A DNA stretch of 64,000 bases from Hoeflea prorocentri. GTDB taxonomy: Bacteria > Pseudomonadota > Alphaproteobacteria > Rhizobiales > Rhizobiaceae. Below are positions 1-64,000 of the stretch, in pieces (positions within the stretch are counted from its first letter, which is position 1; each line of letters opens with the position of its first letter). Made by a program: the position numbers and the translations under genes. The stretch lies in contig NZ_JAPJZI010000001.1 in the NCBI RefSeq assembly GCF_027944115.1, forward strand, positions 3,224,001 through 3,288,000, in the 5' to 3' direction. The notes under the pieces are model-generated. The model saw only the letters and a list, made by a program, of their open reading frames with translations, was not told where the DNA came from and did no database searches.

Positions 1-37
1 TCCTCCAGGTACCGACAGCCCTTATTCAATTGAAACC

Positions 38-343
38 ATGTCGGACTACATGACAAACTGCCATTACAAGTATTCAGTTGATGAAGAGCCAACTTCTTAT
101 GGAGAATTCAGGCTTCGAGAGAAGTTGTTCTTCTTAAATCGTGAATTTTGGGTTTGGAGTTGCAAAGACGGTTTCGGCAGGACCTGGGATGTCGTGGTGG
201 GGCGAGACGAGCCTTCGTTTCATCCGGATTCCCAGCCGCCAATTTGGATGTTTGGCGCTCTTCATGAGAAGCGATACGATCCGAGAGAGATTATCGTCAA
301 TGAGTTTCCAGAACTCATTCACGAAACAGGAAAAATCAACTGA
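38..343 (+). CDS. Small hypothetical protein
   Basis: A 101-residue acidic, aromatic-rich protein (five tryptophans, many Tyr/Phe) with no signal peptide or membrane segment. I do not recognise its family. The amino-acid composition looks like a genuine soluble protein, and no competing gene covers the interval. It starts at an ATG with no strong ribosome site in the 37 bases visible upstream. Base composition is lower in GC than the gnd gene that follows tail-to-tail, which would fit a transferred or orphan gene. Function unknown. Confidence 0.5.
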   Translation: MSDYMTNCHYKYSVDEEPTSYGEFRLREKLFFLNREFWVWSCKDGFGRTWDVVVGRDEPSFHPDSQPPIWMFGALHEKRYDPREIIVNEFPELIHETGKIN

Positions 344-396
344 TCATTCGCGGTTAACCGAAACCAATCGGCACCTTGGGCTCCAAGCGGCTCCGC

Positions 397-1806
397 TTAA
401 CTCCCCACCCATGGCCCATGGTGGGCGCCTTCGGCATCCACCCGCTCAAAGGAGTGGGCGCCGAAGAAATCGCGCTGGGCCTGGATCATATTGGCGGTGG
501 AACGGCCGGTGCGCATCATGTCGAAATAGGCAAGGCCGGATGAGAGCGCCGGCACGGGATTGCCGCCAAGGCTCGCCTTGCTGACGAGTGACCGCAGATC
601 GCCCTGCCCGCGCTTCATGATGTCGGCGAAGAATGGCGCGAACATCAGATTGACGCGGCCCGAGGCCGTGAGCGCCTCGGCCATGTCGTTGAGCATGGTC
701 GAGCGGATGATGCAGCCGGCGCGCCAGACCTTGGCGATCTCGGGCAGCGGCAGCGACCAGCCGAATTCCTCCGAGGCCGCCTCGATCATGGTGAAGCCCT
801 GCGCGTAACAGGCGACCTTGCCGGCAAGCAGCGCGTTTTCAAGGCATTGCGGCGTGACGGTTTCGGCATCGAGCGCCTGCGGCGCGGGCCCGAAGAGCGC
901 TTCGCCGGCCTCGCGCTCCTTTGTGCGGGCCGAGATGTTGCGCGCGGCGACCGCGGCCTCAATGGCGGAGACGGGTGTTCCAAGATGCTGGGCCTCGATC
1001 ACCGTCCAGCGGCCTGTGCCCTTCTGGCCGGCGCGGTCGAGGATGATGTCGAGCACCGGGCGGTCCGTCTGAGGGTCAATCGCCCGCGAGACTTCGGCGG
1101 AAATCTCGATGAGATAGGAATGCAGCGGCCCCTTGTTCCACGCGGCGAAGATATCGGCGATCCGCGCCGGCTCATAGCCGAGCCCGTCGCGCATGATGCC
1201 GTAGACCTCGGCGATCATCTGCATGTCGGCATATTCGATGCCGTTATGCACCATTTTCACGAAGTGCCCTGCCCCGCCCTCGCCCATCCATGTGGCGCAA
1301 GGCACGCGATCATATTTAGCGGCGATCGCTTTCAGCACCGGCGCGACCCGGTCCCAGGCCGGCTTCGGCCCGCCGCCCATGATGGACGGTCCATAACGCG
1401 CACCCTCGGAGCCGCCCGACACGCCGATGCCGAGGAAAAGCTCACCCTTCTCCCTGGCCTCAGCCGCGCGGCGGTTGGTATCGCGGAAATTGGCATTGCC
1501 GGCATCAATGATCAGATCGCCATCGCCGAGCATCGGGCGCAGGATTTCGATATGCTGATCGACGACCTCGCCCGCCGGCACCATGAGGATGATGTTGCGC
1601 GGGGGTGCAATCGCCGCGACAAATTCCGTCAGGGTCTCGCACGGCGTCAGCTTGTCCGCCAGCTCTCCGGCTCCGTCCACAAAGGCCCGCGTACGCTCGG
1701 GCGTGCGGTTATAGACCGCGATATCGTGGCCATTGTCTGCGATGTTGAGCGCCAGGTTGCTGCCCATGGTGCCAAGGCCGATGAGGCCGATGCCGGGTGT
1801 CGTCAT
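397..1806 (-). CDS. gnd: 6-phosphogluconate dehydrogenase, decarboxylating
   Basis: Oxidises 6-phosphogluconate to ribulose-5-phosphate and CO2 with NADP+ in the cytosolic oxidative pentose phosphate pathway. The 469-residue length is that of the long-form bacterial/eukaryotic enzyme. An N-terminal Rossmann fold carries GLGTMG at residues 10-15, and the family signature DRAGQKGTG lies near residue 258. I chose the ATG at 1806, just before the GIGLIGLG strand and preceded by an AGAAAGG-like site; a longer frame reaches 1890 but would add a charged tail foreign to the family. Monocistronic, divergent from adenine deaminase. Confidence 0.96.
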   Translation of the reverse strand: MTTPGIGLIGLGTMGSNLALNIADNGHDIAVYNRTPERTRAFVDGAGELADKLTPCETLTEFVAAIAPPRNIILMVPAGEVVDQHIEILRPMLGDGDLIIDAGNANFRDTNRRAAEAREKGELFLGIGVSGGSEGARYGPSIMGGGPKPAWDRVAPVLKAIAAKYDRVPCATWMGEGGAGHFVKMVHNGIEYADMQMIAEVYGIMRDGLGYEPARIADIFAAWNKGPLHSYLIEISAEVSRAIDPQTDRPVLDIILDRAGQKGTGRWTVIEAQHLGTPVSAIEAAVAARNISARTKEREAGEALFGPAPQALDAETVTPQCLENALLAGKVACYAQGFTMIEAASEEFGWSLPLPEIAKVWRAGCIIRSTMLNDMAEALTASGRVNLMFAPFFADIMKRGQGDLRSLVSKASLGGNPVPALSSGLAYFDMMRTGRSTANMIQAQRDFFGAHSFERVDAEGAHHGPWVGS

Positions 1807-1993
1807 GATGTGTGAATGCCTTTCTGTCGTCGCCGCCTCGCCAAACGCCTGCCCATCATCGCGCTGACGTTTTTTCGATGGATAACACATTCGCAGGAAC
1901 TGTGGCGGGCGAATTCTTAGCTTTCAACGGCTCTTGCGGCGAACGGCGTGAAACCGCTAGTGTCGCGCGGTCAAAAACAGAGCGGAGAATTCG

Positions 1994-3787
1994 ATGAGCA
2001 CGATCAAACCCTGGAGCGAAGTGGCCCCGCGCCTCATCGAGGTCGCCATGGGCCGCGCGCCGGCCGATATGGTGATCACCGGCGGGCAATGGGTGAACGT
2101 GCATTCGGGCGAGATCGTACCGGAGACGGATGTGGCGATCCTCGACGGCCGCTTCGCCTATGTCGGCCCTGACGCGAGCCACACAATCGGCGATGATACG
2201 GAGGTGATCGAGGCCGAAGGGCGCTATCTGGTGCCGGGGCTTTGCGACGGGCATATGCATGTGGAATCCGGCCTCGTGACCGTGACGGAATTCTGCCGCG
2301 CCGTCATCCCGCACGGCACGACCTCGATGTTCATCGACCCGCATGAGATCGCCAATGTGCTCGGCCTGCCGGGCGTCAAGCTGATGCATGACGAGGCGAT
2401 GGATATGCCGATCAATGTGCATGTGCAGATGCCCTCCTGCGTGCCGTCGGCGCCGGGCCTGGAAACGCCGGGCGCCGAACTCGGCGTTGCCGAGGTGACG
2501 GAGGCGATGGGTTGGCCGAACATTATCGGCCTTGGCGAGATGATGAATTTTCCGGGCGTTGCCGCCGGAAACGCCACGATGCTCGGCGAGATCGCCGCAA
2601 CGCAGGAGGCCGGCAAGACCGTCGGCGGGCATTATGCCTCGCCGGATCTCGGCCATGCCTTTCACGCCTATGTGGCGGGCGGGCCGGCGGACGACCATGA
2701 AGGCACGCGTAAGGAAGACGCCACCGCCCGGGTGCGCCAGGGCATGCGCGCCATGCTGCGCCTCGGCTCGGCCTGGTATGATGTCGCGGCACAGGTCAAA
2801 GCCATCACCGAGGACGGGGTCGATTCGCGCAACTTTATCCTGTGCACCGATGACAGCCATTCCGGCACGCTCGTCAATGAAGGCCATATGAACCGAGTGG
2901 TGCGCCACGCCATCGCGCAGGGGCTGAGGCCCATCACCGCAATCCAGATGGCGACGCTCAACACCGCGCAGCATTTTGGCCTGGAGCGCGAGATCGGCTC
3001 GATCACGCCCGGACGGCGGGCGGACCTCATCCTTTCCAGCGATATCAGCGCCCTGCCCATCGAGCTCGTCATTGCGCGGGGCAAGGTGATGGCAAAGGAC
3101 GGCGCGCTGACGGCCGAAATCCCCCACCGCACCTATCCGGAATTTGCCAAGAACACGGTGAAACTCGGCAAGATGCTGGCGGCGCGCGATTTCGAGATCG
3201 CCGCGCCCGCCGGGGCCAACCAGGTGAACGCGCGGGTGATCGGCGTTATCGAGAACCAGGCGCCGACCAAGGCGCTGGAAGCGCCGCTTGCCGTTGAGGG
3301 CGGGCTGGTGCAGATGGACCGGGAAAACGATGTCTGCCAGATCGCGCTGGTCGAGCGCCACCGCGCCACCGGCCAGGTGACCAACGGGTTCGTCTCCGGC
3401 TTCGGCTATAATATCGACTGCGCCATCGCCTCGACCGTTGCCCATGACAGCCACCACATGATCGTCGTCGGCACCAACCGCGAGGACATGGCGCTGGCCG
3501 CCAACCGGCTGGGCGAGGTCGGCGGCGGCATCATCGTCGTCTCGAAGGGCAAGGAGCTGGCGCTGGTCGAACTGCCGATCGCCGGCCTGATGGCCGACGA
3601 ACGCGCCGAAATCGTCGCCGACAAGGCACAGAAGATGGTCGAGGCCATGGAGGCCTGCGGCTGTACCCTCAACAACGCCTATATGCAGCACTCGCTGCTG
3701 GCGCTGGTGGTGATCCCGGAAATCCGCATTTCCGATGTCGGGCTTGTGGACGTGACCACCTTCAAGAAGGTGGATCTGTTCGTCTAA
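1994..3787 (+). CDS. ade: Adenine deaminase
   Basis: Deaminates adenine to hypoxanthine and ammonia in purine salvage. The 597-residue protein is an amidohydrolase-superfamily TIM barrel of the usual adenine deaminase length. The metal-binding strand DGHMHVES lies near residues 84-91, after the typical N-terminal beta-sandwich segment ending in VPGL; the C-terminal half carries the family-specific domain (GNAxxMLG-like and DDSHS segments in the middle, SGFG near residue 470). The ATG is preceded by a GCGGAG site. Divergent from gnd with a 187-base shared upstream region in which I see no riboswitch. Convergent with the small secreted protein downstream. Confidence 0.95.
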   Translation: MSTIKPWSEVAPRLIEVAMGRAPADMVITGGQWVNVHSGEIVPETDVAILDGRFAYVGPDASHTIGDDTEVIEAEGRYLVPGLCDGHMHVESGLVTVTEFCRAVIPHGTTSMFIDPHEIANVLGLPGVKLMHDEAMDMPINVHVQMPSCVPSAPGLETPGAELGVAEVTEAMGWPNIIGLGEMMNFPGVAAGNATMLGEIAATQEAGKTVGGHYASPDLGHAFHAYVAGGPADDHEGTRKEDATARVRQGMRAMLRLGSAWYDVAAQVKAITEDGVDSRNFILCTDDSHSGTLVNEGHMNRVVRHAIAQGLRPITAIQMATLNTAQHFGLEREIGSITPGRRADLILSSDISALPIELVIARGKVMAKDGALTAEIPHRTYPEFAKNTVKLGKMLAARDFEIAAPAGANQVNARVIGVIENQAPTKALEAPLAVEGGLVQMDRENDVCQIALVERHRATGQVTNGFVSGFGYNIDCAIASTVAHDSHHMIVVGTNREDMALAANRLGEVGGGIIVVSKGKELALVELPIAGLMADERAEIVADKAQKMVEAMEACGCTLNNAYMQHSLLALVVIPEIRISDVGLVDVTTFKKVDLFV

Positions 3788-3800
3788 GACCCGACCGGTC

Positions 3801-4304
3801 TCAAGACGAGCAGCCGGACCAGGCGATATTGGCAATGGCGTTCTTTTCAAAGGACGCTGTCGCGGACCCCGCGGCCGTTTCAAGCACCACGCCGGCGCCG
3901 ACAATCTCGGAATCCGAAACGGTGATCTCCAGCGCATCGGCGGTGTCGTCAACATCGATGGTAAAGGCCAGCGACGCGCCGGCGTCGAGGCCGGTCAAAT
4001 CAAGCGTTACGGCGCTGTCGCCATCCGAGACGCGAGGCACGGTGTTCAGCACCTCCCCGCCCGACACCAGCTCAAAGGGCTGGAACACTTCAACGCCGGC
4101 GCCCTTGCCGGTGACATCGAAGATCAGCCCATAGGGCGAGCCGCCAAGATCGATGGTGAGCGACGCCGCGCCGAGCGCGCAGGCCCCGGTATTGGTGATC
4201 GTAAACCGATCCTTCGGCGCCCCCTCATCGAAACGAACCTGCAGATCGGCAAAAGCGGGCGAAGCAAAGCCGGCAAGAAGGGCGGCAAGAACGGCGGTTT
4301 TCAT
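3801..4304 (-). CDS. Secreted aggregation-factor-core-like protein
   Basis: A 167-residue exported protein with a clear Sec signal peptide (lysine, hydrophobic stretch, cleavage after AFA near residue 19). The mature part is Asp/Ala/Val-rich and beta-rich, with segments such as FTITNTGAC and GVEVFQPFEL that resemble a family seen in many alphaproteobacteria and labelled aggregation factor core. The ATG at 4304 was chosen because it starts the signal peptide; the frame stays open to 4379 without a plausible start. Conserved Cys near the N-terminus and the C-terminal GCSS could form a disulfide (inference). Role probably extracellular or envelope; no partner gene is apparent. Confidence 0.7.
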   Translation of the reverse strand: MKTAVLAALLAGFASPAFADLQVRFDEGAPKDRFTITNTGACALGAASLTIDLGGSPYGLIFDVTGKGAGVEVFQPFELVSGGEVLNTVPRVSDGDSAVTLDLTGLDAGASLAFTIDVDDTADALEITVSDSEIVGAGVVLETAAGSATASFEKNAIANIAWSGCSS

Positions 4305-4427
4305 GGCAAACTCCTGTGTGTGCGTGCGGGGTTTACGCAGGAGGGGCCGGAGTGGTTCACCGGGCGGTGGGGTGATCACGAGGTGTTGAACTGGGGAAGT
4401 GCGCAGCTAGCGAAATTGAAATGTCGC

Positions 4428-5318
4428 CTATTGTTTAAAGCGATTTTCCCTGTGCCACGTGACAAAGGCGGAGTGTGGACGCTCCGTTTGTCTATCGGGT
4501 GTGAGTAATACTCCGCTGGAATTGATCATTGAGCGGATCGCCTCCACATCGTTTGCCTGTCGGGAAATCAGTACTTCCAAATTGTCTGACAGGCCAACAA
4601 GCCCTCGATCAAACATCCAATGTGCTGTGCCAGAAAGAGCAATCCCGTTGCTAACGATATCCGGTCCGTCATTTTCAACCGGTCGAATATGCGCAGCCTC
4701 AACCTCCGCCCTTCCCTGACCATTTATCAGACGTAGTCCGGTGATGGCACATCTTTCTCTGTAAGCACGTAGGACAGTTTTTCGGAAATTCCGATCACGG
4801 ACAGGCCTGCTTGTCAGTTGGTCAACCCTGTCGCGAGCCGATAAGTGGATATATTGAGCCGGCCCTTCGCTGACTTCATTCGGCCTCTCGGTTCGTGGTA
4901 GGTCGTCCTCTGCCTTTCCAAGGCCCAACTCGATAATTCTGGTGAAATCTGTCGAAGAGATGGGCCTGACCGCAGCTTGAGCTCTGCCAGAAATGTGACC
5001 CTGTTCATTCAGGAGGCCCGACTCCGTGATCTGGTCACCAATACGAAATGGCACGGGGTCACCGAAATCGAGATAACTGCCGGGCTCGATAAGTGCGAGG
5101 TACATATCTTTGAGCTGGGGATCGGGAACAATTTTCTCCACCTTCGCGGCCGCAAAATACCCTTTCGTGCTTCGAACCTTTGTTGGCTGAAGGTAGATTA
5201 TCCAATCGCCGACAAATTCGGTCGCCCTACTAAGATACTGCTTCGGGAACTGATATTGCATGGACGGAATATCTTCATAAATCGAGTCAGCCCTGTGCAT
5301 GAAGATTCCAAATGCCAT
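4428..5318 (-). CDS. HNH endonuclease
   Basis: A 296-residue nuclease. The C-terminal part (about residues 175-260) is an HNH_2-type domain, with CAITG near residue 189, EAAHI near 210 containing the first catalytic His, then SNGIALS and HWMFDRGLVGL. The first 130 residues (MHRADSIYED, VGDWIIYL, GYFA) match the common N-terminal module of this family and may sense or bind DNA. It lies in the same orientation as the damaged restriction-modification gene upstream (322-base gap), so the two and mrr make a defence island. Whether it targets modified or foreign DNA cannot be told from sequence. Confidence 0.85.
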   Translation of the reverse strand: MAFGIFMHRADSIYEDIPSMQYQFPKQYLSRATEFVGDWIIYLQPTKVRSTKGYFAAAKVEKIVPDPQLKDMYLALIEPGSYLDFGDPVPFRIGDQITESGLLNEQGHISGRAQAAVRPISSTDFTRIIELGLGKAEDDLPRTERPNEVSEGPAQYIHLSARDRVDQLTSRPVRDRNFRKTVLRAYRERCAITGLRLINGQGRAEVEAAHIRPVENDGPDIVSNGIALSGTAHWMFDRGLVGLSDNLEVLISRQANDVEAIRSMINSSGVLLTPDRQTERPHSAFVTWHRENRFKQ

Positions 5319-5640
5319 GCTTGAAATTACCCAATATGTGCAACCGGCAACAAGCTTTCAGAATAAGCGAATCTTTTCAACCTATTGGTGACTTTCACTT
5401 TTCCTAATCTAATAATTAGATTCAAGAATTCTAAGCAATGAAACGGAACTCCAAGCCGGCGAACGGGTTCAGGACGAACGTTTTTATACTCAAGTATTTA
5501 GAGTGGGTGTGGCGGCTAGAGATCAGTCTGTTTTTGGGGAAAGCACACGTTAAGCACCAGCAGATTTTCCAGTGTCAGTGCGCCAAAAACAGAGATCCTT
5601 CCACTATGTTTTCGATCGATGTGCAATGGCGAAAAATGTT
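5319..5640. other. Gene-free AT-rich spacer in restriction island
   Basis: This 322-base stretch separates the HNH gene start from the end of the restriction-modification gene. It is visibly richer in A and T than the surroundings. It holds one perfect palindrome (listed separately) and presumably the HNH promoter. The rightward open frames here run into the antisense of the restriction gene and look like shadows. Confidence 0.6.
5406..5422. promoter_or_regulatory. Perfect 17-bp AT-rich palindrome
   Basis: AATCTAAT-A-ATTAGATT is an 8+1+8 perfect inverted repeat about 90 bases upstream of the HNH start. Its AT content makes a poor terminator stem, so an operator bound by a dimeric regulator is more likely. 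No controller-protein gene is visible nearby. Confidence 0.35.
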
Positions 5641-6978
5641 TCAGTCATCTTCACCGATAAACTCAGTTTCATCATCGTCACTACTGAACATTTCTATTTG
5701 TTCTTGGTCCAGAGTATCCTTGCTTGGGGCTTTACGTTCCTCAGGCTTCGGTTGCGGCAACTCACTGGCTGCAAAGCAAGGCCCAGCTACGACCTTATCG
5801 AATGCGTTATCAAGCTCAGGTTCCATCGCTATGGTCGCTTCCAGCACCCAGAGCAGTTCCAGCAATTCGTCACTCATTCGTGCGGTCCAGCGTTCAGGAC
5901 GGATGTCATCAAGAGGCGAGGATTTCTTGCCTGCCCGCTTCTTCATCCGATAGCCCAGCCACGATTGCACGACTTTGAGCCCCGACACCTCGAACTCCCA
6001 AATTTCCGGTGAGACTGGTCCGAAGCAGCCATCGCCCACGGCGATCTCGCGTTCTTCAGGGTCATAGGAGTACTCAGCGGGGTATTGTCCCGGTTCAGAC
6101 GAGACACCCTTTATCGTAGTAGCCTTGCCTTGCGGGACCATTTCACCACGATCTTTGTCCTGGAACCGTTCCGCGTATGTGTGCAACCAGATCAGCTTAC
6201 GACCCAGCTTAACTGCCTCCGCAAAACTGGCACCGTCTTTCGTCAATGGAACGCGCGGTCCGGGTGTTTCGAGCTCATTCCAGAACCGTCGAGTATAAGA
6301 CTGCCCACCCAGCAAGCTGTAGATATAGGCTGCAAGATCCTCAGCGACTGGCGTCGTACCATATTCCGCTCCGAGCGCATCAAGCAGACCGGCGGTTACG
6401 TTCGGTTCGGTTCCGGCGGAGTCACGGTATAGAGGGATCACGTCCTTGCCGCCGCGCCCACAGAATACGTCCAAATCAGGCAAGTCAGCTGTAGCCACCA
6501 TTGCCGCCCCGATCCCAAGCATCTTTGTCATTAACGACGCAAAGAACACGTTTTTTTCTCCGCGCACGTTTACAAGTGGTGGGCGCAGATAATCCCCCAG
6601 GCGGTTGTCAAGATAAGCGTAGTGTCTATCAAATGATCGATAGCAGTACCGTTCGACGGAAGGCGCATCAGCCGCAGCGTCAAGATCGGAGAGTTTTCTA
6701 AGTGGCACCCCAACGAAGCTGTCGTACCGGCGCGTGATCTTCCTATCTCGTGTCTCCTTGAACAACTTCTGCCGCTGAGAGGCGGTCGCTTCACAGAAAT
6801 GTTCCCATCGCTTCCCAAGCACCTCGTTGTTCTCGCCTATCGGCCATACGCGTTTGAATTGGGAGCCGCTATGTTGCCAAGGGAATACATCTGTCAGTTC
6901 AGGCCAAAAAAAGTATGATGCATTGGACCTTGGATAAAATGGGTCGGACCAACCTTCGGAAATCGCTTCCCAAGGCAA
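5641..6978 (-). pseudogene. Restriction-modification protein, C-terminal part after frameshift
   Basis: A 445-codon frame that continues the protein encoded at 6899-9007. Its start is an internal TTG (reading Leu in the ancestral frame, KVLPW) rather than a genuine initiation site. Segments such as YFFWPELTDVFPWQHSG and KRVWPIG near its beginning, and the Tyr/Trp-rich body, match the C-terminal type-ISP restriction/modification domain that holds target recognition. The last 60 residues are acidic. Without the frameshift the whole protein would be about 1,125 residues, a normal length for a helicase-less single-chain restriction-modification enzyme. Separate translation is unlikely because no ribosome site precedes the TTG. 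Confidence 0.8.
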
Positions 6979-9007
6979 AACTTTTGATTTCGTTCAATCC
7001 TTCAAGGAGTGCCAGCTTTCCAGCTCGATCTGCCGCCTCGACACGAAGGTACCTGACGTTCGCTGGCGTTTCTTTGTCGCGTTTGCCCGAGCGTATCCCC
7101 AATGAAATGGCGACAGGAGTCTGGATGTTGAAGACATTGGGTGTCTTGCGGGTCCCAAGAAGATCACCACCAAGATTTATCACATAGATTTCATCAAACT
7201 CGCGACGCATATACTCACGCATACCAACAAAGGCGGGGCCGCCGAGAAAACTTGAAGCGGTAATAAACGTTATAATCCCCCCGCACTCTTGCTGTTCGAA
7301 TAATCGCCACAGGGCCCAGCGCCAAAAGTAGACATAGTCATTGTAAAGGTTCTTGAGGTGGACCCCCGCACCAGCCTTCGTCGCCGGTTCTGTGAAGTCC
7401 CTGAAGATCGGTCGTTCGCCCTGCTCCTCCTGCTTCGCTGCACCCTTGACCTGATCCCCGAACCGAACCCAACCGCCTTTGCGTTGCGTAGTCGTGTCGT
7501 CCGGGTCGATTTGTTGGCGATCGTAAGGCGGATTGCCCAGGCACACGAGGATTTCGCCAAACTGCTTCACTTTGCGCGCCGCCTCGTGCTCTCGCGTTAG
7601 TGCCTTGTGGGTCAAATCCAACCCGCCGGGAGGTGCCTTATTTGGGCTAGACAAAGTGTCGGCTAAATAGACATTTAGACGCCTTCCCAGCTTTTCATCC
7701 GCTTCCGCTGAATCCTTTGCATCATTTATGGCCCCTTCGAGCGCCTGCGTCAGCCGCAGGTGTGCGACGGCATATGGGCCGACGAGCACTTCGAACCCGT
7801 GCATATTCTCGGCCATTTGCCGCGCGCGGGCAGATACAGCGCCCTTCCCGGATCGCGCGCGGACCTTCTCAAGACCGTGCTTAACCGCAGCGACAGGGTA
7901 GGTTCCTGTACCCACAGCAGGGTCGAGGAACACTACACCGTCGTCGGCAAATCCTAGCTTTTTGCCGAACCTATCTTCAAGTAATTCCGAGGCCAATCGG
8001 ACCTGCAGCTCTACAACTTCGCGGGGCGTATAGTAGACGCCATAGTCCTTGCGTAACTTCGGGTCATAAGCGGCAAGAAAATCCTCGTAGAAGTAGAGCC
8101 AGAGGTCAGGCTTCGATTTCAAGAAGTCGTGTGAATCGAGTTCTTCGAGCGAGCGCTGTAGCATCTCGAACCCTACGACCAGCTCCTTGCGCGCTTCGGG
8201 CTGACCCAACAGTTCGAGCGTTCGGGCCAGTAGACCGTTGTTGGAATCAAGCGTCTTTGCCGCTTCAGTCGGATCGAGCTTGACCGCTCCGGATAATCGG
8301 GCCAGTAGCATCGCATAAGTCACAGTCTGCGCATATGCATCCGCAAATTTTGCATTGTCGGAATCGGGAAAGAAAAACTGACGCCACTCGGTAGCAAGTA
8401 ACTCGACGGCGGAGCCCGACTGCTCAAGCGCGTTTTCCACCTCAGACCTTAAGAAACGGGTCAGTGGTGCAAGATAGTTAGCCACTCCCGAGGGTGTATG
8501 GGGGACATTGGGTTTCCAGCTCAAAAAGTCCCAAAACAAACGTTCTAGCGCCTCAGCATCTTCCTCGGTTACAGCAGCCTCTCCTGTTTCTGTCGGGTCA
8601 TCATAAAGCCGCACGATAGGTTGGCCCTCTGCTCGTTCACCCGAGCGATATAGAGACCATTCTCGACCATCGCTGTAGATCAAGTTTGGCAGGCCTCTCA
8701 GCTTTTGCCACTGTGTTTTGTTGTGCTTACCTTTTAGCTTCGGCGCGTCTGCCCCGACGCCGGGGGCCTTCAGCTCGACATAGCCGCAAATCAGGCCCCC
8801 AACATAAATCGCTATGTCAGGCCGAACTTTGTGTTCGGACAGGTGAGTTTCGGTTCGGGTTTCGACGGTCAATCCGTATTTGGCACCAGCCGCGACAAGG
8901 AGCGCGGCCACATCTGGCTTCAACTGGTCTTCAGGCGAGGCAGCTCCTGGTAGCGCAAACTTGTTCTTCAACTTTTCAGCAAATTCATGCAGGTCGCAAA
9001 TTTCCAT
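6899..9007 (-). pseudogene. Restriction-modification protein, N-terminal nuclease and adenine methylase part
   Basis: A 702-codon frame holding an N-terminal PD-(D/E)xK nuclease (PD at 63-64, ELK at 78-80) and an N6-adenine methyltransferase with motif I DPAVGTGT near residue 358 and motif IV NPPY near 490. No DEAD-type helicase motifs are present, so the layout is type IIG-like rather than a full helicase-bearing type ISP enzyme. The frame ends in 25-30 residues that do not fit the family; the correct continuation is in the frame at 5641-6978. Removing one A from the AAAA run (plus-strand tttt at 6982-6985) restores one protein. The gene is therefore broken, or this is a sequence error. Mrr lies divergently 353 bases away. 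Confidence 0.85.
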
Positions 9008-9360
9008 CTCAATCCAGCCGAATCATGTCTTTCCAGTTAGAACACCATTGGCACGGTTTGAAAGATACAACCAGAACGAACAAAATAAACTAATGTCTGC
9101 ATTTCAAGACTTAAAAAGGTGCTTTTCTGTCCGCAAGTTTTCCGGACTTAAGCGGCGCCAGAGACGACAAGAAGTGTCTGGTCTAGGGCATGAGTTCACC
9201 TGGCGGCGCGGGCACCGGTTTGGAGACGGTATCCTAGAGTATTGCGCAACCATTCGTTGTCAATAAATTAGCATCGATATTCTGGCAAAGGTTTGTGTTG
9301 GCCGGCGTCCAGATGAATTCTGATTAACTTAATTAGCACTTACAGCTTTAAGGATGAATA
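9008..9360. other. Divergent AT-rich spacer between restriction gene and mrr
   Basis: A 353-base region that must hold the promoters of the leftward restriction-modification gene and rightward mrr. A 57-codon frame at 9093-9266 has no ribosome site and no recognisable content, so I do not call it. No clear repeat, hairpin with T-tract or tRNA was seen. Confidence 0.6.
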
Positions 9361-10275
9361 ATGTCTCGCCGCTTTATCATAGAAAAAGAAGGCTTGCCCA
9401 ACCTCTCAGGGATGATGTTGGCTACCGTTGAGGCACTCAAGGCGATCGGCGGCTCTGCTACAATCCAGGAACTTGATGAAAAGGTCATAGAAGTCGAAGG
9501 AGTGACTGAAGAAGAACAGTCCTTTCCAATGCCCAACGATGAGCGGCGGTTAAAAGTTAATTATTATTTGGCTTGGGCGCGAACCTATCTCAGGCGTGGA
9601 AGCGCCTTGGAGAACTCCAGCCGGGGTGTTTGGTCACTAACCGACATCGGTGCAAACCTCCATTCTCTTGAGCAAGCTCAAGCGATTTATAACCAGGTGC
9701 AGGAGGAGGAAAAACAGCGGGCGCGCCTTAAGCGGCGAGAAAAGAAATCAATTGAAAAACTAGCCAGTCAAGTTCAACTCGATCTTGGTCAATTAGATGA
9801 TGAGGAAGAAAGTGATACTGACTGGAAATCCGCGCTTCTGAATACAATGCTGCAAATGGATCCATCGGCGTTCGAGCGGCTAGCTCAAAGACTTCTTCGT
9901 GAAGCTGGTTTTACAAAGGTTGAAGTGCGCGGAAAGACTGGTGATGAAGGTATAGATGGAATCGGCGTTCTACGAGTAAATCTCGTTTCATTTCAGGTCT
10001 ATTTTCAATGCAAACGCTGGAAAAGCAGCGTCGGTTCGAAAGAAATACGTGATTTCCGGGGGGCACTCCAGGGTCGGGCCGACAAGGGCCTATTCATCAC
10101 GACAGGCAGCTTCACCAGCCAGGCATCAGATGAAGCAACCCGTGACGGGGCCATTGCTATCGACCTTATCGACGGCGACAGACTTTGTGAGCTTTTGAAG
10201 CAGTATGGTCTGGGCGTCGAAACAACGATGATCGAAAAAGTTGATATCAAGGAGAAATGGTTCGCCAACGTTTAG
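9361..10275 (+). CDS. mrr: Mrr-type restriction endonuclease
   Basis: A 304-residue type IV-like restriction nuclease. Residues 1-100 form the Mrr N-terminal winged-helix domain (LPNLSGMM, WSLTDIG). A charged linker at 105-155 leads to the catalytic Mrr domain, with FERLAQRLLREAGF, then GDEGIDGIG (194-202) and QCKRW (216-220), which together give the D...QxK active site of the PD-(D/E)xK fold. Characterised Mrr proteins cut methylated DNA. Ending the island, it lies divergent from the damaged adenine methylase gene; convergent with the cupin gene after it. Start ATG at 9361 lies just after an AAGGATG stretch. Confidence 0.9.
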   Translation: MSRRFIIEKEGLPNLSGMMLATVEALKAIGGSATIQELDEKVIEVEGVTEEEQSFPMPNDERRLKVNYYLAWARTYLRRGSALENSSRGVWSLTDIGANLHSLEQAQAIYNQVQEEEKQRARLKRREKKSIEKLASQVQLDLGQLDDEEESDTDWKSALLNTMLQMDPSAFERLAQRLLREAGFTKVEVRGKTGDEGIDGIGVLRVNLVSFQVYFQCKRWKSSVGSKEIRDFRGALQGRADKGLFITTGSFTSQASDEATRDGAIAIDLIDGDRLCELLKQYGLGVETTMIEKVDIKEKWFANV

Positions 10276-10306
10276 CGATCAGTCCGCCTTTCTGAGCCGA
10301 CTTCTC

Positions 10307-10705
10307 TCACCCCGCCCCATATTCCCCATCCGTCACCTGCTCCAGCCACACCACCGTCTCGCCATCCAGCGCCTCATGGATGGCGATGTGGGTCATGGCG
10401 GTCTCTTCCGTTGCGCCGTGCCAGTGTTTTTCGTGCGGGGCGATCCAGACGGTGTCGCCGGGCAGGATGTCCTGTCGCGGCTCGCCCTCTTTCTGGACAT
10501 AGCCGGCGCCGGAGACGACATGGAGGGTCTGGCCGAGCGGGTGGGTGTGCCAGGCGGTGCGGGCGCCGGGTTCGAAGTGGACACTGAGGGCGCGGACGGT
10601 TGCGGGTTCGGGCGCCGAGACGATCGGGTCCATCGTCACCCTGCCGGTGAAATAATCCGCGCTGGCGCTCTGTGTCGGGCGGCTGCCTGCCTTGTAGATG
10701 TCCAT
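10307..10705 (-). CDS. Cupin protein, mandelonitrile-lyase-like
   Basis: A 132-residue single-domain cupin. The metal ligands are visible as H53 and H55 in WHTHPLGQ, Q59 and H94, the arrangement reported for manganese cupin (R)-hydroxynitrile lyases of the Granulicella type; the fold motif LPGDTVWIAP follows. The natural role of this family is often unknown, since cyanogenic substrates are rare in these bacteria. The ATG at 10705 is preceded by GAGGA at good spacing; the same frame runs open far upstream without meaning. Divergent from the ABM-domain protein at 10838, sharing a 132-base promoter region. Confidence 0.85.
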   Translation of the reverse strand: MDIYKAGSRPTQSASADYFTGRVTMDPIVSAPEPATVRALSVHFEPGARTAWHTHPLGQTLHVVSGAGYVQKEGEPRQDILPGDTVWIAPHEKHWHGATEETAMTHIAIHEALDGETVVWLEQVTDGEYGAG

Positions 10706-10837
10706 GGGTTCCTCGCATGTGAATGGCTTTGCGCCAGCATAGACGAAAAGCCGCCGGCGCACCCGGCCCTTGCTGCAATTTTTCGCACACCGGCATCCCA
10801 TGCTATGGTCCAGCCTTTGCATCAGACGGAGACAGAT

Positions 10838-11197
10838 ATGAGCGGTGAGGTATCCTGGGTCGTTTCGGCGGCGATTAAGGCCGGCGCGTTGGAGGATTTG
10901 AAGGCCCTGAGCGCCGAGATGATCGAGAACACACAGGCCTCGGAACCCGGCACGCTCGGCTATGAATGGGCGATCAGCGAGGATGGCGCGCGGCTTGAAA
11001 TCCATGAACATTACCGCGACAGCGAAGCGGCGCTGACGCATCTCGGCACCTTTAACGCCAATTACGCGAAGCGACTGATGGCGCTGATCGATCCGCCTGC
11101 AATGGCCGTTACCGGCGCGCCCGATGCGGCGCTGAAAAAGGTCCTCACCGAGATCGGGGCGACCTTCATGCAGCCCGCCGGCGGGTTCACGCGCTGA
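10838..11197 (+). CDS. Antibiotic biosynthesis monooxygenase (ABM) family protein
   Basis: A 119-residue ferredoxin-like alpha/beta protein of the putative quinol monooxygenase family. SWVVSAAIKAGALEDLKAL at the start and the pattern GTLGYEW ... IHEHYRDSEAALTHL are typical of the dimeric ABM fold. The C-terminal third is longer than in minimal YgiN-like members. ATG at 10838 follows a GGAGA site. It precedes a secreted protein gene by 57 bases, possibly in one transcript. Substrate unknown; these proteins act on quinones or other electron-rich compounds without cofactor. Confidence 0.8.
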   Translation: MSGEVSWVVSAAIKAGALEDLKALSAEMIENTQASEPGTLGYEWAISEDGARLEIHEHYRDSEAALTHLGTFNANYAKRLMALIDPPAMAVTGAPDAALKKVLTEIGATFMQPAGGFTR

Positions 11198-11254
11198 GTG
11201 CGGATGAGGCAAGTGGCCCGTCCCGCGCCACCGATAACAGGGGGAAGAACGGGA

Positions 11255-11695
11255 ATGATTGGTAGAGCTTTTCTGGCAGGCCTGATGATCCTGCCGATGG
11301 CCGGCTTTGCGCAGGCGGAGGACAAGACATGCATCAATGTCGAGATGACAAAATTCAAGGGCTACCGGCTCGCAACAATACATGAGCCAGAAGCGCCGGA
11401 TGGCAAAAGATGGAGAGACCAGACGGAAATCCTGTTTGAGACAGATAGCAAGGTGGCGCCAACCGCGCGGATTATCTTCATCAATGCAGGCGGGAGCCGC
11501 GCGCCATCCAATTGCGACCACGGTTCGAAGGAGATGTCCGTGGCTTACACGGCGGATCAGATGCCGATGTTCCTGAGCATGTGGGATGACGTCACGAGTT
11601 CCAGAGGGCTTTTGGTCATGCAATGCACTGCCCATCAGTCTTCAGACGACACAGGCCGGCTCCATGAGGGTTTTTGTACGACCGTGCAAAAATAA
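11255..11695 (+). CDS. Secreted hypothetical protein
   Basis: A 146-residue exported protein with a signal peptide (hydrophobic to about residue 17, cleavage near FAQAED). Four cysteines in the mature part suggest two disulfides. I do not recognise the family. The ATG at 11255 begins the signal peptide and follows GGGGAAG; the frame is open upstream to the ABM stop but lacks a sensible start there. Likely periplasmic. Confidence 0.7.
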   Translation: MIGRAFLAGLMILPMAGFAQAEDKTCINVEMTKFKGYRLATIHEPEAPDGKRWRDQTEILFETDSKVAPTARIIFINAGGSRAPSNCDHGSKEMSVAYTADQMPMFLSMWDDVTSSRGLLVMQCTAHQSSDDTGRLHEGFCTTVQK

Positions 11696-11722
11696 ATATG
11701 TTACCGGTCCGCTCCGCTGCCC

Positions 11723-12574
11723 TCACCCCTCCTCTTCGGCCTTGTGATATTTGGCGCGGATCTCATCGAGATCGACCGTCGGCTCCGGGGCCTTCAGCTT
11801 CATGCCCTCCAGCGTTTCAAGGATGATGCGGGAGGCGGCGAGGTTGCGGAACCATTTGTGGTTCGACGGGATGACATACCAGGGGGCATAATCGGTCGAG
11901 CATTTCGTCAGCATCGCCTCATAGGCCTTGACGTAATCGTCCCACAATGCGCGCTCGGCATAATCGGCCTCGGAAATCTTCCAGTGGCGGGCCGGATCGT
12001 CGAGGCGTTTCTTGAAACGCTCAAGCTGCTCTTCCTTGGAGATATAGAGGAAGAATTTGAGGATGGTGACGCCGGCCTCGCTCAGCTGGCGCTCGAACGC
12101 GTTGATAGCGTCGTAGCGCTTTTCCCAGACTTTTTTGGGCGCAAGGCCGTGGACGCGCACGACCAGCACATCCTCATAATGGGAGCGGTTGAAGACGCCG
12201 ACCTGGCCGAGACCGGGCACGGCGTTGTGGATGCGCCAAAGGAAATCATGGGCGCGCTCCTCGGCTGTCGGCTGTTTGAAGCCGGTGACGCGCGTGCCCT
12301 GCGGGTTCATCGCCTGGATGACATGCCAGCACACGCCGTCCTTGCCGGCGGCGTCGATGCCCTGCAGCACGACGAGCAGCGCATGCTTCTTTTGCGCATA
12401 GAGCAGTTCCTGCAGGCGGGTGATGCCGGCCAGCGCCTCGCCAAGCTCGGGCATCGCCTTTTCATGGCTCTCATTGTGGCCGTGGAAACCCGGATCGATA
12501 TCGGCAAGGCGCAGCTTTTCTCCGGGTTTGACGATCAGGCGTTCCGAATAGTCCACGGCGCGTTCCTTCCGCAT
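11723..12574 (-). CDS. ppk2: Polyphosphate kinase 2 family protein
   Basis: A 283-residue single-domain PPK2 protein that transfers phosphate between polyphosphate and nucleotides. The Walker A loop GIDAAGKDG lies at 72-80, followed by the lid region (KQPTAEERAHDFLWR) and FNRSHYEDVLVVRVH, a Walker B-like segment. The short single domain with the conserved DFLWR/HNAVPG segment resembles class I/III enzymes that phosphorylate ADP, or AMP and ADP; the direction cannot be read from sequence. A second PPK2-family gene with two domains lies at 55192. Monocistronic. Confidence 0.9.
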   Translation of the reverse strand: MRKERAVDYSERLIVKPGEKLRLADIDPGFHGHNESHEKAMPELGEALAGITRLQELLYAQKKHALLVVLQGIDAAGKDGVCWHVIQAMNPQGTRVTGFKQPTAEERAHDFLWRIHNAVPGLGQVGVFNRSHYEDVLVVRVHGLAPKKVWEKRYDAINAFERQLSEAGVTILKFFLYISKEEQLERFKKRLDDPARHWKISEADYAERALWDDYVKAYEAMLTKCSTDYAPWYVIPSNHKWFRNLAASRIILETLEGMKLKAPEPTVDLDEIRAKYHKAEEEG

Positions 12575-12629
12575 GGGTTGTGGAAGGATGATAGAGGGGC
12601 GTGAAGCGGAGCGCTATGGGGTTGTTTGT

Positions 12630-13418
12630 CTATTCGCCGGTGTAGACCGGGTCGCGGCGTTCGATCCAGGCGGCAAGGCCCTCATGGACATCGCGGGTGG
12701 CGGCCATGCGGGCGAAGGCGGCCGCCTCGACGCGCAGGCCTTCGTCGATCGGCATGTTGAGACCGCGGGTTGCGGCACTGAGGATGCGGGCGACGGTGAG
12801 CGGCGAATGGCGCAGGATGCGGCCGGCAAGCTCAAAGGCGGCCTCCACCACCTCCCCGTCCGGCACGATGCGGTTGACGATTCCGATCTCCAGCGCGCGT
12901 TGCGCATCGAAGGGATCGCCGGTGAGCAAATGTTCCAGCGCGCGCTTGCGGCCGGCAAGGCGCGGCAGGCGCTGGGTGCCGCCGAAGGTCGGTGGAATAC
13001 CGATCGCCACTTCCGGCTTGGCAAAACGGGCGCTTCGCGCCGCAACGGCAAGATGCGCCGCCTCGGTCACTTCGCAGCCGCCGCCATAGGCAAGACCGTT
13101 GACGGCGACGATGACCGGTTTTTCAAACGCCTCGATGCGGGCCGTCATCGCCTGGCCGCGTTGGACAAACTCTCTCAGGGCGACATCCGGCCCGACGGCA
13201 ATGCTCTGCGCGAATTCGGGAATGTCGCCGCCGGCGGAGAAGGCCTGCCCTGCCCCGGTCAGGATCACGGCGCGCAGTGCCGGATCGGCCTCAACCGCAT
13301 CAAGGTGCTGCATCAGCCGGTCGATCGTCGCATAGTTCAGCGCGTTGAGCTTTTCCGGCCGGTTGAAGGTCAATAGCGCGACCGCGCCGCGTTGTTCCAT
13401 CAGCACGTCATCCGTCAT
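12630..13418 (-). CDS. Enoyl-CoA hydratase/isomerase family protein
   Basis: A 262-residue crotonase-fold protein. The oxyanion-hole segments are FSAGGDI near residue 65 and AYGGGCEV near 110; GGGCE supplies one catalytic glutamate and KPEVAIG (near 140) the second, as in true hydratases. PPTFGGTQRLPRLAGR is the usual trimer and active-site segment. Start ATG preceded by AAAGGAGC. It lies head-to-head with a TetR gene 99 bases away, which is probably its regulator (inference). Likely in fatty-acid or branched-acid degradation; substrate not determinable. Confidence 0.88.
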   Translation of the reverse strand: MTDDVLMEQRGAVALLTFNRPEKLNALNYATIDRLMQHLDAVEADPALRAVILTGAGQAFSAGGDIPEFAQSIAVGPDVALREFVQRGQAMTARIEAFEKPVIVAVNGLAYGGGCEVTEAAHLAVAARSARFAKPEVAIGIPPTFGGTQRLPRLAGRKRALEHLLTGDPFDAQRALEIGIVNRIVPDGEVVEAAFELAGRILRHSPLTVARILSAATRGLNMPIDEGLRVEAAAFARMAATRDVHEGLAAWIERRDPVYTGE

Positions 13419-13476
13419 ATCGGGCTCCTTTTCCTGTCGCTTGAAGGCAGGTTATCGCCATGCTATTCTTTTTTAA

Positions 13477-13490
13477 ACTCACTGGTTAGT
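13477..13490. promoter_or_regulatory. Candidate TetR operator
   Basis: ACTCACTGGTTAGT is an imperfect inverted repeat (ACT-x-AC-xx-GT-x-AGT, 10 of 14 bases symmetric) in the 99-base divergent region between the crotonase gene and the TetR gene, 28 bases before the tetR start. Size and position fit a TetR-family operator controlling both directions. Confidence 0.4.
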
Positions 13491-13517
13491 ATACATACGA
13501 TTTGTGATGGGAACATC

Positions 13518-14114
13518 ATGCCCCGGGACGGCGAAAAGACGAGAACGCATATCCTCAAGACCGCCAATGTGATGTTTTACGCCGACGGCATCCGCGCAAC
13601 GGGCGTCGACGCCATTGCCGAGAAGGCGGGCGTCACGAAACGCACGCTCTATTATCACTTCCGCAGCAAGGACGATCTGATTGCGCATTACCTGCAATCG
13701 CGCGACGCGCCGAACCTTGCGGTCTTTCAGGCATGGTTCGCCGAGACCGGGGGCGATATGGCAACCCGGGTCGAGGTGCTCTTTACCCGGCTCGCCGAAG
13801 CTGGGCGGCGGGTCAAATGGCGCGGCTGCGCCTTTTTGCGCACGGCGGGCGAACTCGCCAATATGCCCGGCCATCCGGCGATCAAGGCGGCGTCGGAACA
13901 CAAGAAGCGCATCGAGGTCTGGCTTGCCGATGAGTTCGCGGCAGCGAGCCTAGAAGAGCCGCAGGTGCTTGCCAGGCAGGTGGCGCTTTTGATGGACGGC
14001 GCATTTGCCGTCACCCTCGTGCATCACGATGCGGCCTATTTCGAAGCAGCCGGCAGAGCCGCCGCAGCCCTCATCAGCGGTGCAGGTTCCGGTGATGGTG
14101 GAGCGGCGCATTGA
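13518..14114 (+). CDS. TetR/AcrR family transcriptional regulator
   Basis: A 198-residue repressor. Residues 7-50 form the TetR helix-turn-helix (THILKTANVMF, TGVDAIAEKAGVTKRTLYYHF). The C-terminal domain (residues 55-198) carries WRGCAFLRTAGEL and a dimerising helix pair; this resembles the subfamily with a TetR_C ligand pocket containing a Cys. The ATG at 13518 is the start matching the family; the open frame upstream to 13392 overlaps the neighbour. Divergent from the enoyl-CoA hydratase gene. Its last 41 bases overlap the convergent P-type ATPase gene. Confidence 0.9.
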   Translation: MPRDGEKTRTHILKTANVMFYADGIRATGVDAIAEKAGVTKRTLYYHFRSKDDLIAHYLQSRDAPNLAVFQAWFAETGGDMATRVEVLFTRLAEAGRRVKWRGCAFLRTAGELANMPGHPAIKAASEHKKRIEVWLADEFAAASLEEPQVLARQVALLMDGAFAVTLVHHDAAYFEAAGRAAAALISGAGSGDGGAAH

Positions 14115-16662
14115 CGATCTCGGCAAGCCGCTCGCGGTGCGAGAGGCGATTGTCGATGACCCGCTCCATGGCGACCCGCACCACGCCGAGGATCACCAGC
14201 CAGACCAGCAGATAGACCCAGATCCAGAAAATCGCGACCCACGAAATCTGCGGAACGATCCAGCCGAAGCCGCACATGAGGACGGCCAGAAACTGCGTGC
14301 CGATGATCGCCAGGAAGAGCGGGCGCGCGGGGAAAGGCGGCTCGAAGAACCAGCGATGGGTGCGCGTGACGAGCAGCAGCAGATGCCCGCCGGCGACCAA
14401 CTGCAGGAACATCACCGTTTGCAGATGCGCCTCGTCGGTGAGGCCGAAATAGCTCTGCAGGCCGGGATGTTTCATCACGGCAAAGCCGATCAGCAGCAGA
14501 CCGAAGGACTGCACGATAGAAGCAAAGCCGAGCACCGCCGAGACCGAGAGCAACCGGGGCATGCGCCATCGGATCGGCTTTTGCGACACGGCCGTGTTGT
14601 CATAGGCAATCGTCATAATCGGCACGTCGTCGAGCAGCGACATGATGACGATCATAATCGCCGTCAGCGGCTGGAAGCCGAGGAAGATCGTCGACAGCAC
14701 CACCAGGAACATGATGTCCATGGTCAGCGCCACGCGGTAGATCGTATAGGAGGTGATGCGGCCGAAGATGCGCCGTGCCTCGTCAATGGCATTGTCGATG
14801 ACGGAAAGGCCGGGCGCCGTCAGGATCAGCGCCGCCGCGCCGCGCGCCGCATCCGTCGCGCCGGAGACGGCGGTGCCGCAATCGGCCTGTTTGAGCGCCG
14901 GGGCGTCGTTGACCCCGTCGCCAGTCATCGCAACAAGATGGCCGCGCTGTTGCAGCGCCTTGACGATGGCGTATTTGTGCTCGGGGAAGACCCGGGCGAA
15001 ACCGTCCGCCGTTTCGATGGAATCGGCGATTTTCTCCGGTACCTGGTCGGGGTCCATATCTTTCGGAAAGACATCGGCGGCGGGAATGATATTGACGCCG
15101 AGGCCGAGCTGGCGGGCCGTCTCGCGGGCAATCGCCGTATCGTCGCCCGTCACCATCTTGACCGTCACGCCCTTGGCGCGGACCTTCTCGATCGTTGCTT
15201 CGCTGTCGTCACGCGGCGGATCGAACATCGGCAGGATACCAAGAAGGCTCCAGCTCTTGCCGCCATCTTCCGACCGGGCAACGCCGAGGGCGCGATAGCC
15301 GCGCGAGCCGAGATCGGCAACGGTCTCCTCGACCTTTTTGGCCACCTCGGCGGAAGGTTTTGAGAGATCGACAATCGCCTGCGGCGCGCCCTTGGCGACG
15401 GTGATCTTCTTACCCTTTTCGTCAGAGGCTTCCGCGATGGTGCGCTTGGAGACCGGGTCGAAGGGCGTGAAATTCGTCACGTGATAGGCATCGCGCGTTA
15501 TCGGGTTTTTCAGCGCGGCGAGCACCGCGCTGTCGATCACGTCACTGTTTTCGCGCTCCGAGGCAATCGCTGCGGCCAGCACCACATCCTGCGGGTCGGT
15601 GGCATCGAGCAGCACCGGATCGCCGATGGAGAGCTGGTTCTTGGTCAGCGTGCCTGTTTTATCGGAGCAGAGGATATCGACGCCGGCCATCTCCTCGATC
15701 GAGGCCAGGCGCGAGACGATGGCCTTTTCCTTCGACAGCGCCAGCGCGCCGAGCGCCATGGTGATAGAAAAGACCGCGGGCATGGCGACTGGGATGGAGG
15801 CAACCAGCAGGATCAGCACGAATTGCAGAATATCCAGCGCATCGGCGACGCCCCAATTGTCGGCGACAACGATATCGCGCCAGACCTGCACCGCCACCAT
15901 AACAAGCGCCAGGACCACGGCGACGGCAATCAGGAAATTGCCGATCTGGAACATCGCCCGCTGGGCGTGGCTGACGGCTCCTGCCCCGGCGACCAGCGTC
16001 GCCGTGCGGCCAAAGAAGGTATTCGGGCCGGTGGCGATGACGACACCGGTCATCTCGCCCTGTTTGACGACCGAGCCGGAATAGGCCTCGTCGCCGGGTT
16101 TCTTGGCAACGGGCAGCGATTCACCCGTCAGCGCCGCCTGATCGATGGACGCAAAATCTCCGGCGACGAGCCGCAGATCCGCCGGCACGATCTCGCCGAG
16201 ACGGATCCTGACCATATCGCCGCGCACCAACGTCGCCGCATCGATTGTGGCAAAGGCTCCGTCGCGCAGGGCGGTGGCATGCGGCGCGAGGCTTTTCTTC
16301 AGCGCCGCCAGGGCATTGGAGGCCTTCATGTCCTGCCAGAGCTCAAGGCTTGCATTGAAGATCAGCAGGCCGGCAATGATGATGAAATCGTCCCAGCGGC
16401 CGAGGAAGGCCGAAACCAGCGCCGCAGCCTCGATCATGAAGGCGATCGGGCCGGTGAAATATTTCAGGATTTTCGACGCGAGACTCACATGTTTTTCAGG
16501 CAGGGCATTCGGCCCGTCTTGCACGAGCCGCTTTTGCGCTTCGCCCGCCGTCAGGCCCTTATCGGCATCGGAGCCAAGCTTTTTGAGCACCGCCTCGACC
16601 GGCATGGTCTCCAGATCGGCGGCCTTCTTGTCTTCGGTTCCGGCTGTGGCTGAGGTGTTCAT
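14074..16662 (-). CDS. PMA-type proton-efflux P-type ATPase
   Basis: An 862-residue plasma-membrane P3A-type ATPase, like fungal and plant H+ pumps. It has an N-terminal cation ATPase domain (LPEKHVS, then membrane helices), the actuator motif TGES near residue 180, the phosphorylation site SDKTGTLT near 333, and the hinge GDGVNDAP near 580, followed by six predicted C-terminal helices. No heavy-metal-binding domain is present. The ATG of MNTSATAG at 16662 was preferred because GGGGA sits six bases upstream; ATG two codons earlier is too close to it. Convergent with tetR by a 41-base overlap. Expected to extrude protons using ATP, perhaps in acid or stress conditions. Confidence 0.92.
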   Translation of the reverse strand: MNTSATAGTEDKKAADLETMPVEAVLKKLGSDADKGLTAGEAQKRLVQDGPNALPEKHVSLASKILKYFTGPIAFMIEAAALVSAFLGRWDDFIIIAGLLIFNASLELWQDMKASNALAALKKSLAPHATALRDGAFATIDAATLVRGDMVRIRLGEIVPADLRLVAGDFASIDQAALTGESLPVAKKPGDEAYSGSVVKQGEMTGVVIATGPNTFFGRTATLVAGAGAVSHAQRAMFQIGNFLIAVAVVLALVMVAVQVWRDIVVADNWGVADALDILQFVLILLVASIPVAMPAVFSITMALGALALSKEKAIVSRLASIEEMAGVDILCSDKTGTLTKNQLSIGDPVLLDATDPQDVVLAAAIASERENSDVIDSAVLAALKNPITRDAYHVTNFTPFDPVSKRTIAEASDEKGKKITVAKGAPQAIVDLSKPSAEVAKKVEETVADLGSRGYRALGVARSEDGGKSWSLLGILPMFDPPRDDSEATIEKVRAKGVTVKMVTGDDTAIARETARQLGLGVNIIPAADVFPKDMDPDQVPEKIADSIETADGFARVFPEHKYAIVKALQQRGHLVAMTGDGVNDAPALKQADCGTAVSGATDAARGAAALILTAPGLSVIDNAIDEARRIFGRITSYTIYRVALTMDIMFLVVLSTIFLGFQPLTAIMIVIMSLLDDVPIMTIAYDNTAVSQKPIRWRMPRLLSVSAVLGFASIVQSFGLLLIGFAVMKHPGLQSYFGLTDEAHLQTVMFLQLVAGGHLLLLVTRTHRWFFEPPFPARPLFLAIIGTQFLAVLMCGFGWIVPQISWVAIFWIWVYLLVWLVILGVVRVAMERVIDNRLSHRERLAEIVNAPLHHHRNLHR

Positions 16663-16806
16663 GCGCATTCCCCGTGAAAGGCTGTGCCTGGAGTATGGAC
16701 AATCTGAGGTGGAAATGAAGCCGGAAAACGACAAATCCGAATTTCGCCGCCTATGGCGCATCGGGCCGCGCTCGCTATATGATCGGGTCGAACAGGAGAG
16801 ACGCTG

Positions 16807-18006
16807 ATGCCCGGACCGCTCGACGGCTTTAAAGTGATTGATCTGACCTCGATGGTGTCGGGTCCATTGGCAACGCGCACGCTGGCCGATCAGGGCGCCG
16901 ACGTCATCAAGGTGGAGGCACCGTCAGGCGATCATGCGCGGCGCGTGGCGACACGGCGCGGCGGGTTTTCCGCCTCCTTCGTCAACAACAACCGCAACAA
17001 GCGGTCGATTGTGCTGAACCTCAAAACGCCTGACGGGCTCGCCGCGCTGAAGCGGCTTGCCGCCGATGCGGATGTCATTGTGCAGAATTTCCGGCCGGGC
17101 GTTGCCGAGCGAATCGGGGTTGGCGAGGCAGCGATCCGGGAGATTTGTCCGCAGATCATCTATGTCTCGATTGCCGGGTTCGGCTTTGAAGGCCCCTATG
17201 CGGCAAAACCCGTTTTCGACCCGCTGATCCAAGCGGTCTCGGGCCTGACCACCGTGCAGGCCGGATCGGACGAAGCCAGGCCGAGACTTGTGAGGACCAT
17301 TCTTCCCGACAAGCTCACAGGCATCCAGACGGCACAGGCGATCACCGCTGCGCTGCTGTCACGCAGCCGCACCGGCAAGGGTCAGCATGTGCGTCTTTCC
17401 ATGCTCGACACGGTCGTTGCTTTCCTCTGGGCCTCGGATATGGGGCGTCATACCTTTGTTGGCGAAGAAGGCGAGAGCGAAACGGCGCAGTCCTTCATCG
17501 ATCTCATCTATGAGACGACCGACGGCTATATCAGCGTGGCGGTGATGCAGGACAAGGAATGGCAGGCCTTTGCCCATGCGGCCGAGCGGCCCGACATCCT
17601 GGAAGACGAGCGTTTTAAAACCGCCGAGGGCCGCGAGACCCACAAGGACGAACGGCTGAACCTCATCCAGTCGATCCTGAAAGAGCGCACCGGCGCCGAG
17701 TGGCTTGAAAGGCTGGAGGCAGCGGATGTCCCTTGCGCGCCGGTGCTGACGCGCAGCGACGTGCTGCGCCATCCGCAGGTGGCAGCCAACCGGCTCGTCG
17801 TCGAACTCGACCACCCACAGGCCGGGAGGCTTCGCCAGGCCCGCAGCCCGGCATGGTTCTCCGAAACCGACCCGAAAAACCGCATGGGCGCTCCGGTCCT
17901 CGGCGGGCAGACCCGGGAGATTCTCACCGAACACGGATTCGACGACGCCGAGATCGAAGCGCTGGAGAAGAACGGCGCCGCAGTGCAGGCGACGGGTGAA
18001 GGCTGA
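16807..18006 (+). CDS. CaiB/BaiF-type class III CoA-transferase
   Basis: A 399-residue CoA-transferase. It starts GPLDGFKVIDLTSMVSGPL, typical of family III, continues with VDVIKVEAPSGD-like and NNRNKRS segments, and has the catalytic aspartate at residue 201 in MLDTVVAF. Members move CoA between carboxylates through a mixed anhydride. ATG at 16807 follows AGGAG. The next gene, a serine-less alpha/beta-hydrolase, starts 16 bases after its stop, so the two are probably co-transcribed; the acceptor acid is unknown. Confidence 0.92.
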   Translation: MPGPLDGFKVIDLTSMVSGPLATRTLADQGADVIKVEAPSGDHARRVATRRGGFSASFVNNNRNKRSIVLNLKTPDGLAALKRLAADADVIVQNFRPGVAERIGVGEAAIREICPQIIYVSIAGFGFEGPYAAKPVFDPLIQAVSGLTTVQAGSDEARPRLVRTILPDKLTGIQTAQAITAALLSRSRTGKGQHVRLSMLDTVVAFLWASDMGRHTFVGEEGESETAQSFIDLIYETTDGYISVAVMQDKEWQAFAHAAERPDILEDERFKTAEGRETHKDERLNLIQSILKERTGAEWLERLEAADVPCAPVLTRSDVLRHPQVAANRLVVELDHPQAGRLRQARSPAWFSETDPKNRMGAPVLGGQTREILTEHGFDDAEIEALEKNGAAVQATGEG

Positions 18007-18022
18007 TCATGAGGAGGTAACA

Positions 18023-18787
18023 ATGGGAAAACATGTCGTTTTGATCCACGGTGCCTTTGCCGGACCCTGGTGCATGGACAACTACCAGCGGTTCTTTGAG
18101 GAGCGCGGCTGGACCTGTCATGTGCCGGCCCTGCGTTTTCATGACGGCGACCCGAAGGCGGAGCCCGACCCGGCTTTTGCCGACACCGGTATCATGGACT
18201 ACTCCAAGGATATTGCCGCATTCGTCAAGACACTCGACAGCCCGCCGGTCATCATCGGTCACGCCGTCGCCGCGATCGTCGCCCAACAGGTGGCGGCCCA
18301 GGGTCTTGCGCGCGGCCTCGTGCTCATCAATCCCAACGCTACATGGGGTATGCTGCCTGAAACCGACGACGAACGCGCCATTGCCCGTGCCTTCATGGAA
18401 CAAGGTCCTTTCTGGAAAGCGCCTGTCCGTGTCGAATTTGATCTGATGGCGCCTTTCGCATGGAACAGGCTGGATGAGAAAACCCAGAGGGAGACTTTCG
18501 AAAAGCTTGGTCCGGAATCCGGTCGGGTGATGTTCGAAATGTTCTTTTGGATGTTCGACGATAACCGGGCCATCGCGGTCGATTTCGACAAGGTCAGTTG
18601 CCCTGTCATGGTCGTATGCGGCAAGGACGACCGGGCCGTGCGCCCCGCCGTCGGCCGGCAGATCGCCGGGAGATATGGCGCGAAAGGCACATATCATCTG
18701 GCACCGGACCATGCGCATTTTTTGTTTATGGAGCCAGGCTGGGAGACGGTGGCCGGAAGCGTTTCCGATTGGATGGAGAAACATTGA
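18023..18787 (+). CDS. Alpha/beta-hydrolase fold protein lacking nucleophile serine
   Basis: A 254-residue alpha/beta-hydrolase fold protein. The oxyanion segment LIHGAFAGPW lies at the N-terminus, and the acid and His positions are visible as GKDDRAV and DHAHFLF near the C-terminus. The nucleophile elbow, normally GHSxG, reads GHAVA: the serine is alanine (Ala81, codon GCC at 18263-18265). It may therefore be a binding protein, a lyase-like family member, or a dead enzyme. Strong GGAGG ribosome site before ATG 18023. It follows the CoA-transferase by 16 bases and directly abuts the DM13 gene (TGA then ATG). Confidence 0.85.
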   Translation: MGKHVVLIHGAFAGPWCMDNYQRFFEERGWTCHVPALRFHDGDPKAEPDPAFADTGIMDYSKDIAAFVKTLDSPPVIIGHAVAAIVAQQVAAQGLARGLVLINPNATWGMLPETDDERAIARAFMEQGPFWKAPVRVEFDLMAPFAWNRLDEKTQRETFEKLGPESGRVMFEMFFWMFDDNRAIAVDFDKVSCPVMVVCGKDDRAVRPAVGRQIAGRYGAKGTYHLAPDHAHFLFMEPGWETVAGSVSDWMEKH

Positions 18788-19258
18788 ATGCGACGTTTGA
18801 TCCTGTTGCTCATCTCACATGGCGCGGTGCTGGCGATCGGCTTTGCGCTCGGCATCTACCTTCTGCCGATCATTACGGCGCCGCCATCGCCCGATGCCGC
18901 CGTGCTTGAGGAACGGGCGCAGGCCGCGCAGTTCTCGGCGGAATTCACACGCGATCTGCGGGGCAGCGATTTCCTCCATTGGGGCGAAGGAAAAATCAGC
19001 CTGACACCTGACCAGATCGTTCATGAAGGCCGGCTGGCGCCTGGGCCTGATTACAAGGTCTACCTTGTCGACCGCTTCGTGGAACATGAGGATGAGTTCC
19101 TCCCGGTCAAAGCTGCATCTCCGCTGATCGGTGACGTTAAGAGCTTTGAGGGCTTCCTTATCAACATCCCGGAAGATATTGATATCACTCAATATACAAC
19201 TGTTCTTACTTGGTGTGAAACCTTTGGTGAATTCATCACAGCGGCGAAATACCGCTAG
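18788..19258 (+). CDS. DM13 domain protein, membrane-anchored
   Basis: A 156-residue protein with one N-terminal membrane helix (residues 4-27) and a C-terminal DM13 domain. The DM13 signature is seen in GKISLTPDQIVHEG, YKVYLVDRFV and the closing VLTWCETFGEFITAAKYR, with the conserved Cys at 143. DM13 domains have been proposed to take part in redox or electron transfer, though experimental support is thin. It starts on the base after the hydrolase stop, so it is translationally linked to the upstream genes; the MMPL transporter follows after 44 bases. Confidence 0.88.
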   Translation: MRRLILLLISHGAVLAIGFALGIYLLPIITAPPSPDAAVLEERAQAAQFSAEFTRDLRGSDFLHWGEGKISLTPDQIVHEGRLAPGPDYKVYLVDRFVEHEDEFLPVKAASPLIGDVKSFEGFLINIPEDIDITQYTTVLTWCETFGEFITAAKYR

Positions 19259-19302
19259 CAACCGTATTTGCCTGGGTCGTGCATCCATGCCACCTTCCTG
19301 AC

Positions 19303-21483
19303 ATGCGAAGCCGCTTTTCCAGTACCTTGGGGGCCGTCTGGCTGGCGCGGCACCGGCCGGCTTCGATCGGGCTTTTGTGTCTCATTGTTCTAGTCGTTGC
19401 ATTTGCCCTTCCTTCACTGCGTTTCGACAACGATATTGAACGGGGGCTTTCATCGGGCGGCCCCAACCTGGCAGCGTTTCGTCAGCTTGCAGAGAGCTTC
19501 GAGACACGCACACGGCCCATCGCCATTCTTGTCGAAGCGGAGGGCACGTTCACCGGGGACGAGTTTGCTCTTTTACAGGATTTTTCTCTTGACCTTGCTT
19601 TGCTTGAGCCGGTTGTTCAGGTCATCTCGCCTTTCGATCTGAGGTACCCGCCCACACACCCCGACACGCCGGACGGGCGCGTTCTGGATCCGGCGCTACC
19701 CGCCGCATCGCTCTATTCGGCCCTTGACAGTTTCGAGCGCGACAATCCGAATATATCCAGCATGATCGCGCCGGACCGCGCGTCCTTGCTTCTATCGGTT
19801 CTGCCGACCGCCGGGCTGAGCGATGCCGCCGTCAATGAACTGCTCGGCGATATCCGGTCTTTGTCAGACCAATATTCGCAAAATGATCTTCGGGTATATG
19901 TGACCGGCGAGGACGCCATCGCCCTGTCGATCGTCAATGCGCTGATCGACGATGTTGCAATCCTGAATGTCGTGGGCGCCCTTATTGCTTTCATCCTGGC
20001 ATTGGTTCTGTTCCGGGATATCCGGTGGGCGATCGTGGTCTTTGTCCCAGCGGTTTTGGCCGCGCTCTTCTGTCTTGCCCTGTTTCCGCTCCTCGGCTTT
20101 CCCATGACCGTACTGAGCGTCATCCTGCCAGTGCTTGTCCTGGTGCTTGCCCTGGCCGATGCATGCCATTTGGTGTTCTTCGTCCGCGAACATGCGCACG
20201 ACGGAGCCGAACGCGCTGCAAGAGCCGTGGCGCCCGCCAATGCCTTGACCTCCATCACCACCGCGGCGGGTTTTGCGGCGATTGCCGTTACCGATTTCGA
20301 GCAGTTCACCGAATTGGCCGTGGTCGGTGCAGCGTCGGTCCTTTCGGCCTACTGGATCGTGACCGCGGGTGTTGCGGCATTGACACCCATTGCCGCCGGC
20401 AGACAGCGGGCTTCGTCCGCATTCGGGCTCGGCATTCCCGCAACGCTTATAGGGTGGCCGATCAAGTGGCCGGGGCGCGTTCTGGCAGTGGCCGGGTTGC
20501 TTGCCCTCATCGGCCTTGCGACGGCAAGTCAGACCACGCCATGGTTCCCTCTCTACCAGTATCTTCCAGAAGGCAATGATACGCGCTACGCGCACCGGAC
20601 CATAGAAAAGAGTTTCGGCGGCTATCTTCCCCTGTGGTTCGAGATGGACGCGAATGAGGATGCGGACGAGACGTACCGGCGTGTGCGGGCCGTGACGGAT
20701 GCGGTCAGCGCCGCCGCTCCCGATATGCCAATTGTCTCCGCGGCAACGCTGGCCCGTTGGGCCGGCCAGGAAACGGCAGGCCCCGACGAGCGCCTGATCA
20801 AGAATGTGCCGAGCGCGATTCTTTCGCAACTGCAGAACGCCGATGGGAGCGTGGCGCGGATCGCTGTTCTGGTACCGGAGCCGATGCACGATACCCGGAC
20901 CATGCGCAGGCATGACCGCATCGTCGATGCCGCGATGCAAAGCGGCGCCGAGCGGGCCATCGGCCTTCCGGTTCTCCTGCGCGAGGATGCGTTGCAACTG
21001 GTCCTGCAGCTTGGATACGGACTTGCCATCGCCTGCCTGCTGGCAACGGGCCTGGTGGCGGGCGCCTTTCGCAGCGCCCGTCTCTTTCCATTGTTGTTCG
21101 TGCCGAACTTTCTCCCGCTCATCGCCGCGACCGCGGCGCTACCGCTCATCAATGCAGGTCAGATAAGCCCGGCGGCGATGCTTGCTCTTACCGTCGCATT
21201 CTGTGTCGCGGTCGATGATTCCATTCACTTCCTCAATCGCTACCGACTGGAGCGCGAGGGGAACGCCGGTGTCGAGGCCGCCCTCGAAACGGCGATCTCG
21301 ACAACCGGCCGGGTGATGCTGGTGACAACGGTCCTGATCTCGGCGGGTATCGCATCGACATTCTCGAGCGATTTTCAAACCGTGCGGCTTTTTGGAACGC
21401 TCGTCGTCATCATTTTCATCACCGCCTTGATCGCGGATCTTCTTGTTCTGCCAGCCATGATCCGCCTAAGGTGGTGGTCATGA
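19303..21483 (+). CDS. MMPL/RND superfamily transporter
   Basis: A 726-residue inner-membrane transporter. Topology is one helix, a large periplasmic domain (about residues 50-200), five helices, a second periplasmic domain (about 390-560), and five more helices, as in the MMPL branch of the RND superfamily. The intramembrane motifs ALADACHL (first half) and AVDDSIHFLNRY (second half) supply acidic residues for proton coupling. Such proteins export lipids, hopanoids or hydrophobic compounds. ATG at 19303 was preferred over a GTG at 19279. The stop overlaps the start of the next secreted protein (ATGA), so the two are coupled. Confidence 0.88.
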   Translation: MRSRFSSTLGAVWLARHRPASIGLLCLIVLVVAFALPSLRFDNDIERGLSSGGPNLAAFRQLAESFETRTRPIAILVEAEGTFTGDEFALLQDFSLDLALLEPVVQVISPFDLRYPPTHPDTPDGRVLDPALPAASLYSALDSFERDNPNISSMIAPDRASLLLSVLPTAGLSDAAVNELLGDIRSLSDQYSQNDLRVYVTGEDAIALSIVNALIDDVAILNVVGALIAFILALVLFRDIRWAIVVFVPAVLAALFCLALFPLLGFPMTVLSVILPVLVLVLALADACHLVFFVREHAHDGAERAARAVAPANALTSITTAAGFAAIAVTDFEQFTELAVVGAASVLSAYWIVTAGVAALTPIAAGRQRASSAFGLGIPATLIGWPIKWPGRVLAVAGLLALIGLATASQTTPWFPLYQYLPEGNDTRYAHRTIEKSFGGYLPLWFEMDANEDADETYRRVRAVTDAVSAAAPDMPIVSAATLARWAGQETAGPDERLIKNVPSAILSQLQNADGSVARIAVLVPEPMHDTRTMRRHDRIVDAAMQSGAERAIGLPVLLREDALQLVLQLGYGLAIACLLATGLVAGAFRSARLFPLLFVPNFLPLIAATAALPLINAGQISPAAMLALTVAFCVAVDDSIHFLNRYRLEREGNAGVEAALETAISTTGRVMLVTTVLISAGIASTFSSDFQTVRLFGTLVVIIFITALIADLLVLPAMIRLRWWS

Positions 21484-21995
21484 TACGGGTTCGAACCCTT
21501 TGCGCCGCTATGATCGTCTGGAGTCTGGCGATGGCGCTGACCGGCAATGCCGGGGCCGCGGATTTCCTTTCCGGTGCCGCGGGAGCATGGACGGGAAGCG
21601 GTACCGCCCGCGCATCGCCCGACGCCGCCGAGGAGCCTCTGCGCTGCCGGATCGAAAACACATATGATGAGCGTACAGGGCGCCTTTCGATCGAAGGGCG
21701 GTGTGCAGCTCCGGGCCGCATCATCAAAATCCAGGGACATATTCAGGCGCCGCAGACCGATCACATTTATTCCGCCCGCTGGGTCAATCCGCAAGGGGTG
21801 GGCAGCATTACAATGCGCGGACGGGCGGACAAGGATGCGATCCGGTTCGATTATGTAACCAAGGATGCGGACAGTGGAGAACGCACCAAAGGCATCATGG
21901 TTTGGCACTTCAAGACAGATTCTCTCACTATCGATAACTACATCGTCTCCGGGGGCCGCGCAGAGCTCATCGGCAATACACAGTTCAGCAGATGA
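21480..21995 (+). CDS. Secreted beta-rich protein coupled to MMPL gene
   Basis: A 171-residue exported protein with a signal peptide ending near AGAAD (residue 27). The mature protein begins with a WTGSGTA segment and contains LRCRIENTYDERTGRLSIEGRCA; alternating polar and hydrophobic residues suggest a beta-barrel or lipocalin-like fold (inference). It starts inside the MMPL stop codon (ATGA overlap), so it is probably a periplasmic partner for the transporter. I recognise similar WxGSG proteins in alphaproteobacteria, but no function. Confidence 0.8.
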   Translation: MIRVRTLCAAMIVWSLAMALTGNAGAADFLSGAAGAWTGSGTARASPDAAEEPLRCRIENTYDERTGRLSIEGRCAAPGRIIKIQGHIQAPQTDHIYSARWVNPQGVGSITMRGRADKDAIRFDYVTKDADSGERTKGIMVWHFKTDSLTIDNYIVSGGRAELIGNTQFSR

Positions 21996-22139
21996 AATTG
22001 CCGGGCGGGCCATGGAGACAAATGATCGGCATATATTAGCCGGGTAAGAGCTTCTTCCGATTCCGCCATACCAAATCCATGGGATAGCGCCGACCTGCAC
22101 TTTTTGTCAGTCTGGCAGCCAATGGGTGTATTCGATCCG

Positions 22140-22321
22140 GGGGGATCAAACTTCGAACAATCAGTATTGGCGAAGGCGCGCAACATCCGCGCCTTGCGTG
22201 TGGATGCCGCACGCCGCTTGTCCTTGGCCCGGACGACTCCCGTACCGGTGCCCGAGTAAAACAAGGTTCGATTGCCCTGGTTTTACTCGTTGGCGGCAAT
22301 CGCGAGATTGCCGCCTTTTTT
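22140..22321 (+). ncRNA. Candidate small RNA ending in intrinsic terminator
   Basis: Three hairpins follow one another: 22173-22195 (AAGGCGCG / CGCGCCTT, 8 bp), 22253-22289 (CGAGTAAAAC / GTTTTACTCG, 10 bp) and the terminator at 22292-22321. They lie about 150-300 bases after the preceding stop codon and before an unrelated gene. This is the shape of a Hfq-type trans-acting small RNA, or of a structured 3' UTR. The 5' end is a guess, and I found no convincing promoter. The middle loop contains GGTTCGATT, resembling a tRNA T-loop, but no tRNA fold can be built. Confidence 0.35.
22292..22321 (+). terminator. Strong Rho-independent terminator
   Basis: GGCGGCAATC, loop GCGA, GATTGCCGCC, then six T residues: a perfect 10-bp GC-rich stem with tetraloop and U-tract, oriented to end rightward transcripts from the MMPL operon or the candidate small RNA. 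Confidence 0.88.
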
Positions 22322-22413
22322 CTTCTTCGGATTGGGCGTGCAGTGCCCGAATCCACGCCATATCACGGCTATGGGATAGCCGGTGGCCACACGATTTGTC
22401 AGCGAGACCCGCC

Positions 22414-23445
22414 ATGATTGCCGCTTTGAAAAACACCATCCATCGTGTTGCCCCGGACCTGCAGTTCTGGGGGTATGAGGGTGGCAATATCCTGGCCGCG
22501 ATTGCCGGTTCGGGCGGCCTGGTTGCCCTTTACAGCGGCTTGCAATCCATTGCCGGCATGCCGACACACAATGCAGCTTCCGGCATAGCGGCTGCTTTCA
22601 CCAGATTTCCGGATATTATCGTGACGACGGGGCTGGCTGTCATTGTGCTGGCGACGATTGGATTCAGCCACCTCTTCTCAAGCGATGAGACCGTCAGCGC
22701 CAGAATCTGGCTTGACCGCGCCGCATCCATCGCCGGTATTGTGCTGGTCGCCGCCGCCCTCTTTTTCGGCGCAAGCTGGATTACCTTTGCAGCCGTGAGC
22801 TTCGTGTCCGCGTCGGCCCTTCTGCGCCTGTGCCGGATCAGCCCGGTTTTCCTGAAGCTCGGCGGCCTGCTGCTTGCCGCCGGCGGGTTCGGCCTTGCCG
22901 GATACGGCCTGACCTCCGAGGGTCTATGGCAAATGGACATACTGCCCGTGCTGACCGCGCTCACCGGCCTTTATGTCATCTTCGCCAGCATGATGACCTA
23001 TCAGGGCGGCATCTATGAGTGCTCCGCAGACCGATCGAACAGGCCTCGAAATCCGGTGATCCCGAGTGCGTTTGATCCGGATGGATGGATAGGACGATTG
23101 CTTGAAACACACCTTGATCGCCCAATGGCCTTCATTGTGCGCTCGATCGCCCTGCCGGCCGTTTTCTGGGTGCCGTCAAAGACCAAGGAGAGTGCACCGT
23201 TTCTGACGTCGATGTGGGCCAGGCTGCCATGGCGATTGCTGACGGCGACCGCCGCCATAATGACCGGAACACAAGCCGGTTTCATTTTCGGCCTCGCCAA
23301 CGCTTTCTGGGCCGTCGGCGATATCGCGATCGGCTCTTTCGATTGGAAGCGTTCGCACATTGAAGATGACGCGCACCCGCAAAATGATCCGGCGGCTGAA
23401 GACCAGCCTCATCTGACTGAGACAGTCAAGCCGGTCGGTGACTGA
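22414..23445 (+). CDS. Multi-pass membrane protein of unknown function
   Basis: A 343-residue protein with about eight hydrophobic segments: one near residues 24-44, pairs in 60-130, 140-165 and 185-200, then, after a hydrophilic loop with ECSADRSNRPRNP, two more at about 245-262 and 290-312. The last 30 residues are acidic and proline-rich and probably cytoplasmic. I recognise no family. ATG at 22414 follows a weak GCGAGA site and sits 93 bases after the strong terminator, implying its own promoter. It is convergent with the sensor kinase gene (4 bases between stops). Confidence 0.7.
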   Translation: MIAALKNTIHRVAPDLQFWGYEGGNILAAIAGSGGLVALYSGLQSIAGMPTHNAASGIAAAFTRFPDIIVTTGLAVIVLATIGFSHLFSSDETVSARIWLDRAASIAGIVLVAAALFFGASWITFAAVSFVSASALLRLCRISPVFLKLGGLLLAAGGFGLAGYGLTSEGLWQMDILPVLTALTGLYVIFASMMTYQGGIYECSADRSNRPRNPVIPSAFDPDGWIGRLLETHLDRPMAFIVRSIALPAVFWVPSKTKESAPFLTSMWARLPWRLLTATAAIMTGTQAGFIFGLANAFWAVGDIAIGSFDWKRSHIEDDAHPQNDPAAEDQPHLTETVKPVGD

Positions 23446-23449
23446 CCGA

Positions 23450-25351
23450 TCACGCCCTGGTGGGCGGGTGTCCGGTGATGGTTTTTTCTTGCCCCTCACT
23501 GCCTGCCTCAAGGGTGAGCGGCATTGAAAAAGTGACCTTTGTACCCCCTTCCGAGGATGCGATGTGTATGTCGCCTCCCAACTCGCGCGCACGGCTTCGC
23601 ATGTTCTTGAGCCCGTGGCCGTTGGTCGATGCGTTGGCCATTCCGCGACCGTTGTCTTCAATATCTATTCTCAGTGTCCCGGGCGGTTCGGGCGGCAGCG
23701 AGAACCGGATCCACACCCGGTCGCCGCCGGAGTGCTTGGCGGCGTTGGTCGTTGCCTCCTGCAGGATGCGCAATATGTTGAGCGCACGGGACGGGTTGAG
23801 TCCCTCGATCTCCGGAATGTCGATCATCTGCCACTCCAGGCTGATATCGTGGAGCGCCAGCTGCTGTTCGGCGCGCTCGCGGAACGTTCCGAGCATTCCG
23901 GATATGTCGTTTTCGACATCCAACGAACCGATCAGCATGCGCAGTTCCTCAAGCGCGGCCTGAGCGGAGGTCTCGATCTCGACCGGATCAGCCTTGCCCA
24001 GCCGGCTCATGGCGATGATCGACATCAACTGTCCGCCGAGACCATCATGCACGTCGCGCATGATCCGGCGGCGTTCCTCGTTGAGCGCCTGGCGCCCCTC
24101 AAGAACCTGGCGCTGAGCGAAGGTTTCCCGAAGCTGGCTTTCCTTGGTCTCGATGCGCTCTTCAAGTGTACCGACGAGGTCGTCGACATGCTTCATCGAC
24201 TGGATGAGCCGCTGGAAGAAGATGTAGCTGAGCGCCGGCAGGAGCAGGATGTAGACGATGCGAAAATGCAGGAAATTGCTGTCGGGTGTCACATTGGCGA
24301 TGATCAGCGTATCGTGGACAACAAGGGTGCAGGCCCCGAGAACCGAGATCAGCATCATAATGCTTTCCCACCGCCGCTCCCAAAGCGCCGAATGTACGAA
24401 CACATAGACAACCCAACAGGTCATCATCAGGCTGAACGGCACAACGACGACGGTATCGAAATAACGGAAGATCCCGTCTGGCAGGGTCAGATAGGCGACT
24501 GTCGCAAGCGCGGGCAAGAGGAAGAAATATCTTGCCTTCACCGGTAATTTCCGGTCGGTCAGACTGAAGGCAAACATCAGACCAATGACGGACAGCCAGA
24601 AATTCACGACATAGCCAAGCAACGCGACCGTCTGCGACAGGGCAACGGAACTCGGCAAATAGACCGGTATTCCGTGCAAGCTGCTGAAGGCAAGGACCAG
24701 AGACGCAAACAGCGCAGCCCGGTCATTTCGGCGGCTGTACCACATGACAAGCAGGAGAAGCGCCAGCAACATCTGCCAGAAGACGATAAGCTCCGGCAGG
24801 CGGACCGCCCGCAGATAATGCCACTCAAAACTGTCGCGCAGCAATGCCTCGGGGCCGACATAGACATCGCTGAGGAAACCGATGAGCTTGCCGCCAGGAA
24901 CCATGGTGATTTGCAACGTGTTCCCGCTCGCCTGCAAAGCAGAGCCGGCTACGGGCGCAAGAAAGGGAACACTCTGGTCAGCGATCAGATTGCCGCTCAG
25001 GAAGCCGCCCGGTGACAACTCGATACCGTTGACGTTTACCTCGATCCGGCCGGAGTAATTCGGGATATAGACCGCCCAGCGTCCATTGTCGGCGGCAAAG
25101 TCAAACATCGCCTCATAGGTGCCCCTTTCTTCCACCCGTCCGGAAAACGACCTCCAATTGTCGGGAAGACTTACCTCGCCGGCGACGGCGTCTGCACCCT
25201 GGCGAAACTGCATGGATTTCAGAGGCGCAACCTGGTCGGGCAAAGGCAGTTGCTCAAAGGCCAGGATGAAGGAAATAACCGCGGCAATGACAGCCCATAG
25301 TCCGAGGACGTAGGGATGGGCCGGCAGTGATTTGGGGCGCTGTGAGCTCAT
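23450..25351 (-). CDS. Sensor histidine kinase, 7TM-DISM-like, HisKA_3 type
   Basis: A 633-residue membrane sensor kinase. After a first helix (about 18-35), residues 45-170 form an extracytoplasmic jelly-roll-like domain, followed by seven closely spaced helices (about 180-390) as in 7TM-DISM receptors. A coiled coil precedes the HisKA_3 motif RDVHDGLGGQL with the phospho-accepting His near 434. The HATPase domain shows QEATTNAAKHS, DNGRGM and GHGLKNM. The start ATG overlaps the response-regulator stop (TGATG), so both are made from one transcript. The extracytoplasmic fold suggests sensing of a carbohydrate-like or other small ligand (inference). Confidence 0.9.
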   Translation of the reverse strand: MSSQRPKSLPAHPYVLGLWAVIAAVISFILAFEQLPLPDQVAPLKSMQFRQGADAVAGEVSLPDNWRSFSGRVEERGTYEAMFDFAADNGRWAVYIPNYSGRIEVNVNGIELSPGGFLSGNLIADQSVPFLAPVAGSALQASGNTLQITMVPGGKLIGFLSDVYVGPEALLRDSFEWHYLRAVRLPELIVFWQMLLALLLLVMWYSRRNDRAALFASLVLAFSSLHGIPVYLPSSVALSQTVALLGYVVNFWLSVIGLMFAFSLTDRKLPVKARYFFLLPALATVAYLTLPDGIFRYFDTVVVVPFSLMMTCWVVYVFVHSALWERRWESIMMLISVLGACTLVVHDTLIIANVTPDSNFLHFRIVYILLLPALSYIFFQRLIQSMKHVDDLVGTLEERIETKESQLRETFAQRQVLEGRQALNEERRRIMRDVHDGLGGQLMSIIAMSRLGKADPVEIETSAQAALEELRMLIGSLDVENDISGMLGTFRERAEQQLALHDISLEWQMIDIPEIEGLNPSRALNILRILQEATTNAAKHSGGDRVWIRFSLPPEPPGTLRIDIEDNGRGMANASTNGHGLKNMRSRARELGGDIHIASSEGGTKVTFSMPLTLEAGSEGQEKTITGHPPTRA

Positions 25352-26004
25352 CAAGAGATGTTTATCAAACCACGTTGTATTGCCTCGAAAACGGCTTCGC
25401 CCCGAGAGTTCACTTCGAGTTTTCTGTAGATGTTCTTGATATGCGTCGGGACCGTGTTGCCCGATATGCCAAGTTTCTCGGCCACGTCCTTATAGGTATA
25501 ACCCTTTGCAATGCCCCATAGTATGTCCATTTCCCGTTCGGTCAGCAGCTCTTCCGCGTTGCTCTCGTGTTGGCTTTTTTGCACGACCTGAATGATAAAT
25601 CGCGCGACCGATGTCGATATCGGCGAGCTGCCGGAAACCAGTTGACGAACGGAATGAACAATATCAAGCGGCCTTGAATCCTTCAGCAGAAAGCCGGAAG
25701 CGCCAGATGCAATCGCGGTCACCACACTTTGCTCATCGCCCAGCACGGAAATGACCATGATCTCCATGTCGGGGTGCTGTTTGCGGGCAAGCCTGATCAG
25801 ATCGAAACCGTGTCCGTCCGGCAATTTCAGATCCGTAACGAGCACATCGGCAGCGCCTGCCCTGATCGTTCTTTCACCCTCGGCAAAAGACGAACAGGCC
25901 GCGACGATCTCAAAATCGCTTTCCGACGTGATCGCATCAATCAGCGATTGGCGCATTGCCGGATCATCTTCGACCAGGATGATCTTGACATTATTGCCGG
26001 GCAC
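25351..26004 (-). CDS. NarL/FixJ family response regulator
   Basis: A 217-residue DNA-binding response regulator. The receiver domain (1-125) has the acidic pair EDD at 12-14, phospho-acceptor Asp58 in DLKLPDG and Lys near 107. The LuxR-type HTH is at 150-210 (LTEREMDILWGIAKGYTYKDVAEKLGIS); its recognition segment reads NTVPTHIKNIY where VKTH is usual, so one basic contact is a proline. The gene starts with GTG after a GAGGGG site and precedes its kinase with a one-base stop/start overlap. The 213-base gap upstream holds the promoter. Target genes unknown; the neighbouring envelope genes are candidates. Confidence 0.92.
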   Translation of the reverse strand: MPGNNVKIILVEDDPAMRQSLIDAITSESDFEIVAACSSFAEGERTIRAGAADVLVTDLKLPDGHGFDLIRLARKQHPDMEIMVISVLGDEQSVVTAIASGASGFLLKDSRPLDIVHSVRQLVSGSSPISTSVARFIIQVVQKSQHESNAEELLTEREMDILWGIAKGYTYKDVAEKLGISGNTVPTHIKNIYRKLEVNSRGEAVFEAIQRGLINIS

Positions 26005-26217
26005 TCAGGACCCCTCAAACTCTATAACGGGCGCCACTATACTTCGCATAGGCTGGATTGTTGACCCGGATTATGACTTGCATTCAATGCTTCTGTCAGG
26101 ATTCTATCATGCATCCCGAAATAAGGCTTCGAATACCCGCTGACCATTGGAACACATGCGTCAGCGACGGGGCCATACCATGTTGAGGGGATAACAGGCG
26201 CGCGGCGCGAACGACTG

Positions 26218-26613
26218 CTAGATTGCCGCCGTCACCTCGATTTCAACACGAAGGTCGGGATTGGCAAGGGCGGCAACGACAAGTGTGGTCACTGCCGGCG
26301 CTTGTTCGGCACGCCAGCGCTCCCGCCGGATTTGTGTCAGTGCCGGCAGATCTTTCGCATCGGTCAGATAGTATGTCACGCGCAAAATGTGAGCCAGGGT
26401 CATGTCCGCGTCTTCCAGCAGCGCTTCAACATTGTCCATGGCCTGGCGGCATTGATCTTCGAAAGACGACGGTGTTGTACCGTCGGGCGCGATACCGATC
26501 TGGCCGGAGAGAAACAGCAACTGCTGCGGGCTCGATATCCCGACCCCATGGGCATAGATATTCTGAAACTCCGGCGGAACCTGCCTCACTGTCTTCGGTC
26601 CGTATCTTTTCAT
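26218..26613 (-). CDS. RidA family protein
   Basis: A 131-residue YjgF/YER057c/UK114 protein. RidA members hydrolyse reactive enamine/imine intermediates released by PLP enzymes or act in specialised catabolism. The fold motifs LLFLSGQIGIAPDG, FEDQCRQAMDNVEALLEDA and the C-terminal VEIEVTAAI are visible. The catalytic arginine of the archetypal RidA is expected in the LRVEIEV region and an Arg is present there. I chose ATG 26613 (MKRYGPK), with GGAG ten bases upstream; ATG at 26628 is possible. Divergent LysR-type regulator lies downstream in the same direction, 97 bases away. Confidence 0.87.
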   Translation of the reverse strand: MKRYGPKTVRQVPPEFQNIYAHGVGISSPQQLLFLSGQIGIAPDGTTPSSFEDQCRQAMDNVEALLEDADMTLAHILRVTYYLTDAKDLPALTQIRRERWRAEQAPAVTTLVVAALANPDLRVEIEVTAAI

Positions 26614-26710
26614 GGTAATGCGCTCCATCCTTGAGAGGCTGAAGCTAAGCGCAGGACAGTCCGGGCAGACCAATTAAAAAACTGCCATCGCCATAAGCGG
26701 GTTTTTCAGC

Positions 26711-27607
26711 TCAATGTCCGAAGCCGGTCAAAGCCTTGTCCAGCCATTGCCGGAACACGGTGATTTTTCGGGTGTTACGCCGGCTTTGCGGACAAACGAG
26801 CCAGAAGCCGCTGCCATCGCTGCAGGTCAGATCGAAGGGTTGAATGAGCAGGCCCAGCTCAAGTGCATCGCGGTGAAACGCCGGAGTAAGCAGGCCGACG
26901 CCCTGCCCGGCAATCGCCGCATTGGCTTCAAGGATCTGGGTTCCGAGATACAGACCGGTTTGCATCGACAAATCAACATCGGTCAGTCCGGCCGCCTCGA
27001 ACCAGGTGTGCCACCAGGGATCGTCACAGGCAATGACCGGCAGCTTCAGAATGTCAGCAGGCTCGCGCAGGCCGCCAATCGTGTCAGCCAGCTTCGGGCT
27101 GAGCATCGGCGTGAAATCAGCCTGCATAAGTTTATGACTTGCAAGGCCCGGCCATTTCCCCATGCCGCCACGAATGCCGACGTCGAACTCGCCCGCGTCA
27201 AAATCGGTCAACGCCTCGTTGACCTCGATGCGGACAGAGATGGACGGATTTTCGAGGTGGAATGCGCTGAGCCGCTGCGCCAGGAAATTCGTCGCGAAGG
27301 TAGGTATGACGCTGATGGAGAGCCTTTCCTCGGTTTGACCGCGGGCTTCCGCAAAGGCATCGCCGAGAATGTCCATCGCATCGGAAACGTGTTTTGCGAA
27401 CTGCCTTCCCGTGTCCGAGAGTTCCACACCGCGCGGACGGCGGACAAAAAGCGGCCCGCCGACCCGCTCTTCCAGGATTCTGATCTGGTAACTCACCGCC
27501 GCCTGCGTCATGCCAAGCTCCGAGGCGGCCGCAGTGAAATTGCGATGCCGCGCTGCCGCGTCGAAGACACGAACGGCCGCAAGCGGTGGAAGCGATGGGC
27601 GCGACAT
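26711..27607 (-). CDS. LysR family regulator, GcvA-like
   Basis: A 298-residue LysR-type regulator. LPPLAAVRVFDAAARHRNFTAAASELGMTQ-type N-terminus with the HTH at residues 18-50 and SYQIRILEERVGGPLFVRR is typical of the GcvA/AmpR branch. The effector domain (about 90-295) contains FDVGIRGGMGKW and the GQGVGLL turn. It is divergent from the small DUF1127 gene with 111 bases between starts. ATG at 27607 was used; the in-frame TTG immediately before it is unlikely. Confidence 0.92.
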   Translation of the reverse strand: MSRPSLPPLAAVRVFDAAARHRNFTAAASELGMTQAAVSYQIRILEERVGGPLFVRRPRGVELSDTGRQFAKHVSDAMDILGDAFAEARGQTEERLSISVIPTFATNFLAQRLSAFHLENPSISVRIEVNEALTDFDAGEFDVGIRGGMGKWPGLASHKLMQADFTPMLSPKLADTIGGLREPADILKLPVIACDDPWWHTWFEAAGLTDVDLSMQTGLYLGTQILEANAAIAGQGVGLLTPAFHRDALELGLLIQPFDLTCSDGSGFWLVCPQSRRNTRKITVFRQWLDKALTGFGH

Positions 27608-27632
27608 CAATTAAATGACCTTATATCTAAGT

Positions 27633-27651
27633 GTTCATCTTTGATTGGAAC
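27633..27651. promoter_or_regulatory. Candidate LysR-type operator
   Basis: GTTC-N11-GAAC is an interrupted dyad lying between the divergent LysR and DUF1127 starts, 26 bases from the lysR ATG. Spacing is like that of LysR-type binding boxes, though the bases differ slightly from the minimal T-N11-A. Confidence 0.35.
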
Positions 27652-27718
27652 ATCGTCGGCTCGGCTCATAGTTTTACTCCAATCGGATTGCAATGCAAAC
27701 AGATGCGGAGGACCAAGC

Positions 27719-27922
27719 ATGGCTTTCGAGTCTTTAAAATCTCTGTTTTTTCGCCGCCTGACAGATGTGCGTGGCTCGAAGAGATACAGATCGGAACACG
27801 GGCTGATCACACGGCTGGACCGACGCCACCTGTCCAATCACACACGCCGTGACATAGGTCTTCTTGATGTCAGAAGCCGGGACCAAAAGCCGCCTAACCG
27901 CTACTACCCGCAACCACTATAG
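27719..27922 (+). CDS. DUF1127-like small basic protein
   Basis: A 67-residue, Arg-rich protein. The segment LDRRHLSNHTRRDIGLLD matches the DUF1127 pattern (L..L.....RDIGL). Some short DUF1127 proteins in Agrobacterium and Rhodobacter bind RNA or modulate stress and phosphate responses. It has a strong GGAGG site eight bases before ATG 27719. The gene is embedded in a longer open frame that runs antisense to lysR, so automatic callers may give it a wrong, far longer start. Divergent from lysR, which may control it (inference). Confidence 0.75.
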   Translation: MAFESLKSLFFRRLTDVRGSKRYRSEHGLITRLDRRHLSNHTRRDIGLLDVRSRDQKPPNRYYPQPL

Positions 27923-27929
27923 CGGAGAT

Positions 27930-28745
27930 TTACCGGCGATCACGAAAAGGGATGCCTGCCGTCCCCTCACCGCGCCTGTCGCCCGGCGGCGCCCAGGTCG
28001 CCGGATCGACAATCATCGCCGCAAGGGCATCGGCAGAGACCTCCAATATGGCCTCGCCCTTGGCGGCGCTTGCGCTGGCCGGCTTGCCGGCAACACCATC
28101 GCCGGTCTGGTGCACAAATGGCCGCCAGCGATAGGAATGCCGCCCGGCTGAGAGGAATTTCAGATCAGCCATCGTGCCGATTTCGGAAAGATGCGCGGTG
28201 TCGACGAGATCGGGTTCCAGCGCCATCATTGCAGAGGTTTCTCCCTCGCAGGCATGTTGCAGGCTGTCCTGGTCCTCCAGCAGCTCATCGATCGCCGCGG
28301 CAGCCTCATAGGCATAAGTGGTTGCGACAAGAGTAACGTCGAGCTGCGGCGCATATTCGTCGCAGAATTGCTGCATGGCCATGATGTTGCCGCCATGGGA
28401 ATTGGAAATGAGGATATCCCTGAAGCCGTGCCGGCTCAGGGATGTCACCAGATCGCGCAGCACAAGGCGAAAGGTCTCGTGGCTCAGGATCAGCGTCCCC
28501 CCAAACGGCATGTGATGTTCCGAAAGGCCATGCCAGACCACGGGCGTGACCAGTGTCGGACGTTTTTCGTAGGCCCTGCGGGCAGCGCGAACCGCGACTT
28601 CGTGGCCGATGCGTGTATCGGTCATGACCGGCAATTGCGGACCGTGCTGTTCGATCGAGGCGACCGGCAGGATCACGACCGAATCCTGTGTCGCCAGTTC
28701 ACGCAGTTCATGCGCCTTCAAACGCGCCCATTCCACTTCAGCCAT
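27930..28745 (-). CDS. Creatininase family amidohydrolase
   Basis: A 271-residue metal-dependent amidohydrolase. Metal ligands are visible in SIEQHGPQLPVMTD (Glu, His, Asp), SNSHGGN and CEGETSAM, the standard creatininase-fold set. Family members open creatinine or hydrolyse formamides in FAD/F420 or mycofactocin-type pathways and guanine-derived rings. ATG at 28745 has GGAGG eight bases upstream; the frame extends to 28970 without a credible start. Convergent with the DUF1127 gene and divergent from the GNAT gene. Substrate unknown. Confidence 0.9.
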   Translation of the reverse strand: MAEVEWARLKAHELRELATQDSVVILPVASIEQHGPQLPVMTDTRIGHEVAVRAARRAYEKRPTLVTPVVWHGLSEHHMPFGGTLILSHETFRLVLRDLVTSLSRHGFRDILISNSHGGNIMAMQQFCDEYAPQLDVTLVATTYAYEAAAAIDELLEDQDSLQHACEGETSAMMALEPDLVDTAHLSEIGTMADLKFLSAGRHSYRWRPFVHQTGDGVAGKPASASAAKGEAILEVSADALAAMIVDPATWAPPGDRRGEGTAGIPFRDRR

Positions 28746-28868
28746 GTTCGATACCTCCAGACTTTTGATAAGACTAACAAAGGCTGACGGGGCTGTCTTT
28801 CTCGTAGAACTACGATGGCGCCGGGCGTAAAAGAGGGACGACCCACGGGCCCGGAAGGAAGAACCAAA

Positions 28869-29366
28869 ATGATACCGACCCTTAATAGCGAACGTCTGTT
28901 GTTGCGCGCACCCGCGATGCATGACTGGCCGGACTATTCCGAGCTGATGCAGTCCGAACGGGCCGTTCACATGGGCGGCCCGTTTTCAACCGCTGCCGCC
29001 TGGGGCATGTTCTGCCAGGATGTCGCTCAGTGGGCACTTATGGATCACGGCGCCTTGATGATGGAAGACCGCAAGAGCGGCGCGTGTGTCGGTCAGGTCG
29101 GCATCAATCATGGCCCGCTCTTTCCCGAGCGCGAACTGGGCTGGCTCGTCTATCCGCAGGCCGAGGGAAAAGGCTATGCGTTTGAAGCGGCGAAGACCCT
29201 AAGAGACTGGGCCTTCAAGATTCAAGGCTTTGAAACACTGGTCAGCTATATCGACAGCGACAATACCCGCTCGATCAGGCTAGCGGAACGGCTTGGCGCG
29301 ATTCTGGACGATGATGCGCCGCGGCCCCATGAGGACGACCTCGTGTTCAGGCACCCGAAACCCTGA
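28869..29366 (+). CDS. GNAT acetyltransferase, RimJ/RimL-like
   Basis: A 165-residue N-acetyltransferase. It starts LNSERLLLRAP, the RimJ/RimL-type entry strand, with acetyl-CoA-binding region PQAEGKGYAFEAA (the Q/RxxGxG/A loop) and the closing VSYIDSDNTRSIRLAERLGA typical of this branch. ATG follows GGAAGGAAG. Substrate not predictable. Stands alone between the creatininase and LysE genes. Confidence 0.88.
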   Translation: MIPTLNSERLLLRAPAMHDWPDYSELMQSERAVHMGGPFSTAAAWGMFCQDVAQWALMDHGALMMEDRKSGACVGQVGINHGPLFPERELGWLVYPQAEGKGYAFEAAKTLRDWAFKIQGFETLVSYIDSDNTRSIRLAERLGAILDDDAPRPHEDDLVFRHPKP

Positions 29367-29457
29367 GACGGGCAGCCTGTTTTAAAGTCGGACAGGTTTT
29401 GCTTGAATGCGGAGCGCTGACGTGATCTCAATGGCGGCGTTTGCGTGAGGACCGAGC

Positions 29458-30084
29458 ATGACATTCGAGACGTGGCTTTTGTTTCTGGTGGTGAGCATCG
29501 CACCGGTTGTCAGCCCCGGGCCCGGGGTCCTCTTCGCGCTGACAAACTCGCTCCGCTACGGTGTCAGAACGACCATAATGATCGGTCTGGTGAACGCCGC
29601 GGGAATTGCGGTACTGGGCCTTGCCGTCGGCCTGGGGCTTGGAGCGGTCATGCGCGCATCGGGAACGGCTTTTGTGATTTTGAAGGTTGTCGGCGCGATC
29701 TATCTCATCTGGCTCGGCATCAAGATATGGCGTGACCGGTCCGCATTCCTTGTCGATGCAGGCCGTCATGCGGGACCCCCGCCCATGGGCCGCCTGACGA
29801 CGCAGGCGCTGGCCATTTCGCTGACCAATCCGAAGGCGGTGGTTGCGATCGCCGCGCTGTTCCCCCCGTTTCTCGACGCCAGCCAACCGGCCACACAGCA
29901 AGTTGTCATTCTGACCGTTACCTACGGTGTTCTTTGCGAGCTCAATCATGTGGTCATCGCCTTTGGCGGTGGCTGGCTTCGCAGTTTCCTGACCTCGCCG
30001 CGCCGTGCGCGATGGTTGCGCCGTATCACCGGCGGGGCCTTTGTCGGGTTCGGCTCGCTGCTCGCCGTGAGCAGCCGGCCGTAA
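29458..30084 (+). CDS. LysE family amino-acid exporter
   Basis: A 208-residue inner-membrane protein with five to six hydrophobic helices. SPGPGVLFALTNSLRYG near residue 20 is the conserved LysE/RhtB motif, and SLTNPKAVVAIAALFPPFL in the middle supports the family. These proteins export amino acids or homoserine lactones. ATG 29458 follows GAGGA. Convergent with the EamA gene with 13 bases between stops. Confidence 0.9.
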   Translation: MTFETWLLFLVVSIAPVVSPGPGVLFALTNSLRYGVRTTIMIGLVNAAGIAVLGLAVGLGLGAVMRASGTAFVILKVVGAIYLIWLGIKIWRDRSAFLVDAGRHAGPPPMGRLTTQALAISLTNPKAVVAIAALFPPFLDASQPATQQVVILTVTYGVLCELNHVVIAFGGGWLRSFLTSPRRARWLRRITGGAFVGFGSLLAVSSRP

Positions 30085-30097
30085 ATCTCCTCAGCTA

Positions 30098-30958
30098 TCA
30101 GGCAAAGCGCTTTGCCCCGGCCACGCAGCAGACAACCAGAACCGTCACCACAATCATCGACCAGGCAACCGGTTCGCCCAGAAGAAGCCCAGCCAGTGCA
30201 AGCCCGAAGAAGGGCTGCAGCAGTTGCAGCTGACCGACGCCCGCAATACCGCCGATCGCCAACCCGCGATACCAGAAGACGAAGCCGACGAGCATGCTGA
30301 AGACCGAGACATAGGCGAATCCGATCCAGGCCGGCAGGCCGATGCCGGACCAGACGGAAGGCCATGTCCACAGTGTCAACGCGCCCATTACGGGCAGGGA
30401 CAGGATCAGGGACCAGCAGATCACCTGCCAGCCGCCAAGGCGACGAGACAAGGTTGCGCCTTCGGCATATCCCAGACCACAGACGATAATGGCTGCAACC
30501 ATCAAAAGATCTCCGGTCAGCGAAGCCCCGTCACTGCGTGAAAGGGCATAGGCGACCACGAGGCAACTGCCCAGACAGGAAAAAAGCCAGAATGCCGGAC
30601 GTGGCCGCTCGCCGCCCCGCAGCACGCCGAACAGGGCCGTCGCCAACGGCAGAAGCCCGATGAAGACAATGGAATGCGCCGCAGTGATGTGTTGAAGCGC
30701 CAGCGCGGTAAACAACGGAAACCCGACGACGACGCCCAGCGCGACGATGGCGAGCGATCCCATATCGCCAGGTGCGGGACGTGCCTGCCGCAAGACCCAC
30801 AAAAGGACAATGCCAATCATGGCCGCGATCGTCGCGCGCGCGGATGTCAGGAAGAGCGGGCTGAAGCTTCCGACCGCGACCCGCGTGGCCGGCAGCGAGC
30901 CGCTGAAAATCAGAACGCCGAGCAAGCCACTGCCCCATCCCGCCATTGTTGACTGCAT
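30098..30958 (-). CDS. EamA (DMT) family transporter
   Basis: A 286-residue drug/metabolite transporter with ten hydrophobic helices in two EamA repeats (about 1-140 and 145-286). FIGLLPLATALFGVL closes the first repeat and LLQPFFGLALAGLLLGEP is the typical end of the second. The ATG at 30958 has AAGGAG seven bases upstream. Divergent from the MocR-type regulator, with repeated operator-like sequence between, so it is likely the target of that regulator, exporting or importing an amino-acid-related compound (inference). Confidence 0.9.
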   Translation of the reverse strand: MQSTMAGWGSGLLGVLIFSGSLPATRVAVGSFSPLFLTSARATIAAMIGIVLLWVLRQARPAPGDMGSLAIVALGVVVGFPLFTALALQHITAAHSIVFIGLLPLATALFGVLRGGERPRPAFWLFSCLGSCLVVAYALSRSDGASLTGDLLMVAAIIVCGLGYAEGATLSRRLGGWQVICWSLILSLPVMGALTLWTWPSVWSGIGLPAWIGFAYVSVFSMLVGFVFWYRGLAIGGIAGVGQLQLLQPFFGLALAGLLLGEPVAWSMIVVTVLVVCCVAGAKRFA

Positions 30959-31021
30959 CGCCTGCTCCTTTCGCCCCTGTCGACGCATAGCGGAACAGGA
31001 CTGGCGCAAACAGCTACGAAC

Positions 31022-31068
31022 CAGTACAATTTAACCGAACTGTATTGCTACGAATTTCAGTACAATTT
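31022..31068. promoter_or_regulatory. Candidate MocR operator with direct repeats
   Basis: CAGTACAATTT occurs twice, at 31022-31032 and 31058-31068 (36 bases apart), with an inverted related element ACTGTATTG at 31039-31047. MocR/PdxR-type regulators bind direct and inverted repeats in divergent promoters, and this cluster lies just before the mocR-type start, opposite the EamA gene. Confidence 0.5.
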
Positions 31069-31081
31069 GGAGGGCGGCTCC

Positions 31082-32470
31082 TTGGAAAGGCAGACCCGGA
31101 CCGAAAAGGTGACAGAGGCGATACGCGGCAGAATAGCCGGCCGTTCGCTGCAGCCCGGGGACAGGCTGCCATCAATCCGGCGATTTGCTCAAACCATGAA
31201 GGTTTCGCCCGCAACCGTTGTTGAAGCCTATGACCGGCTGGCTGCGGAAGGCGTGATCCGCTCGCGTCCGGGCTCCGGGTTCTTTGTGTGCGGGCCGGCA
31301 GCACCCTTCACCATCAGCGACCTCGAGCCGGAACTGGACCGGGCCATCGACCCGTTCTGGGTCTCGCGACAGAGCCTTGATGCCGACACGCAAATGCCTA
31401 AGCCGGGCTGCGGGTGGCTTCCGGCAGACTGGATGCCAAACACGGTCATCCGAAAGGCGTTGCGCGGGCTGGCGCGGGCAGACGACGCGGTCCTTTCCGA
31501 CTATGGCGGGACGCGCGGCGCTTTGAACCTGAGGCGATTTCTTTCAAGGCAGTTCGCTGATGAAGGTCTGAGGGCCGGTCCCGACCAGATCCTGCTGACC
31601 GGATCGGGCACACAGGCAATCGACCTGATATGCCGGTTTTTGCTGAGGCCGGGCGACCGTGTCGTTGTCGACGATCCCTGCTACTTCAACTTCCAGGCGC
31701 TCCTCAAAGCGCATCAGGTCGAGATCATCGGCGTTCCCTATACCCCGCAGGGTCCCGATGCGGACGGGTTCGCCAAAGCCCTCAATGAACACCGTCCGCG
31801 CCTCTACATCACCAACTGCGCTTTGCATAATCCGACCGGGGCGACGATCTCGCCGCAAACGGCCTATCAGGTGCTGACCGCTGCAGCGGAACACAACGTC
31901 ACAATCGTCGAGGACGATATCTTCGCCGCCTTCGAGCCGGAGCCCTCACCGCGGCTCGCATCACTGGAAGGCCTCGACCGGGTCATTCGCATCGGCAGTT
32001 TTTCCAAGACGCTGTCGGCCTCGATCCGGTGCGGCTACATCGCTGCGCGGCAGGACTGGATCGAGGCGCTGATCGATCTTCAGGTCGCGACCAACTTCGG
32101 CGGCCCGAGCCCGTTTGCCGCCGAACTCGTCTACTCGGCACTAAGCAGCAGCGGTTACCGCAAACATATGGAAGCCTTGCACCGGCGTCTCGCCGGCGCG
32201 CGCAGCGAAGTGTCGATGAACCTCAAACGGTTCGGCATCGCGCCATGGTTCGTTCCGCGCGGCGGTTTTTATCTTTGGTGCAGGCTTCCAAGCGGTCTCG
32301 ATTCCGCCTGCGTCGCCCGGGCGGCTTTGGAAGAGAAACTGGTGCTGGCCCCCGGCAACGTCTTCAGCCCCTCCCAGTCCAACGGAGCCTTTATGCGTTT
32401 CAATGTCAGCCAGATGGGAGAGCCGCGCGTTTTTGACATTATCGCGCGTGCATTTTTGGCATGCGCATAG
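31082..32470 (+). CDS. MocR/PdxR family regulator with aminotransferase domain
   Basis: A 462-residue fusion of a GntR-type winged helix (residues 5-70, LPSIRRFAQTMKVSPATVVEAYDRL) and a fold-type I aminotransferase-like domain (about 110-460). The PLP lysine is in IGSFSKTLSASIRCGY, with NPTG in HNPTGATIS and YCxF-like PCYFNF upstream. I chose the TTG at 31082 because GGAGG at 31069-31073 is well placed for it; an earlier TTG at 31067 would contain that site. The gene is divergent from the EamA transporter and probably senses PLP adducts of an amino acid. Confidence 0.9.
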   Translation: MERQTRTEKVTEAIRGRIAGRSLQPGDRLPSIRRFAQTMKVSPATVVEAYDRLAAEGVIRSRPGSGFFVCGPAAPFTISDLEPELDRAIDPFWVSRQSLDADTQMPKPGCGWLPADWMPNTVIRKALRGLARADDAVLSDYGGTRGALNLRRFLSRQFADEGLRAGPDQILLTGSGTQAIDLICRFLLRPGDRVVVDDPCYFNFQALLKAHQVEIIGVPYTPQGPDADGFAKALNEHRPRLYITNCALHNPTGATISPQTAYQVLTAAAEHNVTIVEDDIFAAFEPEPSPRLASLEGLDRVIRIGSFSKTLSASIRCGYIAARQDWIEALIDLQVATNFGGPSPFAAELVYSALSSSGYRKHMEALHRRLAGARSEVSMNLKRFGIAPWFVPRGGFYLWCRLPSGLDSACVARAALEEKLVLAPGNVFSPSQSNGAFMRFNVSQMGEPRVFDIIARAFLACA

Positions 32471-32572
32471 GCCGGCTGTTCCAAAAGAACACAGTTTTCC
32501 CTACGCCTGCGGTTCACATTGCTTCGTTTGACCGTATACAGCTTTATCATCAACACAGAGAGGCCGCACAAA

Positions 32573-33274
32573 GTGTCCAGTCCTGAAGAACCCGCCGGAA
32601 AGATCCTGTCCCTTTTTACAGGCAAGCCGAAGGACCGCTGGCCCGGCAGGCCACCCTCGGCGATTCTAAAACATTCGGCGGAAGGGCCGCTTTCGCTGGG
32701 CAAGACAGGATTAGAGGGCGACCAGCAGGCCGATCTCAGCGTTCATGGCGGGCCTGAAAGGGCGGTTCATCATTATGCCTCGGAACATATGGCCTTCTGG
32801 TGCGAGACCTACGCGGATACGGATTTTCAATTCGTGCCCGGCTGTTTCGGAGAAAACATCTCGACCTCGGGTGTGCATGAGGAGAATCTGTGCCTCGGCG
32901 ATGTGCTGACGATGGGCACCGCGAAGGTCCAGGTCTGTCAGGGCCGGCAACCCTGCTGGAAACTCAATGAGCATACCGGCATCGCATCGATGGCGGCACG
33001 TTTCCAAAAATCCGCACGCACCGGCTGGTATTATCGCATCATCGAGACCGGGATGGTCGAGGCGGGGGACGAAATGGCGCTGATTGAGCGCAAGCACCCG
33101 GAATGGACCTTGAACCGACTCATTACAGCCCGGTTCGATCCGAAGCTTGCGGTGGAAGAGGCAAACGAACTGGCCGCCCTACCCGCTCTCTCCTCGAGCT
33201 GGCGGGAAGCGTTCGAGAAGAAAAGTGCGAAAGGATTTACGGAAAACACCGAGGCCCGACTGAGCGGCACCTAG
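32573..33274 (+). CDS. MOSC domain protein, YiiM-like
   Basis: A 233-residue MOSC protein. GLEGDQQADLSVHGGPERAVHHY contains the family's glycine-rich loop and GCFGENIS and CQGRQPCWKL provide the conserved cysteine-bearing core. YiiM uses molybdenum cofactor to reduce N-hydroxylated purines. A GTG at 32573 with GAGAGG upstream gives the family length; a TTG at 32519 is the far upstream alternative. The next gene starts 24 bases on. Confidence 0.85.
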   Translation: MSSPEEPAGKILSLFTGKPKDRWPGRPPSAILKHSAEGPLSLGKTGLEGDQQADLSVHGGPERAVHHYASEHMAFWCETYADTDFQFVPGCFGENISTSGVHEENLCLGDVLTMGTAKVQVCQGRQPCWKLNEHTGIASMAARFQKSARTGWYYRIIETGMVEAGDEMALIERKHPEWTLNRLITARFDPKLAVEEANELAALPALSSSWREAFEKKSAKGFTENTEARLSGT

Positions 33275-33298
33275 GTTGTCTGCAACCAGGAAAGCACG

Positions 33299-33787
33299 AT
33301 GATTACGCTCTTGACCGTCAATCCTGCCATCCACCGCAACATGATTGCTGCATGGATGGAGAGCGATCATGTCTCGAAATGGTGGGGCGATCCGGCCAGA
33401 GGCCTCGAGCATTTCGACGCCGCAGGGCCAGGCAATCATGCGATGATCGCCCGTGACGATACGCCGATCGGTTATGTCCGCTGGGGGACCATCGATGCCG
33501 AGGCGGTTGCATCCGTCGGCCTAAAGGGCATTCCCGCCGATACAATTGACGTGGATATCTTTATCGGCACAGCGGACGAAACGAGCCGTGGCGCGGGCTC
33601 TGCCGCGCTCGACGCTGTTTTTTCCAGACTGCAAGACGAGACCGACGCACCGTTGGTATGCCTCAGTTCCTCGGTCGAGAACAAACGAGCCCATGCAGCA
33701 TTCCGCAAGGCGGGCTGCAAAGTCTTTGCCGATTATGACGACCCGACCTACGGGCCGTGCCATGTCTTTATCCGGCATCTGCGGTAG
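33299..33787 (+). CDS. GNAT acetyltransferase, aminoglycoside 6'-like
   Basis: A 162-residue acetyltransferase resembling the AAC(6')-Ib / siderophore acetyltransferase branch: WMESDHVSKWWGDP near residue 20, IDVDIFIGTADETSRGAGSAAL as the acetyl-CoA loop, and VENKRAHAAFRKAGC near the end. Resistance activity cannot be assumed; many chromosomal relatives act on other amines. ATG 33299 follows an AGGAAAG site. Convergent with the DUF1428 gene with 3 bases between. Confidence 0.85.
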   Translation: MITLLTVNPAIHRNMIAAWMESDHVSKWWGDPARGLEHFDAAGPGNHAMIARDDTPIGYVRWGTIDAEAVASVGLKGIPADTIDVDIFIGTADETSRGAGSAALDAVFSRLQDETDAPLVCLSSSVENKRAHAAFRKAGCKVFADYDDPTYGPCHVFIRHLR

Positions 33788-33790
33788 AAC

Positions 33791-34147
33791 CTAATTGCGC
33801 CCCATAGTGCTGATCGGCTTGAAGCACCCGTAAATTATGCGCTTCGGGTCAAAGGGGATTTCTCCTTGCGGAACCATACGTGGATCGTCGCGCATTTTTT
33901 CCTCTGCCCTGTCGACACTCTCTTTGTCCGGCCATACCTGCCAGGAGAACACAATCTTTTCACCCGGCTTTGCATTGACCGCGCGGCGAAAGTCGGTCTG
34001 CGTGCCATCAGGGACATGATCTTCCCAGCCCTCGACAATCTCGATACATCCATAGTCCTTGAAGATCCCGGCGCTGTTTTGCGCCCATGTCCGGTAAGCT
34101 TCCAACTTGTCACCCGGCACCGGAATCACAAATCCCGCGATATACAT
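33791..34147 (-). CDS. DUF1428 (YbaA-like) protein
   Basis: A 118-residue protein of the DUF1428 family, a dimeric alpha/beta-barrel (ferredoxin-like) fold. MYIAGFVIPVP at the start, WEDHVPDGTQTDFRRAV in the middle and DPKRIIYGCF at the end are characteristic. Biochemical role unknown. AAGGAGG precedes the ATG. Lies just downstream of the catabolic operon's end, separated by 103 bases upstream of its start. Confidence 0.9.
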   Translation of the reverse strand: MYIAGFVIPVPGDKLEAYRTWAQNSAGIFKDYGCIEIVEGWEDHVPDGTQTDFRRAVNAKPGEKIVFSWQVWPDKESVDRAEEKMRDDPRMVPQGEIPFDPKRIIYGCFKPISTMGRN

Positions 34148-34250
34148 GGCTCAGCCTCCTTCCAACAGCGCATCCGAAACGGTGCGCTTCATCCGGCAAT
34201 TATGACATGGAATGACAGAACCCGAACTGTCATGTATCGGAGCGCAGCGG

Positions 34251-35618
34251 CTATCGGGCCCTGCCGGTCAGCCAGCCAAGGACAACGGCGCTGAGCAGCC
34301 CGTTGCCGGAAAGATATCCGCTGTCGCCCTTGCCGGAAACGCCGCAGGCCGCACCGCCGGCGGCAAAGAGATTGGGAAAGGCGGCGCCGTCACCGTCCAG
34401 AACCCGGCCATCGCCGTCGGTTCTGAGGCCGCCTTGTGTATGGAACAGCGCGCCGGTCACGCGAACGCCGCAAAACGGCGCCTGAAGCGGCGGACCGGAA
34501 AAACTGCGCCCGAACCCGTCGGTCCCTTGCACAGGAATATCGGCAATCGTGCGGGTCAGTTCTTCCGCCGGCAACCCAAGGCCAGCCGCCAGGCCTTCCA
34601 CAGTATTGTCGGTTTTTACGGCACCGGACGCCTCTGCCCGTTTGAAATCCTCAAACTGGCGGGCGATGTCGGCAATCCTGGCATCGAAAATCGCAAAGGC
34701 TTCGCCACCCGGTTGGGCGAGAACAGCCCTTGCCGCCTCGGAATAGCCCTGCGCCTCGTTCCAGAATCGGCGACCGTTTTTATTGACCTGCACGCCGCCC
34801 TCGGTGATCACCGCCCAGGTGATCAGGATGCCATGCGGATGCGCGACATTGCCATGACCCTGATAGGCGCCGAGATAGCGTAATTCAGCACCCAGCTCGC
34901 GGCCCCACAATAGGGCCTCGCCGCGATTGCCGTCGTGGCCGAACCAAAGCCCGTCTCGGATATCCGGCATATGCTCGGCGACCAGTTCGCGATTGCCGCC
35001 AAAGCCGTTGCAGGCAAGGATGAGCCGGCTGCAGCCGATGGTTTCGCGCACGCCATCCGGCCTGACAACCGCGACACCGCGGACAGTTCTCCCGTCGACA
35101 CAGAGCCGTTCGGCGCGCCGTTCGCAGACAATGTCGATGCCGGCGATCTCGCAGGCGGTCCTCAGCGCATCGATGAGTTCGGCCCCGGACCGTGTGGGCA
35201 ATCCGTGCATGCGCCTGCGGCTATGACCGGGATAATCGAAGTTGGCGACCACGGAAAACGGCAGGCCGTGGACCTCGGTCAGCCAGTCTATGACCTTCGG
35301 GGCATTTTGCGTCAGCGAGGTGACCAGCGCGTCTTCATTCTCGCCATGGGCCTTGGCCTGAATGTCCTTTGCGAAGAGATCAGCGCTGTCTTCAATACCG
35401 GCTTCGGCCTGCGCTCTCGTGCCTGCGGCCGGGATGAGACCGGCGGAGAGCGCGGTCGAGCCGCTCGGCACCGCATCGGCTTCGACAACCAGCACTTCGC
35501 GTCCGGCTTCCTTTGCGGACAGTGCTGCAACAAGCCCACAAGCGCCTGCGCCCACAATCAGTGTTCCGCATTCGAGGTCGAAATTTTCCGGAGCGGGCGC
35601 TGTGCGGCTATTCGGCAT
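34251..35618 (-). CDS. FAD-dependent oxidoreductase, fumarate-reductase/tricarballylate-dehydrogenase-like
   Basis: A 455-residue flavoprotein. The dinucleotide-binding motif GAGACG lies near residues 22-27 and the closing FAD-contact segment is FAAGGAACG...GYLSGNGLLSAVVLG. The body is the FRD/SDH/TcuA/3-ketosteroid-dehydrogenase type, which adds or removes hydrogen across a C-C bond next to a carboxylate or carbonyl. No flavin-attaching or heme domains are present. ATG 35618 lies 11 bases inside the preceding lyase gene. Last gene of the six-gene leftward operon. In context it could oxidise a substituted succinate to the unsaturated acid for the LeuCD-type hydratase, or reduce one (inference). 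Confidence 0.87.
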   Translation of the reverse strand: MPNSRTAPAPENFDLECGTLIVGAGACGLVAALSAKEAGREVLVVEADAVPSGSTALSAGLIPAAGTRAQAEAGIEDSADLFAKDIQAKAHGENEDALVTSLTQNAPKVIDWLTEVHGLPFSVVANFDYPGHSRRRMHGLPTRSGAELIDALRTACEIAGIDIVCERRAERLCVDGRTVRGVAVVRPDGVRETIGCSRLILACNGFGGNRELVAEHMPDIRDGLWFGHDGNRGEALLWGRELGAELRYLGAYQGHGNVAHPHGILITWAVITEGGVQVNKNGRRFWNEAQGYSEAARAVLAQPGGEAFAIFDARIADIARQFEDFKRAEASGAVKTDNTVEGLAAGLGLPAEELTRTIADIPVQGTDGFGRSFSGPPLQAPFCGVRVTGALFHTQGGLRTDGDGRVLDGDGAAFPNLFAAGGAACGVSGKGDSGYLSGNGLLSAVVLGWLTGRAR

Positions 35619-36468
35619 CGTAGGCTTTGCCCCTGGCAAGCATGTCCTCGGTTCCGATGACGTCATTCAAGCCCGGGAAATCGAACATGCGATCGGCAAA
35701 GGGCCGATTGCTGCCGTTTTCGCGCAGGCTGCGGTAGTAAGCCTGTGCGGTGTGGGCCACCGCCCTCACGATACCGCCCGGGAAAATCACGATGGAAAAA
35801 CCCTGATCCTGCAGGTCCCTGGCGCTGCTGATCGGCGTTGCCCCGCCTTCGACCATATTGGCCAGAAGCGGCACGCGCCCGACGAAGTGGGTCGTAATGT
35901 CGTTCATCTGATCGCGCGATTGCGGCGCCTCAATAAAGAGCACGTCGGCACCGGCCTCAAGATAGGTTTCGGCGCGCTCGATCGCCGCGTTAAGGCCCTC
36001 GACGGCCACCGCGTCGGTGCGGGCAATAATCAGCGTCTCCTCCGAGTGCCGAGCATCTGCCATTGCCCGGACCTTGCCGGCCATCTCGGCCGCGGAAATG
36101 AGAGACTTGTCCGCCAGATGTCCGCAACGTTTCGGATAGGTCTGGTCTTCAATCTGCAAGGCGGAGGCCCCCGCCCGCTCGTAGAGGCGCATGGTGCGCT
36201 GCGCATTGAGTGCATTGCCGAAGCCCGTATCGGCATCGATGATGACCGGCAGATCGCTGCGGTCCGAGATCAGCGTCATTGTCTCGGCCATCTCTGTGAC
36301 CGAGGTGAGGCCGATATCCGGTCGCCCAAGCCGCGTATAGGCAACCGCCGCGCCGCTGAGATAAAGCGCCTCAAAGCCCGCAGCTTCGGCGAGCGAGGCG
36401 GTCAAGCCGTCATAGACGCCGGGCGCCACAAGAATTTCCTTCGCCGCAATGCGGGCCTTGATGCTCAT
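35608..36468 (-). CDS. Isocitrate lyase/PEP mutase superfamily lyase
   Basis: A 286-residue TIM-barrel lyase. Metal-binding acids are in IDADTGFG (78-84), and KRCGH at 113-117 carries the Cys of the lyase branch (methylisocitrate, dimethylmalate and related lyases) rather than phosphonate mutases. LFIEAP at about 178 and SIVIFPGG near 232 complete the pattern. Expected to cleave a 2-hydroxy-succinate-type acid into a 2-oxo acid and a carboxylate. ATG overlaps the stop of the isochorismatase-fold gene (ATGA). Pairing with a LeuCD-type hydratase suggests hydration then cleavage of a substituted maleate, as in the dimethylmaleate segment of anaerobic nicotinate breakdown (inference). Confidence 0.9.
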   Translation of the reverse strand: MSIKARIAAKEILVAPGVYDGLTASLAEAAGFEALYLSGAAVAYTRLGRPDIGLTSVTEMAETMTLISDRSDLPVIIDADTGFGNALNAQRTMRLYERAGASALQIEDQTYPKRCGHLADKSLISAAEMAGKVRAMADARHSEETLIIARTDAVAVEGLNAAIERAETYLEAGADVLFIEAPQSRDQMNDITTHFVGRVPLLANMVEGGATPISSARDLQDQGFSIVIFPGGIVRAVAHTAQAYYRSLRENGSNRPFADRMFDFPGLNDVIGTEDMLARGKAYDAE

Positions 36469-37085
36469 TTGCCGCCCTCCAGCCACTCAAGCACCTCGGC
36501 GCAGGTCATCTGCCCGGTGACCGTTGCGAGCGACGTGACGGTTGCGCCATGAACTTCGTCTGAAAAGGCCGCACACCCATCCGTCAGCATCACGGTTTCG
36601 ATGTTGCGCAGATGGGCATCCCTCAGGGTCGAGGCGACACCGCCATTGGTGACAATGCCGCCAACGATCAGGGTTTTGATGCCCTTCGCCCGCATGACGT
36701 ATTCCAGCCGCGTCTGGTAGAAGGCGGAATAGGCAATCTTCTCGATGACAAAATCAGCCGGTTGGAGCGCGTCGACCAGCGTGTGGCCAAAACCGCCCGG
36801 CGCAAAATCGCCCTTGCCGAGGAACGGTCGCAGCTCTTTCAGGTGCGGCGCAATCAGCGGCTCCCCACTGGCATCCGGAACCAGCGTAAACTGCGCGGAG
36901 ATATAGGTTCCACCCCTGGCACGAAGCGCCTTGGCGAGCGGTGCGATGCGCTCAGGCAGCGCCAGGATGCTGTCGGCCGTCTGGTTTGCGCGACCATAGG
37001 CGCCTTTCGGATGGAGGAAGTCGTTTTGCAGATCAATCGTCAGAAGAGCGGTGCTCTGCGGACTCCAGCTGTTCAGGTCACTCAT
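36465..37085 (-). CDS. Isochorismatase-fold hydrolase without catalytic cysteine
   Basis: A 206-residue isochorismatase-superfamily protein. Asp18 (IDLQNDF) and Lys116 (EKIAYSAF) of the triad are present, but the nucleophile position in the usual GVxTNxCV motif reads GIVTNGGV: Cys is Gly at residue 149 (codon 36641-36639). Amidase members of the family need that Cys; PhzD-like isochorismatases, which cleave an enol ether, also have Gly there. So this enzyme may not be an amidase. Both ends overlap neighbours by 4 bases (ATGA), firmly inside the operon. Confidence 0.9.
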   Translation of the reverse strand: MSDLNSWSPQSTALLTIDLQNDFLHPKGAYGRANQTADSILALPERIAPLAKALRARGGTYISAQFTLVPDASGEPLIAPHLKELRPFLGKGDFAPGGFGHTLVDALQPADFVIEKIAYSAFYQTRLEYVMRAKGIKTLIVGGIVTNGGVASTLRDAHLRNIETVMLTDGCAAFSDEVHGATVTSLATVTGQMTCAEVLEWLEGGK

Positions 37086-39145
37086 GCGGAGTCCTCCAAG
37101 GTCTCGATTATCGTGTTACCGAAACGATCGACACGGCCACGAAGTCCCGGTTCGATCAGGACGGTCGTATCCGGCTGTTCCAGAATGGCCGGCCCGTCCA
37201 CCACGGTGCCAACCGGCAAGGCGAGCCGGTCGTAAATCGCCGTCTCATGCCAGCTGTCGCCAAAGTGAACGCGGCGCGTCGTTTTAGCCTCAACCGAGCC
37301 GCTTGTATCTGGAGCAAGGGTTTCGAGATCGAATTTCGGCCGGATCCCTGTGACGGCGCTGCGCAGGTTGAGAATTCGGCGGACGCCGTTTTTCAAGAGC
37401 CGTCCGAAGGTCGCCTCATAGGCCCGGTCGAACGCGTTCTCAATCTCTTCCTTGGTGGGCGCGGTCACCACATTGTCGTCGGTCTTCACGTCGATGGGCA
37501 CGGAAACAGTATGGGTCTGACCGATATAGGCCATATCGAGTTCGAAGCTGACCTTGCGGGCTTCGAAATTCGTCCGCGCCGCATCCAGAGACGCCATGCC
37601 CTGATCGGTATGGGATTGCATGAAAGCACCGAGCGCCGCCTCGTCGAGATTTCCGACAAGCGTGTTGATCGTCTGAACAAAATCCTGGCGCATATCGGCA
37701 ATGACGCAGCCCATGGCCGAGGTCACGCCAGGATAGCGCGGTACGATGGCGCGCGCGATGCCGACTTCAGCGAGCATGGCGCCGGCATGAAGCGCCCCGC
37801 CGCCGCCAAAGGGCATGAAGGCAAAGCGTTTCGGATCAAATCCCCGCTCGATGCTGACGAGACGAATCGCGCCGGCCATACGCGAATTGGCAACGCGCAG
37901 GATTGCCTCGGCAGATTGAAGCGTATCGAGATTGAGCGGTTTTCCAACATGCGTGTCGATGGCGCGCGCTGCCGCCTCGACATCCAGCCGCTCCAGCTTG
38001 CCGCCGATCGGGTTGTCCGGATCGATACGGCCGAGGACGACATTCGCATCGGTGACCGTCGGGCGGTCATTGCCCAGCCCGTAGGCGACAGGCCCGGGAT
38101 CGGAGCCGGCGCTTTCCGGCCCGATATTCAAGAGACCGCCCTTGTCGACCCAGGCAATGGAGCCGCCGCCGGCGCCGATAGTCGTGATCTCGATCATCGG
38201 TGCGCGCACCACCATGCCGAAATCGATCGAGGTCTGCGGCGAGAGCATGGACTGACCCTCGGCAATCAGCGAAACATCGAAACTGGTGCCGCCCATATCG
38301 CCGGTGATGACATTGTCGAAACCCGCCGATGAAGCGATATAGCCGGCGGCGATCACGCCTGCCGCAGGCCCCGAAAGCGCGGTGCGGACCGGAAGCCGGC
38401 AGGCCGTATCCACGGCCATGACGCCGCCATTGGACTGCACGATCATGAACTCGCCGTCAAAACCGCCGGATTTCAATGCCGCCTCGAGACGCCCGAGATA
38501 GCCGGAGACTTCAGGCTGGAGGTAAGCGTTGAGCGCCGTTGTCGAGAAGCGCTCGAACTCGCGGATTTCAGGCAGTATCTCAGAAGATGCGGAGACATGC
38601 GGATTGGGCCAGATGTCGCGCACTGCCGCAACGGCCTCAGCTTCGTTTTGCGGATTGGCATAGGCATTGGCAAAGAGGATGGAGACGGCAGCGCATCCCT
38701 GTTCCAGCAAGGTGCCAGCGGCTTTGCGCACCGCGCCAAGGTCCACAGGCGTACGGATCGTTCCATCTGCAAGCGTGCGTTCGGGAACCTCCAGCCGGTC
38801 GCGCCGGTCGACGACCGGTTCAAAATCGCCACGCAGGCCCCAGGTGCGCGGCCGGTCGCGGCGGCGCATTTCGAGGACATCGCGCAGGCCTTCAGTGCAA
38901 ATCACTCCGATTTTCGCACCCTTGCGTTCCAACAGGGCATTGGTGCCGGCCGTTGTGCCGTGAACGACAACGGAAATCCCGGAAAGATCGGTCACCTCCT
39001 GCCCGATCCCGTCAAGGAACCCGCCCGACTGGTCGGGCCGCGTCGTCGGAACCTTGGCAACTGCGGCGGTGCCCTCTTCTTCGTTGAGTATAAAGACATC
39101 GGTGAATGTGCCGCCGACATCGACGCCGATCATGCGTCCGCTCAT
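37082..39145 (-). CDS. hyuA: Hydantoinase/oxoprolinase subunit A
   Basis: A 687-residue ATP-binding subunit. The ASKHA-type nucleotide fold shows GVDVGGTFTDVF at 6-17, HGTTAGTNALLERKG near 65, SGPAAGVIAAG and TGDMGGTSFDVSLI near 290. The C-terminal region is the usual HyuA tail. With HyuB it couples ATP hydrolysis to opening of cyclic amides or imides (5-oxoproline, N-methylhydantoin, caprolactam) or to ketone carboxylation. Overlaps HyuB and the isochorismatase gene by 4 bases each. Separate A and B subunits, as is usual in bacteria. Confidence 0.93.
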   Translation of the reverse strand: MSGRMIGVDVGGTFTDVFILNEEEGTAAVAKVPTTRPDQSGGFLDGIGQEVTDLSGISVVVHGTTAGTNALLERKGAKIGVICTEGLRDVLEMRRRDRPRTWGLRGDFEPVVDRRDRLEVPERTLADGTIRTPVDLGAVRKAAGTLLEQGCAAVSILFANAYANPQNEAEAVAAVRDIWPNPHVSASSEILPEIREFERFSTTALNAYLQPEVSGYLGRLEAALKSGGFDGEFMIVQSNGGVMAVDTACRLPVRTALSGPAAGVIAAGYIASSAGFDNVITGDMGGTSFDVSLIAEGQSMLSPQTSIDFGMVVRAPMIEITTIGAGGGSIAWVDKGGLLNIGPESAGSDPGPVAYGLGNDRPTVTDANVVLGRIDPDNPIGGKLERLDVEAAARAIDTHVGKPLNLDTLQSAEAILRVANSRMAGAIRLVSIERGFDPKRFAFMPFGGGGALHAGAMLAEVGIARAIVPRYPGVTSAMGCVIADMRQDFVQTINTLVGNLDEAALGAFMQSHTDQGMASLDAARTNFEARKVSFELDMAYIGQTHTVSVPIDVKTDDNVVTAPTKEEIENAFDRAYEATFGRLLKNGVRRILNLRSAVTGIRPKFDLETLAPDTSGSVEAKTTRRVHFGDSWHETAIYDRLALPVGTVVDGPAILEQPDTTVLIEPGLRGRVDRFGNTIIETLEDSA

Positions 39146-40836
39146 ACCCGGACCTCCCGCCATGCGGGGCCGTAAAGCCTGTCTGCCCGGTCCGGACTGA
39201 CAAGGCCGCGGGCGACATCAAGGGCGATATCGGCAGCCTGCCGATCCTCGGCTTTGCCATAACCGCCACCGCCGGGTGTCTCGAGCCGCACGGCCTGTCC
39301 CTGTCTCAGGCGAATGCCGCGTATCTTGGAGGCAAGTCGCGGTTGCCGCCATCCATCGTCCTGCTCGTAGGAAAATATATTCAATGCCGCATCCTGGCCT
39401 TCGGCGATGCCCTTGGGCGCAAAACGCCCGCGTTCACCGAACAAAAACGCCTCCGCGCCGTTTTCCTCCAGCACCTCGATTTCGTAGACAGCGCCCATGC
39501 CGCCGCGATGGGCACCCGCCCCCGCGCTATCTGAGCGCAACGCCCATTGGCGGAACATCACAGGATAGGCTGCTTCGAGAATCTCCATCGGCGGGATCGT
39601 TGCCGTCGAGATCGGTGCGTTGCCATGATTAAGGCCATCCGTCTCGGGCGAGCCGCCATGCCCGCCGCCATAGAAACTGAACATGACCCAGGGCTGGCCG
39701 TTGCTGCGCTTGCCGGCAATCGACAGCGCATTGATGGTGCCATAGGCATTGGCGACGACCCGCTCCGGAGCAGCCTTTGCGAAGGCGCTAAAGACCACGT
39801 CGATCATACGCAGGATGGTTTCGGTGTACCCACCGGTCGGCGCCGGGAATTCGGCGGAAAGGAGCGAACCTTCCGGCACCTTGACCTCAATTGGCCGCAT
39901 CACGCCGGCATTGGCGGGCAGCGCAGGAAAGACGTGTTTGATTGCCACATAGGCCGTTGCGACAGTCGTCGGCAGAGCAATATTGACCGGACCGGCACAT
40001 TGCGGAGCCGAACCTTCAAAATCCAGGATCATCCGGTCGTCACGGATTTCCAACGCGACGCGGATTGCCAGCGGCGTATCGGTGATGCCGTCATTATCGA
40101 GAAAATCCTCGGCCTCCCAGCGGCCGTCGGGCAATCCCTCAAGTTCCGAGCGCATCAGCGCTTCGGCCCGGTGGCCCAGCGCGTCAAGGGCGGCGTCCAC
40201 CGTGTCAGCCCCGTATTCATCCAGCAATTCGTCCATGCGCCTGATGCCAAGATCGAGCGCGCCCATCTGGCCGTTCAGATCCCCCATCGCCGATTGCGGC
40301 AGGCGCGTATTGCGCAGGAGAATGTCGATAATGTCCTGATTGACCACGCCGGCGCGGGCCAGCTTGACCGGCGGCAGGACAAAAGCTTCCTGGAAAACTT
40401 CGGTGGCGGCCGGATTGTAATTGCCGGGCACCGCGCCGCCGACGTCGTGCCAATGACCGACGGAGGCGAGATAACAGAACAGCTTGCCGTCGCGGAAATA
40501 GGGACGCACCAACCGCATGTCGCTGAGATGCGTGCCGCCGATATGTGCGTCGTTGAAGATGTAGATGTCGCCGTCCTGAAGATCCCCGTCAGCAGCCGCT
40601 TTCTCAATCACCGCTTTGACGGCAAAGGACATCACGCCGACAAAAATCGGCAGCCCGGACTTGCCCTGAACAAGCGTGTCGCCGCTTTGTGCGTGATAGA
40701 GCCCGTGGCTCGCGTCATGAGCCTCGGCGATAATCGGGTTGAAGGCGGCGCGAAAGAGGGTCGCATCCATCTCATCGGCGATCTGCTCCATGCGCCCGGC
40801 AAGAACCGAAAGGGTGATAGGATCGATATCAGTCAT
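39142..40836 (-). CDS. hyuB: Hydantoinase/oxoprolinase subunit B
   Basis: A 564-residue HyuB subunit. DPITLSVLAGRMEQIADEMDATLFRAAFNPIIAE at the N-terminus, FVGVMSFAVKAVIE, and the metal-binding-type segment NDAHIGGTHLSDM near residue 100 are diagnostic; ETPGGGGYG close to the end is also typical. It provides the ring-opening active site with HyuA. ATG 40836 overlaps the stop of the tautomerase-SnoaL gene by 4 bases, so a long frame upstream to 40953 was rejected. The identity of the cyclic substrate is the key unknown of this cluster. Confidence 0.93.
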   Translation of the reverse strand: MTDIDPITLSVLAGRMEQIADEMDATLFRAAFNPIIAEAHDASHGLYHAQSGDTLVQGKSGLPIFVGVMSFAVKAVIEKAAADGDLQDGDIYIFNDAHIGGTHLSDMRLVRPYFRDGKLFCYLASVGHWHDVGGAVPGNYNPAATEVFQEAFVLPPVKLARAGVVNQDIIDILLRNTRLPQSAMGDLNGQMGALDLGIRRMDELLDEYGADTVDAALDALGHRAEALMRSELEGLPDGRWEAEDFLDNDGITDTPLAIRVALEIRDDRMILDFEGSAPQCAGPVNIALPTTVATAYVAIKHVFPALPANAGVMRPIEVKVPEGSLLSAEFPAPTGGYTETILRMIDVVFSAFAKAAPERVVANAYGTINALSIAGKRSNGQPWVMFSFYGGGHGGSPETDGLNHGNAPISTATIPPMEILEAAYPVMFRQWALRSDSAGAGAHRGGMGAVYEIEVLEENGAEAFLFGERGRFAPKGIAEGQDAALNIFSYEQDDGWRQPRLASKIRGIRLRQGQAVRLETPGGGGYGKAEDRQAADIALDVARGLVSPDRADRLYGPAWREVRV

Positions 40837-41399
40837 GCTTGCGCCTTTGTTTCCGCAATGTCGTTCCAGACGTCCTGCCGGACTATCCTGCCGTCGGTGA
40901 TCTCGAACCGGTCCACAAACCGGATGCCGGAAAATGCCGTTCCGTCCGGCCATTCACCCGAAAGCGTTCCCCGGCAATAGACGACGGATGCATCGCCTTC
41001 GGTCTGCGCGGCGTCGAAACCTTCATAGGTCTTTTTGACAAAACGGTAACGGGGCGCTGCCCATTCCAGCAACTCTTCCAGCTTCGTCATTCCGCCCGTT
41101 CCGGGAAAATACATGGTGAAACCATCTCCCAACAGCGCCTTCGCTGCTTCGATCTGGCGGCGCTCCATTGCCTCAAGATAGGTGCGGACAAGTTCGCACG
41201 GGTCCGGCAGCGCGGGCGCCGGCTTTCTTCGGCTGCGACCGCGATAGTAGTCGTCCTCCTGCATCTCATGGATCATGACAGTGATCGCTTCCGGCGCTGC
41301 GGGCACGACCATGCGTACGGCATCGGTCAGCGCTTCTCCCAGGCGGCGTTTTTCATCCGGCCCGTATCCTTCCAGAACATGCAATTCGACAATCGGCAA
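40833..41399 (-). CDS. Tautomerase (4-OT-like) fused to SnoaL-like domain
   Basis: A 188-residue two-domain protein. If translation starts at the TTG at 41399, it begins M-PIVELHVLEGYGPDEKRRL, so Met removal exposes the catalytic Pro1 of the 4-oxalocrotonate tautomerase family; a GGAGG site five bases upstream supports this start over the ATG at 41444, which would bury the proline. Residues about 2-60 are the tautomerase domain and about 66-185 an NTF2/SnoaL-like domain (LVRTYLEAMERRQIEAAKALL, GIRFVDRFEITDGRIV). First gene of the leftward operon. Probably isomerises an enol or unsaturated acid; the fusion is uncommon. Confidence 0.85.
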   Translation of the reverse strand: MPIVELHVLEGYGPDEKRRLGEALTDAVRMVVPAAPEAITVMIHEMQEDDYYRGRSRRKPAPALPDPCELVRTYLEAMERRQIEAAKALLGDGFTMYFPGTGGMTKLEELLEWAAPRYRFVKKTYEGFDAAQTEGDASVVYCRGTLSGEWPDGTAFSGIRFVDRFEITDGRIVRQDVWNDIAETKAQA

Positions 41400-41420
41400 G
41401 CGATCCTCCCATACCCAACC

Positions 41421-41438
41421 TGTATTATAGATAATACA
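41421..41438. promoter_or_regulatory. Palindromic operator over the leftward operon promoter
   Basis: TGTATTATAGATAATACA is a perfect 8+2+8 inverted repeat. On the minus strand its half contains TATAAT (41429-41424), an exact -10 hexamer lying 25 bases before the TTG start, so a bound repressor would block the promoter. AATACATT recurs at 41433-41440 and 41479-41486, nearer the gntR side. The adjacent HutC-type GntR is the obvious ligand-controlled binder (inference). Confidence 0.7.
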
Positions 41439-41546
41439 TTTCATGTACGCTTGTTAATACCAAATTTTTGCGCAAGAAAATACATTAGCTTGATTTTCTG
41501 AAAAGCCCGGTTACCATAAGATCAAGACGGTAAGGGATGCAAACAC

Positions 41547-42350
41547 ATGGACAGACGCGGAACAACCATGCTTCCTGAGGGCGCCAAAGCGCGCCGCGTC
41601 TACCTGTCGCTACGCGATCAGATTGCCGACGGGCAGCTTGGCGTCGGCGAAAGCCTGCCGGGCGAGCAACGCCTTGCAGAAAGTTTTGGCGTCTCTCGCG
41701 TCACCATCCGCCGCGCGCTCGATGTCCTGGCCGATTCCGGGCTGATCGTCCGCCGCGCCGGCAGCGGCTCGACCGTCAGCAAGGCCGATACGCACGACAA
41801 ACCGGTGGCGATGGATTTCACGACGCTGATGCCGCAGCTCGTCGAGATGGGCCACAGCACAACCGCACGGCTCCTGTCATTCTCCTATGGCCCCGCACCG
41901 GAAATCGTTGCCAAGGCAATGGATATCGGCAAGCACGACAAGGTGCAGATCGCAACGCGCATACGCATCGCCGACGATGTGCCGTTCTCGCATCTGACCA
42001 CCTATGTTCCGGCATCGATTGCGCAAAACTATTCCGAAGACGATCTGGCGACCACGCCATTGTTCAAGTTGCTTGAACGCAGCGGCGTGCAGATCAAGGA
42101 GGCCCATCAGTCGGTATCGGCGACGCTGGCAGGCCCGGATGTTGCCGAGGCGCTTGGTGTCGCGGTCGGTTCGGCCCTTTTATCCCTGAAGCGCGTGGTG
42201 CGCGACGTGGACGGCAATGGTGTGGAATACCTCTCCGCGCTCTACCGCCCGGATATGTTCCGGCTGGAAATGCCACTGACGCGGGTCGGCAGCGGCAGCG
42301 CCCGTCATTGGGAACCGGCTATCGGGCAAAATGAAGGCGGCGGCACATGA
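41547..42350 (+). CDS. GntR family regulator, HutC subfamily
   Basis: A 267-residue repressor: GntR winged helix at residues 15-80 (VYLSLRDQIADGQLGVGESLPGEQRLAESFGVSRVTIRRAL) and a UTRA ligand-binding domain at about 95-245, which usually binds a pathway metabolite. First gene of the rightward operon; its stop overlaps the LeuC-type gene start (ATGA). The palindrome 41421-41438 is 109 bases upstream. Expected to repress both divergent operons and to be released by the substrate or an intermediate. Confidence 0.92.
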   Translation: MDRRGTTMLPEGAKARRVYLSLRDQIADGQLGVGESLPGEQRLAESFGVSRVTIRRALDVLADSGLIVRRAGSGSTVSKADTHDKPVAMDFTTLMPQLVEMGHSTTARLLSFSYGPAPEIVAKAMDIGKHDKVQIATRIRIADDVPFSHLTTYVPASIAQNYSEDDLATTPLFKLLERSGVQIKEAHQSVSATLAGPDVAEALGVAVGSALLSLKRVVRDVDGNGVEYLSALYRPDMFRLEMPLTRVGSGSARHWEPAIGQNEGGGT

Positions 42351-43753
42351 ACGCGCCGGCGACCCTTCTCGACAAAATCTGGTCCGCACATGAGATCGTG
42401 CGCCGGCCCGACGGCACATCATTGCTTTGGGTCGATCGCCATCTGGTGCATGAAGGGTCTCATCACGCCTTTGCCAAGCTTGCCGAACGCGAAGAAAAGG
42501 TCGCAGAACCCTCCCTGACGTTCTGCGTAGTCGATCACTACGCACCGACACGCGGGCGGAACGGCCCTATGACGCCGCAAATCGCCACTATGATCGAGAC
42601 GCTTCGGGAGAATGCCGCCGCACACGGCCTGACACTCTTTGATCTCGATGATCCGCGCCAGGGCATTGTCCATGTCATCGGCCCTGAACAGGGTCTGACG
42701 CTTCCCGGCCTTCTAATCAATTGCGGCGACAGCCACACCTCGACCCACGGCGCTTTCGGGGCGCTCGCTTTCGGAATCGGCGCCACAGAGGTGGCTCATG
42801 TGCTTTCGACCCAGACGATCTGGCAGAAGAAGCCGGCGGCCATGCGGATCACAGTCGACGGCCCGCTTGGCCCCGGCGTAACGGCCAAGGATATCGCTCT
42901 CAACTGGATTGCCCGGCTGGGCACGGGCGGCGCACAGGGCCACGCGGTGGAGTATGCCGGCAGCACGATTGCCGATCTGAGCATGGAAGGGCGCATGACA
43001 CTCTGCAATCTTTCCATTGAGGGCGGTGCACGCTTCGGAATGGTCGCACCGGACGAAACGACGATCACCTACCTTAAAGGCCGGCCCTTCACACCGAAGG
43101 ACGACGCATGGACAGAGGCCGTGGACGTCTGGCAGCATCTTGTCTCGGACGATGACGCCGCGTTTGACCGCGAGGTTTTTTTCAAGGCCCATGAGATCGC
43201 ACCAACGGTTACTTGGGGCACCAGCCCCGAGCAGGCGGTGCCGATCGATTCAGCAATCCCCGATCCGTCGCAATTGGCGGACACAAAGGCCGATGCCGCG
43301 CGCGGCGCCCTTGACTATATGGGGTTGACCGCTGGCCAGCCGATCGCCGGAACGCCCATTGATGAGGTTTTCATCGGGTCCTGCACGAACGGGCGGATTG
43401 AGGACCTTCGCGCGGCAGGCGCGGTTCTAGCCGGCCGAAAGGCGAAGGTGCCGGGACTTGTCTCGCCCGGTTCGGCCATGATCAAGGCGCAGGCGGAAGA
43501 AGAAGGCCTCGACCGGATCTTTTCCGAGGCCGGCCTTGAATGGGCTTCGGCAGGCTGCTCGATGTGCGTTGCCATGAACGGCGATCATGTCGCCCCCGGC
43601 AAACGCTGCGCATCTTCAACCAACCGCAATTTTCGCGGCCGGCAGGGACGCGGCGCGCGCACCCATTTGATGTCGCCGGCGATGGTTGCCGCGGCAGCCG
43701 TCACCGGCGCCATCGCCGATGTGCGCCCTCTTCTGATGGGGAGGGCCGCATAA
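42347..43753 (+). CDS. leuC: Aconitase-family hydratase large subunit, LeuC-like
   Basis: A 468-residue hydro-lyase large subunit closely following the LeuC pattern. The [4Fe-4S] cysteines are in GSCTNGR (near 347) and GCSMCVAMNGD (near 406 and 409); CGDSHTSTHGAFGALAFGIG near 125 binds substrate. Full-length and apparently intact. Although it would be annotated as 3-isopropylmalate dehydratase, its place between a GntR regulator and a TRAP transporter, opposite a lyase, argues for hydration of a substituted maleate in catabolism rather than leucine synthesis (inference). Overlaps gntR by 4 bases and the small subunit by one (TAATG). Confidence 0.9.
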   Translation: MNAPATLLDKIWSAHEIVRRPDGTSLLWVDRHLVHEGSHHAFAKLAEREEKVAEPSLTFCVVDHYAPTRGRNGPMTPQIATMIETLRENAAAHGLTLFDLDDPRQGIVHVIGPEQGLTLPGLLINCGDSHTSTHGAFGALAFGIGATEVAHVLSTQTIWQKKPAAMRITVDGPLGPGVTAKDIALNWIARLGTGGAQGHAVEYAGSTIADLSMEGRMTLCNLSIEGGARFGMVAPDETTITYLKGRPFTPKDDAWTEAVDVWQHLVSDDDAAFDREVFFKAHEIAPTVTWGTSPEQAVPIDSAIPDPSQLADTKADAARGALDYMGLTAGQPIAGTPIDEVFIGSCTNGRIEDLRAAGAVLAGRKAKVPGLVSPGSAMIKAQAEEEGLDRIFSEAGLEWASAGCSMCVAMNGDHVAPGKRCASSTNRNFRGRQGRGARTHLMSPAMVAAAAVTGAIADVRPLLMGRAA

Positions 43754-44364
43754 TGGCAGGCTGGAACACGCATCAAGGCCGAGCCGTCCTATTGCCCATC
43801 GACCATATCGACACCGATCAGCTCATTCCCGCGCGCTTCATGTCGGTTCCACGCAGGGAAGGCTATGGCGACTATCTGCTTCATGATCTTCGCCGTGACC
43901 ATGAAGGCGAGCTGCACCCGGACTTTCCGCTTAACCGCGTCAGCGATGCGAGCGTGCTGGTATCCGGGCATCATTTCGGCAGCGGCTCCTCGCGCGAAGC
44001 AGCCGTCTATGCTCTGGTCGACGCCGGTATCCGGGTCGTGATCGCGCCGAGCTTCGGGGACATTTTTGCCAGCAATGCCGTCAACAACGGATTGCTGCCG
44101 GCACGGATCCGGGCCGAGGATGCGGCCTTACTCGCCGAGCTGCTTGCCGACAACTCGGGCCTTGCGCATATCGATCTCGAAGCACTGCAGATCGGCGTCA
44201 ACGGGACCCACCTGCCCTTCGTTCTGGACGATGGCTGGCGCACAAAACTGATCAATGGCTGGGACGATATCGACCTGACACGCCAACACGAAACGAACAT
44301 AAGCGAATTCAGGAAATCAAGAATGCAATCCGCACCCTGGGCGCAGCCCGCAGGAGCGGATTGA
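43753..44364 (+). CDS. leuD: Aconitase-family hydratase small subunit, LeuD-like
   Basis: A 203-residue swivel-domain subunit. HIDTDQLIPARFM near residue 18, GHHFGSGSSREAAVYAL near 75 and NAVNNGLLPARI near 115 are the LeuD landmarks. It joins the LeuC-like protein to form the active hydratase. Its loop after the first motif, SVPRREGYGDYLLHD, differs from the short loop of isopropylmalate isomerases that I know, which could shift specificity (inference). The ATG shares one base with the leuC stop. Confidence 0.9.
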   Translation: MAGWNTHQGRAVLLPIDHIDTDQLIPARFMSVPRREGYGDYLLHDLRRDHEGELHPDFPLNRVSDASVLVSGHHFGSGSSREAAVYALVDAGIRVVIAPSFGDIFASNAVNNGLLPARIRAEDAALLAELLADNSGLAHIDLEALQIGVNGTHLPFVLDDGWRTKLINGWDDIDLTRQHETNISEFRKSRMQSAPWAQPAGAD

Positions 44365-44455
44365 GAGGCAATGACGGATGCAACACACCATCCGGACCTT
44401 GCCGGTAGACCAATGGGACAACGCTCATTGCTGTCCCGAACCACGGAGGAATGAA

Positions 44456-45466
44456 ATGAACAAGATGATCATCGGCGGCCTTGTCGCCAGCACCACGCTC
44501 TTTGCCGCGGTGGCGCATGCGGAAGACAGGATCTCAGCGGTCCATGCCTTCCCGGAAACACTGATTTACACAAAGAGCTTCCTGTCCTTTGTCGACAAGG
44601 TCAACGAGGCCGGCAAGGGCGTCGTACAGATCGACGTGCGCGGCGGCCCCGAAGCCATTGGCATGTTCCAGCAGCCTGACGCGGTCCGCGACGGTGTCGT
44701 CGACATGGTTTATACGCCGGGTTCCTTCTACGGCGGCGCGCTGCCCGAGAAAGACGCCATGGTTGCATCGAACCTGACAGCCGTCGAGACACGCGAGAAT
44801 GGCGGCATTGAGCTGATCGACCAGATCCATCAGGAAAAGATGGGCCTGAAATATCTCGGCTGGTTCGACAGCGGCGTTTGCTACAATCTGTGGACCCGCG
44901 ACGAGCCGAGCTTCGACGATGCCGGCAACCTTGAGGTCGAGGGCCTGAAGCTGCGCGGCAACAATGTCTACAACGCCTTCTTCACCAACTATCTCGGCGC
45001 TCAGGTGATCGACCTGCCGACCGGCGAGGTTTATTCGGCGCTGCAGCGCGGTGTTGTCGATGCAACCGGCTGGACACAGATCGGCCTGATCGATCTGAAA
45101 TGGAACGAGTTCCTCAACTACCGTATCGAGCCCTGCTTCTTTTCCACCGATCTTGGCGTTATCGTCAATCTGGAGAAATGGAACAGCCTGAGCGATGAGT
45201 CCAAGAAGATCCTGCAGGATGTCGCCATCCAGCATGAAAAAGACAGCGTCGAAGCCCTGCGGGCCAAGCGCGATGAGGACTTCGCCGCACTGGAAGCCTC
45301 CGGCATGAAGGTTGTCACCCTCGAAGGCGAGGCAAAGGCCAACTATCTTGCCGCTGCCCGCGAGAAGACCTGGGAGCGTATGAAGGGATTGATGGCCGAT
45401 CAGCCGGGCGGAACAGATAATTACGACCGCCTGATCGAGCACTTCTACGATCTCGACGCCAACTAA
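44456..45466 (+). CDS. dctP: TRAP transporter substrate-binding protein
   Basis: A 336-residue periplasmic DctP-type solute-binding protein. Signal peptide at residues 1-22 (cleavage VAHAED). The mature protein has the DctP pattern, with QIDVRGGPEAIG and NNVYNAFFTNYLGAQVIDLPTGEVYSALQRGVVDA in the hinge and ligand region. Carboxylate ligands are usual, bound through a conserved Arg; the segment GLKLRGNN carries an Arg at the expected place. GGAGG precedes ATG 44456. A hairpin separates it from dctQ, which could keep its transcript more abundant. Confidence 0.93.
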   Translation: MNKMIIGGLVASTTLFAAVAHAEDRISAVHAFPETLIYTKSFLSFVDKVNEAGKGVVQIDVRGGPEAIGMFQQPDAVRDGVVDMVYTPGSFYGGALPEKDAMVASNLTAVETRENGGIELIDQIHQEKMGLKYLGWFDSGVCYNLWTRDEPSFDDAGNLEVEGLKLRGNNVYNAFFTNYLGAQVIDLPTGEVYSALQRGVVDATGWTQIGLIDLKWNEFLNYRIEPCFFSTDLGVIVNLEKWNSLSDESKKILQDVAIQHEKDSVEALRAKRDEDFAALEASGMKVVTLEGEAKANYLAAAREKTWERMKGLMADQPGGTDNYDRLIEHFYDLDAN

Positions 45467-45473
45467 GAACAAC

Positions 45474-45497
45474 CGGGCCTGCTTCACGGCGGGCCCG
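45474..45497 (+). terminator. Intercistronic hairpin after dctP
   Basis: CGGGCC, a 12-base loop, GGCCCG: a 6-bp GC stem between dctP and dctQ with no T-tract. Such hairpins often protect or attenuate binding-protein transcripts; true termination is doubtful. Confidence 0.4.
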
Positions 45498-45514
45498 TCA
45501 TCCGGACGGGACCG

Positions 45515-46021
45515 ATGACAGCAATCAGGAAGGGCTATTCCGCCTTGCTTTACGCCATGGCCTTCATCGCCGGGGCGACGCTGGTCTGGCTGATGGTCTC
45601 CGTCATCCTGTCGGTCATGATGCGCAATTTCGGGCTGCAGCCCTTTGCCTGGCTCTTCACCTCCGCTGAATACGGCCTTTTCTACATGACGATGCTCGGA
45701 GCGCCCTGGCTGGTGCGCGAAAAGGGTCACGTGCATATCGAACTGGTGACCTCGGCGCTGTCGGAGTTTCCAAGGCGCATTGTCAGCCGCGCCGTGGCGC
45801 TGGCCTGCATTGCCGTCTGCATCATCCTCGCCTGGAAGGGTGCGGAGCTGTTCCTGACCAATATCGAGCGCGGCGATGTCGACACCCGCGCCTATTATTA
45901 TCCGCGATGGCTTTTGACCGTATGCTTCCCGCTCAGCTTCGGGCTGATGGCCATTGAGTTCATGCGGTTCGTCTTCGGCTCTGAGCTCATGCATACCGGC
46001 GAAGCGGGAATTCACGAATAA
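45515..46021 (+). CDS. dctQ: TRAP transporter small membrane subunit
   Basis: A 168-residue DctQ-family inner-membrane protein with four hydrophobic helices (about 10-35, 45-65, 85-110 and 125-150). Motif LGAPWLVREKGHVHIELV in the second loop is typical. It bridges the binding protein and DctM. Its TAA stop shares its last base with the dctM ATG. Confidence 0.92.
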   Translation: MTAIRKGYSALLYAMAFIAGATLVWLMVSVILSVMMRNFGLQPFAWLFTSAEYGLFYMTMLGAPWLVREKGHVHIELVTSALSEFPRRIVSRAVALACIAVCIILAWKGAELFLTNIERGDVDTRAYYYPRWLLTVCFPLSFGLMAIEFMRFVFGSELMHTGEAGIHE

Positions 46022-47328
46022 TGGAATGGTACGAGGCCCTCCTGCTGCTGCTTGGCACTATCGTCTTTCTCATGGCGCTCGGCATGCCGGTGGCGCTCGC
46101 CTTCCTGGCGGCCAATATTATCGGCGCATGGGTGTTCATGGGCGGCGACCGGGGCGTCGGCCAGCTTTTGAACAACGGTCTCGGCGCGCTGACCAAATAT
46201 GCGCTGGTCCCGATCCCGCTGTTCCTCCTGATGGGCGAAATCTTCTTTCATACCGGCCTTGGCGGGCGCATGTTCAACGCCATCGACCGGTTGCTCGGCC
46301 GCCTGCCCGGGCGGCTCAGCTATGTGACGGTGCTTGGCGGAACCGGATTTTCGACGCTCTCCGGTTCATCGATGGGGTCGACGGCCCTGCTCGGCTCGCT
46401 GATGGTGCCGGAGATGAACCGCCGCGGCTACAAGTCCCATATGAGCATCGGCCCGATCCTCGGCACCGGGGGTCTGGCGATCATCATTCCGCCATCGGCG
46501 CTCGCCGTGCTGCTTGCAACCCTGGCGCAGATTGATGTCGGCGCCCTGCTGATTGCCGGTGTCATCCCCGGGCTGATCCTGGCGTCCTTCTACATCGGCA
46601 CGATCTGGCTGCAGACCAAGATCGACCCGGACGCCGCACCGGCCTATGACGTCCCGCCCATGACCTTCGGCCAAAAGACGCTTTTGTTGATGCGCGACGT
46701 GGTGCCGATGGTCGGCGTCATGGTCGTTATTGTCGCGCTGATGATCAATGGCTTTGTCACGCCATCCGAGGCTGCCGCCTTCGGAGCGCTCGGCGTGCTG
46801 ATCCTCGCCGCCGTGTTCCGCTGCCTGACCTGGGATGCTTTGCGGCGGTCGATCAACGGCGCACTGCGCGTGACACTGATGGCCTATCTCATCGTCTTCG
46901 GATCGGCGACGTTCAGTCAGCTTCTCGCTTTCTCCGGGGCCTCGCGCGGCCTTGTCAGCTGGGCGACCTCCTTCGAACTTGCGCCTCTCGCCATGCTGCT
47001 CGTCATGTTCGCCGTGCTTTTGCTTCTCGGCATGTTCATGGAGCAGATTTCGATGATGCTCCTGACCGTGCCGATTTTCTTCCCGCTGGCGCAGACGCTC
47101 GGTTTCGACCCGGTGTGGTTCGGCCTCATCATGCTGCTCGCCCTTGAAATCAGTTTCACGACACCGCCATTCGGGCTGCTCTTATTCGTGATGAAGGGCG
47201 TGTCGCCGCCGGGCACCACTATGCGCGAAATCTATACGTCAGCCTTCCCGTTCATCGGCTGCTCGCTCCTGCTGGTCGCACTGCTGATCGCGTTTCCGAA
47301 ACTGGCGCTGTGGCTGCCCTATCAATAA
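46021..47328 (+). CDS. dctM: TRAP transporter large membrane subunit
   Basis: A 435-residue DctM permease with about 12 hydrophobic helices. ALGMPVALAFL near residue 20, GDRGVGQLLNNGLG and GSSMGSTALLGSLMVPEM near 120, and TTPPFGLLLFVMKG near 380 are conserved DctM features. Sodium-coupled uptake of the cluster's substrate, most likely a carboxylate, is expected. It ends the rightward operon; recQ follows convergently. Confidence 0.94.
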   Translation: MEWYEALLLLLGTIVFLMALGMPVALAFLAANIIGAWVFMGGDRGVGQLLNNGLGALTKYALVPIPLFLLMGEIFFHTGLGGRMFNAIDRLLGRLPGRLSYVTVLGGTGFSTLSGSSMGSTALLGSLMVPEMNRRGYKSHMSIGPILGTGGLAIIIPPSALAVLLATLAQIDVGALLIAGVIPGLILASFYIGTIWLQTKIDPDAAPAYDVPPMTFGQKTLLLMRDVVPMVGVMVVIVALMINGFVTPSEAAAFGALGVLILAAVFRCLTWDALRRSINGALRVTLMAYLIVFGSATFSQLLAFSGASRGLVSWATSFELAPLAMLLVMFAVLLLLGMFMEQISMMLLTVPIFFPLAQTLGFDPVWFGLIMLLALEISFTTPPFGLLLFVMKGVSPPGTTMREIYTSAFPFIGCSLLLVALLIAFPKLALWLPYQ

Positions 47329-47376
47329 GGGCCGACGGTTGGAACGCTGTAACAGGGCCCATATGATTGCCTGCCC

Positions 47377-49260
<1,884 letters not shown>

Positions 49261-49410
49261 AGTATGGACGATCAGCCAGCAAAGGGAAGCGACATTTCGT
49301 CCGATTTGAGGCGCAGCTATACTCTGCCAGCCCGGCTATAGCTAAGTTGACAAGAATCAAGGCGGGCGTTTGCGCTGAGGTGCATGCTGGCCCGCGAAAG
49401 GGCGGCGATT

Positions 49411-50118
<708 letters not shown>

Positions 50119-50120
50119 CC

Positions 50121-52556
50121 ATGAGCATGCTCGACAGGAAACTCTACCGGGATTTCGGACGGCTGTGGGCGCAGGCGCTGGCCATCGCGCTGGTCATGGC
50201 CTGCGGCGTGGCGACGCTCATCCTGTCGGTCGGCGCCTATCGCTCGTTGGAGGAGACGCGCGCCGCCTTTTATGACCGCTACCGCTTCGGTACGGTGTTC
50301 GCCACCGCCGTGCGGGCGCCGCAGCACCTCAAATCGCGCATCGAGAATATCTCCGGTGTGGCGTCCGCCGAACTGAGGATCGTCAAACCTGTGCTGATCG
50401 ATGTTGTCGGCATGGCCGAACCCGCCTCCGGCAAGGTGGTCTCGATCCCGGAATTCCGCGATCCATCCGTCAACCGGCTCTACCTTCGTTACGGCCGGCT
50501 GCCCGAGCCGGGACGCCAGAACGAGGTGGCGGTTATCGAAACCTTCGCCGATGCGCACGGGTTCCGGCCGGGCGATTCGTTCGAGGCGATCATGGACGGC
50601 CGCAAGCGGGCGCTTACCATTGTCGGCATTGTCTTGTCGCCGGAATATATCTACGCCATCGGGCCGGGCGACATGATCCCCGATCCGCGCCGCTACGGCG
50701 TGTTCTTCATGTCGGAAAAGACGCTTGGCGGCCTGTTCGACCTCGACGGGGCGTTCAATGATGTGAGCCTTGCAACCGTACGCAATGCCGAGACCCGCGC
50801 CATTATCGACGCGCTCGACGACATACTGGAGCCCTATGGCGGAACAGGAGCCTATGACCGGGAAGACCAGTTCTCGAATGCATTCCTGGATGCCGAGCTC
50901 GAACAGCTACAGGCCATGTCGTCGATCATTCCGCCCATTTTCCTGGCGGTCGCCGCATTCCTGGTCAATATGATCCTGTCGCGGCTGATCGCACTGGAAC
51001 GCGAGCAGGTCGGCCTGCTGAAAGCGCTTGGATACGGCAATCTGGCGATTGGCGGTCATTATGCCAAACTGGTCATTGTCATCGCCCTCGTCGGGCTTGC
51101 CATCGGCTCTGTCGCCGGCTGGTGGATGGGGCGCGGGTTGACCCGGCTTTATGCCGATTTCTTCTCGTTTCCCTTCCTCATCTTTCGCCAGAGTGTCGAT
51201 CTTTACGCCCTTGCCGGCGTGGTCACCGTGGCGGCGGCGCTTGCCGGTGCGGTCAAGGCCATCTGGTCGACGGTTTCGCTGCCGCCCGCCGTTGCCATGA
51301 GCCCGCCGGCGCCGACCAGCTATCGCAGCTTCTTCTTCGGGCATCTGCAAAGGATCAAGCTGTTTTCACAACTGACTGTAATGGCGCTGCGTCATCTCAT
51401 CCGCTGGCCGGTGCGCACCTTCCTGACGGCGCTCGGCACCTCGATGTCGGTCGCCCTGCTGATCACATCGCTGTTCTCATACGACTCCATCGACTTCATG
51501 ATCGACGCGATCTTCTTCCAGGCCGACCGGCAGGACGCGACCCTGACTTTTTCGCAGGAGCTTGCGCCCGATGCGCTCTATGCTGTCGCCGCCCTTCCCG
51601 GCGTCCTGAAGGCGGAACCCTTCAGGCAGACGGCGGTCAAGCTGCGCAACGACCACCGCGAGTTGCGCATGTCGATCGTCGGTGTTCCCGAGGAGGCCGA
51701 TCTTTCACGCATCCTCGATCTCGACCTCAATCCCATGTCGGCGCCGTCCGCCGGGCTTGTTCTTTCGGAACGGGTGGCAGAGAAGCTGCATCTCAAACCC
51801 GGCGATTTCGTCGAAGTCGAGCTGCTGGAACGCGACGGCAGAACCGTCCAAATTGAAATTGGCGCACTCGCGGGCGGCCCCGCAACCAGTCCCGACGCGG
51901 CCGGGCCTTCCCTGACCGGAGCCGTTTCCGTCAGCGGGCTTGCGCAGAGCTATGTCGGCCTGACCGCCTATATGCGCAGCCAGGCGCTGGACCGCCTGCT
52001 GCGGGACGGCCCGCGTGTGTCGGGCGCGCGTATCCTTGTCGACAGCGATGCGCTTCCGGAACTCTATGCGGAAGTCAAGGAGACCCCGGCCATTGCCGGC
52101 ATCGCCCTGCAGGGCATGGCGCGCCAACGCTTCCGCGAAACAATCGAACAGAACATCACGACCTCTACAGCGATCTATATTGCGCTTGCCGTGATCATCA
52201 CCTTCGGCGTGATCTACAATTCGGCGCGCATACAGCTTTCGGAACGGGCACGTGAACTTGCAAGCCTGCGGGTCTTCGGGTTCACACGGGCCGAGGTTTC
52301 CAGCGTCCTGCTGATAGAACTTGCGGTGATCGTCTTTATGGCACAGCCTCTCGGCTGGCTGTTGGGCTATGGCCTGTCCTGGTCGGTGGTGCAGGGTTTT
52401 GCCTCCGATCTCTTCCGTATTCCGCTGGTGGTCAGTGCCCAGACATTTGCGGTTTCCAGCCTTGTGGTCGTGGCGGCGGCGCTTGTATCGGCACTGATCG
52501 TGCGGCGGCGGGTCGACCGGCTCGACCTTATCCGTGTTTTGAAAACGAGAGAGTGA
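50121..52556 (+). CDS. FtsX-like ABC permease, duplicated
   Basis: An 811-residue inner-membrane permease. A first helix at about 17-40 is followed by a periplasmic domain, then helices near 275-300, 320-350 and 375-400; the whole arrangement repeats with a helix near 455, a second periplasmic domain and three C-terminal helices (RARELASLRVFGFTRAEVSSVLLIE between them). Two FtsX domains in one chain allow it to act as the complete membrane part. Such type VII ABC machines do mechanical work on periplasmic substrates or export. ATG 50121 taken; an in-frame GTG at 50112 is the alternative. Confidence 0.9.
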   Translation: MSMLDRKLYRDFGRLWAQALAIALVMACGVATLILSVGAYRSLEETRAAFYDRYRFGTVFATAVRAPQHLKSRIENISGVASAELRIVKPVLIDVVGMAEPASGKVVSIPEFRDPSVNRLYLRYGRLPEPGRQNEVAVIETFADAHGFRPGDSFEAIMDGRKRALTIVGIVLSPEYIYAIGPGDMIPDPRRYGVFFMSEKTLGGLFDLDGAFNDVSLATVRNAETRAIIDALDDILEPYGGTGAYDREDQFSNAFLDAELEQLQAMSSIIPPIFLAVAAFLVNMILSRLIALEREQVGLLKALGYGNLAIGGHYAKLVIVIALVGLAIGSVAGWWMGRGLTRLYADFFSFPFLIFRQSVDLYALAGVVTVAAALAGAVKAIWSTVSLPPAVAMSPPAPTSYRSFFFGHLQRIKLFSQLTVMALRHLIRWPVRTFLTALGTSMSVALLITSLFSYDSIDFMIDAIFFQADRQDATLTFSQELAPDALYAVAALPGVLKAEPFRQTAVKLRNDHRELRMSIVGVPEEADLSRILDLDLNPMSAPSAGLVLSERVAEKLHLKPGDFVEVELLERDGRTVQIEIGALAGGPATSPDAAGPSLTGAVSVSGLAQSYVGLTAYMRSQALDRLLRDGPRVSGARILVDSDALPELYAEVKETPAIAGIALQGMARQRFRETIEQNITTSTAIYIALAVIITFGVIYNSARIQLSERARELASLRVFGFTRAEVSSVLLIELAVIVFMAQPLGWLLGYGLSWSVVQGFASDLFRIPLVVSAQTFAVSSLVVVAAALVSALIVRRRVDRLDLIRVLKTRE

Positions 52557-52559
52557 ACC

Positions 52560-53765
52560 ATGCGTGTGTGGATGAAACGGATCGGACTCATTTTCATCGC
52601 CGCGGTCATCGGCGGCGGCTTTTATCTGGCCCTGCGCGAAAGGCCGACGGCGGTCGATACGGCAATCGTGGAGTCAGGATCGCTGCATGTAAGCATCGAT
52701 GAGGAGGGGGTGACCCGGGTGCGCGATGTTTATGCGGTGTCTTCGCCGATTGCCGGACATCTTGCCCGGACAACGCTCGACGAGGGCGAGGTCGTCAAAG
52801 CCAATGAAACGGTGATCGCATCCATATTCCCGATGGAACCGACCTTCCTGGATGAACGCACACGGGCCGAGCTGCGCGCTGCCGCCGAAGCCGCGCGTTC
52901 ATCCGTGGCGCTTGCGGAGGTCGAGTTGCAGCGCGCGCAGACGGCACACGATCTTGCAAAGTCCAATTATGAGCGGGCCGAAAAACTCGCAAGGACAAAA
53001 ACCATATCGATCAGCCAGCTTGAACATTCCTATAGCGAGTGGGAACTGAAGAAAGCGCAGGTTTCCAGTGCCGAGGCGACGATCAAGCTGCGCAAGGCGG
53101 AACTGGCAAGCGCGGAAGCCAGGCTGCAGCAGCCGAGCACGCCCGACAATCGTGACCCGTCGGGCGATTGCTGCGTCAACATCACCGCACCGATCGACGG
53201 AATTGTCCTGAAAGTGATTGCCCGCAGCGAACAGACCGTTTCCCCGGGCACCCTTATCGCCGAGATCGGCGATCCGGCCAATCTGGAGATCGTCGTTGAC
53301 CTGCTTTCCAGCGACGCGGCCCGTATCGAACCCGGTGCGACGGTACAGATTACCGATTGGGGCGGCGATAACGACATCACCGGCACCGTACGGACCGTCG
53401 AGCCGGCTGCCTTTACCAAAGTGTCGTCGCTTGGCATCGAGGAACAACGGGTCAATGTGGTGATCGATCCGGCAAGCGTTCCGAACAATCTCGGCCATGG
53501 CTTCCGAGTTCTTGCACGCCTCGGGATATGGCAGGACGACAATGTGCTGACAGTTCCGATCGCCGCCCTGTTTCGTACAGGTGGTGAATGGTCGGTTTTC
53601 GTTGTGTCCGACGGCAAGGCCACACTGCGGCGCATCAAGGTTGGACAGATGAACAATACCGACGCCGAGGTGACCGGCGGGCTGGAAGATGGAGATACAG
53701 TGGTGCTTTACCCCAGCGACCTGCTCGAAGACGGCAGTCTCGTGGAGGAACGACCGCGTGTTTGA
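52560..53765 (+). CDS. HlyD/RND-type periplasmic adaptor protein
   Basis: A 401-residue membrane-fusion protein. One N-terminal helix (residues 6-24) anchors it. A barrel-sandwich domain frames a coiled-coil hairpin at about 95-185, rich in Ala, Glu and Lys, before VNITAPIDGIVLKV, the second lipoyl half. The C-terminal beta-barrel contains LGHGFRVLARLGIW. It starts three bases after the permease stop. Together with the ATPase and permease it forms a MacAB- or DevBCA-like exporter needing an outer-membrane channel, absent here. Substrate unknown. Confidence 0.92.
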   Translation: MRVWMKRIGLIFIAAVIGGGFYLALRERPTAVDTAIVESGSLHVSIDEEGVTRVRDVYAVSSPIAGHLARTTLDEGEVVKANETVIASIFPMEPTFLDERTRAELRAAAEAARSSVALAEVELQRAQTAHDLAKSNYERAEKLARTKTISISQLEHSYSEWELKKAQVSSAEATIKLRKAELASAEARLQQPSTPDNRDPSGDCCVNITAPIDGIVLKVIARSEQTVSPGTLIAEIGDPANLEIVVDLLSSDAARIEPGATVQITDWGGDNDITGTVRTVEPAAFTKVSSLGIEEQRVNVVIDPASVPNNLGHGFRVLARLGIWQDDNVLTVPIAALFRTGGEWSVFVVSDGKATLRRIKVGQMNNTDAEVTGGLEDGDTVVLYPSDLLEDGSLVEERPRV

Positions 53766-53829
53766 TCTGACGCAAGGAACCGGAAATCACCGCACCTTAG
53801 CGTGAAAAGGACAATTCATGGAGGTGTTT

Positions 53830-54129
53830 ATGTCACGTTTCAGGACTGCATTGCTTGGCTCGGCTGCCGCGGCCATGTGTGCGGCAGCGCTCTCTCCTGC
53901 CCTGTCACAATCGTCCGATCCGGCCTGGCTGGATGATCTCGGGCAGCAACTGCAAACCGAACAGGAATGCGCGGTAAACTATTTCCTGAATATGCAGGAG
54001 GGCCAACTCGGCGCCAACCGCTACTATGAAGCCCGTGTGCAATGTGTCGATGGCCGGATGTTCGACGCATCACGAACCGAGCCGGACAAGAAATTCACCA
54101 TCCGGCCTTGCGAAGTGGCCGTGTGCTGA
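53830..54129 (+). CDS. Small secreted cysteine-containing protein
   Basis: A 99-residue exported protein with a signal peptide (cleavage near ALSQSS, residue 27). The mature part has four cysteines, ending in CEVAVC, suggesting disulfides. ATG 53830 has GGAGG five bases upstream; an ATG at 53818 overlaps that site. It lies 64 bases after the adaptor gene and may belong to the exporter operon as cargo or accessory (inference). Unrecognised family. Confidence 0.7.
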   Translation: MSRFRTALLGSAAAAMCAAALSPALSQSSDPAWLDDLGQQLQTEQECAVNYFLNMQEGQLGANRYYEARVQCVDGRMFDASRTEPDKKFTIRPCEVAVC

Positions 54130-54181
54130 TCGCGGCAGGCCAGGCTTCAATTGCAGCATTTGATGACGCATGACCAACCGG

Positions 54182-55012
54182 TCAGTGCGCCATGAAGACC
54201 GGCAGCCTTGAGCTTGACAACGTATCGCGGGTGGTCCCGCCCAAAAGCCACTGGCGGATCCGGGAATGTCCATAGGCGCCCATGACGATCATATCGGCGT
54301 CGATCCGTGATGCGTGCGCCATGAGAACTGCGCTGACATCGTCGGTATCCTCGTTCAGATGATCAACCTTTACCTCCTTGCCGTGGCGGGCCAGGAACAG
54401 CGACATCTCGGCTTCGATACCGCCAACGGCGGCCTGTTCTTCTTCACCGACCGTTACCAGATGTATCTCCTCTATCGATTGAAGAAGATGCACGTTCTGA
54501 TGGATGGCCGCTGCAGCTTCGGGCTCGCCGTTCCAGGCCATGAGCACGCGTTTCGGCGCGGCGGCAGGCCGGCCGTCTTCGCCAAGTACCAGAACGGGGC
54601 GGTCGGCTTCGAAAAGAACGCCGTTGAATGCGTCCGTCAAATGCGCCTGACGCGGAATGCTGCGGTTCGGAAACACCGCCAGGTCAGCGCACAACGCATG
54701 GCGCGTCATGGTCTTTGCGACCATGCCACGGTCCACGCACTCGACCATAACCGATACGGAGAGATTGGCATGGCCGACCAGCGCCTCGATTGTCTTTGCA
54801 CGTTGTTTGGCCTTTTCCAGGACCTGGCTGTGTTCCTCTGCCAGATAAGCATAGGGAAGGCCCGGATACGTGGCGGTGGGCATCGTGTCCAGGGCGCCGA
54901 AAACAACCAGGTTGAGATGAACGCCCATTTGACCGGCGAGTTCGGTGACCGGCTTGAGATCATCCGGCGAATCGTCCGTGGCGTGAATGGCTAGCAGCGT
55001 CGTGATGGGCAT
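54182..55012 (-). CDS. Universal stress protein
   Basis: A 276-residue tandem UspA-type protein. The C-terminal half has the nucleotide-binding pattern GAYGHSRIRQWLLGGTT (GxxG-x9-G(S/T)), so it probably binds ATP; the first half is degenerate. VLMAWNGEPEAAAAIHQ starts the second domain. ATG 55012 follows GAGGA at proper spacing. Divergent from the two-domain polyphosphate enzyme with 179 bases between starts, consistent with shared stress control (inference). Confidence 0.9.
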   Translation of the reverse strand: MPITTLLAIHATDDSPDDLKPVTELAGQMGVHLNLVVFGALDTMPTATYPGLPYAYLAEEHSQVLEKAKQRAKTIEALVGHANLSVSVMVECVDRGMVAKTMTRHALCADLAVFPNRSIPRQAHLTDAFNGVLFEADRPVLVLGEDGRPAAAPKRVLMAWNGEPEAAAAIHQNVHLLQSIEEIHLVTVGEEEQAAVGGIEAEMSLFLARHGKEVKVDHLNEDTDDVSAVLMAHASRIDADMIVMGAYGHSRIRQWLLGGTTRDTLSSSRLPVFMAH

Positions 55013-55191
55013 GGCGAATTCCTCACTCGTAACACGGATCCGGGCCTGTTCCCGGCATCCGATCATTCTAGCCGAACTGCGGGCTTAGAGATTGCGATAG
55101 ATCAAGCCGTTGATTCCAGCTTGGTTTAATATTGTGAGGTTGATGGCATGCACGGCCGGGGCGTCACTCCACCGGCCGATGGGGGAATGAT

Positions 55192-56754
55192 ATGTTCGAA
55201 ACCGCAGAACTGGGCCGCACAATCTCGAAGGCTGACTTCAAACGCGCAGCGCCCGATATGCGCCAGCAATTGCTCGAGCTCCAGGACGAACTACACAGAA
55301 ACAAACGGTTTTCAGTCGTTCTGCTGTTTGCCGGCGTTGACGGCGGCGGCAAGGGGGAAACGGTCAGCCTTTTGAACGCCTGGATGGATCCGCGCTGGCT
55401 GATCACCCGTGCCTATGATGATATCGGCAATTCCAACTCGGAACGACCCGAGTTCTGGAAATACTGGCGCGATCTGCCGCCGCGGGGGCGGATCGGCATG
55501 TTTCTGAGCGCCTGGTATACGCGTCCGCTTCTTGAAAAAGTTCACGACAAGCTCGACGAAGCCTCCTTCATCAAACAACTGGAACGCATCGCCGCCTTTG
55601 AGCGCGCGCTGGCCCGCGACGGGACACTGATCCTCAAATTCTGGATGCATCTGAGCCGGGAGGCGCAGGAGCGCCGGCTGAAGAACCTGGAAAACGACCC
55701 GCTGACCGCAGCGCGCGTCACAGAGCGCGATTGGGAACACTGGCGTCTTTACGACAAGTTCATCGATACGGCCGAGCCGCTGATTTCCAGAACCAACCGC
55801 GGCATTGCACCCTGGACGGTCGTTGAAGGGACCGATGCCAATTACCGGGCGATTACCGTCACCAATATTCTGCGCGAAGCCATTGAGCGCAGGTTCAGGG
55901 AAACGCCTCAGGCCGATGAAGCCGCAAGCCAACCGGAGCCCCCCGTGTCTGTCAAGAACGGCAAGGCAAAGAAAGGACAATCGGACGTGGTGGAGCCGGC
56001 GAACGATGCCTATGAGACGGCAAAGTCCATTACGGTATTGAGCAGCCTCAACATGGCAAAAAAGCTGGAAAAGCAACCCTATAAGGAGCGCCTGCTCGAT
56101 CTTCAGGCGCGTCTTCACCGCCTGCACCTTATCGCCAAGGCCAAGAACCGCTCCAGCGTGCTTCTGTTCGAGGGCCCCGACGCGGCGGGCAAGGGCGGCG
56201 CGATCCGCCGCATCAACGAGGCGCTTGATGCACGAAACTACCAGGTTCACGGCATAGCCGCGCCAACGGATGAAGAACTGGCGCGGCACTATCTGTGGCG
56301 CTTCTGGCGCAGGATGCCGCGCGACGGCTATGTGACCATATTCGACCGGACCTGGTATGGCCGCGTTCTTGTCGAACGGATCGAAGGCTTTGCAAACGAA
56401 GATGAGTGGCGCCGCGCCTATGCGGAGATCAACGAGTTCGAGGACCAGCTGATCGAACACGGAACCATACTCGTCAAATACTGGATCCACATCACCAAGG
56501 ACGAACAGCTCGCGCGCTTCAAGCTGCGGGAAAAGACGCCTTACAAACGCTGGAAGCTGACGGATGAAGACTGGCGCAACCGGGACAAATGGGGCCAGTA
56601 CGAACAGGCTGTCAACGATCTGGTACAATACACAAGTACATCCACCGCGCCGTGGACGCTTGTTGAAGGCAATGACAAGCGGTTTGCCCGTGTGAAAGTC
56701 GTCGAAACCTATTGCCGGCAGCTTGCCGAAGCACTGGACGAACCTTTCGACTAG
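55192..56754 (+). CDS. pap: Polyphosphate:AMP phosphotransferase, two PPK2 domains
   Basis: A 520-residue class II PPK2-type protein with two homologous kinase domains. The N-terminal domain (about 20-230) has AGVDGGGKGE near residue 46, and its catalytic loop reads AWYTRPL. A linker rich in Pro/Lys at 245-265 leads to the second domain (about 295-515) with EGPDAAGKGG near 326 and FDRTWYGRVLVERIEGF. In characterised enzymes only the C-terminal domain keeps full catalysis, phosphorylating AMP to ADP from polyphosphate; DGGG in the first loop fits this division. GGGGGA precedes ATG. Divergent from the stress protein. Confidence 0.92.
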   Translation: MFETAELGRTISKADFKRAAPDMRQQLLELQDELHRNKRFSVVLLFAGVDGGGKGETVSLLNAWMDPRWLITRAYDDIGNSNSERPEFWKYWRDLPPRGRIGMFLSAWYTRPLLEKVHDKLDEASFIKQLERIAAFERALARDGTLILKFWMHLSREAQERRLKNLENDPLTAARVTERDWEHWRLYDKFIDTAEPLISRTNRGIAPWTVVEGTDANYRAITVTNILREAIERRFRETPQADEAASQPEPPVSVKNGKAKKGQSDVVEPANDAYETAKSITVLSSLNMAKKLEKQPYKERLLDLQARLHRLHLIAKAKNRSSVLLFEGPDAAGKGGAIRRINEALDARNYQVHGIAAPTDEELARHYLWRFWRRMPRDGYVTIFDRTWYGRVLVERIEGFANEDEWRRAYAEINEFEDQLIEHGTILVKYWIHITKDEQLARFKLREKTPYKRWKLTDEDWRNRDKWGQYEQAVNDLVQYTSTSTAPWTLVEGNDKRFARVKVVETYCRQLAEALDEPFD

Positions 56755-56792
56755 GCAGATCCGGAATTGCGGGCGTCGACGAACAGGCAGCC

Positions 56793-57635
56793 CTATGCCG
56801 AAGCGTCGCCGGTCAGACGCGCCAGGACCAGATGTCCGGGCACGGGATGGCCTTCCTCGAACCGGACCGTAATATCGTCGAGGGTCAACAGCTCAAAGCC
56901 GGCCGCCACAAGAACACGGCGCACATAGGCCGGATCATGAGCAAATCGCCGGTTCGGACCGACGGTGTAGCCGGTCTTGCCGATAACGGATGATGGCAGC
57001 GTTTCGGTTGAAAACCCGAAGAGACCGCCCGGCACCAACCGGTCCGCCGTTGCGCGCACGATCGGTTCCATATCACCGAGATAGGGAAAGACGTCGGTCG
57101 CCACGACCATGTCAAAGGCAAGGCGTCCGGCCTCTTCGTCTTCGAAATCTTCCAGGAAGGCAACCGCTTCACCGACGTAGAGATCGTCGTAAACCTCCCT
57201 GTCATAAGCCAGTTCAACGATCTGTTCAGAAAGGTCGACACCCGTCAAACGCTCTGCGCAATCGTTGAGCGCCATGCCGGTCAGGCCAGTGCCGCAGCCA
57301 AGATCCAGCACATGCCCGACCTGCCGTATATCTTTTTGGCGCAAAAGCTGACGCAATTGCATCGGCACGCTGTAACGCAGCCGCTCCACCAGTATTTCAT
57401 CGAACTCATCGGCATGCTGATCGAACAGCATCGCCACATAGGCGTCCGGCATTTTTTCCGGTGCTGCCTCCAGCCCCAGGGCTGCAAGCCGGATCGACAC
57501 ACCGCCATGGTCTTGCGGATCGAGCGCCAGGGCCTGCCTATAGGCTTTAGCCGCGCCCGCAGCATCTCCGGACTTTTCCAGGGCCAGGCCACGATTATAG
57601 GCTTTTGCGAGCGCGTCTTCGTCGATTCTGCTCAC
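56793..57635 (-). CDS. TPR-containing class I methyltransferase
   Basis: A 280-residue protein. Residues 5-50 form one to two TPR-like helices (LAKAYNRGLALEKSGDAAGAAKAYRQALALDP), and residues 75-270 a SAM-dependent Rossmann methyltransferase with motif I VLDLGCGTGLTG near 105 and a following acidic residue in LTGVDLSE. GTG start after GAGG. It begins nine bases after the stop of the proline-racemase-family gene, so the two are very likely co-transcribed. Substrate unknown; relatives are often standalone, so the operon link may be functional or accidental. Confidence 0.88.
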   Translation of the reverse strand: MSRIDEDALAKAYNRGLALEKSGDAAGAAKAYRQALALDPQDHGGVSIRLAALGLEAAPEKMPDAYVAMLFDQHADEFDEILVERLRYSVPMQLRQLLRQKDIRQVGHVLDLGCGTGLTGMALNDCAERLTGVDLSEQIVELAYDREVYDDLYVGEAVAFLEDFEDEEAGRLAFDMVVATDVFPYLGDMEPIVRATADRLVPGGLFGFSTETLPSSVIGKTGYTVGPNRRFAHDPAYVRRVLVAAGFELLTLDDITVRFEEGHPVPGHLVLARLTGDASA

Positions 57636-57644
57636 GGCAACGCC

Positions 57645-58706
57645 TCATTCATCATTGAGTTTGTGGCCGTCATCCGGCCAGGTATCGCTCAGGCGATAGC
57701 CCCGCGGCCACGGATCAGCCGGATCGAGCGTGTGCTGATGGGTGCCGGTTATCCAGGCACGGCCCGTGATCTCGGGCACGATGGCGTCTTTGCCGCTCAT
57801 GTCAGCTGTTTCCACAATACGGCCTGTGAAGGTGGACCCGATAATGGAGCGTGCCTGCAGCGTGTCACCCACCTTCATCCTGCCGCGCGCATATTCAACG
57901 GCCATGCGGGCCGAGAGGGCCGTTCCGGTCGGAGACCCGTCGATCTTGCCGGGCCGGATGGCGACGGCGGATTTGGCGCTGAAACCGTTTTCGTCCTTTA
58001 TCTGAGCACCGGCAAAAAGGCAGAAGGATATGTGGCTCCATTCGGCAAGCTTCGGATGGCGAAAACCAAGCTGCCGGTTTGCGGCCTGCGTTATGAACAT
58101 TCCCGTTTGCGCTAGATCGCGCGCTTCGGCCTCGACAAGCTCAAAACCAAGTTCATCGGCATCGACTATGACAAAACTGTCGCCGCCGAATGCCGTATCG
58201 ACATTCAGGGTTCCAAGACCGTCGACCTCAAGTGCGGCATCGAGCCGGTCGGCAAATGAAGGCAAATTGCGAACGGTCACGTCCTCAACCTTGCCGTGGC
58301 GGCAGCGGGCCATGACGCGAACAAGGCCGCCAGGCGCTTCCAGGGTCAGTTCACTGACCGGCTCCTTCATAGGCACGATGCCGCTCTCCAGAAGCACGGT
58401 CGATACGCAGATGGAATTTGAACCGGACATCGGCGGCGTGTCTTCCGGTTCCATGATGATGAAGCCCATATCGGCCTGCGGATGCTTCGGCGGAACGAGC
58501 AGATTGACATGCCGGAAAACGCCGCCACGCGGTTCGTTCAGCATAAAATCGCGCAAGGTGCCGTCACGGGCGATAAAGTTTCGCTGTTGCCACAACGTGT
58601 CGCCGGGCGGCGGTTCGACACCGCCGACAATGACATCGCCCACCTCGCCTTCGGCGTGGCAGCTTATGACCTCAACGGCTCCGGTTGCTTGCATGACGCT
58701 TCCCAT
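57645..58706 (-). CDS. Proline racemase superfamily enzyme, Ser/Thr active-site type
   Basis: A 353-residue proline-racemase-fold protein. The two acid/base positions, both Cys in racemases, are Ser94 (MSGSNSIC) and Thr260 ([14 protein letters not shown]). Thr at the second site is the mark of trans-3-hydroxy-L-proline dehydratases, so dehydration rather than epimerisation is the better guess; Ser with Thr is an uncommon pair in my knowledge. The ATG at 58706 shares a base with the epimerase stop (TGATG); ATG at 58694 with GGGAAG upstream is an alternative start. Middle gene of a three-gene leftward operon. Confidence 0.88.
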
Positions 58707-59707
58707 CAGATGACGACAAATCCATGCGCATAAGGGTCGCGGTCGTCGATGAAGATCGTGTTGAATCCGGTGACACGCGCCCAGCCGCCAATGGACGGGA
58801 TGATCGCGTCATAATCGCCGATTTTCGTCGTGTCCTCCACTCGCCCGTTGAAAAGCGAGCCGATGATGCTCTCATGAACATAATCGTCTCCCGGCGACAG
58901 CTTTCCGCGCGCGCTTTCCAGCGCCATGCGTGCCGATGTTCCGGTACCGCAGGGCGAACGGTCCAGCGCCTTGTCTCCGTAAAAAACCGCGTTGCGCGCA
59001 TGCGCGCCGTCAGCGGTCGGCCGTCCCGTCCACATGATGTGCGACAGGCCCGATATCTCCGGTGTTTGCGGGTGAACGAACTCGTATTTCTCGTTGAGAG
59101 CCGCCCTTAAAAGCGGGCTCCAACCCACAAGATCGGTGGCCCGATGCTCGGCCATATCCGAAAAGGCCTCCTGCGGTTCGACAATGGCGTAGAAATTGCC
59201 GCCATAGGCAACATCGACCGAGACGTCGCCGAGCCCTTCCACGTGTGCCGTCAGGCCGGTCTTGAAGAGAAATGACGGCACATTTGTCAGCCGGACCTCT
59301 TCGACGAAACGGCCTTGCTGCCGGTATTCGGCAGTGACCGGGCCGGCGGGCGTATCGAGGCGCAGCGTACCGGGCGTGCGCGGCGAAACCAGACCGTTTT
59401 CTATGGCCGTCGTCACGGTACCGATGGTTCCATGCCCGCACATGGGAAGGCACCCCGAGGTTTCGATAAAGAGGATGGCGATATCGCAGTCTTCGCGGGT
59501 CGAGGGATAGAGTATCGAGCCGGACATCTGATCGTGGCCGCGCGGCTCGAACATCAGGCCGGTTCGGACCCAATCATATTCCGCCAGAAAATGCGCACGC
59601 CGCTCCAGCATGGTCCCGCCCTGCAATACGGGTGCGCCACCGCTGACCACCCGCACGGGATTGCCGCAGGTGTGCCCGTCAATACACTGGAATGTGTGGT
59701 TCGCCAT
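58706..59707 (-). CDS. 4-hydroxyproline 2-epimerase
   Basis: A 333-residue proline racemase superfamily member that interconverts trans-4-hydroxy-L-proline and cis-4-hydroxy-D-proline. Both catalytic cysteines are present, Cys90 in PMCGHGTIG and Cys253 in [14 protein letters not shown]. The beginning, [16 protein letters not shown], is the epimerase type and sets the start at ATG 59707, giving the standard length; ATG 59740 would add 11 residues. First gene of the leftward operon; divergent from a dipeptidase-like amidohydrolase. The rest of the hydroxyproline route (oxidase, deaminase) is not in this window. Confidence 0.92.
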
Positions 59708-59896
59708 TTCGTATTGATCCAGATCCCATTTCGCTGCCATGCGGACCCTGGTCAGGCACCGCGATAATAGACCTACAGCCGCCCAAGGCCAGCCGCAACA
59801 CCGGCATTCGACATGCCCGCCCCGCCGGAGCCTGAAGCCCGGTTGAGAACATGCGGCGCAATCCCTAGTATCGGCCTCAACCAGCCGGTCCCCAAC

Positions 59897-61135
59897 ATGG
59901 AGAACAGCGTGTCCGCAATCATCCTTTCAAATGCAAGGCTCTTTGACGGTGTCTCGGATAAAATCCGCGTGCCGGTGGACGTTCTGATCGAAGATGGCCG
60001 GATACGGGAGGTCGGCGAGACCTTGTCGCTGGAAAACGCTTCCCGCATTGATGTCGGTCAGCGCTTTGTCATGCCGGGCCTGATCGATGCGCATTACCAC
60101 GCCAACACGCCCAGCTACGATTTCTATGGGTCCGACAGGATGCCCCCGGCGCTGCTCGGCGCCCATGCTGCCCGGCTGCTTTCCGGCGCGCTAGACCGGG
60201 GTTATACGACGCTTCGCGATGCCGGCGGTGGTGATCTCGGGTTAAAGCTGGCAATCGATGAGGGTCTCATCGACGGGCCACGCTTTTATTATCCCGGCAG
60301 GGCGCTGACGCAGACCGGTGGCCATGGAGACATGCGCCGGCGCAACTATGTGGAGCCTTGCGGCTGCGCCTATTCCGGTGTCGTCACCCAGGCGGTTGAC
60401 GGACCGGACGAGGTGCGCAAGGCCGCACGCGAAGAATTCCGCAAAGGTGCAACGCATATAAAGATCTTCGTTTCAGGCGGTGTCTCGACCGATCTCGCGC
60501 CGCTGGAGATGCCGCATTTCTCGGACGAGGAGATCTCCGTCGCGGTGGAGGAAGCCGAGCGCCGGGGTTCCTATGTGATGGCGCATTGCCATACGGATAA
60601 GGCGGCCCAGCGATGCATCAGGCTGGGTGTCAGGACCATCGAGCATGGCAGTTTGATCGGGCCGGAGACCGCCGCCAAGATTGCCGCCGCCGGCGCCTAT
60701 GTGGTGCCAACATTGTCTGCCGGCGAACTGATTGCCGAAAACGCCAGCGCGCTCGGTCTGCCTGAATCAGCGGCGGAGCGTGTGCGGGCAGTCAACAAGA
60801 GCTCGCTGGAGGCAATCGAAGCCTGCGCGGCGGCTGGCGTGAAGCTCGGTCTCGGTTGCGACCTGCACGGTCATGAATTCGTCAAAACGCAAGGCCGTGA
60901 ACTCCTGCTGCGCGGCAGAGTGCAGCCCGCCATCGACGTACTTCGCTCAGCGACATCCATCAATGCCGAGATCGTTCAGGCAAAGGGAGAGCTCGGGGTG
61001 ATCGCGCCGGGCGCCCATGCCGATATCATCGTTGTCGACGGCGATCCGCTGGAAGATTTGTCAATCTTCGTTCATTCGGCGCAGACTGTGGCCCTGGTCA
61101 TGAAGGGCGGGCGCATCGTCCGATCACGGCTTTAG
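59897..61135 (+). CDS. Amidohydrolase family protein, Xaa-Pro dipeptidase-like
   Basis: A 412-residue amidohydrolase-superfamily barrel. Metal-binding His pair in DAHYHANTP near residue 62, GYTTLRDAGG near 100, TGGHGDMR near 138, then AHCHT near 235 and TIEHG near 252 with the final Asp in GLGCDLHG. This pattern belongs to the imidazolonepropionase-like branch that includes bacterial Xaa-Pro and Xaa-Arg dipeptidases. Beside hydroxyproline genes it may release (hydroxy)proline from peptides or acylated forms (inference). ATG 59897 begins the beta-sandwich strand; a longer frame goes back to 59813. Confidence 0.87.
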   Translation: MENSVSAIILSNARLFDGVSDKIRVPVDVLIEDGRIREVGETLSLENASRIDVGQRFVMPGLIDAHYHANTPSYDFYGSDRMPPALLGAHAARLLSGALDRGYTTLRDAGGGDLGLKLAIDEGLIDGPRFYYPGRALTQTGGHGDMRRRNYVEPCGCAYSGVVTQAVDGPDEVRKAAREEFRKGATHIKIFVSGGVSTDLAPLEMPHFSDEEISVAVEEAERRGSYVMAHCHTDKAAQRCIRLGVRTIEHGSLIGPETAAKIAAAGAYVVPTLSAGELIAENASALGLPESAAERVRAVNKSSLEAIEACAAAGVKLGLGCDLHGHEFVKTQGRELLLRGRVQPAIDVLRSATSINAEIVQAKGELGVIAPGAHADIIVVDGDPLEDLSIFVHSAQTVALVMKGGRIVRSRL

Positions 61136-61162
61136 CTTGGATTGTGGTGTGGAAACCGGCTC

Positions 61163-61870
61163 TCAGGAGGCGTTTATCGTTCTGCTGAAACCAACAACCT
61201 CGAGGGTGAATTCCTCGACATAATCAATGACAGCGCACACCGCCCTTTCGGCAGCCGCCTCATCGCCCTCCGACACAGCTTCGGCAACAGCGGCATGCGC
61301 CTCAGCCATGCGCACCACGTCGCCGTGCCTTTCCTGGTTCAGCACCCAGAACCGGCGCGAAAGCCCCTTGACCGACGTCAGCGCACGCGCCGCAAACCGG
61401 TTGTCCGATGCCAGGGTCAAAAGGCTGAAACACTCCGAATCCAGTTCCGTCATGATTTTCTGGTCGCGGGTTACGGCAACCTCGCGGAACCCTTTGGAAA
61501 TCTGCCTGAATTTCTCCCTTTGCGGCAGGGTGGCGCGTTTGGCCGCCGAGCGCGCCACAAGCACCTCGACCACACGCCGGAGCTCGAGCAGTCGAAACTG
61601 TTCGGTATAGTCTATAGGGCAAATCTGCGCGCCACGCCGCGGCACGATCTTCAGGAGCCCACCGTCGGCCAGCCGCTGGATTGCCGAGCGGACGGGCGCC
61701 CTTGTATGTCCCGATATCTCCACGAGATCCGTCTCGGAAACCCAGTGTCCAGGCTCAAGCTGTCCATAGACGATCATCCGTTCAAGATCGCGGAACGCTT
61801 CATCTTTCAGATGCGGCGCTTCCTGCATCGGCGCATCCGGTATGTTGCGAATTTCATTTCCTGCCGGCAC
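61163..61870 (-). CDS. GntR family regulator, FadR/FCD type
   Basis: A 235-residue regulator with a winged helix (about 22-85: MIVYGQLEPGHWVSETDLVE, TRAPVRSAIQRLADGGLLKIVPRRGAQI) and an FCD all-helical ligand domain (about 95-220) with metal-binding His (AEAHAAVAEAV). GTG at 61870 with GAGG five bases upstream is chosen; ATG 61828 would still keep the whole winged helix. Divergent from the binding-protein gene, with three palindromes between. Likely controls the transporter and the hydroxyproline genes. Confidence 0.9.
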   Translation of the reverse strand: MPAGNEIRNIPDAPMQEAPHLKDEAFRDLERMIVYGQLEPGHWVSETDLVEISGHTRAPVRSAIQRLADGGLLKIVPRRGAQICPIDYTEQFRLLELRRVVEVLVARSAAKRATLPQREKFRQISKGFREVAVTRDQKIMTELDSECFSLLTLASDNRFAARALTSVKGLSRRFWVLNQERHGDVVRMAEAHAAVAEAVSEGDEAAAERAVCAVIDYVEEFTLEVVGFSRTINAS

Positions 61871-61925
61871 GTCGGCCTCACTCCCTTGATTCGCTTGCTT
61901 TAATACCACAACCAGAGCGTGGCAT

Positions 61926-61992
61926 TGACATGTCAGACAGCACAAATAACATTTCTATCTTGACATGTCAGTTGAAATCCTCTGACATGTTA
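61926..61992. promoter_or_regulatory. Triple palindromic operator, TGACATGTCA
   Basis: TGACATGTCA occurs perfectly at 61926-61935 and 61961-61970, with a third near-copy TGACATGTTA at 61983-61992 (spacings 35 and 22 bases). The second copy also contains TTGACA (61960-61965), which may be the -35 of the transporter gene; the third copy covers the expected -10 at 17-base spacing. All lie between divergent gntR and the binding-protein start, as expected for a FadR-type repressor. Confidence 0.7.
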
Positions 61993-62029
61993 AAAAATTC
62001 GGAACTACTCAACCCTGAGGGAGAATGTC

Positions 62030-62995
62030 ATGGGAAGAATAAAGGCACTGGGTCTGTCGGCAGCTTTCATGCTCGCTTCGACGGCAGCAATCGCGCAGGA
62101 AGTTGTGATGGTTGCCGAACCAAACTGGGCCAGCGGCCGCGCCATGGCCGGGCTGATCAAGGTCGTCATCGAAGACAAGCTTGGCGGCAAGGCGGAGCTG
62201 GTTCCAGGCACCAACGCAGTTATTTTCAAGGCAATGGATCGTGGCAAGGGCGAAATCGATGTTCACCCTGACGTGTGGCTGCCCAATCAGGAGAACTTCA
62301 CCAGCGAATATGTGGACACGAACAATACTGTCGCGCTAAGCGAAGGCAGCTACAAGGGCTTTTCCGCGTTCTGCGCACCAAAAGGGTTCGCCGAGAAACA
62401 CAACATCAAATCCGTTTTCGATCTGGCGACGCCTGAAATCGCCAAGCTGATGGACCGTGATGGCGACGGAATGGGCGATATCTGGGTCGGCGCTCAGGGC
62501 TGGGCCTCCACCAAGGCCAATTCGGTCAAGGTTCGCGACTATGGCATCACCAATTTCTTCGAGCCGATCATCGCCGAAGAAGAGGTCGCCACCGCTTCGA
62601 TTTCGGACGCGCTCAACAAGGGTGAAGGCTTTGCCTTTTATTGTTATGCGCCGCACTACAACTGGTTTGTCTTCGACATGCTTCGCCTTGAAGAGCCGGC
62701 CTTCGACCCGGCCAAATATGTGATGGTGCAGCCGGCGGAGGATCCGAAGTGGTTCGAGAAGTCAAAAATCACCTCGGGCGACAAGGAAAAGACCATTCAC
62801 GTGGCCTACTCCAAGACGCTCGAAGATCGCACGCCCTCTGTCGCCAGTTTCCTTTCCAAAATCGATATGGATACCGAGACCGTCAACAATTTCACCCACG
62901 AGATCGTTGTGAAGAAGCGCCCGAGCACGGAGGTTGCCCGCGAGTGGATTGCGGCCAATCCCGACCGCGTCGACACCTGGCTCGGCCTTAACTGA
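62030..62995 (+). CDS. Betaine-type ABC transporter substrate-binding protein
   Basis: A 321-residue periplasmic binding protein of the OpuAC/ProX type. Signal peptide at 1-22 (cleavage AIAQEV). EPNWASGRAMAGLIKVVIEDKLG and GEIDVHPDVWLPNQENF are typical, with several Trp residues available for a quaternary-amine cage. Near hydroxyproline-modifying genes, ligands such as (hydroxy)proline betaine or related osmolytes are reasonable (inference). Preceded by GAGGGAGA before ATG. Controlled by the triple operator upstream. The ATPase gene follows after 110 bases. Confidence 0.9.
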   Translation: MGRIKALGLSAAFMLASTAAIAQEVVMVAEPNWASGRAMAGLIKVVIEDKLGGKAELVPGTNAVIFKAMDRGKGEIDVHPDVWLPNQENFTSEYVDTNNTVALSEGSYKGFSAFCAPKGFAEKHNIKSVFDLATPEIAKLMDRDGDGMGDIWVGAQGWASTKANSVKVRDYGITNFFEPIIAEEEVATASISDALNKGEGFAFYCYAPHYNWFVFDMLRLEEPAFDPAKYVMVQPAEDPKWFEKSKITSGDKEKTIHVAYSKTLEDRTPSVASFLSKIDMDTETVNNFTHEIVVKKRPSTEVAREWIAANPDRVDTWLGLN

Positions 62996-63105
62996 CCGTA
63001 TTGCTTCAAGGTCGCCCGCGCTGATTTCTCCTTGGGTGCGGGTGACCCTTTTTATCGGACCGGGATATCGCCTCGTACGGGCGGCATCCTGAGGAGGAGA
63101 CCGCT

Positions 63106-64000
63106 TTGTCCATCCAACCCAATGCAAACGACTTTCACGATGCCGTCATCGCCATCTCCGGGGTGTGGAAAATCTTCGGAGACCGTCAGGCAGAGGCCAT
63201 GGAGGCCATCAGAAGAGACGGTCTTTCCAAAGCCGAAGTGCTCGAAAAATTCGATTGCGTTGTGGGCGTCGCCGACGCCAATTTCACGGTCACGCAGGGT
63301 GAAATCTTCTGCATTATGGGTCTGTCGGGCAGTGGTAAATCGACGCTCGTACGCCACGTCAACCGACTCCTGACCCCGACGGCCGGTCAGGTCAGCGTTG
63401 CCGGTCTCGACATCATGGCGCTGAACGAAGACGAACTGCTGCAGGTGCGCAACGAGAAGATCGCCATGGTCTTCCAAAACTTCGGACTGATGCCGCACCG
63501 ATCGGTGCGCGACAATGTGGCGATGCCGCTGGAAATCCGGGGCATGTCCCAGAACGATCGCTGGCAGGCCGCCGAGCGGGCGCTGGCTCTTGTCGAGCTT
63601 GCCGAATGGAAGGACAAGTTCGCCCATGAGCTTTCCGGCGGCATGCAACAGCGTGTCGGTCTTGCAAGGGCCATTGCCGCCGACGCCGATGTTTTGCTGA
63701 TGGACGAGCCGTTCAGCGCGCTCGACCCGCTTATCCGCCGGCAATTGCAGGATGAGTTCATGCGCCTGGCCAATCGGATGAAGAAAACCACGCTTTTCAT
63801 CACCCATGATCTCGACGAGGCCGTTCGGATCGGCGACCGGATCGCCATCATGCGCGATGGTGCAATCGTTCAGACCGGAACGCCCGAAGAAATCATCATG
63901 AAACCCGCCGATGACTATGTCACCGACTTCGTCGCCGGAATTTCACGGATCAATCTCATCCGGGCGCACAGCCTGACAATTCCGCGTGCGCAGTACGAGG
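63106..64000 (+). CDS. Betaine-type ABC transporter ATPase, cut by window edge
   Basis: The first 298 codons of a ProV/OpuAA-type ATPase; no stop before the end of the window. TTG at 63106 is the likely start, with a strong GAGGAGGAG ribosome site just upstream. Walker A is GLSGSGKST near residue 73, signature LSGGMQQRVGLARAI near 178 and Walker B VLLMDEPFSALDP near 197. The inserted helix AMEAIRRDGLSKAEVLEKF near 30 is a mark of the glycine-betaine branch. A regulatory CBS domain, if present, lies beyond the edge, as must the permease. Confidence 0.92.
   Translation, partial: MSIQPNANDFHDAVIAISGVWKIFGDRQAEAMEAIRRDGLSKAEVLEKFDCVVGVADANFTVTQGEIFCIMGLSGSGKSTLVRHVNRLLTPTAGQVSVAGLDIMALNEDELLQVRNEKIAMVFQNFGLMPHRSVRDNVAMPLEIRGMSQNDRWQAAERALALVELAEWKDKFAHELSGGMQQRVGLARAIAADADVLLMDEPFSALDPLIRRQLQDEFMRLANRMKKTTLFITHDLDEAVRIGDRIAIMRDGAIVQTGTPEEIIMKPADDYVTDFVAGISRINLIRAHSLTIPRAQYE

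Follow-up and report, generated by a model that had tools for sequence, protein, structure and literature searches.

The window, a 64,000-nucleotide stretch of the Hoeflea prorocentri genome, contains twelve genes at positions 34251–47328, all of them present and intact. Both the gene list given in the first-pass annotation (HyuAB, lyase, LeuCD, and TRAP importer) and its division into two divergent, tightly packed operons are borne out, with overlaps at all five junctions of the left operon and three of the five in the right one. The left operon runs leftwards from 41399 on the minus strand and encodes a tautomerase-SnoaL fusion (40833–41399), HyuB, the second subunit of a hydantoinase/oxoprolinase-type cyclic amidase (39142–40836), HyuA, its ATP-binding subunit (37082–39145), an isochorismatase-fold protein (36465–37085), a PrpB/ICL-family C-C lyase (35608–36468), and an FAD_binding_2 flavoprotein of the fumarate reductase/KSTD fold (34251–35618). 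The overlaps measure 4, 4, 4, 4, and 11 bases, counts that depend on the gene starts selected in the analysis; the starts of HyuB and LeuD are internal to the listed open reading frames. The right operon, on the plus strand, encodes a GntR/UTRA (HutC-type) regulator (41547–42350; UTRA E 1e-33, GntR E 6e-19), the large subunit of a LeuC-type hydratase, here a dedicated isozyme (42347–43753), the LeuD-type small subunit (43753–44364), and the TRAP transporter proteins DctP (44378–45466; Pfam E 5e-26), DctQ (45515–46021; Pfam E 3e-22), and DctM (46021–47328; Pfam E 1e-74). The signal peptide of the solute-binding protein DctP, the closest PDB entries of which are 4mnc/4mni (E 1e-47), probably starts at 44456 rather than 44378. 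The genome also carries a second, diverged six-gene core (cluster 2).

The tautomerase-SnoaL fusion most likely starts at the TTG codon at 41399, behind the sequence GGGAGGA. With this start the catalytic proline becomes residue 1, as in the 4-oxalocrotonate tautomerase family, and the chain of a homologous structure (PDB: 9mua/9mup, E 7e-68) also begins, in 9mua, at that proline. The palindrome TGTATTATAGATAATACA (41421–41438), located between the two operons, is proposed as a candidate operator of the GntR regulator. The pattern TGTATTN6AATACA, derived from palindromes in the same loci as those counted, is found in 29 of the 71 divergent intergenic regions but is absent from the remaining 1,369,991 bases of the loci.

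HyuA comprises N-terminal, middle, and C-terminal domains with the ATP motif DVGGTFTD, and its best PDB match is N-methylhydantoinase (E 4e-131). HyuB (Pfam E 5e-171) scores 321 bits against the caprolactamase beta subunit, below the cut-off of 1000, and the caprolactamase equivalog cut-offs are not reached. In related clusters HyuAB is replaced by PuuE/allantoinase-like proteins (L062 and L063), which are accompanied by Asp/Glu-racemase-family genes, or by a relative of SfnG and RutA, an LLM flavin monooxygenase (L050). These replacements lend support to the ring-opening role predicted for HyuAB in the first-pass annotation.

The isochorismatase-fold protein (Pfam E 3e-33) is of amidase ancestry. 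Its AlphaFold model (pLDDT 79) is matched best in Foldseek by triuret/biuret hydrolase (E 2e-12), with NicF also found, and the closest PDB structures are 3kl2, triuret/biuret hydrolase, and RutB. The Asp and Lys of the Asp-Lys-Cys triad are retained, but the nucleophilic Cys is replaced by Gly in a TNGGV motif in 96 of 96 window-type rows of at least 50% identity. The fold assigned earlier therefore stands, whereas an ordinary cysteine amidase of the NicF, RutB, or biuret hydrolase kind, which would need the whole triad, is not supported. We propose that the protein is a half-amide hydrolase acting by substrate assistance. The cluster-2 paralogue is closest to N-carbamoylsarcosine amidohydrolase (E 4e-47), with 3ot4 (NicF) third.

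In LeuC, the motifs GSCTNGR and CSMC provide the three cysteine ligands of the Fe-S cluster, and LeuD is a separate small subunit encoded by the adjoining gene. The lyase carries PKRCGH, and the active-site motif K[KR]CGH is present in 107 of 107 rows, a count that takes in the lyase of cluster 2 and the ICL of the genome itself. Its TIGR02317 prpB score of 302 bits is below the cut-off of 354; the match to 2,3-dimethylmalate lyase has an E-value of 7e-51, and several methylisocitrate lyases score higher. All 105 window-type lyase rows have Phe in place of the Trp of ICL, which is retained in the genome's own isocitrate lyase; we take Phe at this position to mark methylisocitrate lyases. The enzyme is proposed to be a 2-methylhomoisocitrate (or homoisocitrate) lyase. 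The nature of the second substituent of the substrate (methyl, hydrogen, or larger) hinges on this one Phe, and the cluster-2 lyase shares the PrpB-type residue.

The flavoprotein (Pfam E 1e-57) resembles urocanate reductase and flavocytochrome c3 best in Foldseek, followed by 3-ketosteroid and cyclohexanone dehydrogenases. Tyr308 and Tyr451 (numbered from the open reading frame start at 35666) are invariant in 83 of 83 rows and stand at both Arg sites of fumarate reductase, the proton donor and the carboxylate clamp. The protein reaches neither the flavo_cyto_c nor the TcuA cut-off. The earlier description as TcuA/FrdA-like thus holds for the fold but not for a dicarboxylate enzyme, and an alpha,beta-desaturase of a cyclic imide is proposed instead.

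Among 80 named loci chosen by HyuB similarity, many of them on contigs that stop within the locus, all twelve genes are kept in 47, HyuA in 80, LeuC in 75, and the lyase and the isochorismatase-fold gene in 73 each. A search started from LeuC yielded 46 loci with HyuA/HyuB at 55% identity or above; in these fetched stretches of at most 29 kb, often cut, the lyase is present in 40 and the isochorismatase-fold gene in 29. Hyu, ICL, ISO, GCDH, or CaiB genes occur in none of 21 control loci spanning about 6–9 kb around housekeeping leuC. Three Sulfitobacter plasmids are annotated with the same gene order, and together with the 47 full sets this makes the arrangement more than chance. The co-occurrence anticipated in the first-pass annotation is thus conserved in homologous clusters, and gene association identifies HyuAB, the LeuCD-type hydratase, and the ICL-family lyase as a conserved catabolic module. 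Many Rhodobacterales from marine genera (Roseobacter group) carry the cluster. Variants with an ABC importer carry a PrpD-like (MmgE/PrpD-family) gene, found in 16 of the 46 loci, and the flavoprotein was not seen in four loci in which the core is covered (L094, L098, L100, and L102). The scheme proposed below accounts for neither the PrpD-like gene nor the flavoprotein-free loci.

Homologues of glutaryl-CoA dehydrogenase and/or succinate-glutarate CoA-transferase lie in or beside the operon in 17 of 126 loci (10 of 80 and 7 of 46), a sum that includes repeats (L118 repeats L049, and at least four other records are in both sets). These genes are placed between LeuC and the isochorismatase-fold gene in five of the 17 (Tistrella, L116), follow the flavoprotein gene in 11, and occupy the opposite end in one (Yoonia). 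The L049 dehydrogenase matches human glutaryl-CoA dehydrogenase with an E-value of 1.5e-185. Succinate–glutarate CoA-transferase is the best match of CaiB in all six proteins scanned, at 512–533 bits against 274–303 for the next best, although none of the six reaches the curated cut-off of 750. Of 38 genomes that encode a cluster-type LeuC, 37 also have GCDH. The window itself lacks the glutarate genes, and the closest homologues in its genome lie elsewhere, at C1:2313267 (73% identity) and C1:808166 (53%). Glutarate arises in lysine breakdown too. Because glutarate enzymes are built into or flank the operons of some relatives, the lyase should release glutarate, which we consider the likely carboxylate product, and the substrate would accordingly carry a carboxyethyl arm. 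This end product was not foreseen in the first-pass annotation; gene context supports its pathway logic, but the glutarate enzymes in some relatives argue against a simple dialkylmaleate.

We propose, with somewhat less than even confidence, that the two operons form one catabolic pathway for a carboxyethyl-armed cyclic imide, most likely hematinic acid and its dihydro form. The imide would be taken up by the TRAP importer, and its reduced (succinimide) form would be epimerised or tautomerised by the tautomerase-SnoaL protein and desaturated by the flavoprotein. HyuAB would open the imide to a half-amide at the expense of ATP, and the Cys-less isochorismatase-fold protein would free ammonia, with the neighbouring carboxylate of the substrate as the nucleophile; self-cleavage of a disubstituted maleamate may explain why the amidase no longer has a nucleophile of its own. 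LeuCD would convert 2-methyl-cis-homoaconitate to 2-methylhomoisocitrate, which the PrpB-like lyase would split into pyruvate and glutarate, and glutarate would exit through the CoA-transferase and glutaryl-CoA dehydrogenase. The order of ring opening, hydration, and lyase cleavage is probable. Imide opening usually needs no ATP, which counts against the scheme. Sequence and context provide the gene set, its conservation, the extra LeuCD, the lyase motif, the lost cysteine, and the recurring glutarate link. From these we infer every reaction, above all the methyl group and so the name of the substrate.

Hematinic acid is 3-(2-carboxyethyl)-4-methylmaleimide, a known oxidation product of chlorophyll and heme, and a maleimide with a carboxyethyl arm and a methyl group leads to this compound. 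Hematinic or dihydrohematinic acid is therefore our tentative choice of substrate. Heme and bilins would be the source of hematinic acid, and the D ring of chlorophyll, which is reduced and bears a propionate, would give the dihydrohematinic imide; the flavoprotein would desaturate the compound where needed. Chlorophyll debris is abundant where the marine Rhodobacterales genera live. PMC7318184 describes hematinic acid in leaves, cites its presence in lake sediments, and gives the D ring as hydrogenated in chlorophylls other than Chl c; simple maleimides were not detected in leaves in that study, which counts against the proposal. No tetrapyrrole genes were recognised beside the clusters when unassigned neighbours were grouped and read by eye. 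It is possible, if speculative, that the locus represents the first pathway with identified genes by which bacteria draw carbon from tetrapyrrole debris.

The same logic could apply to another carboxyethyl ring, 3-(2-carboxyethyl)maleimide, which would pass through cis-homoaconitate and homoisocitrate to glyoxylate and glutarate. HyuAB, LeuCD, the lyase, and the glutarate enzymes accommodate this route equally well, but the PrpB-type Phe in place of the ICL Trp (105/105) and the fact that we know of no abundant natural product of this type make it unlikely. Still less likely is the general reading of the first-pass annotation, an alkylmaleimide or alkylmaleate of the dimethylmaleate type, here taken to be hydrated and cut into pyruvate and a simple fatty acid, with the glutarate genes as accidental neighbours. 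The similarity to 2,3-dimethylmalate lyase, exceeded by that to several methylisocitrate lyases, and the enzyme classes of Eubacterium barkeri nicotinate fermentation are in its favour, but the glutarate genes recur in three distinct arrangements and across distantly related genera, and they occur in none of the control loci. A lactam pathway resembling Azorhizobium nicotinate breakdown, in which HyuAB would open 1,4,5,6-tetrahydro-6-oxonicotinate or a relative and the isochorismatase-fold protein would hydrolyse an enamine as isochorismatase does a vinyl ether, is improbable. That route reportedly has glutarate, succinyl-CoA transfer, and glutaryl-CoA dehydrogenase at its end (Kitts 1992), isochorismatase proper is also without the Cys, and molybdopterin-dependent oxidoreductase genes flank one locus (L045). 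However, it needs neither LeuCD nor the ICL-family lyase, which are among the most constant genes here, and reading the grouped neighbours by eye revealed no recurring nicotinate hydroxylase. A creatinine-type hydantoin or ureide pathway, with HyuAB producing an N-carbamoyl acid from which the isochorismatase-fold protein would take off the carbamoyl group, agrees with the closest relatives of HyuA and of the cluster-2 paralogue but is very improbable, given the missing Cys in the window-type protein and the lack of a role for LeuCD and the lyase. Finally, that LeuCD makes leucine beside unrelated genes is refuted as its main role, even though both subunits exceed the curated cut-offs (TIGR00170, about 612–613 bits; TIGR00171, 147 bits), because the genome holds two further leuC genes, the better of which (C2:22476) scores 797 bits, the operon is conserved, and a leuB homologue occurs in only 1 of 80 loci (L187, 34% identity). 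The leucine-biosynthetic isopropylmalate isomerase was thus rejected for the locus LeuC, and the catabolic reading of the first-pass annotation survives its leuCD check.

The proposed imide pathway shares parts with several known systems. E. barkeri nicotinate fermentation uses dimethylmaleate hydratase and then 2,3-dimethylmalate lyase; similarly, the locus pairs a LeuCD-type hydratase with a PEP-mutase/ICL-family lyase predicted to give pyruvate from a 2,3-disubstituted maleate, but it enters by HyuAB ring opening, has its own importer, regulator, and flavoprotein, and is predicted to release glutarate rather than propionate. PrpB of the methylcitrate cycle (2-methylisocitrate lyase) is of the same family, with KRCGH and the predicted pyruvate product, and some locus variants have an MmgE/PrpD-family gene; in contrast, the locus lyase falls short of the prpB cut-off and is predicted to act on a substrate longer by one CH2. 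The cluster records examined (Sulfitobacter plasmids and others) list no gene of the citrate-synthase type. Bacterial cyclic imide metabolism combines an imidase with a half-amidase, and the predicted conversion of imide through half-amide to dicarboxylate and ammonia is the same, whereas here the opener is HyuAB, the amidase-like protein is Cys-less, and the dicarboxylate would be hydrated and cut. As in the creatinine/N-methylhydantoin pathway (N-methylhydantoinase and N-carbamoylsarcosine amidohydrolase), HyuAB stands beside an isochorismatase-fold hydrolase, but LeuCD and the lyase are added and the Cys is lost in window-type clusters. The aerobic nicotinate pathway, with the maleamate amidase NicF and the maleate isomerase NicE, shares the maleamate-type half-amide logic and, in PuuE-type clusters, Asp/Glu-racemase-family genes; unlike in that pathway, no pyridine ring enzymes were recognised at the clusters, and the end product differs. 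In some relatives the operon itself includes the two enzyme types of glutarate catabolism, whereas the closest homologues in the window genome are away from the locus.

Ring-opened pigments yield hematinic acid and maleimides, and to our knowledge no genes for using these compounds have been described. If the proposed pathway is true, the cluster supplies a set of genes, open to testing, for the last steps of bacterial chlorophyll and heme breakdown. Since many members of the Roseobacter group have the cluster, the pathway would then matter for what becomes of a large reservoir of organic nitrogen and carbon. Should the ring be a different one, the loci still define a modular pathway family with an interchangeable opener, an amidase-like protein, a LeuCD hydratase, and an ICL-family lyase, together with an amidase-fold family that is conserved yet without its catalytic cysteine, and many leucine-biosynthesis or hydantoinase annotations in this family would be misnamed.

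The cluster consists of twelve genes, all intact, which form two divergent operons at positions 34251-47328 of the window (C1:3224001-3288000, where C1 is one of the two contigs of the 5.04 Mb genome). The left operon, on the minus strand, encodes a tautomerase-SnoaL fusion, HyuB, HyuA, an isochorismatase-fold protein, a lyase of the ICL/PEP-mutase family, and a flavoprotein; the right operon encodes a GntR regulator, LeuC, LeuD, and the TRAP importer DctPQM. The near-universal overlap of gene junctions noticed in the first-pass annotation is present, with the starts chosen in this analysis, at 5/5 junctions of the left operon and 3/5 of the right. The start of the tautomerase-SnoaL gene is, as read from the sequence, most likely TTG 41399, with GGGAGGA located 5' of it and the codon of the catalytic proline directly 3'. 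The chain of the closest solved homologue, 9mua, begins at the same proline. The palindrome TGTATTATAGATAATACA (41421-41438), located between the divergent genes, is a candidate GntR operator. The pattern TGTATTN6AATACA, which was derived from palindromes seen in these very loci, occurs in 29 of 71 divergent intergenic regions; in 1.37 million bases elsewhere in those loci it does not occur. The PDB entries nearest to DctP are 4mnc and 4mni, which reportedly bound benzoylformate. Elsewhere, the window contains a Mrr-type restriction endonuclease gene (9361-10275), a gene of CoA-transferase family III followed by an alpha/beta hydrolase gene (16807-18787), and a creatininase-family gene (27930-28970), which is about 5 kb from the cluster. 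The CoA-transferase family III protein shares 35% identity with the glutarate-type CaiB, a candidate succinate-glutarate CoA-transferase, of the homologous locus L049.

The association of the genes is real and conserved, and does not serve leucine synthesis. A search of genome contigs with HyuB identified at least 442 relatives, the best 80 of which were kept for counts; by record title, their loci are mostly from Rhodobacterales, plus Roseibium/Labrenzia and Nitratireductor. Among these best 80 loci, two of which (L166 and L167) are apparently identical and many of which lie on contigs that end within the locus, HyuA is encoded in 80, tautomerase-SnoaL in 76, LeuC in 75, the lyase and the isochorismatase-fold protein in 73 each, LeuD in 72, GntR and the flavoprotein in 67 each, DctP in 62, DctQ in 60, and DctM in 58. 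All twelve genes are present in 47, and three Sulfitobacter plasmids carry them in the same order as the window. When 397 genomes of the order were searched with LeuC, 40 of them, including that of the window, gave matches at or below 1e-173. HyuA or HyuB accompanies LeuC in 32, and the lyase in 31, of the 37 loci from the order with LeuC at least 62% identical; neither is found in four (L087, L088, L097, and L101), and the contig of L097 is 5.5 kb long. The HyuB-based and LeuC-based sets overlap (L118 with L049, and apparently also L197 with L057, L209 with L076, L217 with L077, and L200 with L079). None of the 21 control loci around housekeeping leuC, including the genome's own, encodes Hyu, lyase, isochorismatase-fold protein, glutaryl-CoA dehydrogenase (GCDH), or CaiB within approximately 6-9 kb. 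The co-occurrence that the first-pass annotation had proposed as a check is thus kept in relatives. In a FastTree phylogeny, the cluster-type LeuC proteins are strongly grouped, not as one clade, with 9 changes versus 36.9 in shuffles. Neighbouring ORFs of at least 150 aa without a match to the reference set were grouped across 123 loci; none of the 30 largest groups exceeds 10 loci, those of 10 appear to be restricted to single genera, and smaller ones cross genera. One of these smaller groups is a dehydrogenase-like protein that adjoins six window-type clusters (L157, L177, L178, L183, L184, and L187), which use a different TRAP importer, with DctP about 50% identical.

A role of the cluster in leucine biosynthesis is ruled out by a better leuC elsewhere in the genome. 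The first-pass annotation had named the lack of another leuCD, with this one restoring leucine synthesis, as grounds for doubting the pathway; three leuC-type genes score above the curated cut-off, the best of them (C2:22476, 797 bits) outside the cluster. The leuC-type gene at C2:357376 adjoins another PEP-mutase-family gene. The same genome contains a second, diverged core, cluster 2 (L009:12204-19793, corresponding to C2:355203-362792), in which genes for a lyase, an isochorismatase-fold protein, LeuD, and LeuC are divergent from HyuA and HyuB. The identities of its proteins to those of the window are 53% for LeuC, 40% for the lyase, 39% for LeuD, 35% for HyuA, 28% for HyuB, and 27% for the isochorismatase-fold protein. 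The presence of two old, diverged relatives in one genome suggests a six-gene core, and the substrate of cluster 2 should differ from that of the window cluster. The adjoining stretch, L010, contains, as judged by eye from the sequence, an ABC importer of the sugar type and a gene resembling that of histidinol dehydrogenase.

The isochorismatase-fold protein is a relative of amidases (triuret/biuret hydrolase, RutB, and NicF) by both sequence and predicted fold. Its role as an ordinary cysteine amidase is ruled out by the absence of the nucleophilic cysteine: TNGGV replaces the cysteine motif in all 96 rows of at least 50% identity (91 distinct), and the aspartate and lysine are kept. The paralogue in cluster 2, which is nearest to N-carbamoylsarcosine amidohydrolase, retains the cysteine. 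That only one type has lost the cysteine, with the rest conserved, points to a different chemistry. Disubstituted maleamates cleave themselves by means of their own free carboxylate, and therefore the cysteine-less protein may need just its acid residue.

The flavoprotein had been described as TcuA/FrdA-like, which is borne out by its fold and not by its residues. Its fold, compared using Foldseek, is that of urocanate reductase, flavocytochrome c3, and ketosteroid dehydrogenase. Tyr308 and Tyr451 occupy the sites of the arginine proton donor and arginine clamp of fumarate reductase in 83/83 rows, which rules out a fumarate reductase or TcuA role. A ketosteroid dehydrogenase (L238) also has tyrosine at the first site and aligns poorly at the second; another (L237) was left out because of an apparent wrong frame. 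These residues suit a dicarboxylate enzyme less well than a desaturase whose site of action is next to a neutral ring carbonyl. The flavoprotein was not seen in four loci with ABC-type importers in which the core was covered (L094, L098, L100, and L102), and may therefore be accessory.

Repeated linkage supports glutarate as a product of the pathway. Genes for an acyl-CoA dehydrogenase, CaiB, or both are located in or beside the operon in 10 of the 80 HyuB loci and in 7 of 46 others; both genes are present in 14 of these seventeen, L061 and L091 have only the dehydrogenase, and L116 has only CaiB. The L049 dehydrogenase matches the human glutaryl-CoA dehydrogenase over its full length (E 1.5e-185), and the other linked dehydrogenases are 65-72% identical to the L049 protein, except for the Tistrella copies, which are near-identical. 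The best match of all six CaiB proteins scanned is succinate--glutarate CoA-transferase, with 512-533 bits versus 274-303 for the next best, below the strict cut-off of 750 bits. The genes are positioned between those of the isochorismatase-fold protein and LeuC in Tistrella and L116; 11 loci, among them those of Marivita, Nitratireductor, and Cohaesibacteraceae, have them 3' of the flavoprotein gene, and in Yoonia they are at the opposite end of the cluster. More than one origin of the linkage is therefore probable. The nearest GCDH and CaiB homologues in the window genome are located away from the cluster. GCDH is encoded in 37 of the 38 genomes with cluster-type LeuC, the exception being a 91% complete genome; since GCDH-type genes are common anyway, this only fails to refute a glutarate end.

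Variant clusters exchange whole modules. In some, an ABC importer of the Liv type replaces the TRAP importer, and a PrpD-like gene often accompanies it. In two genomes of the window's family (L062:5563-18498 and L063:7015-19900), two relatives of the allantoinase PuuE take the place of HyuAB, alongside Asp/Glu-racemase-family genes, the flavoprotein, the lyase, LeuCD, and an amidase-type protein that retains its cysteine. The PuuE-like proteins of L062 score about 130 bits against TIGR03212 (cut-off 425) and match PDB entries 1z7a and 3cl6; those of L063 share 76% and 62% identity with them. These clusters are perhaps a sister pathway. On plasmid 2 of Variovorax sp. RA8 (L050:7047-18394), HyuAB is absent, and an LLM flavin monooxygenase and a flavin reductase stand in its place with LeuCD, the lyase, an SDR, and a RibBA-like protein. 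The monooxygenase scores higher against SfnG (210 bits) than RutA (193), both under the cut-off; RutA opens the uracil ring. The occurrence of different families with ring-opening members before the same hydratase and lyase is the strongest indication that opening of a cyclic amide is the first step of the pathway. In Tistrella, the pathway is apparently divided between two plasmids. LeuCD adjoins an ICL-family lyase, with no HyuAB in the stretch read, in L052, L106, L120, L127, L129, L130, and L131, possibly a dicarboxylate-only form of the module. Two plasmid genes (L047:16061-17032 and L054:2993-3970), labelled nitronate monooxygenase and tRNA-dihydrouridine synthase in their records, encode proteins that match old-yellow-enzyme models (NamA, N-ethylmaleimide reductase, and bilirubin reductase) below the cut-off, and are likely misannotated.

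If glutarate is released by the ICL-family lyase, the substrate of the lyase must carry a carboxyethyl arm. The lyase would cut a 2-hydroxy-3-(carboxyethyl)succinate, which LeuCD would form from 2-(carboxyethyl)maleate, whether or not this bears a second substituent, and the entry compound would be the corresponding imide, a carboxyethylmaleimide. With an added methyl group, this compound would be hematinic acid. The lyase has phenylalanine in 105/105 rows where the isocitrate lyase of its own genome has tryptophan, a difference that we take to separate methylisocitrate from isocitrate lyases; the cluster 2 lyase also has phenylalanine. Oxidation of the propionate-bearing rings of heme and bilins yields hematinic acid; in chlorophyll, the D ring bears the propionate, and its oxidation gives dihydrohematinic imide. 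According to one paper, chlorophyll a degradation yields hematinic acid in vitro and in leaves, lake sediments are cited as a source, the D ring has one of its double bonds hydrogenated in chlorophylls except Chl c, and simple maleimides were not detected in leaves (PMC7318184). Open-paper titles and abstract openings mentioning hematinic acid include none on its use by bacteria, and searches of the open literature found neither a report linking it with glutarate nor a description of a pathway of this kind. Of the proposal in the first-pass annotation, in which a cyclic imide or lactam, or its derived dicarboxylate, is imported, opened, isomerised, and cut, gene context backs the ring opening and the cut, and the identity of the substrate is what we infer. 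The predicted sequence of ring opening, deamidation, hydration, and cleavage is well supported by gene context; if a single compound that enters it has to be named, hematinic acid is the best guess.
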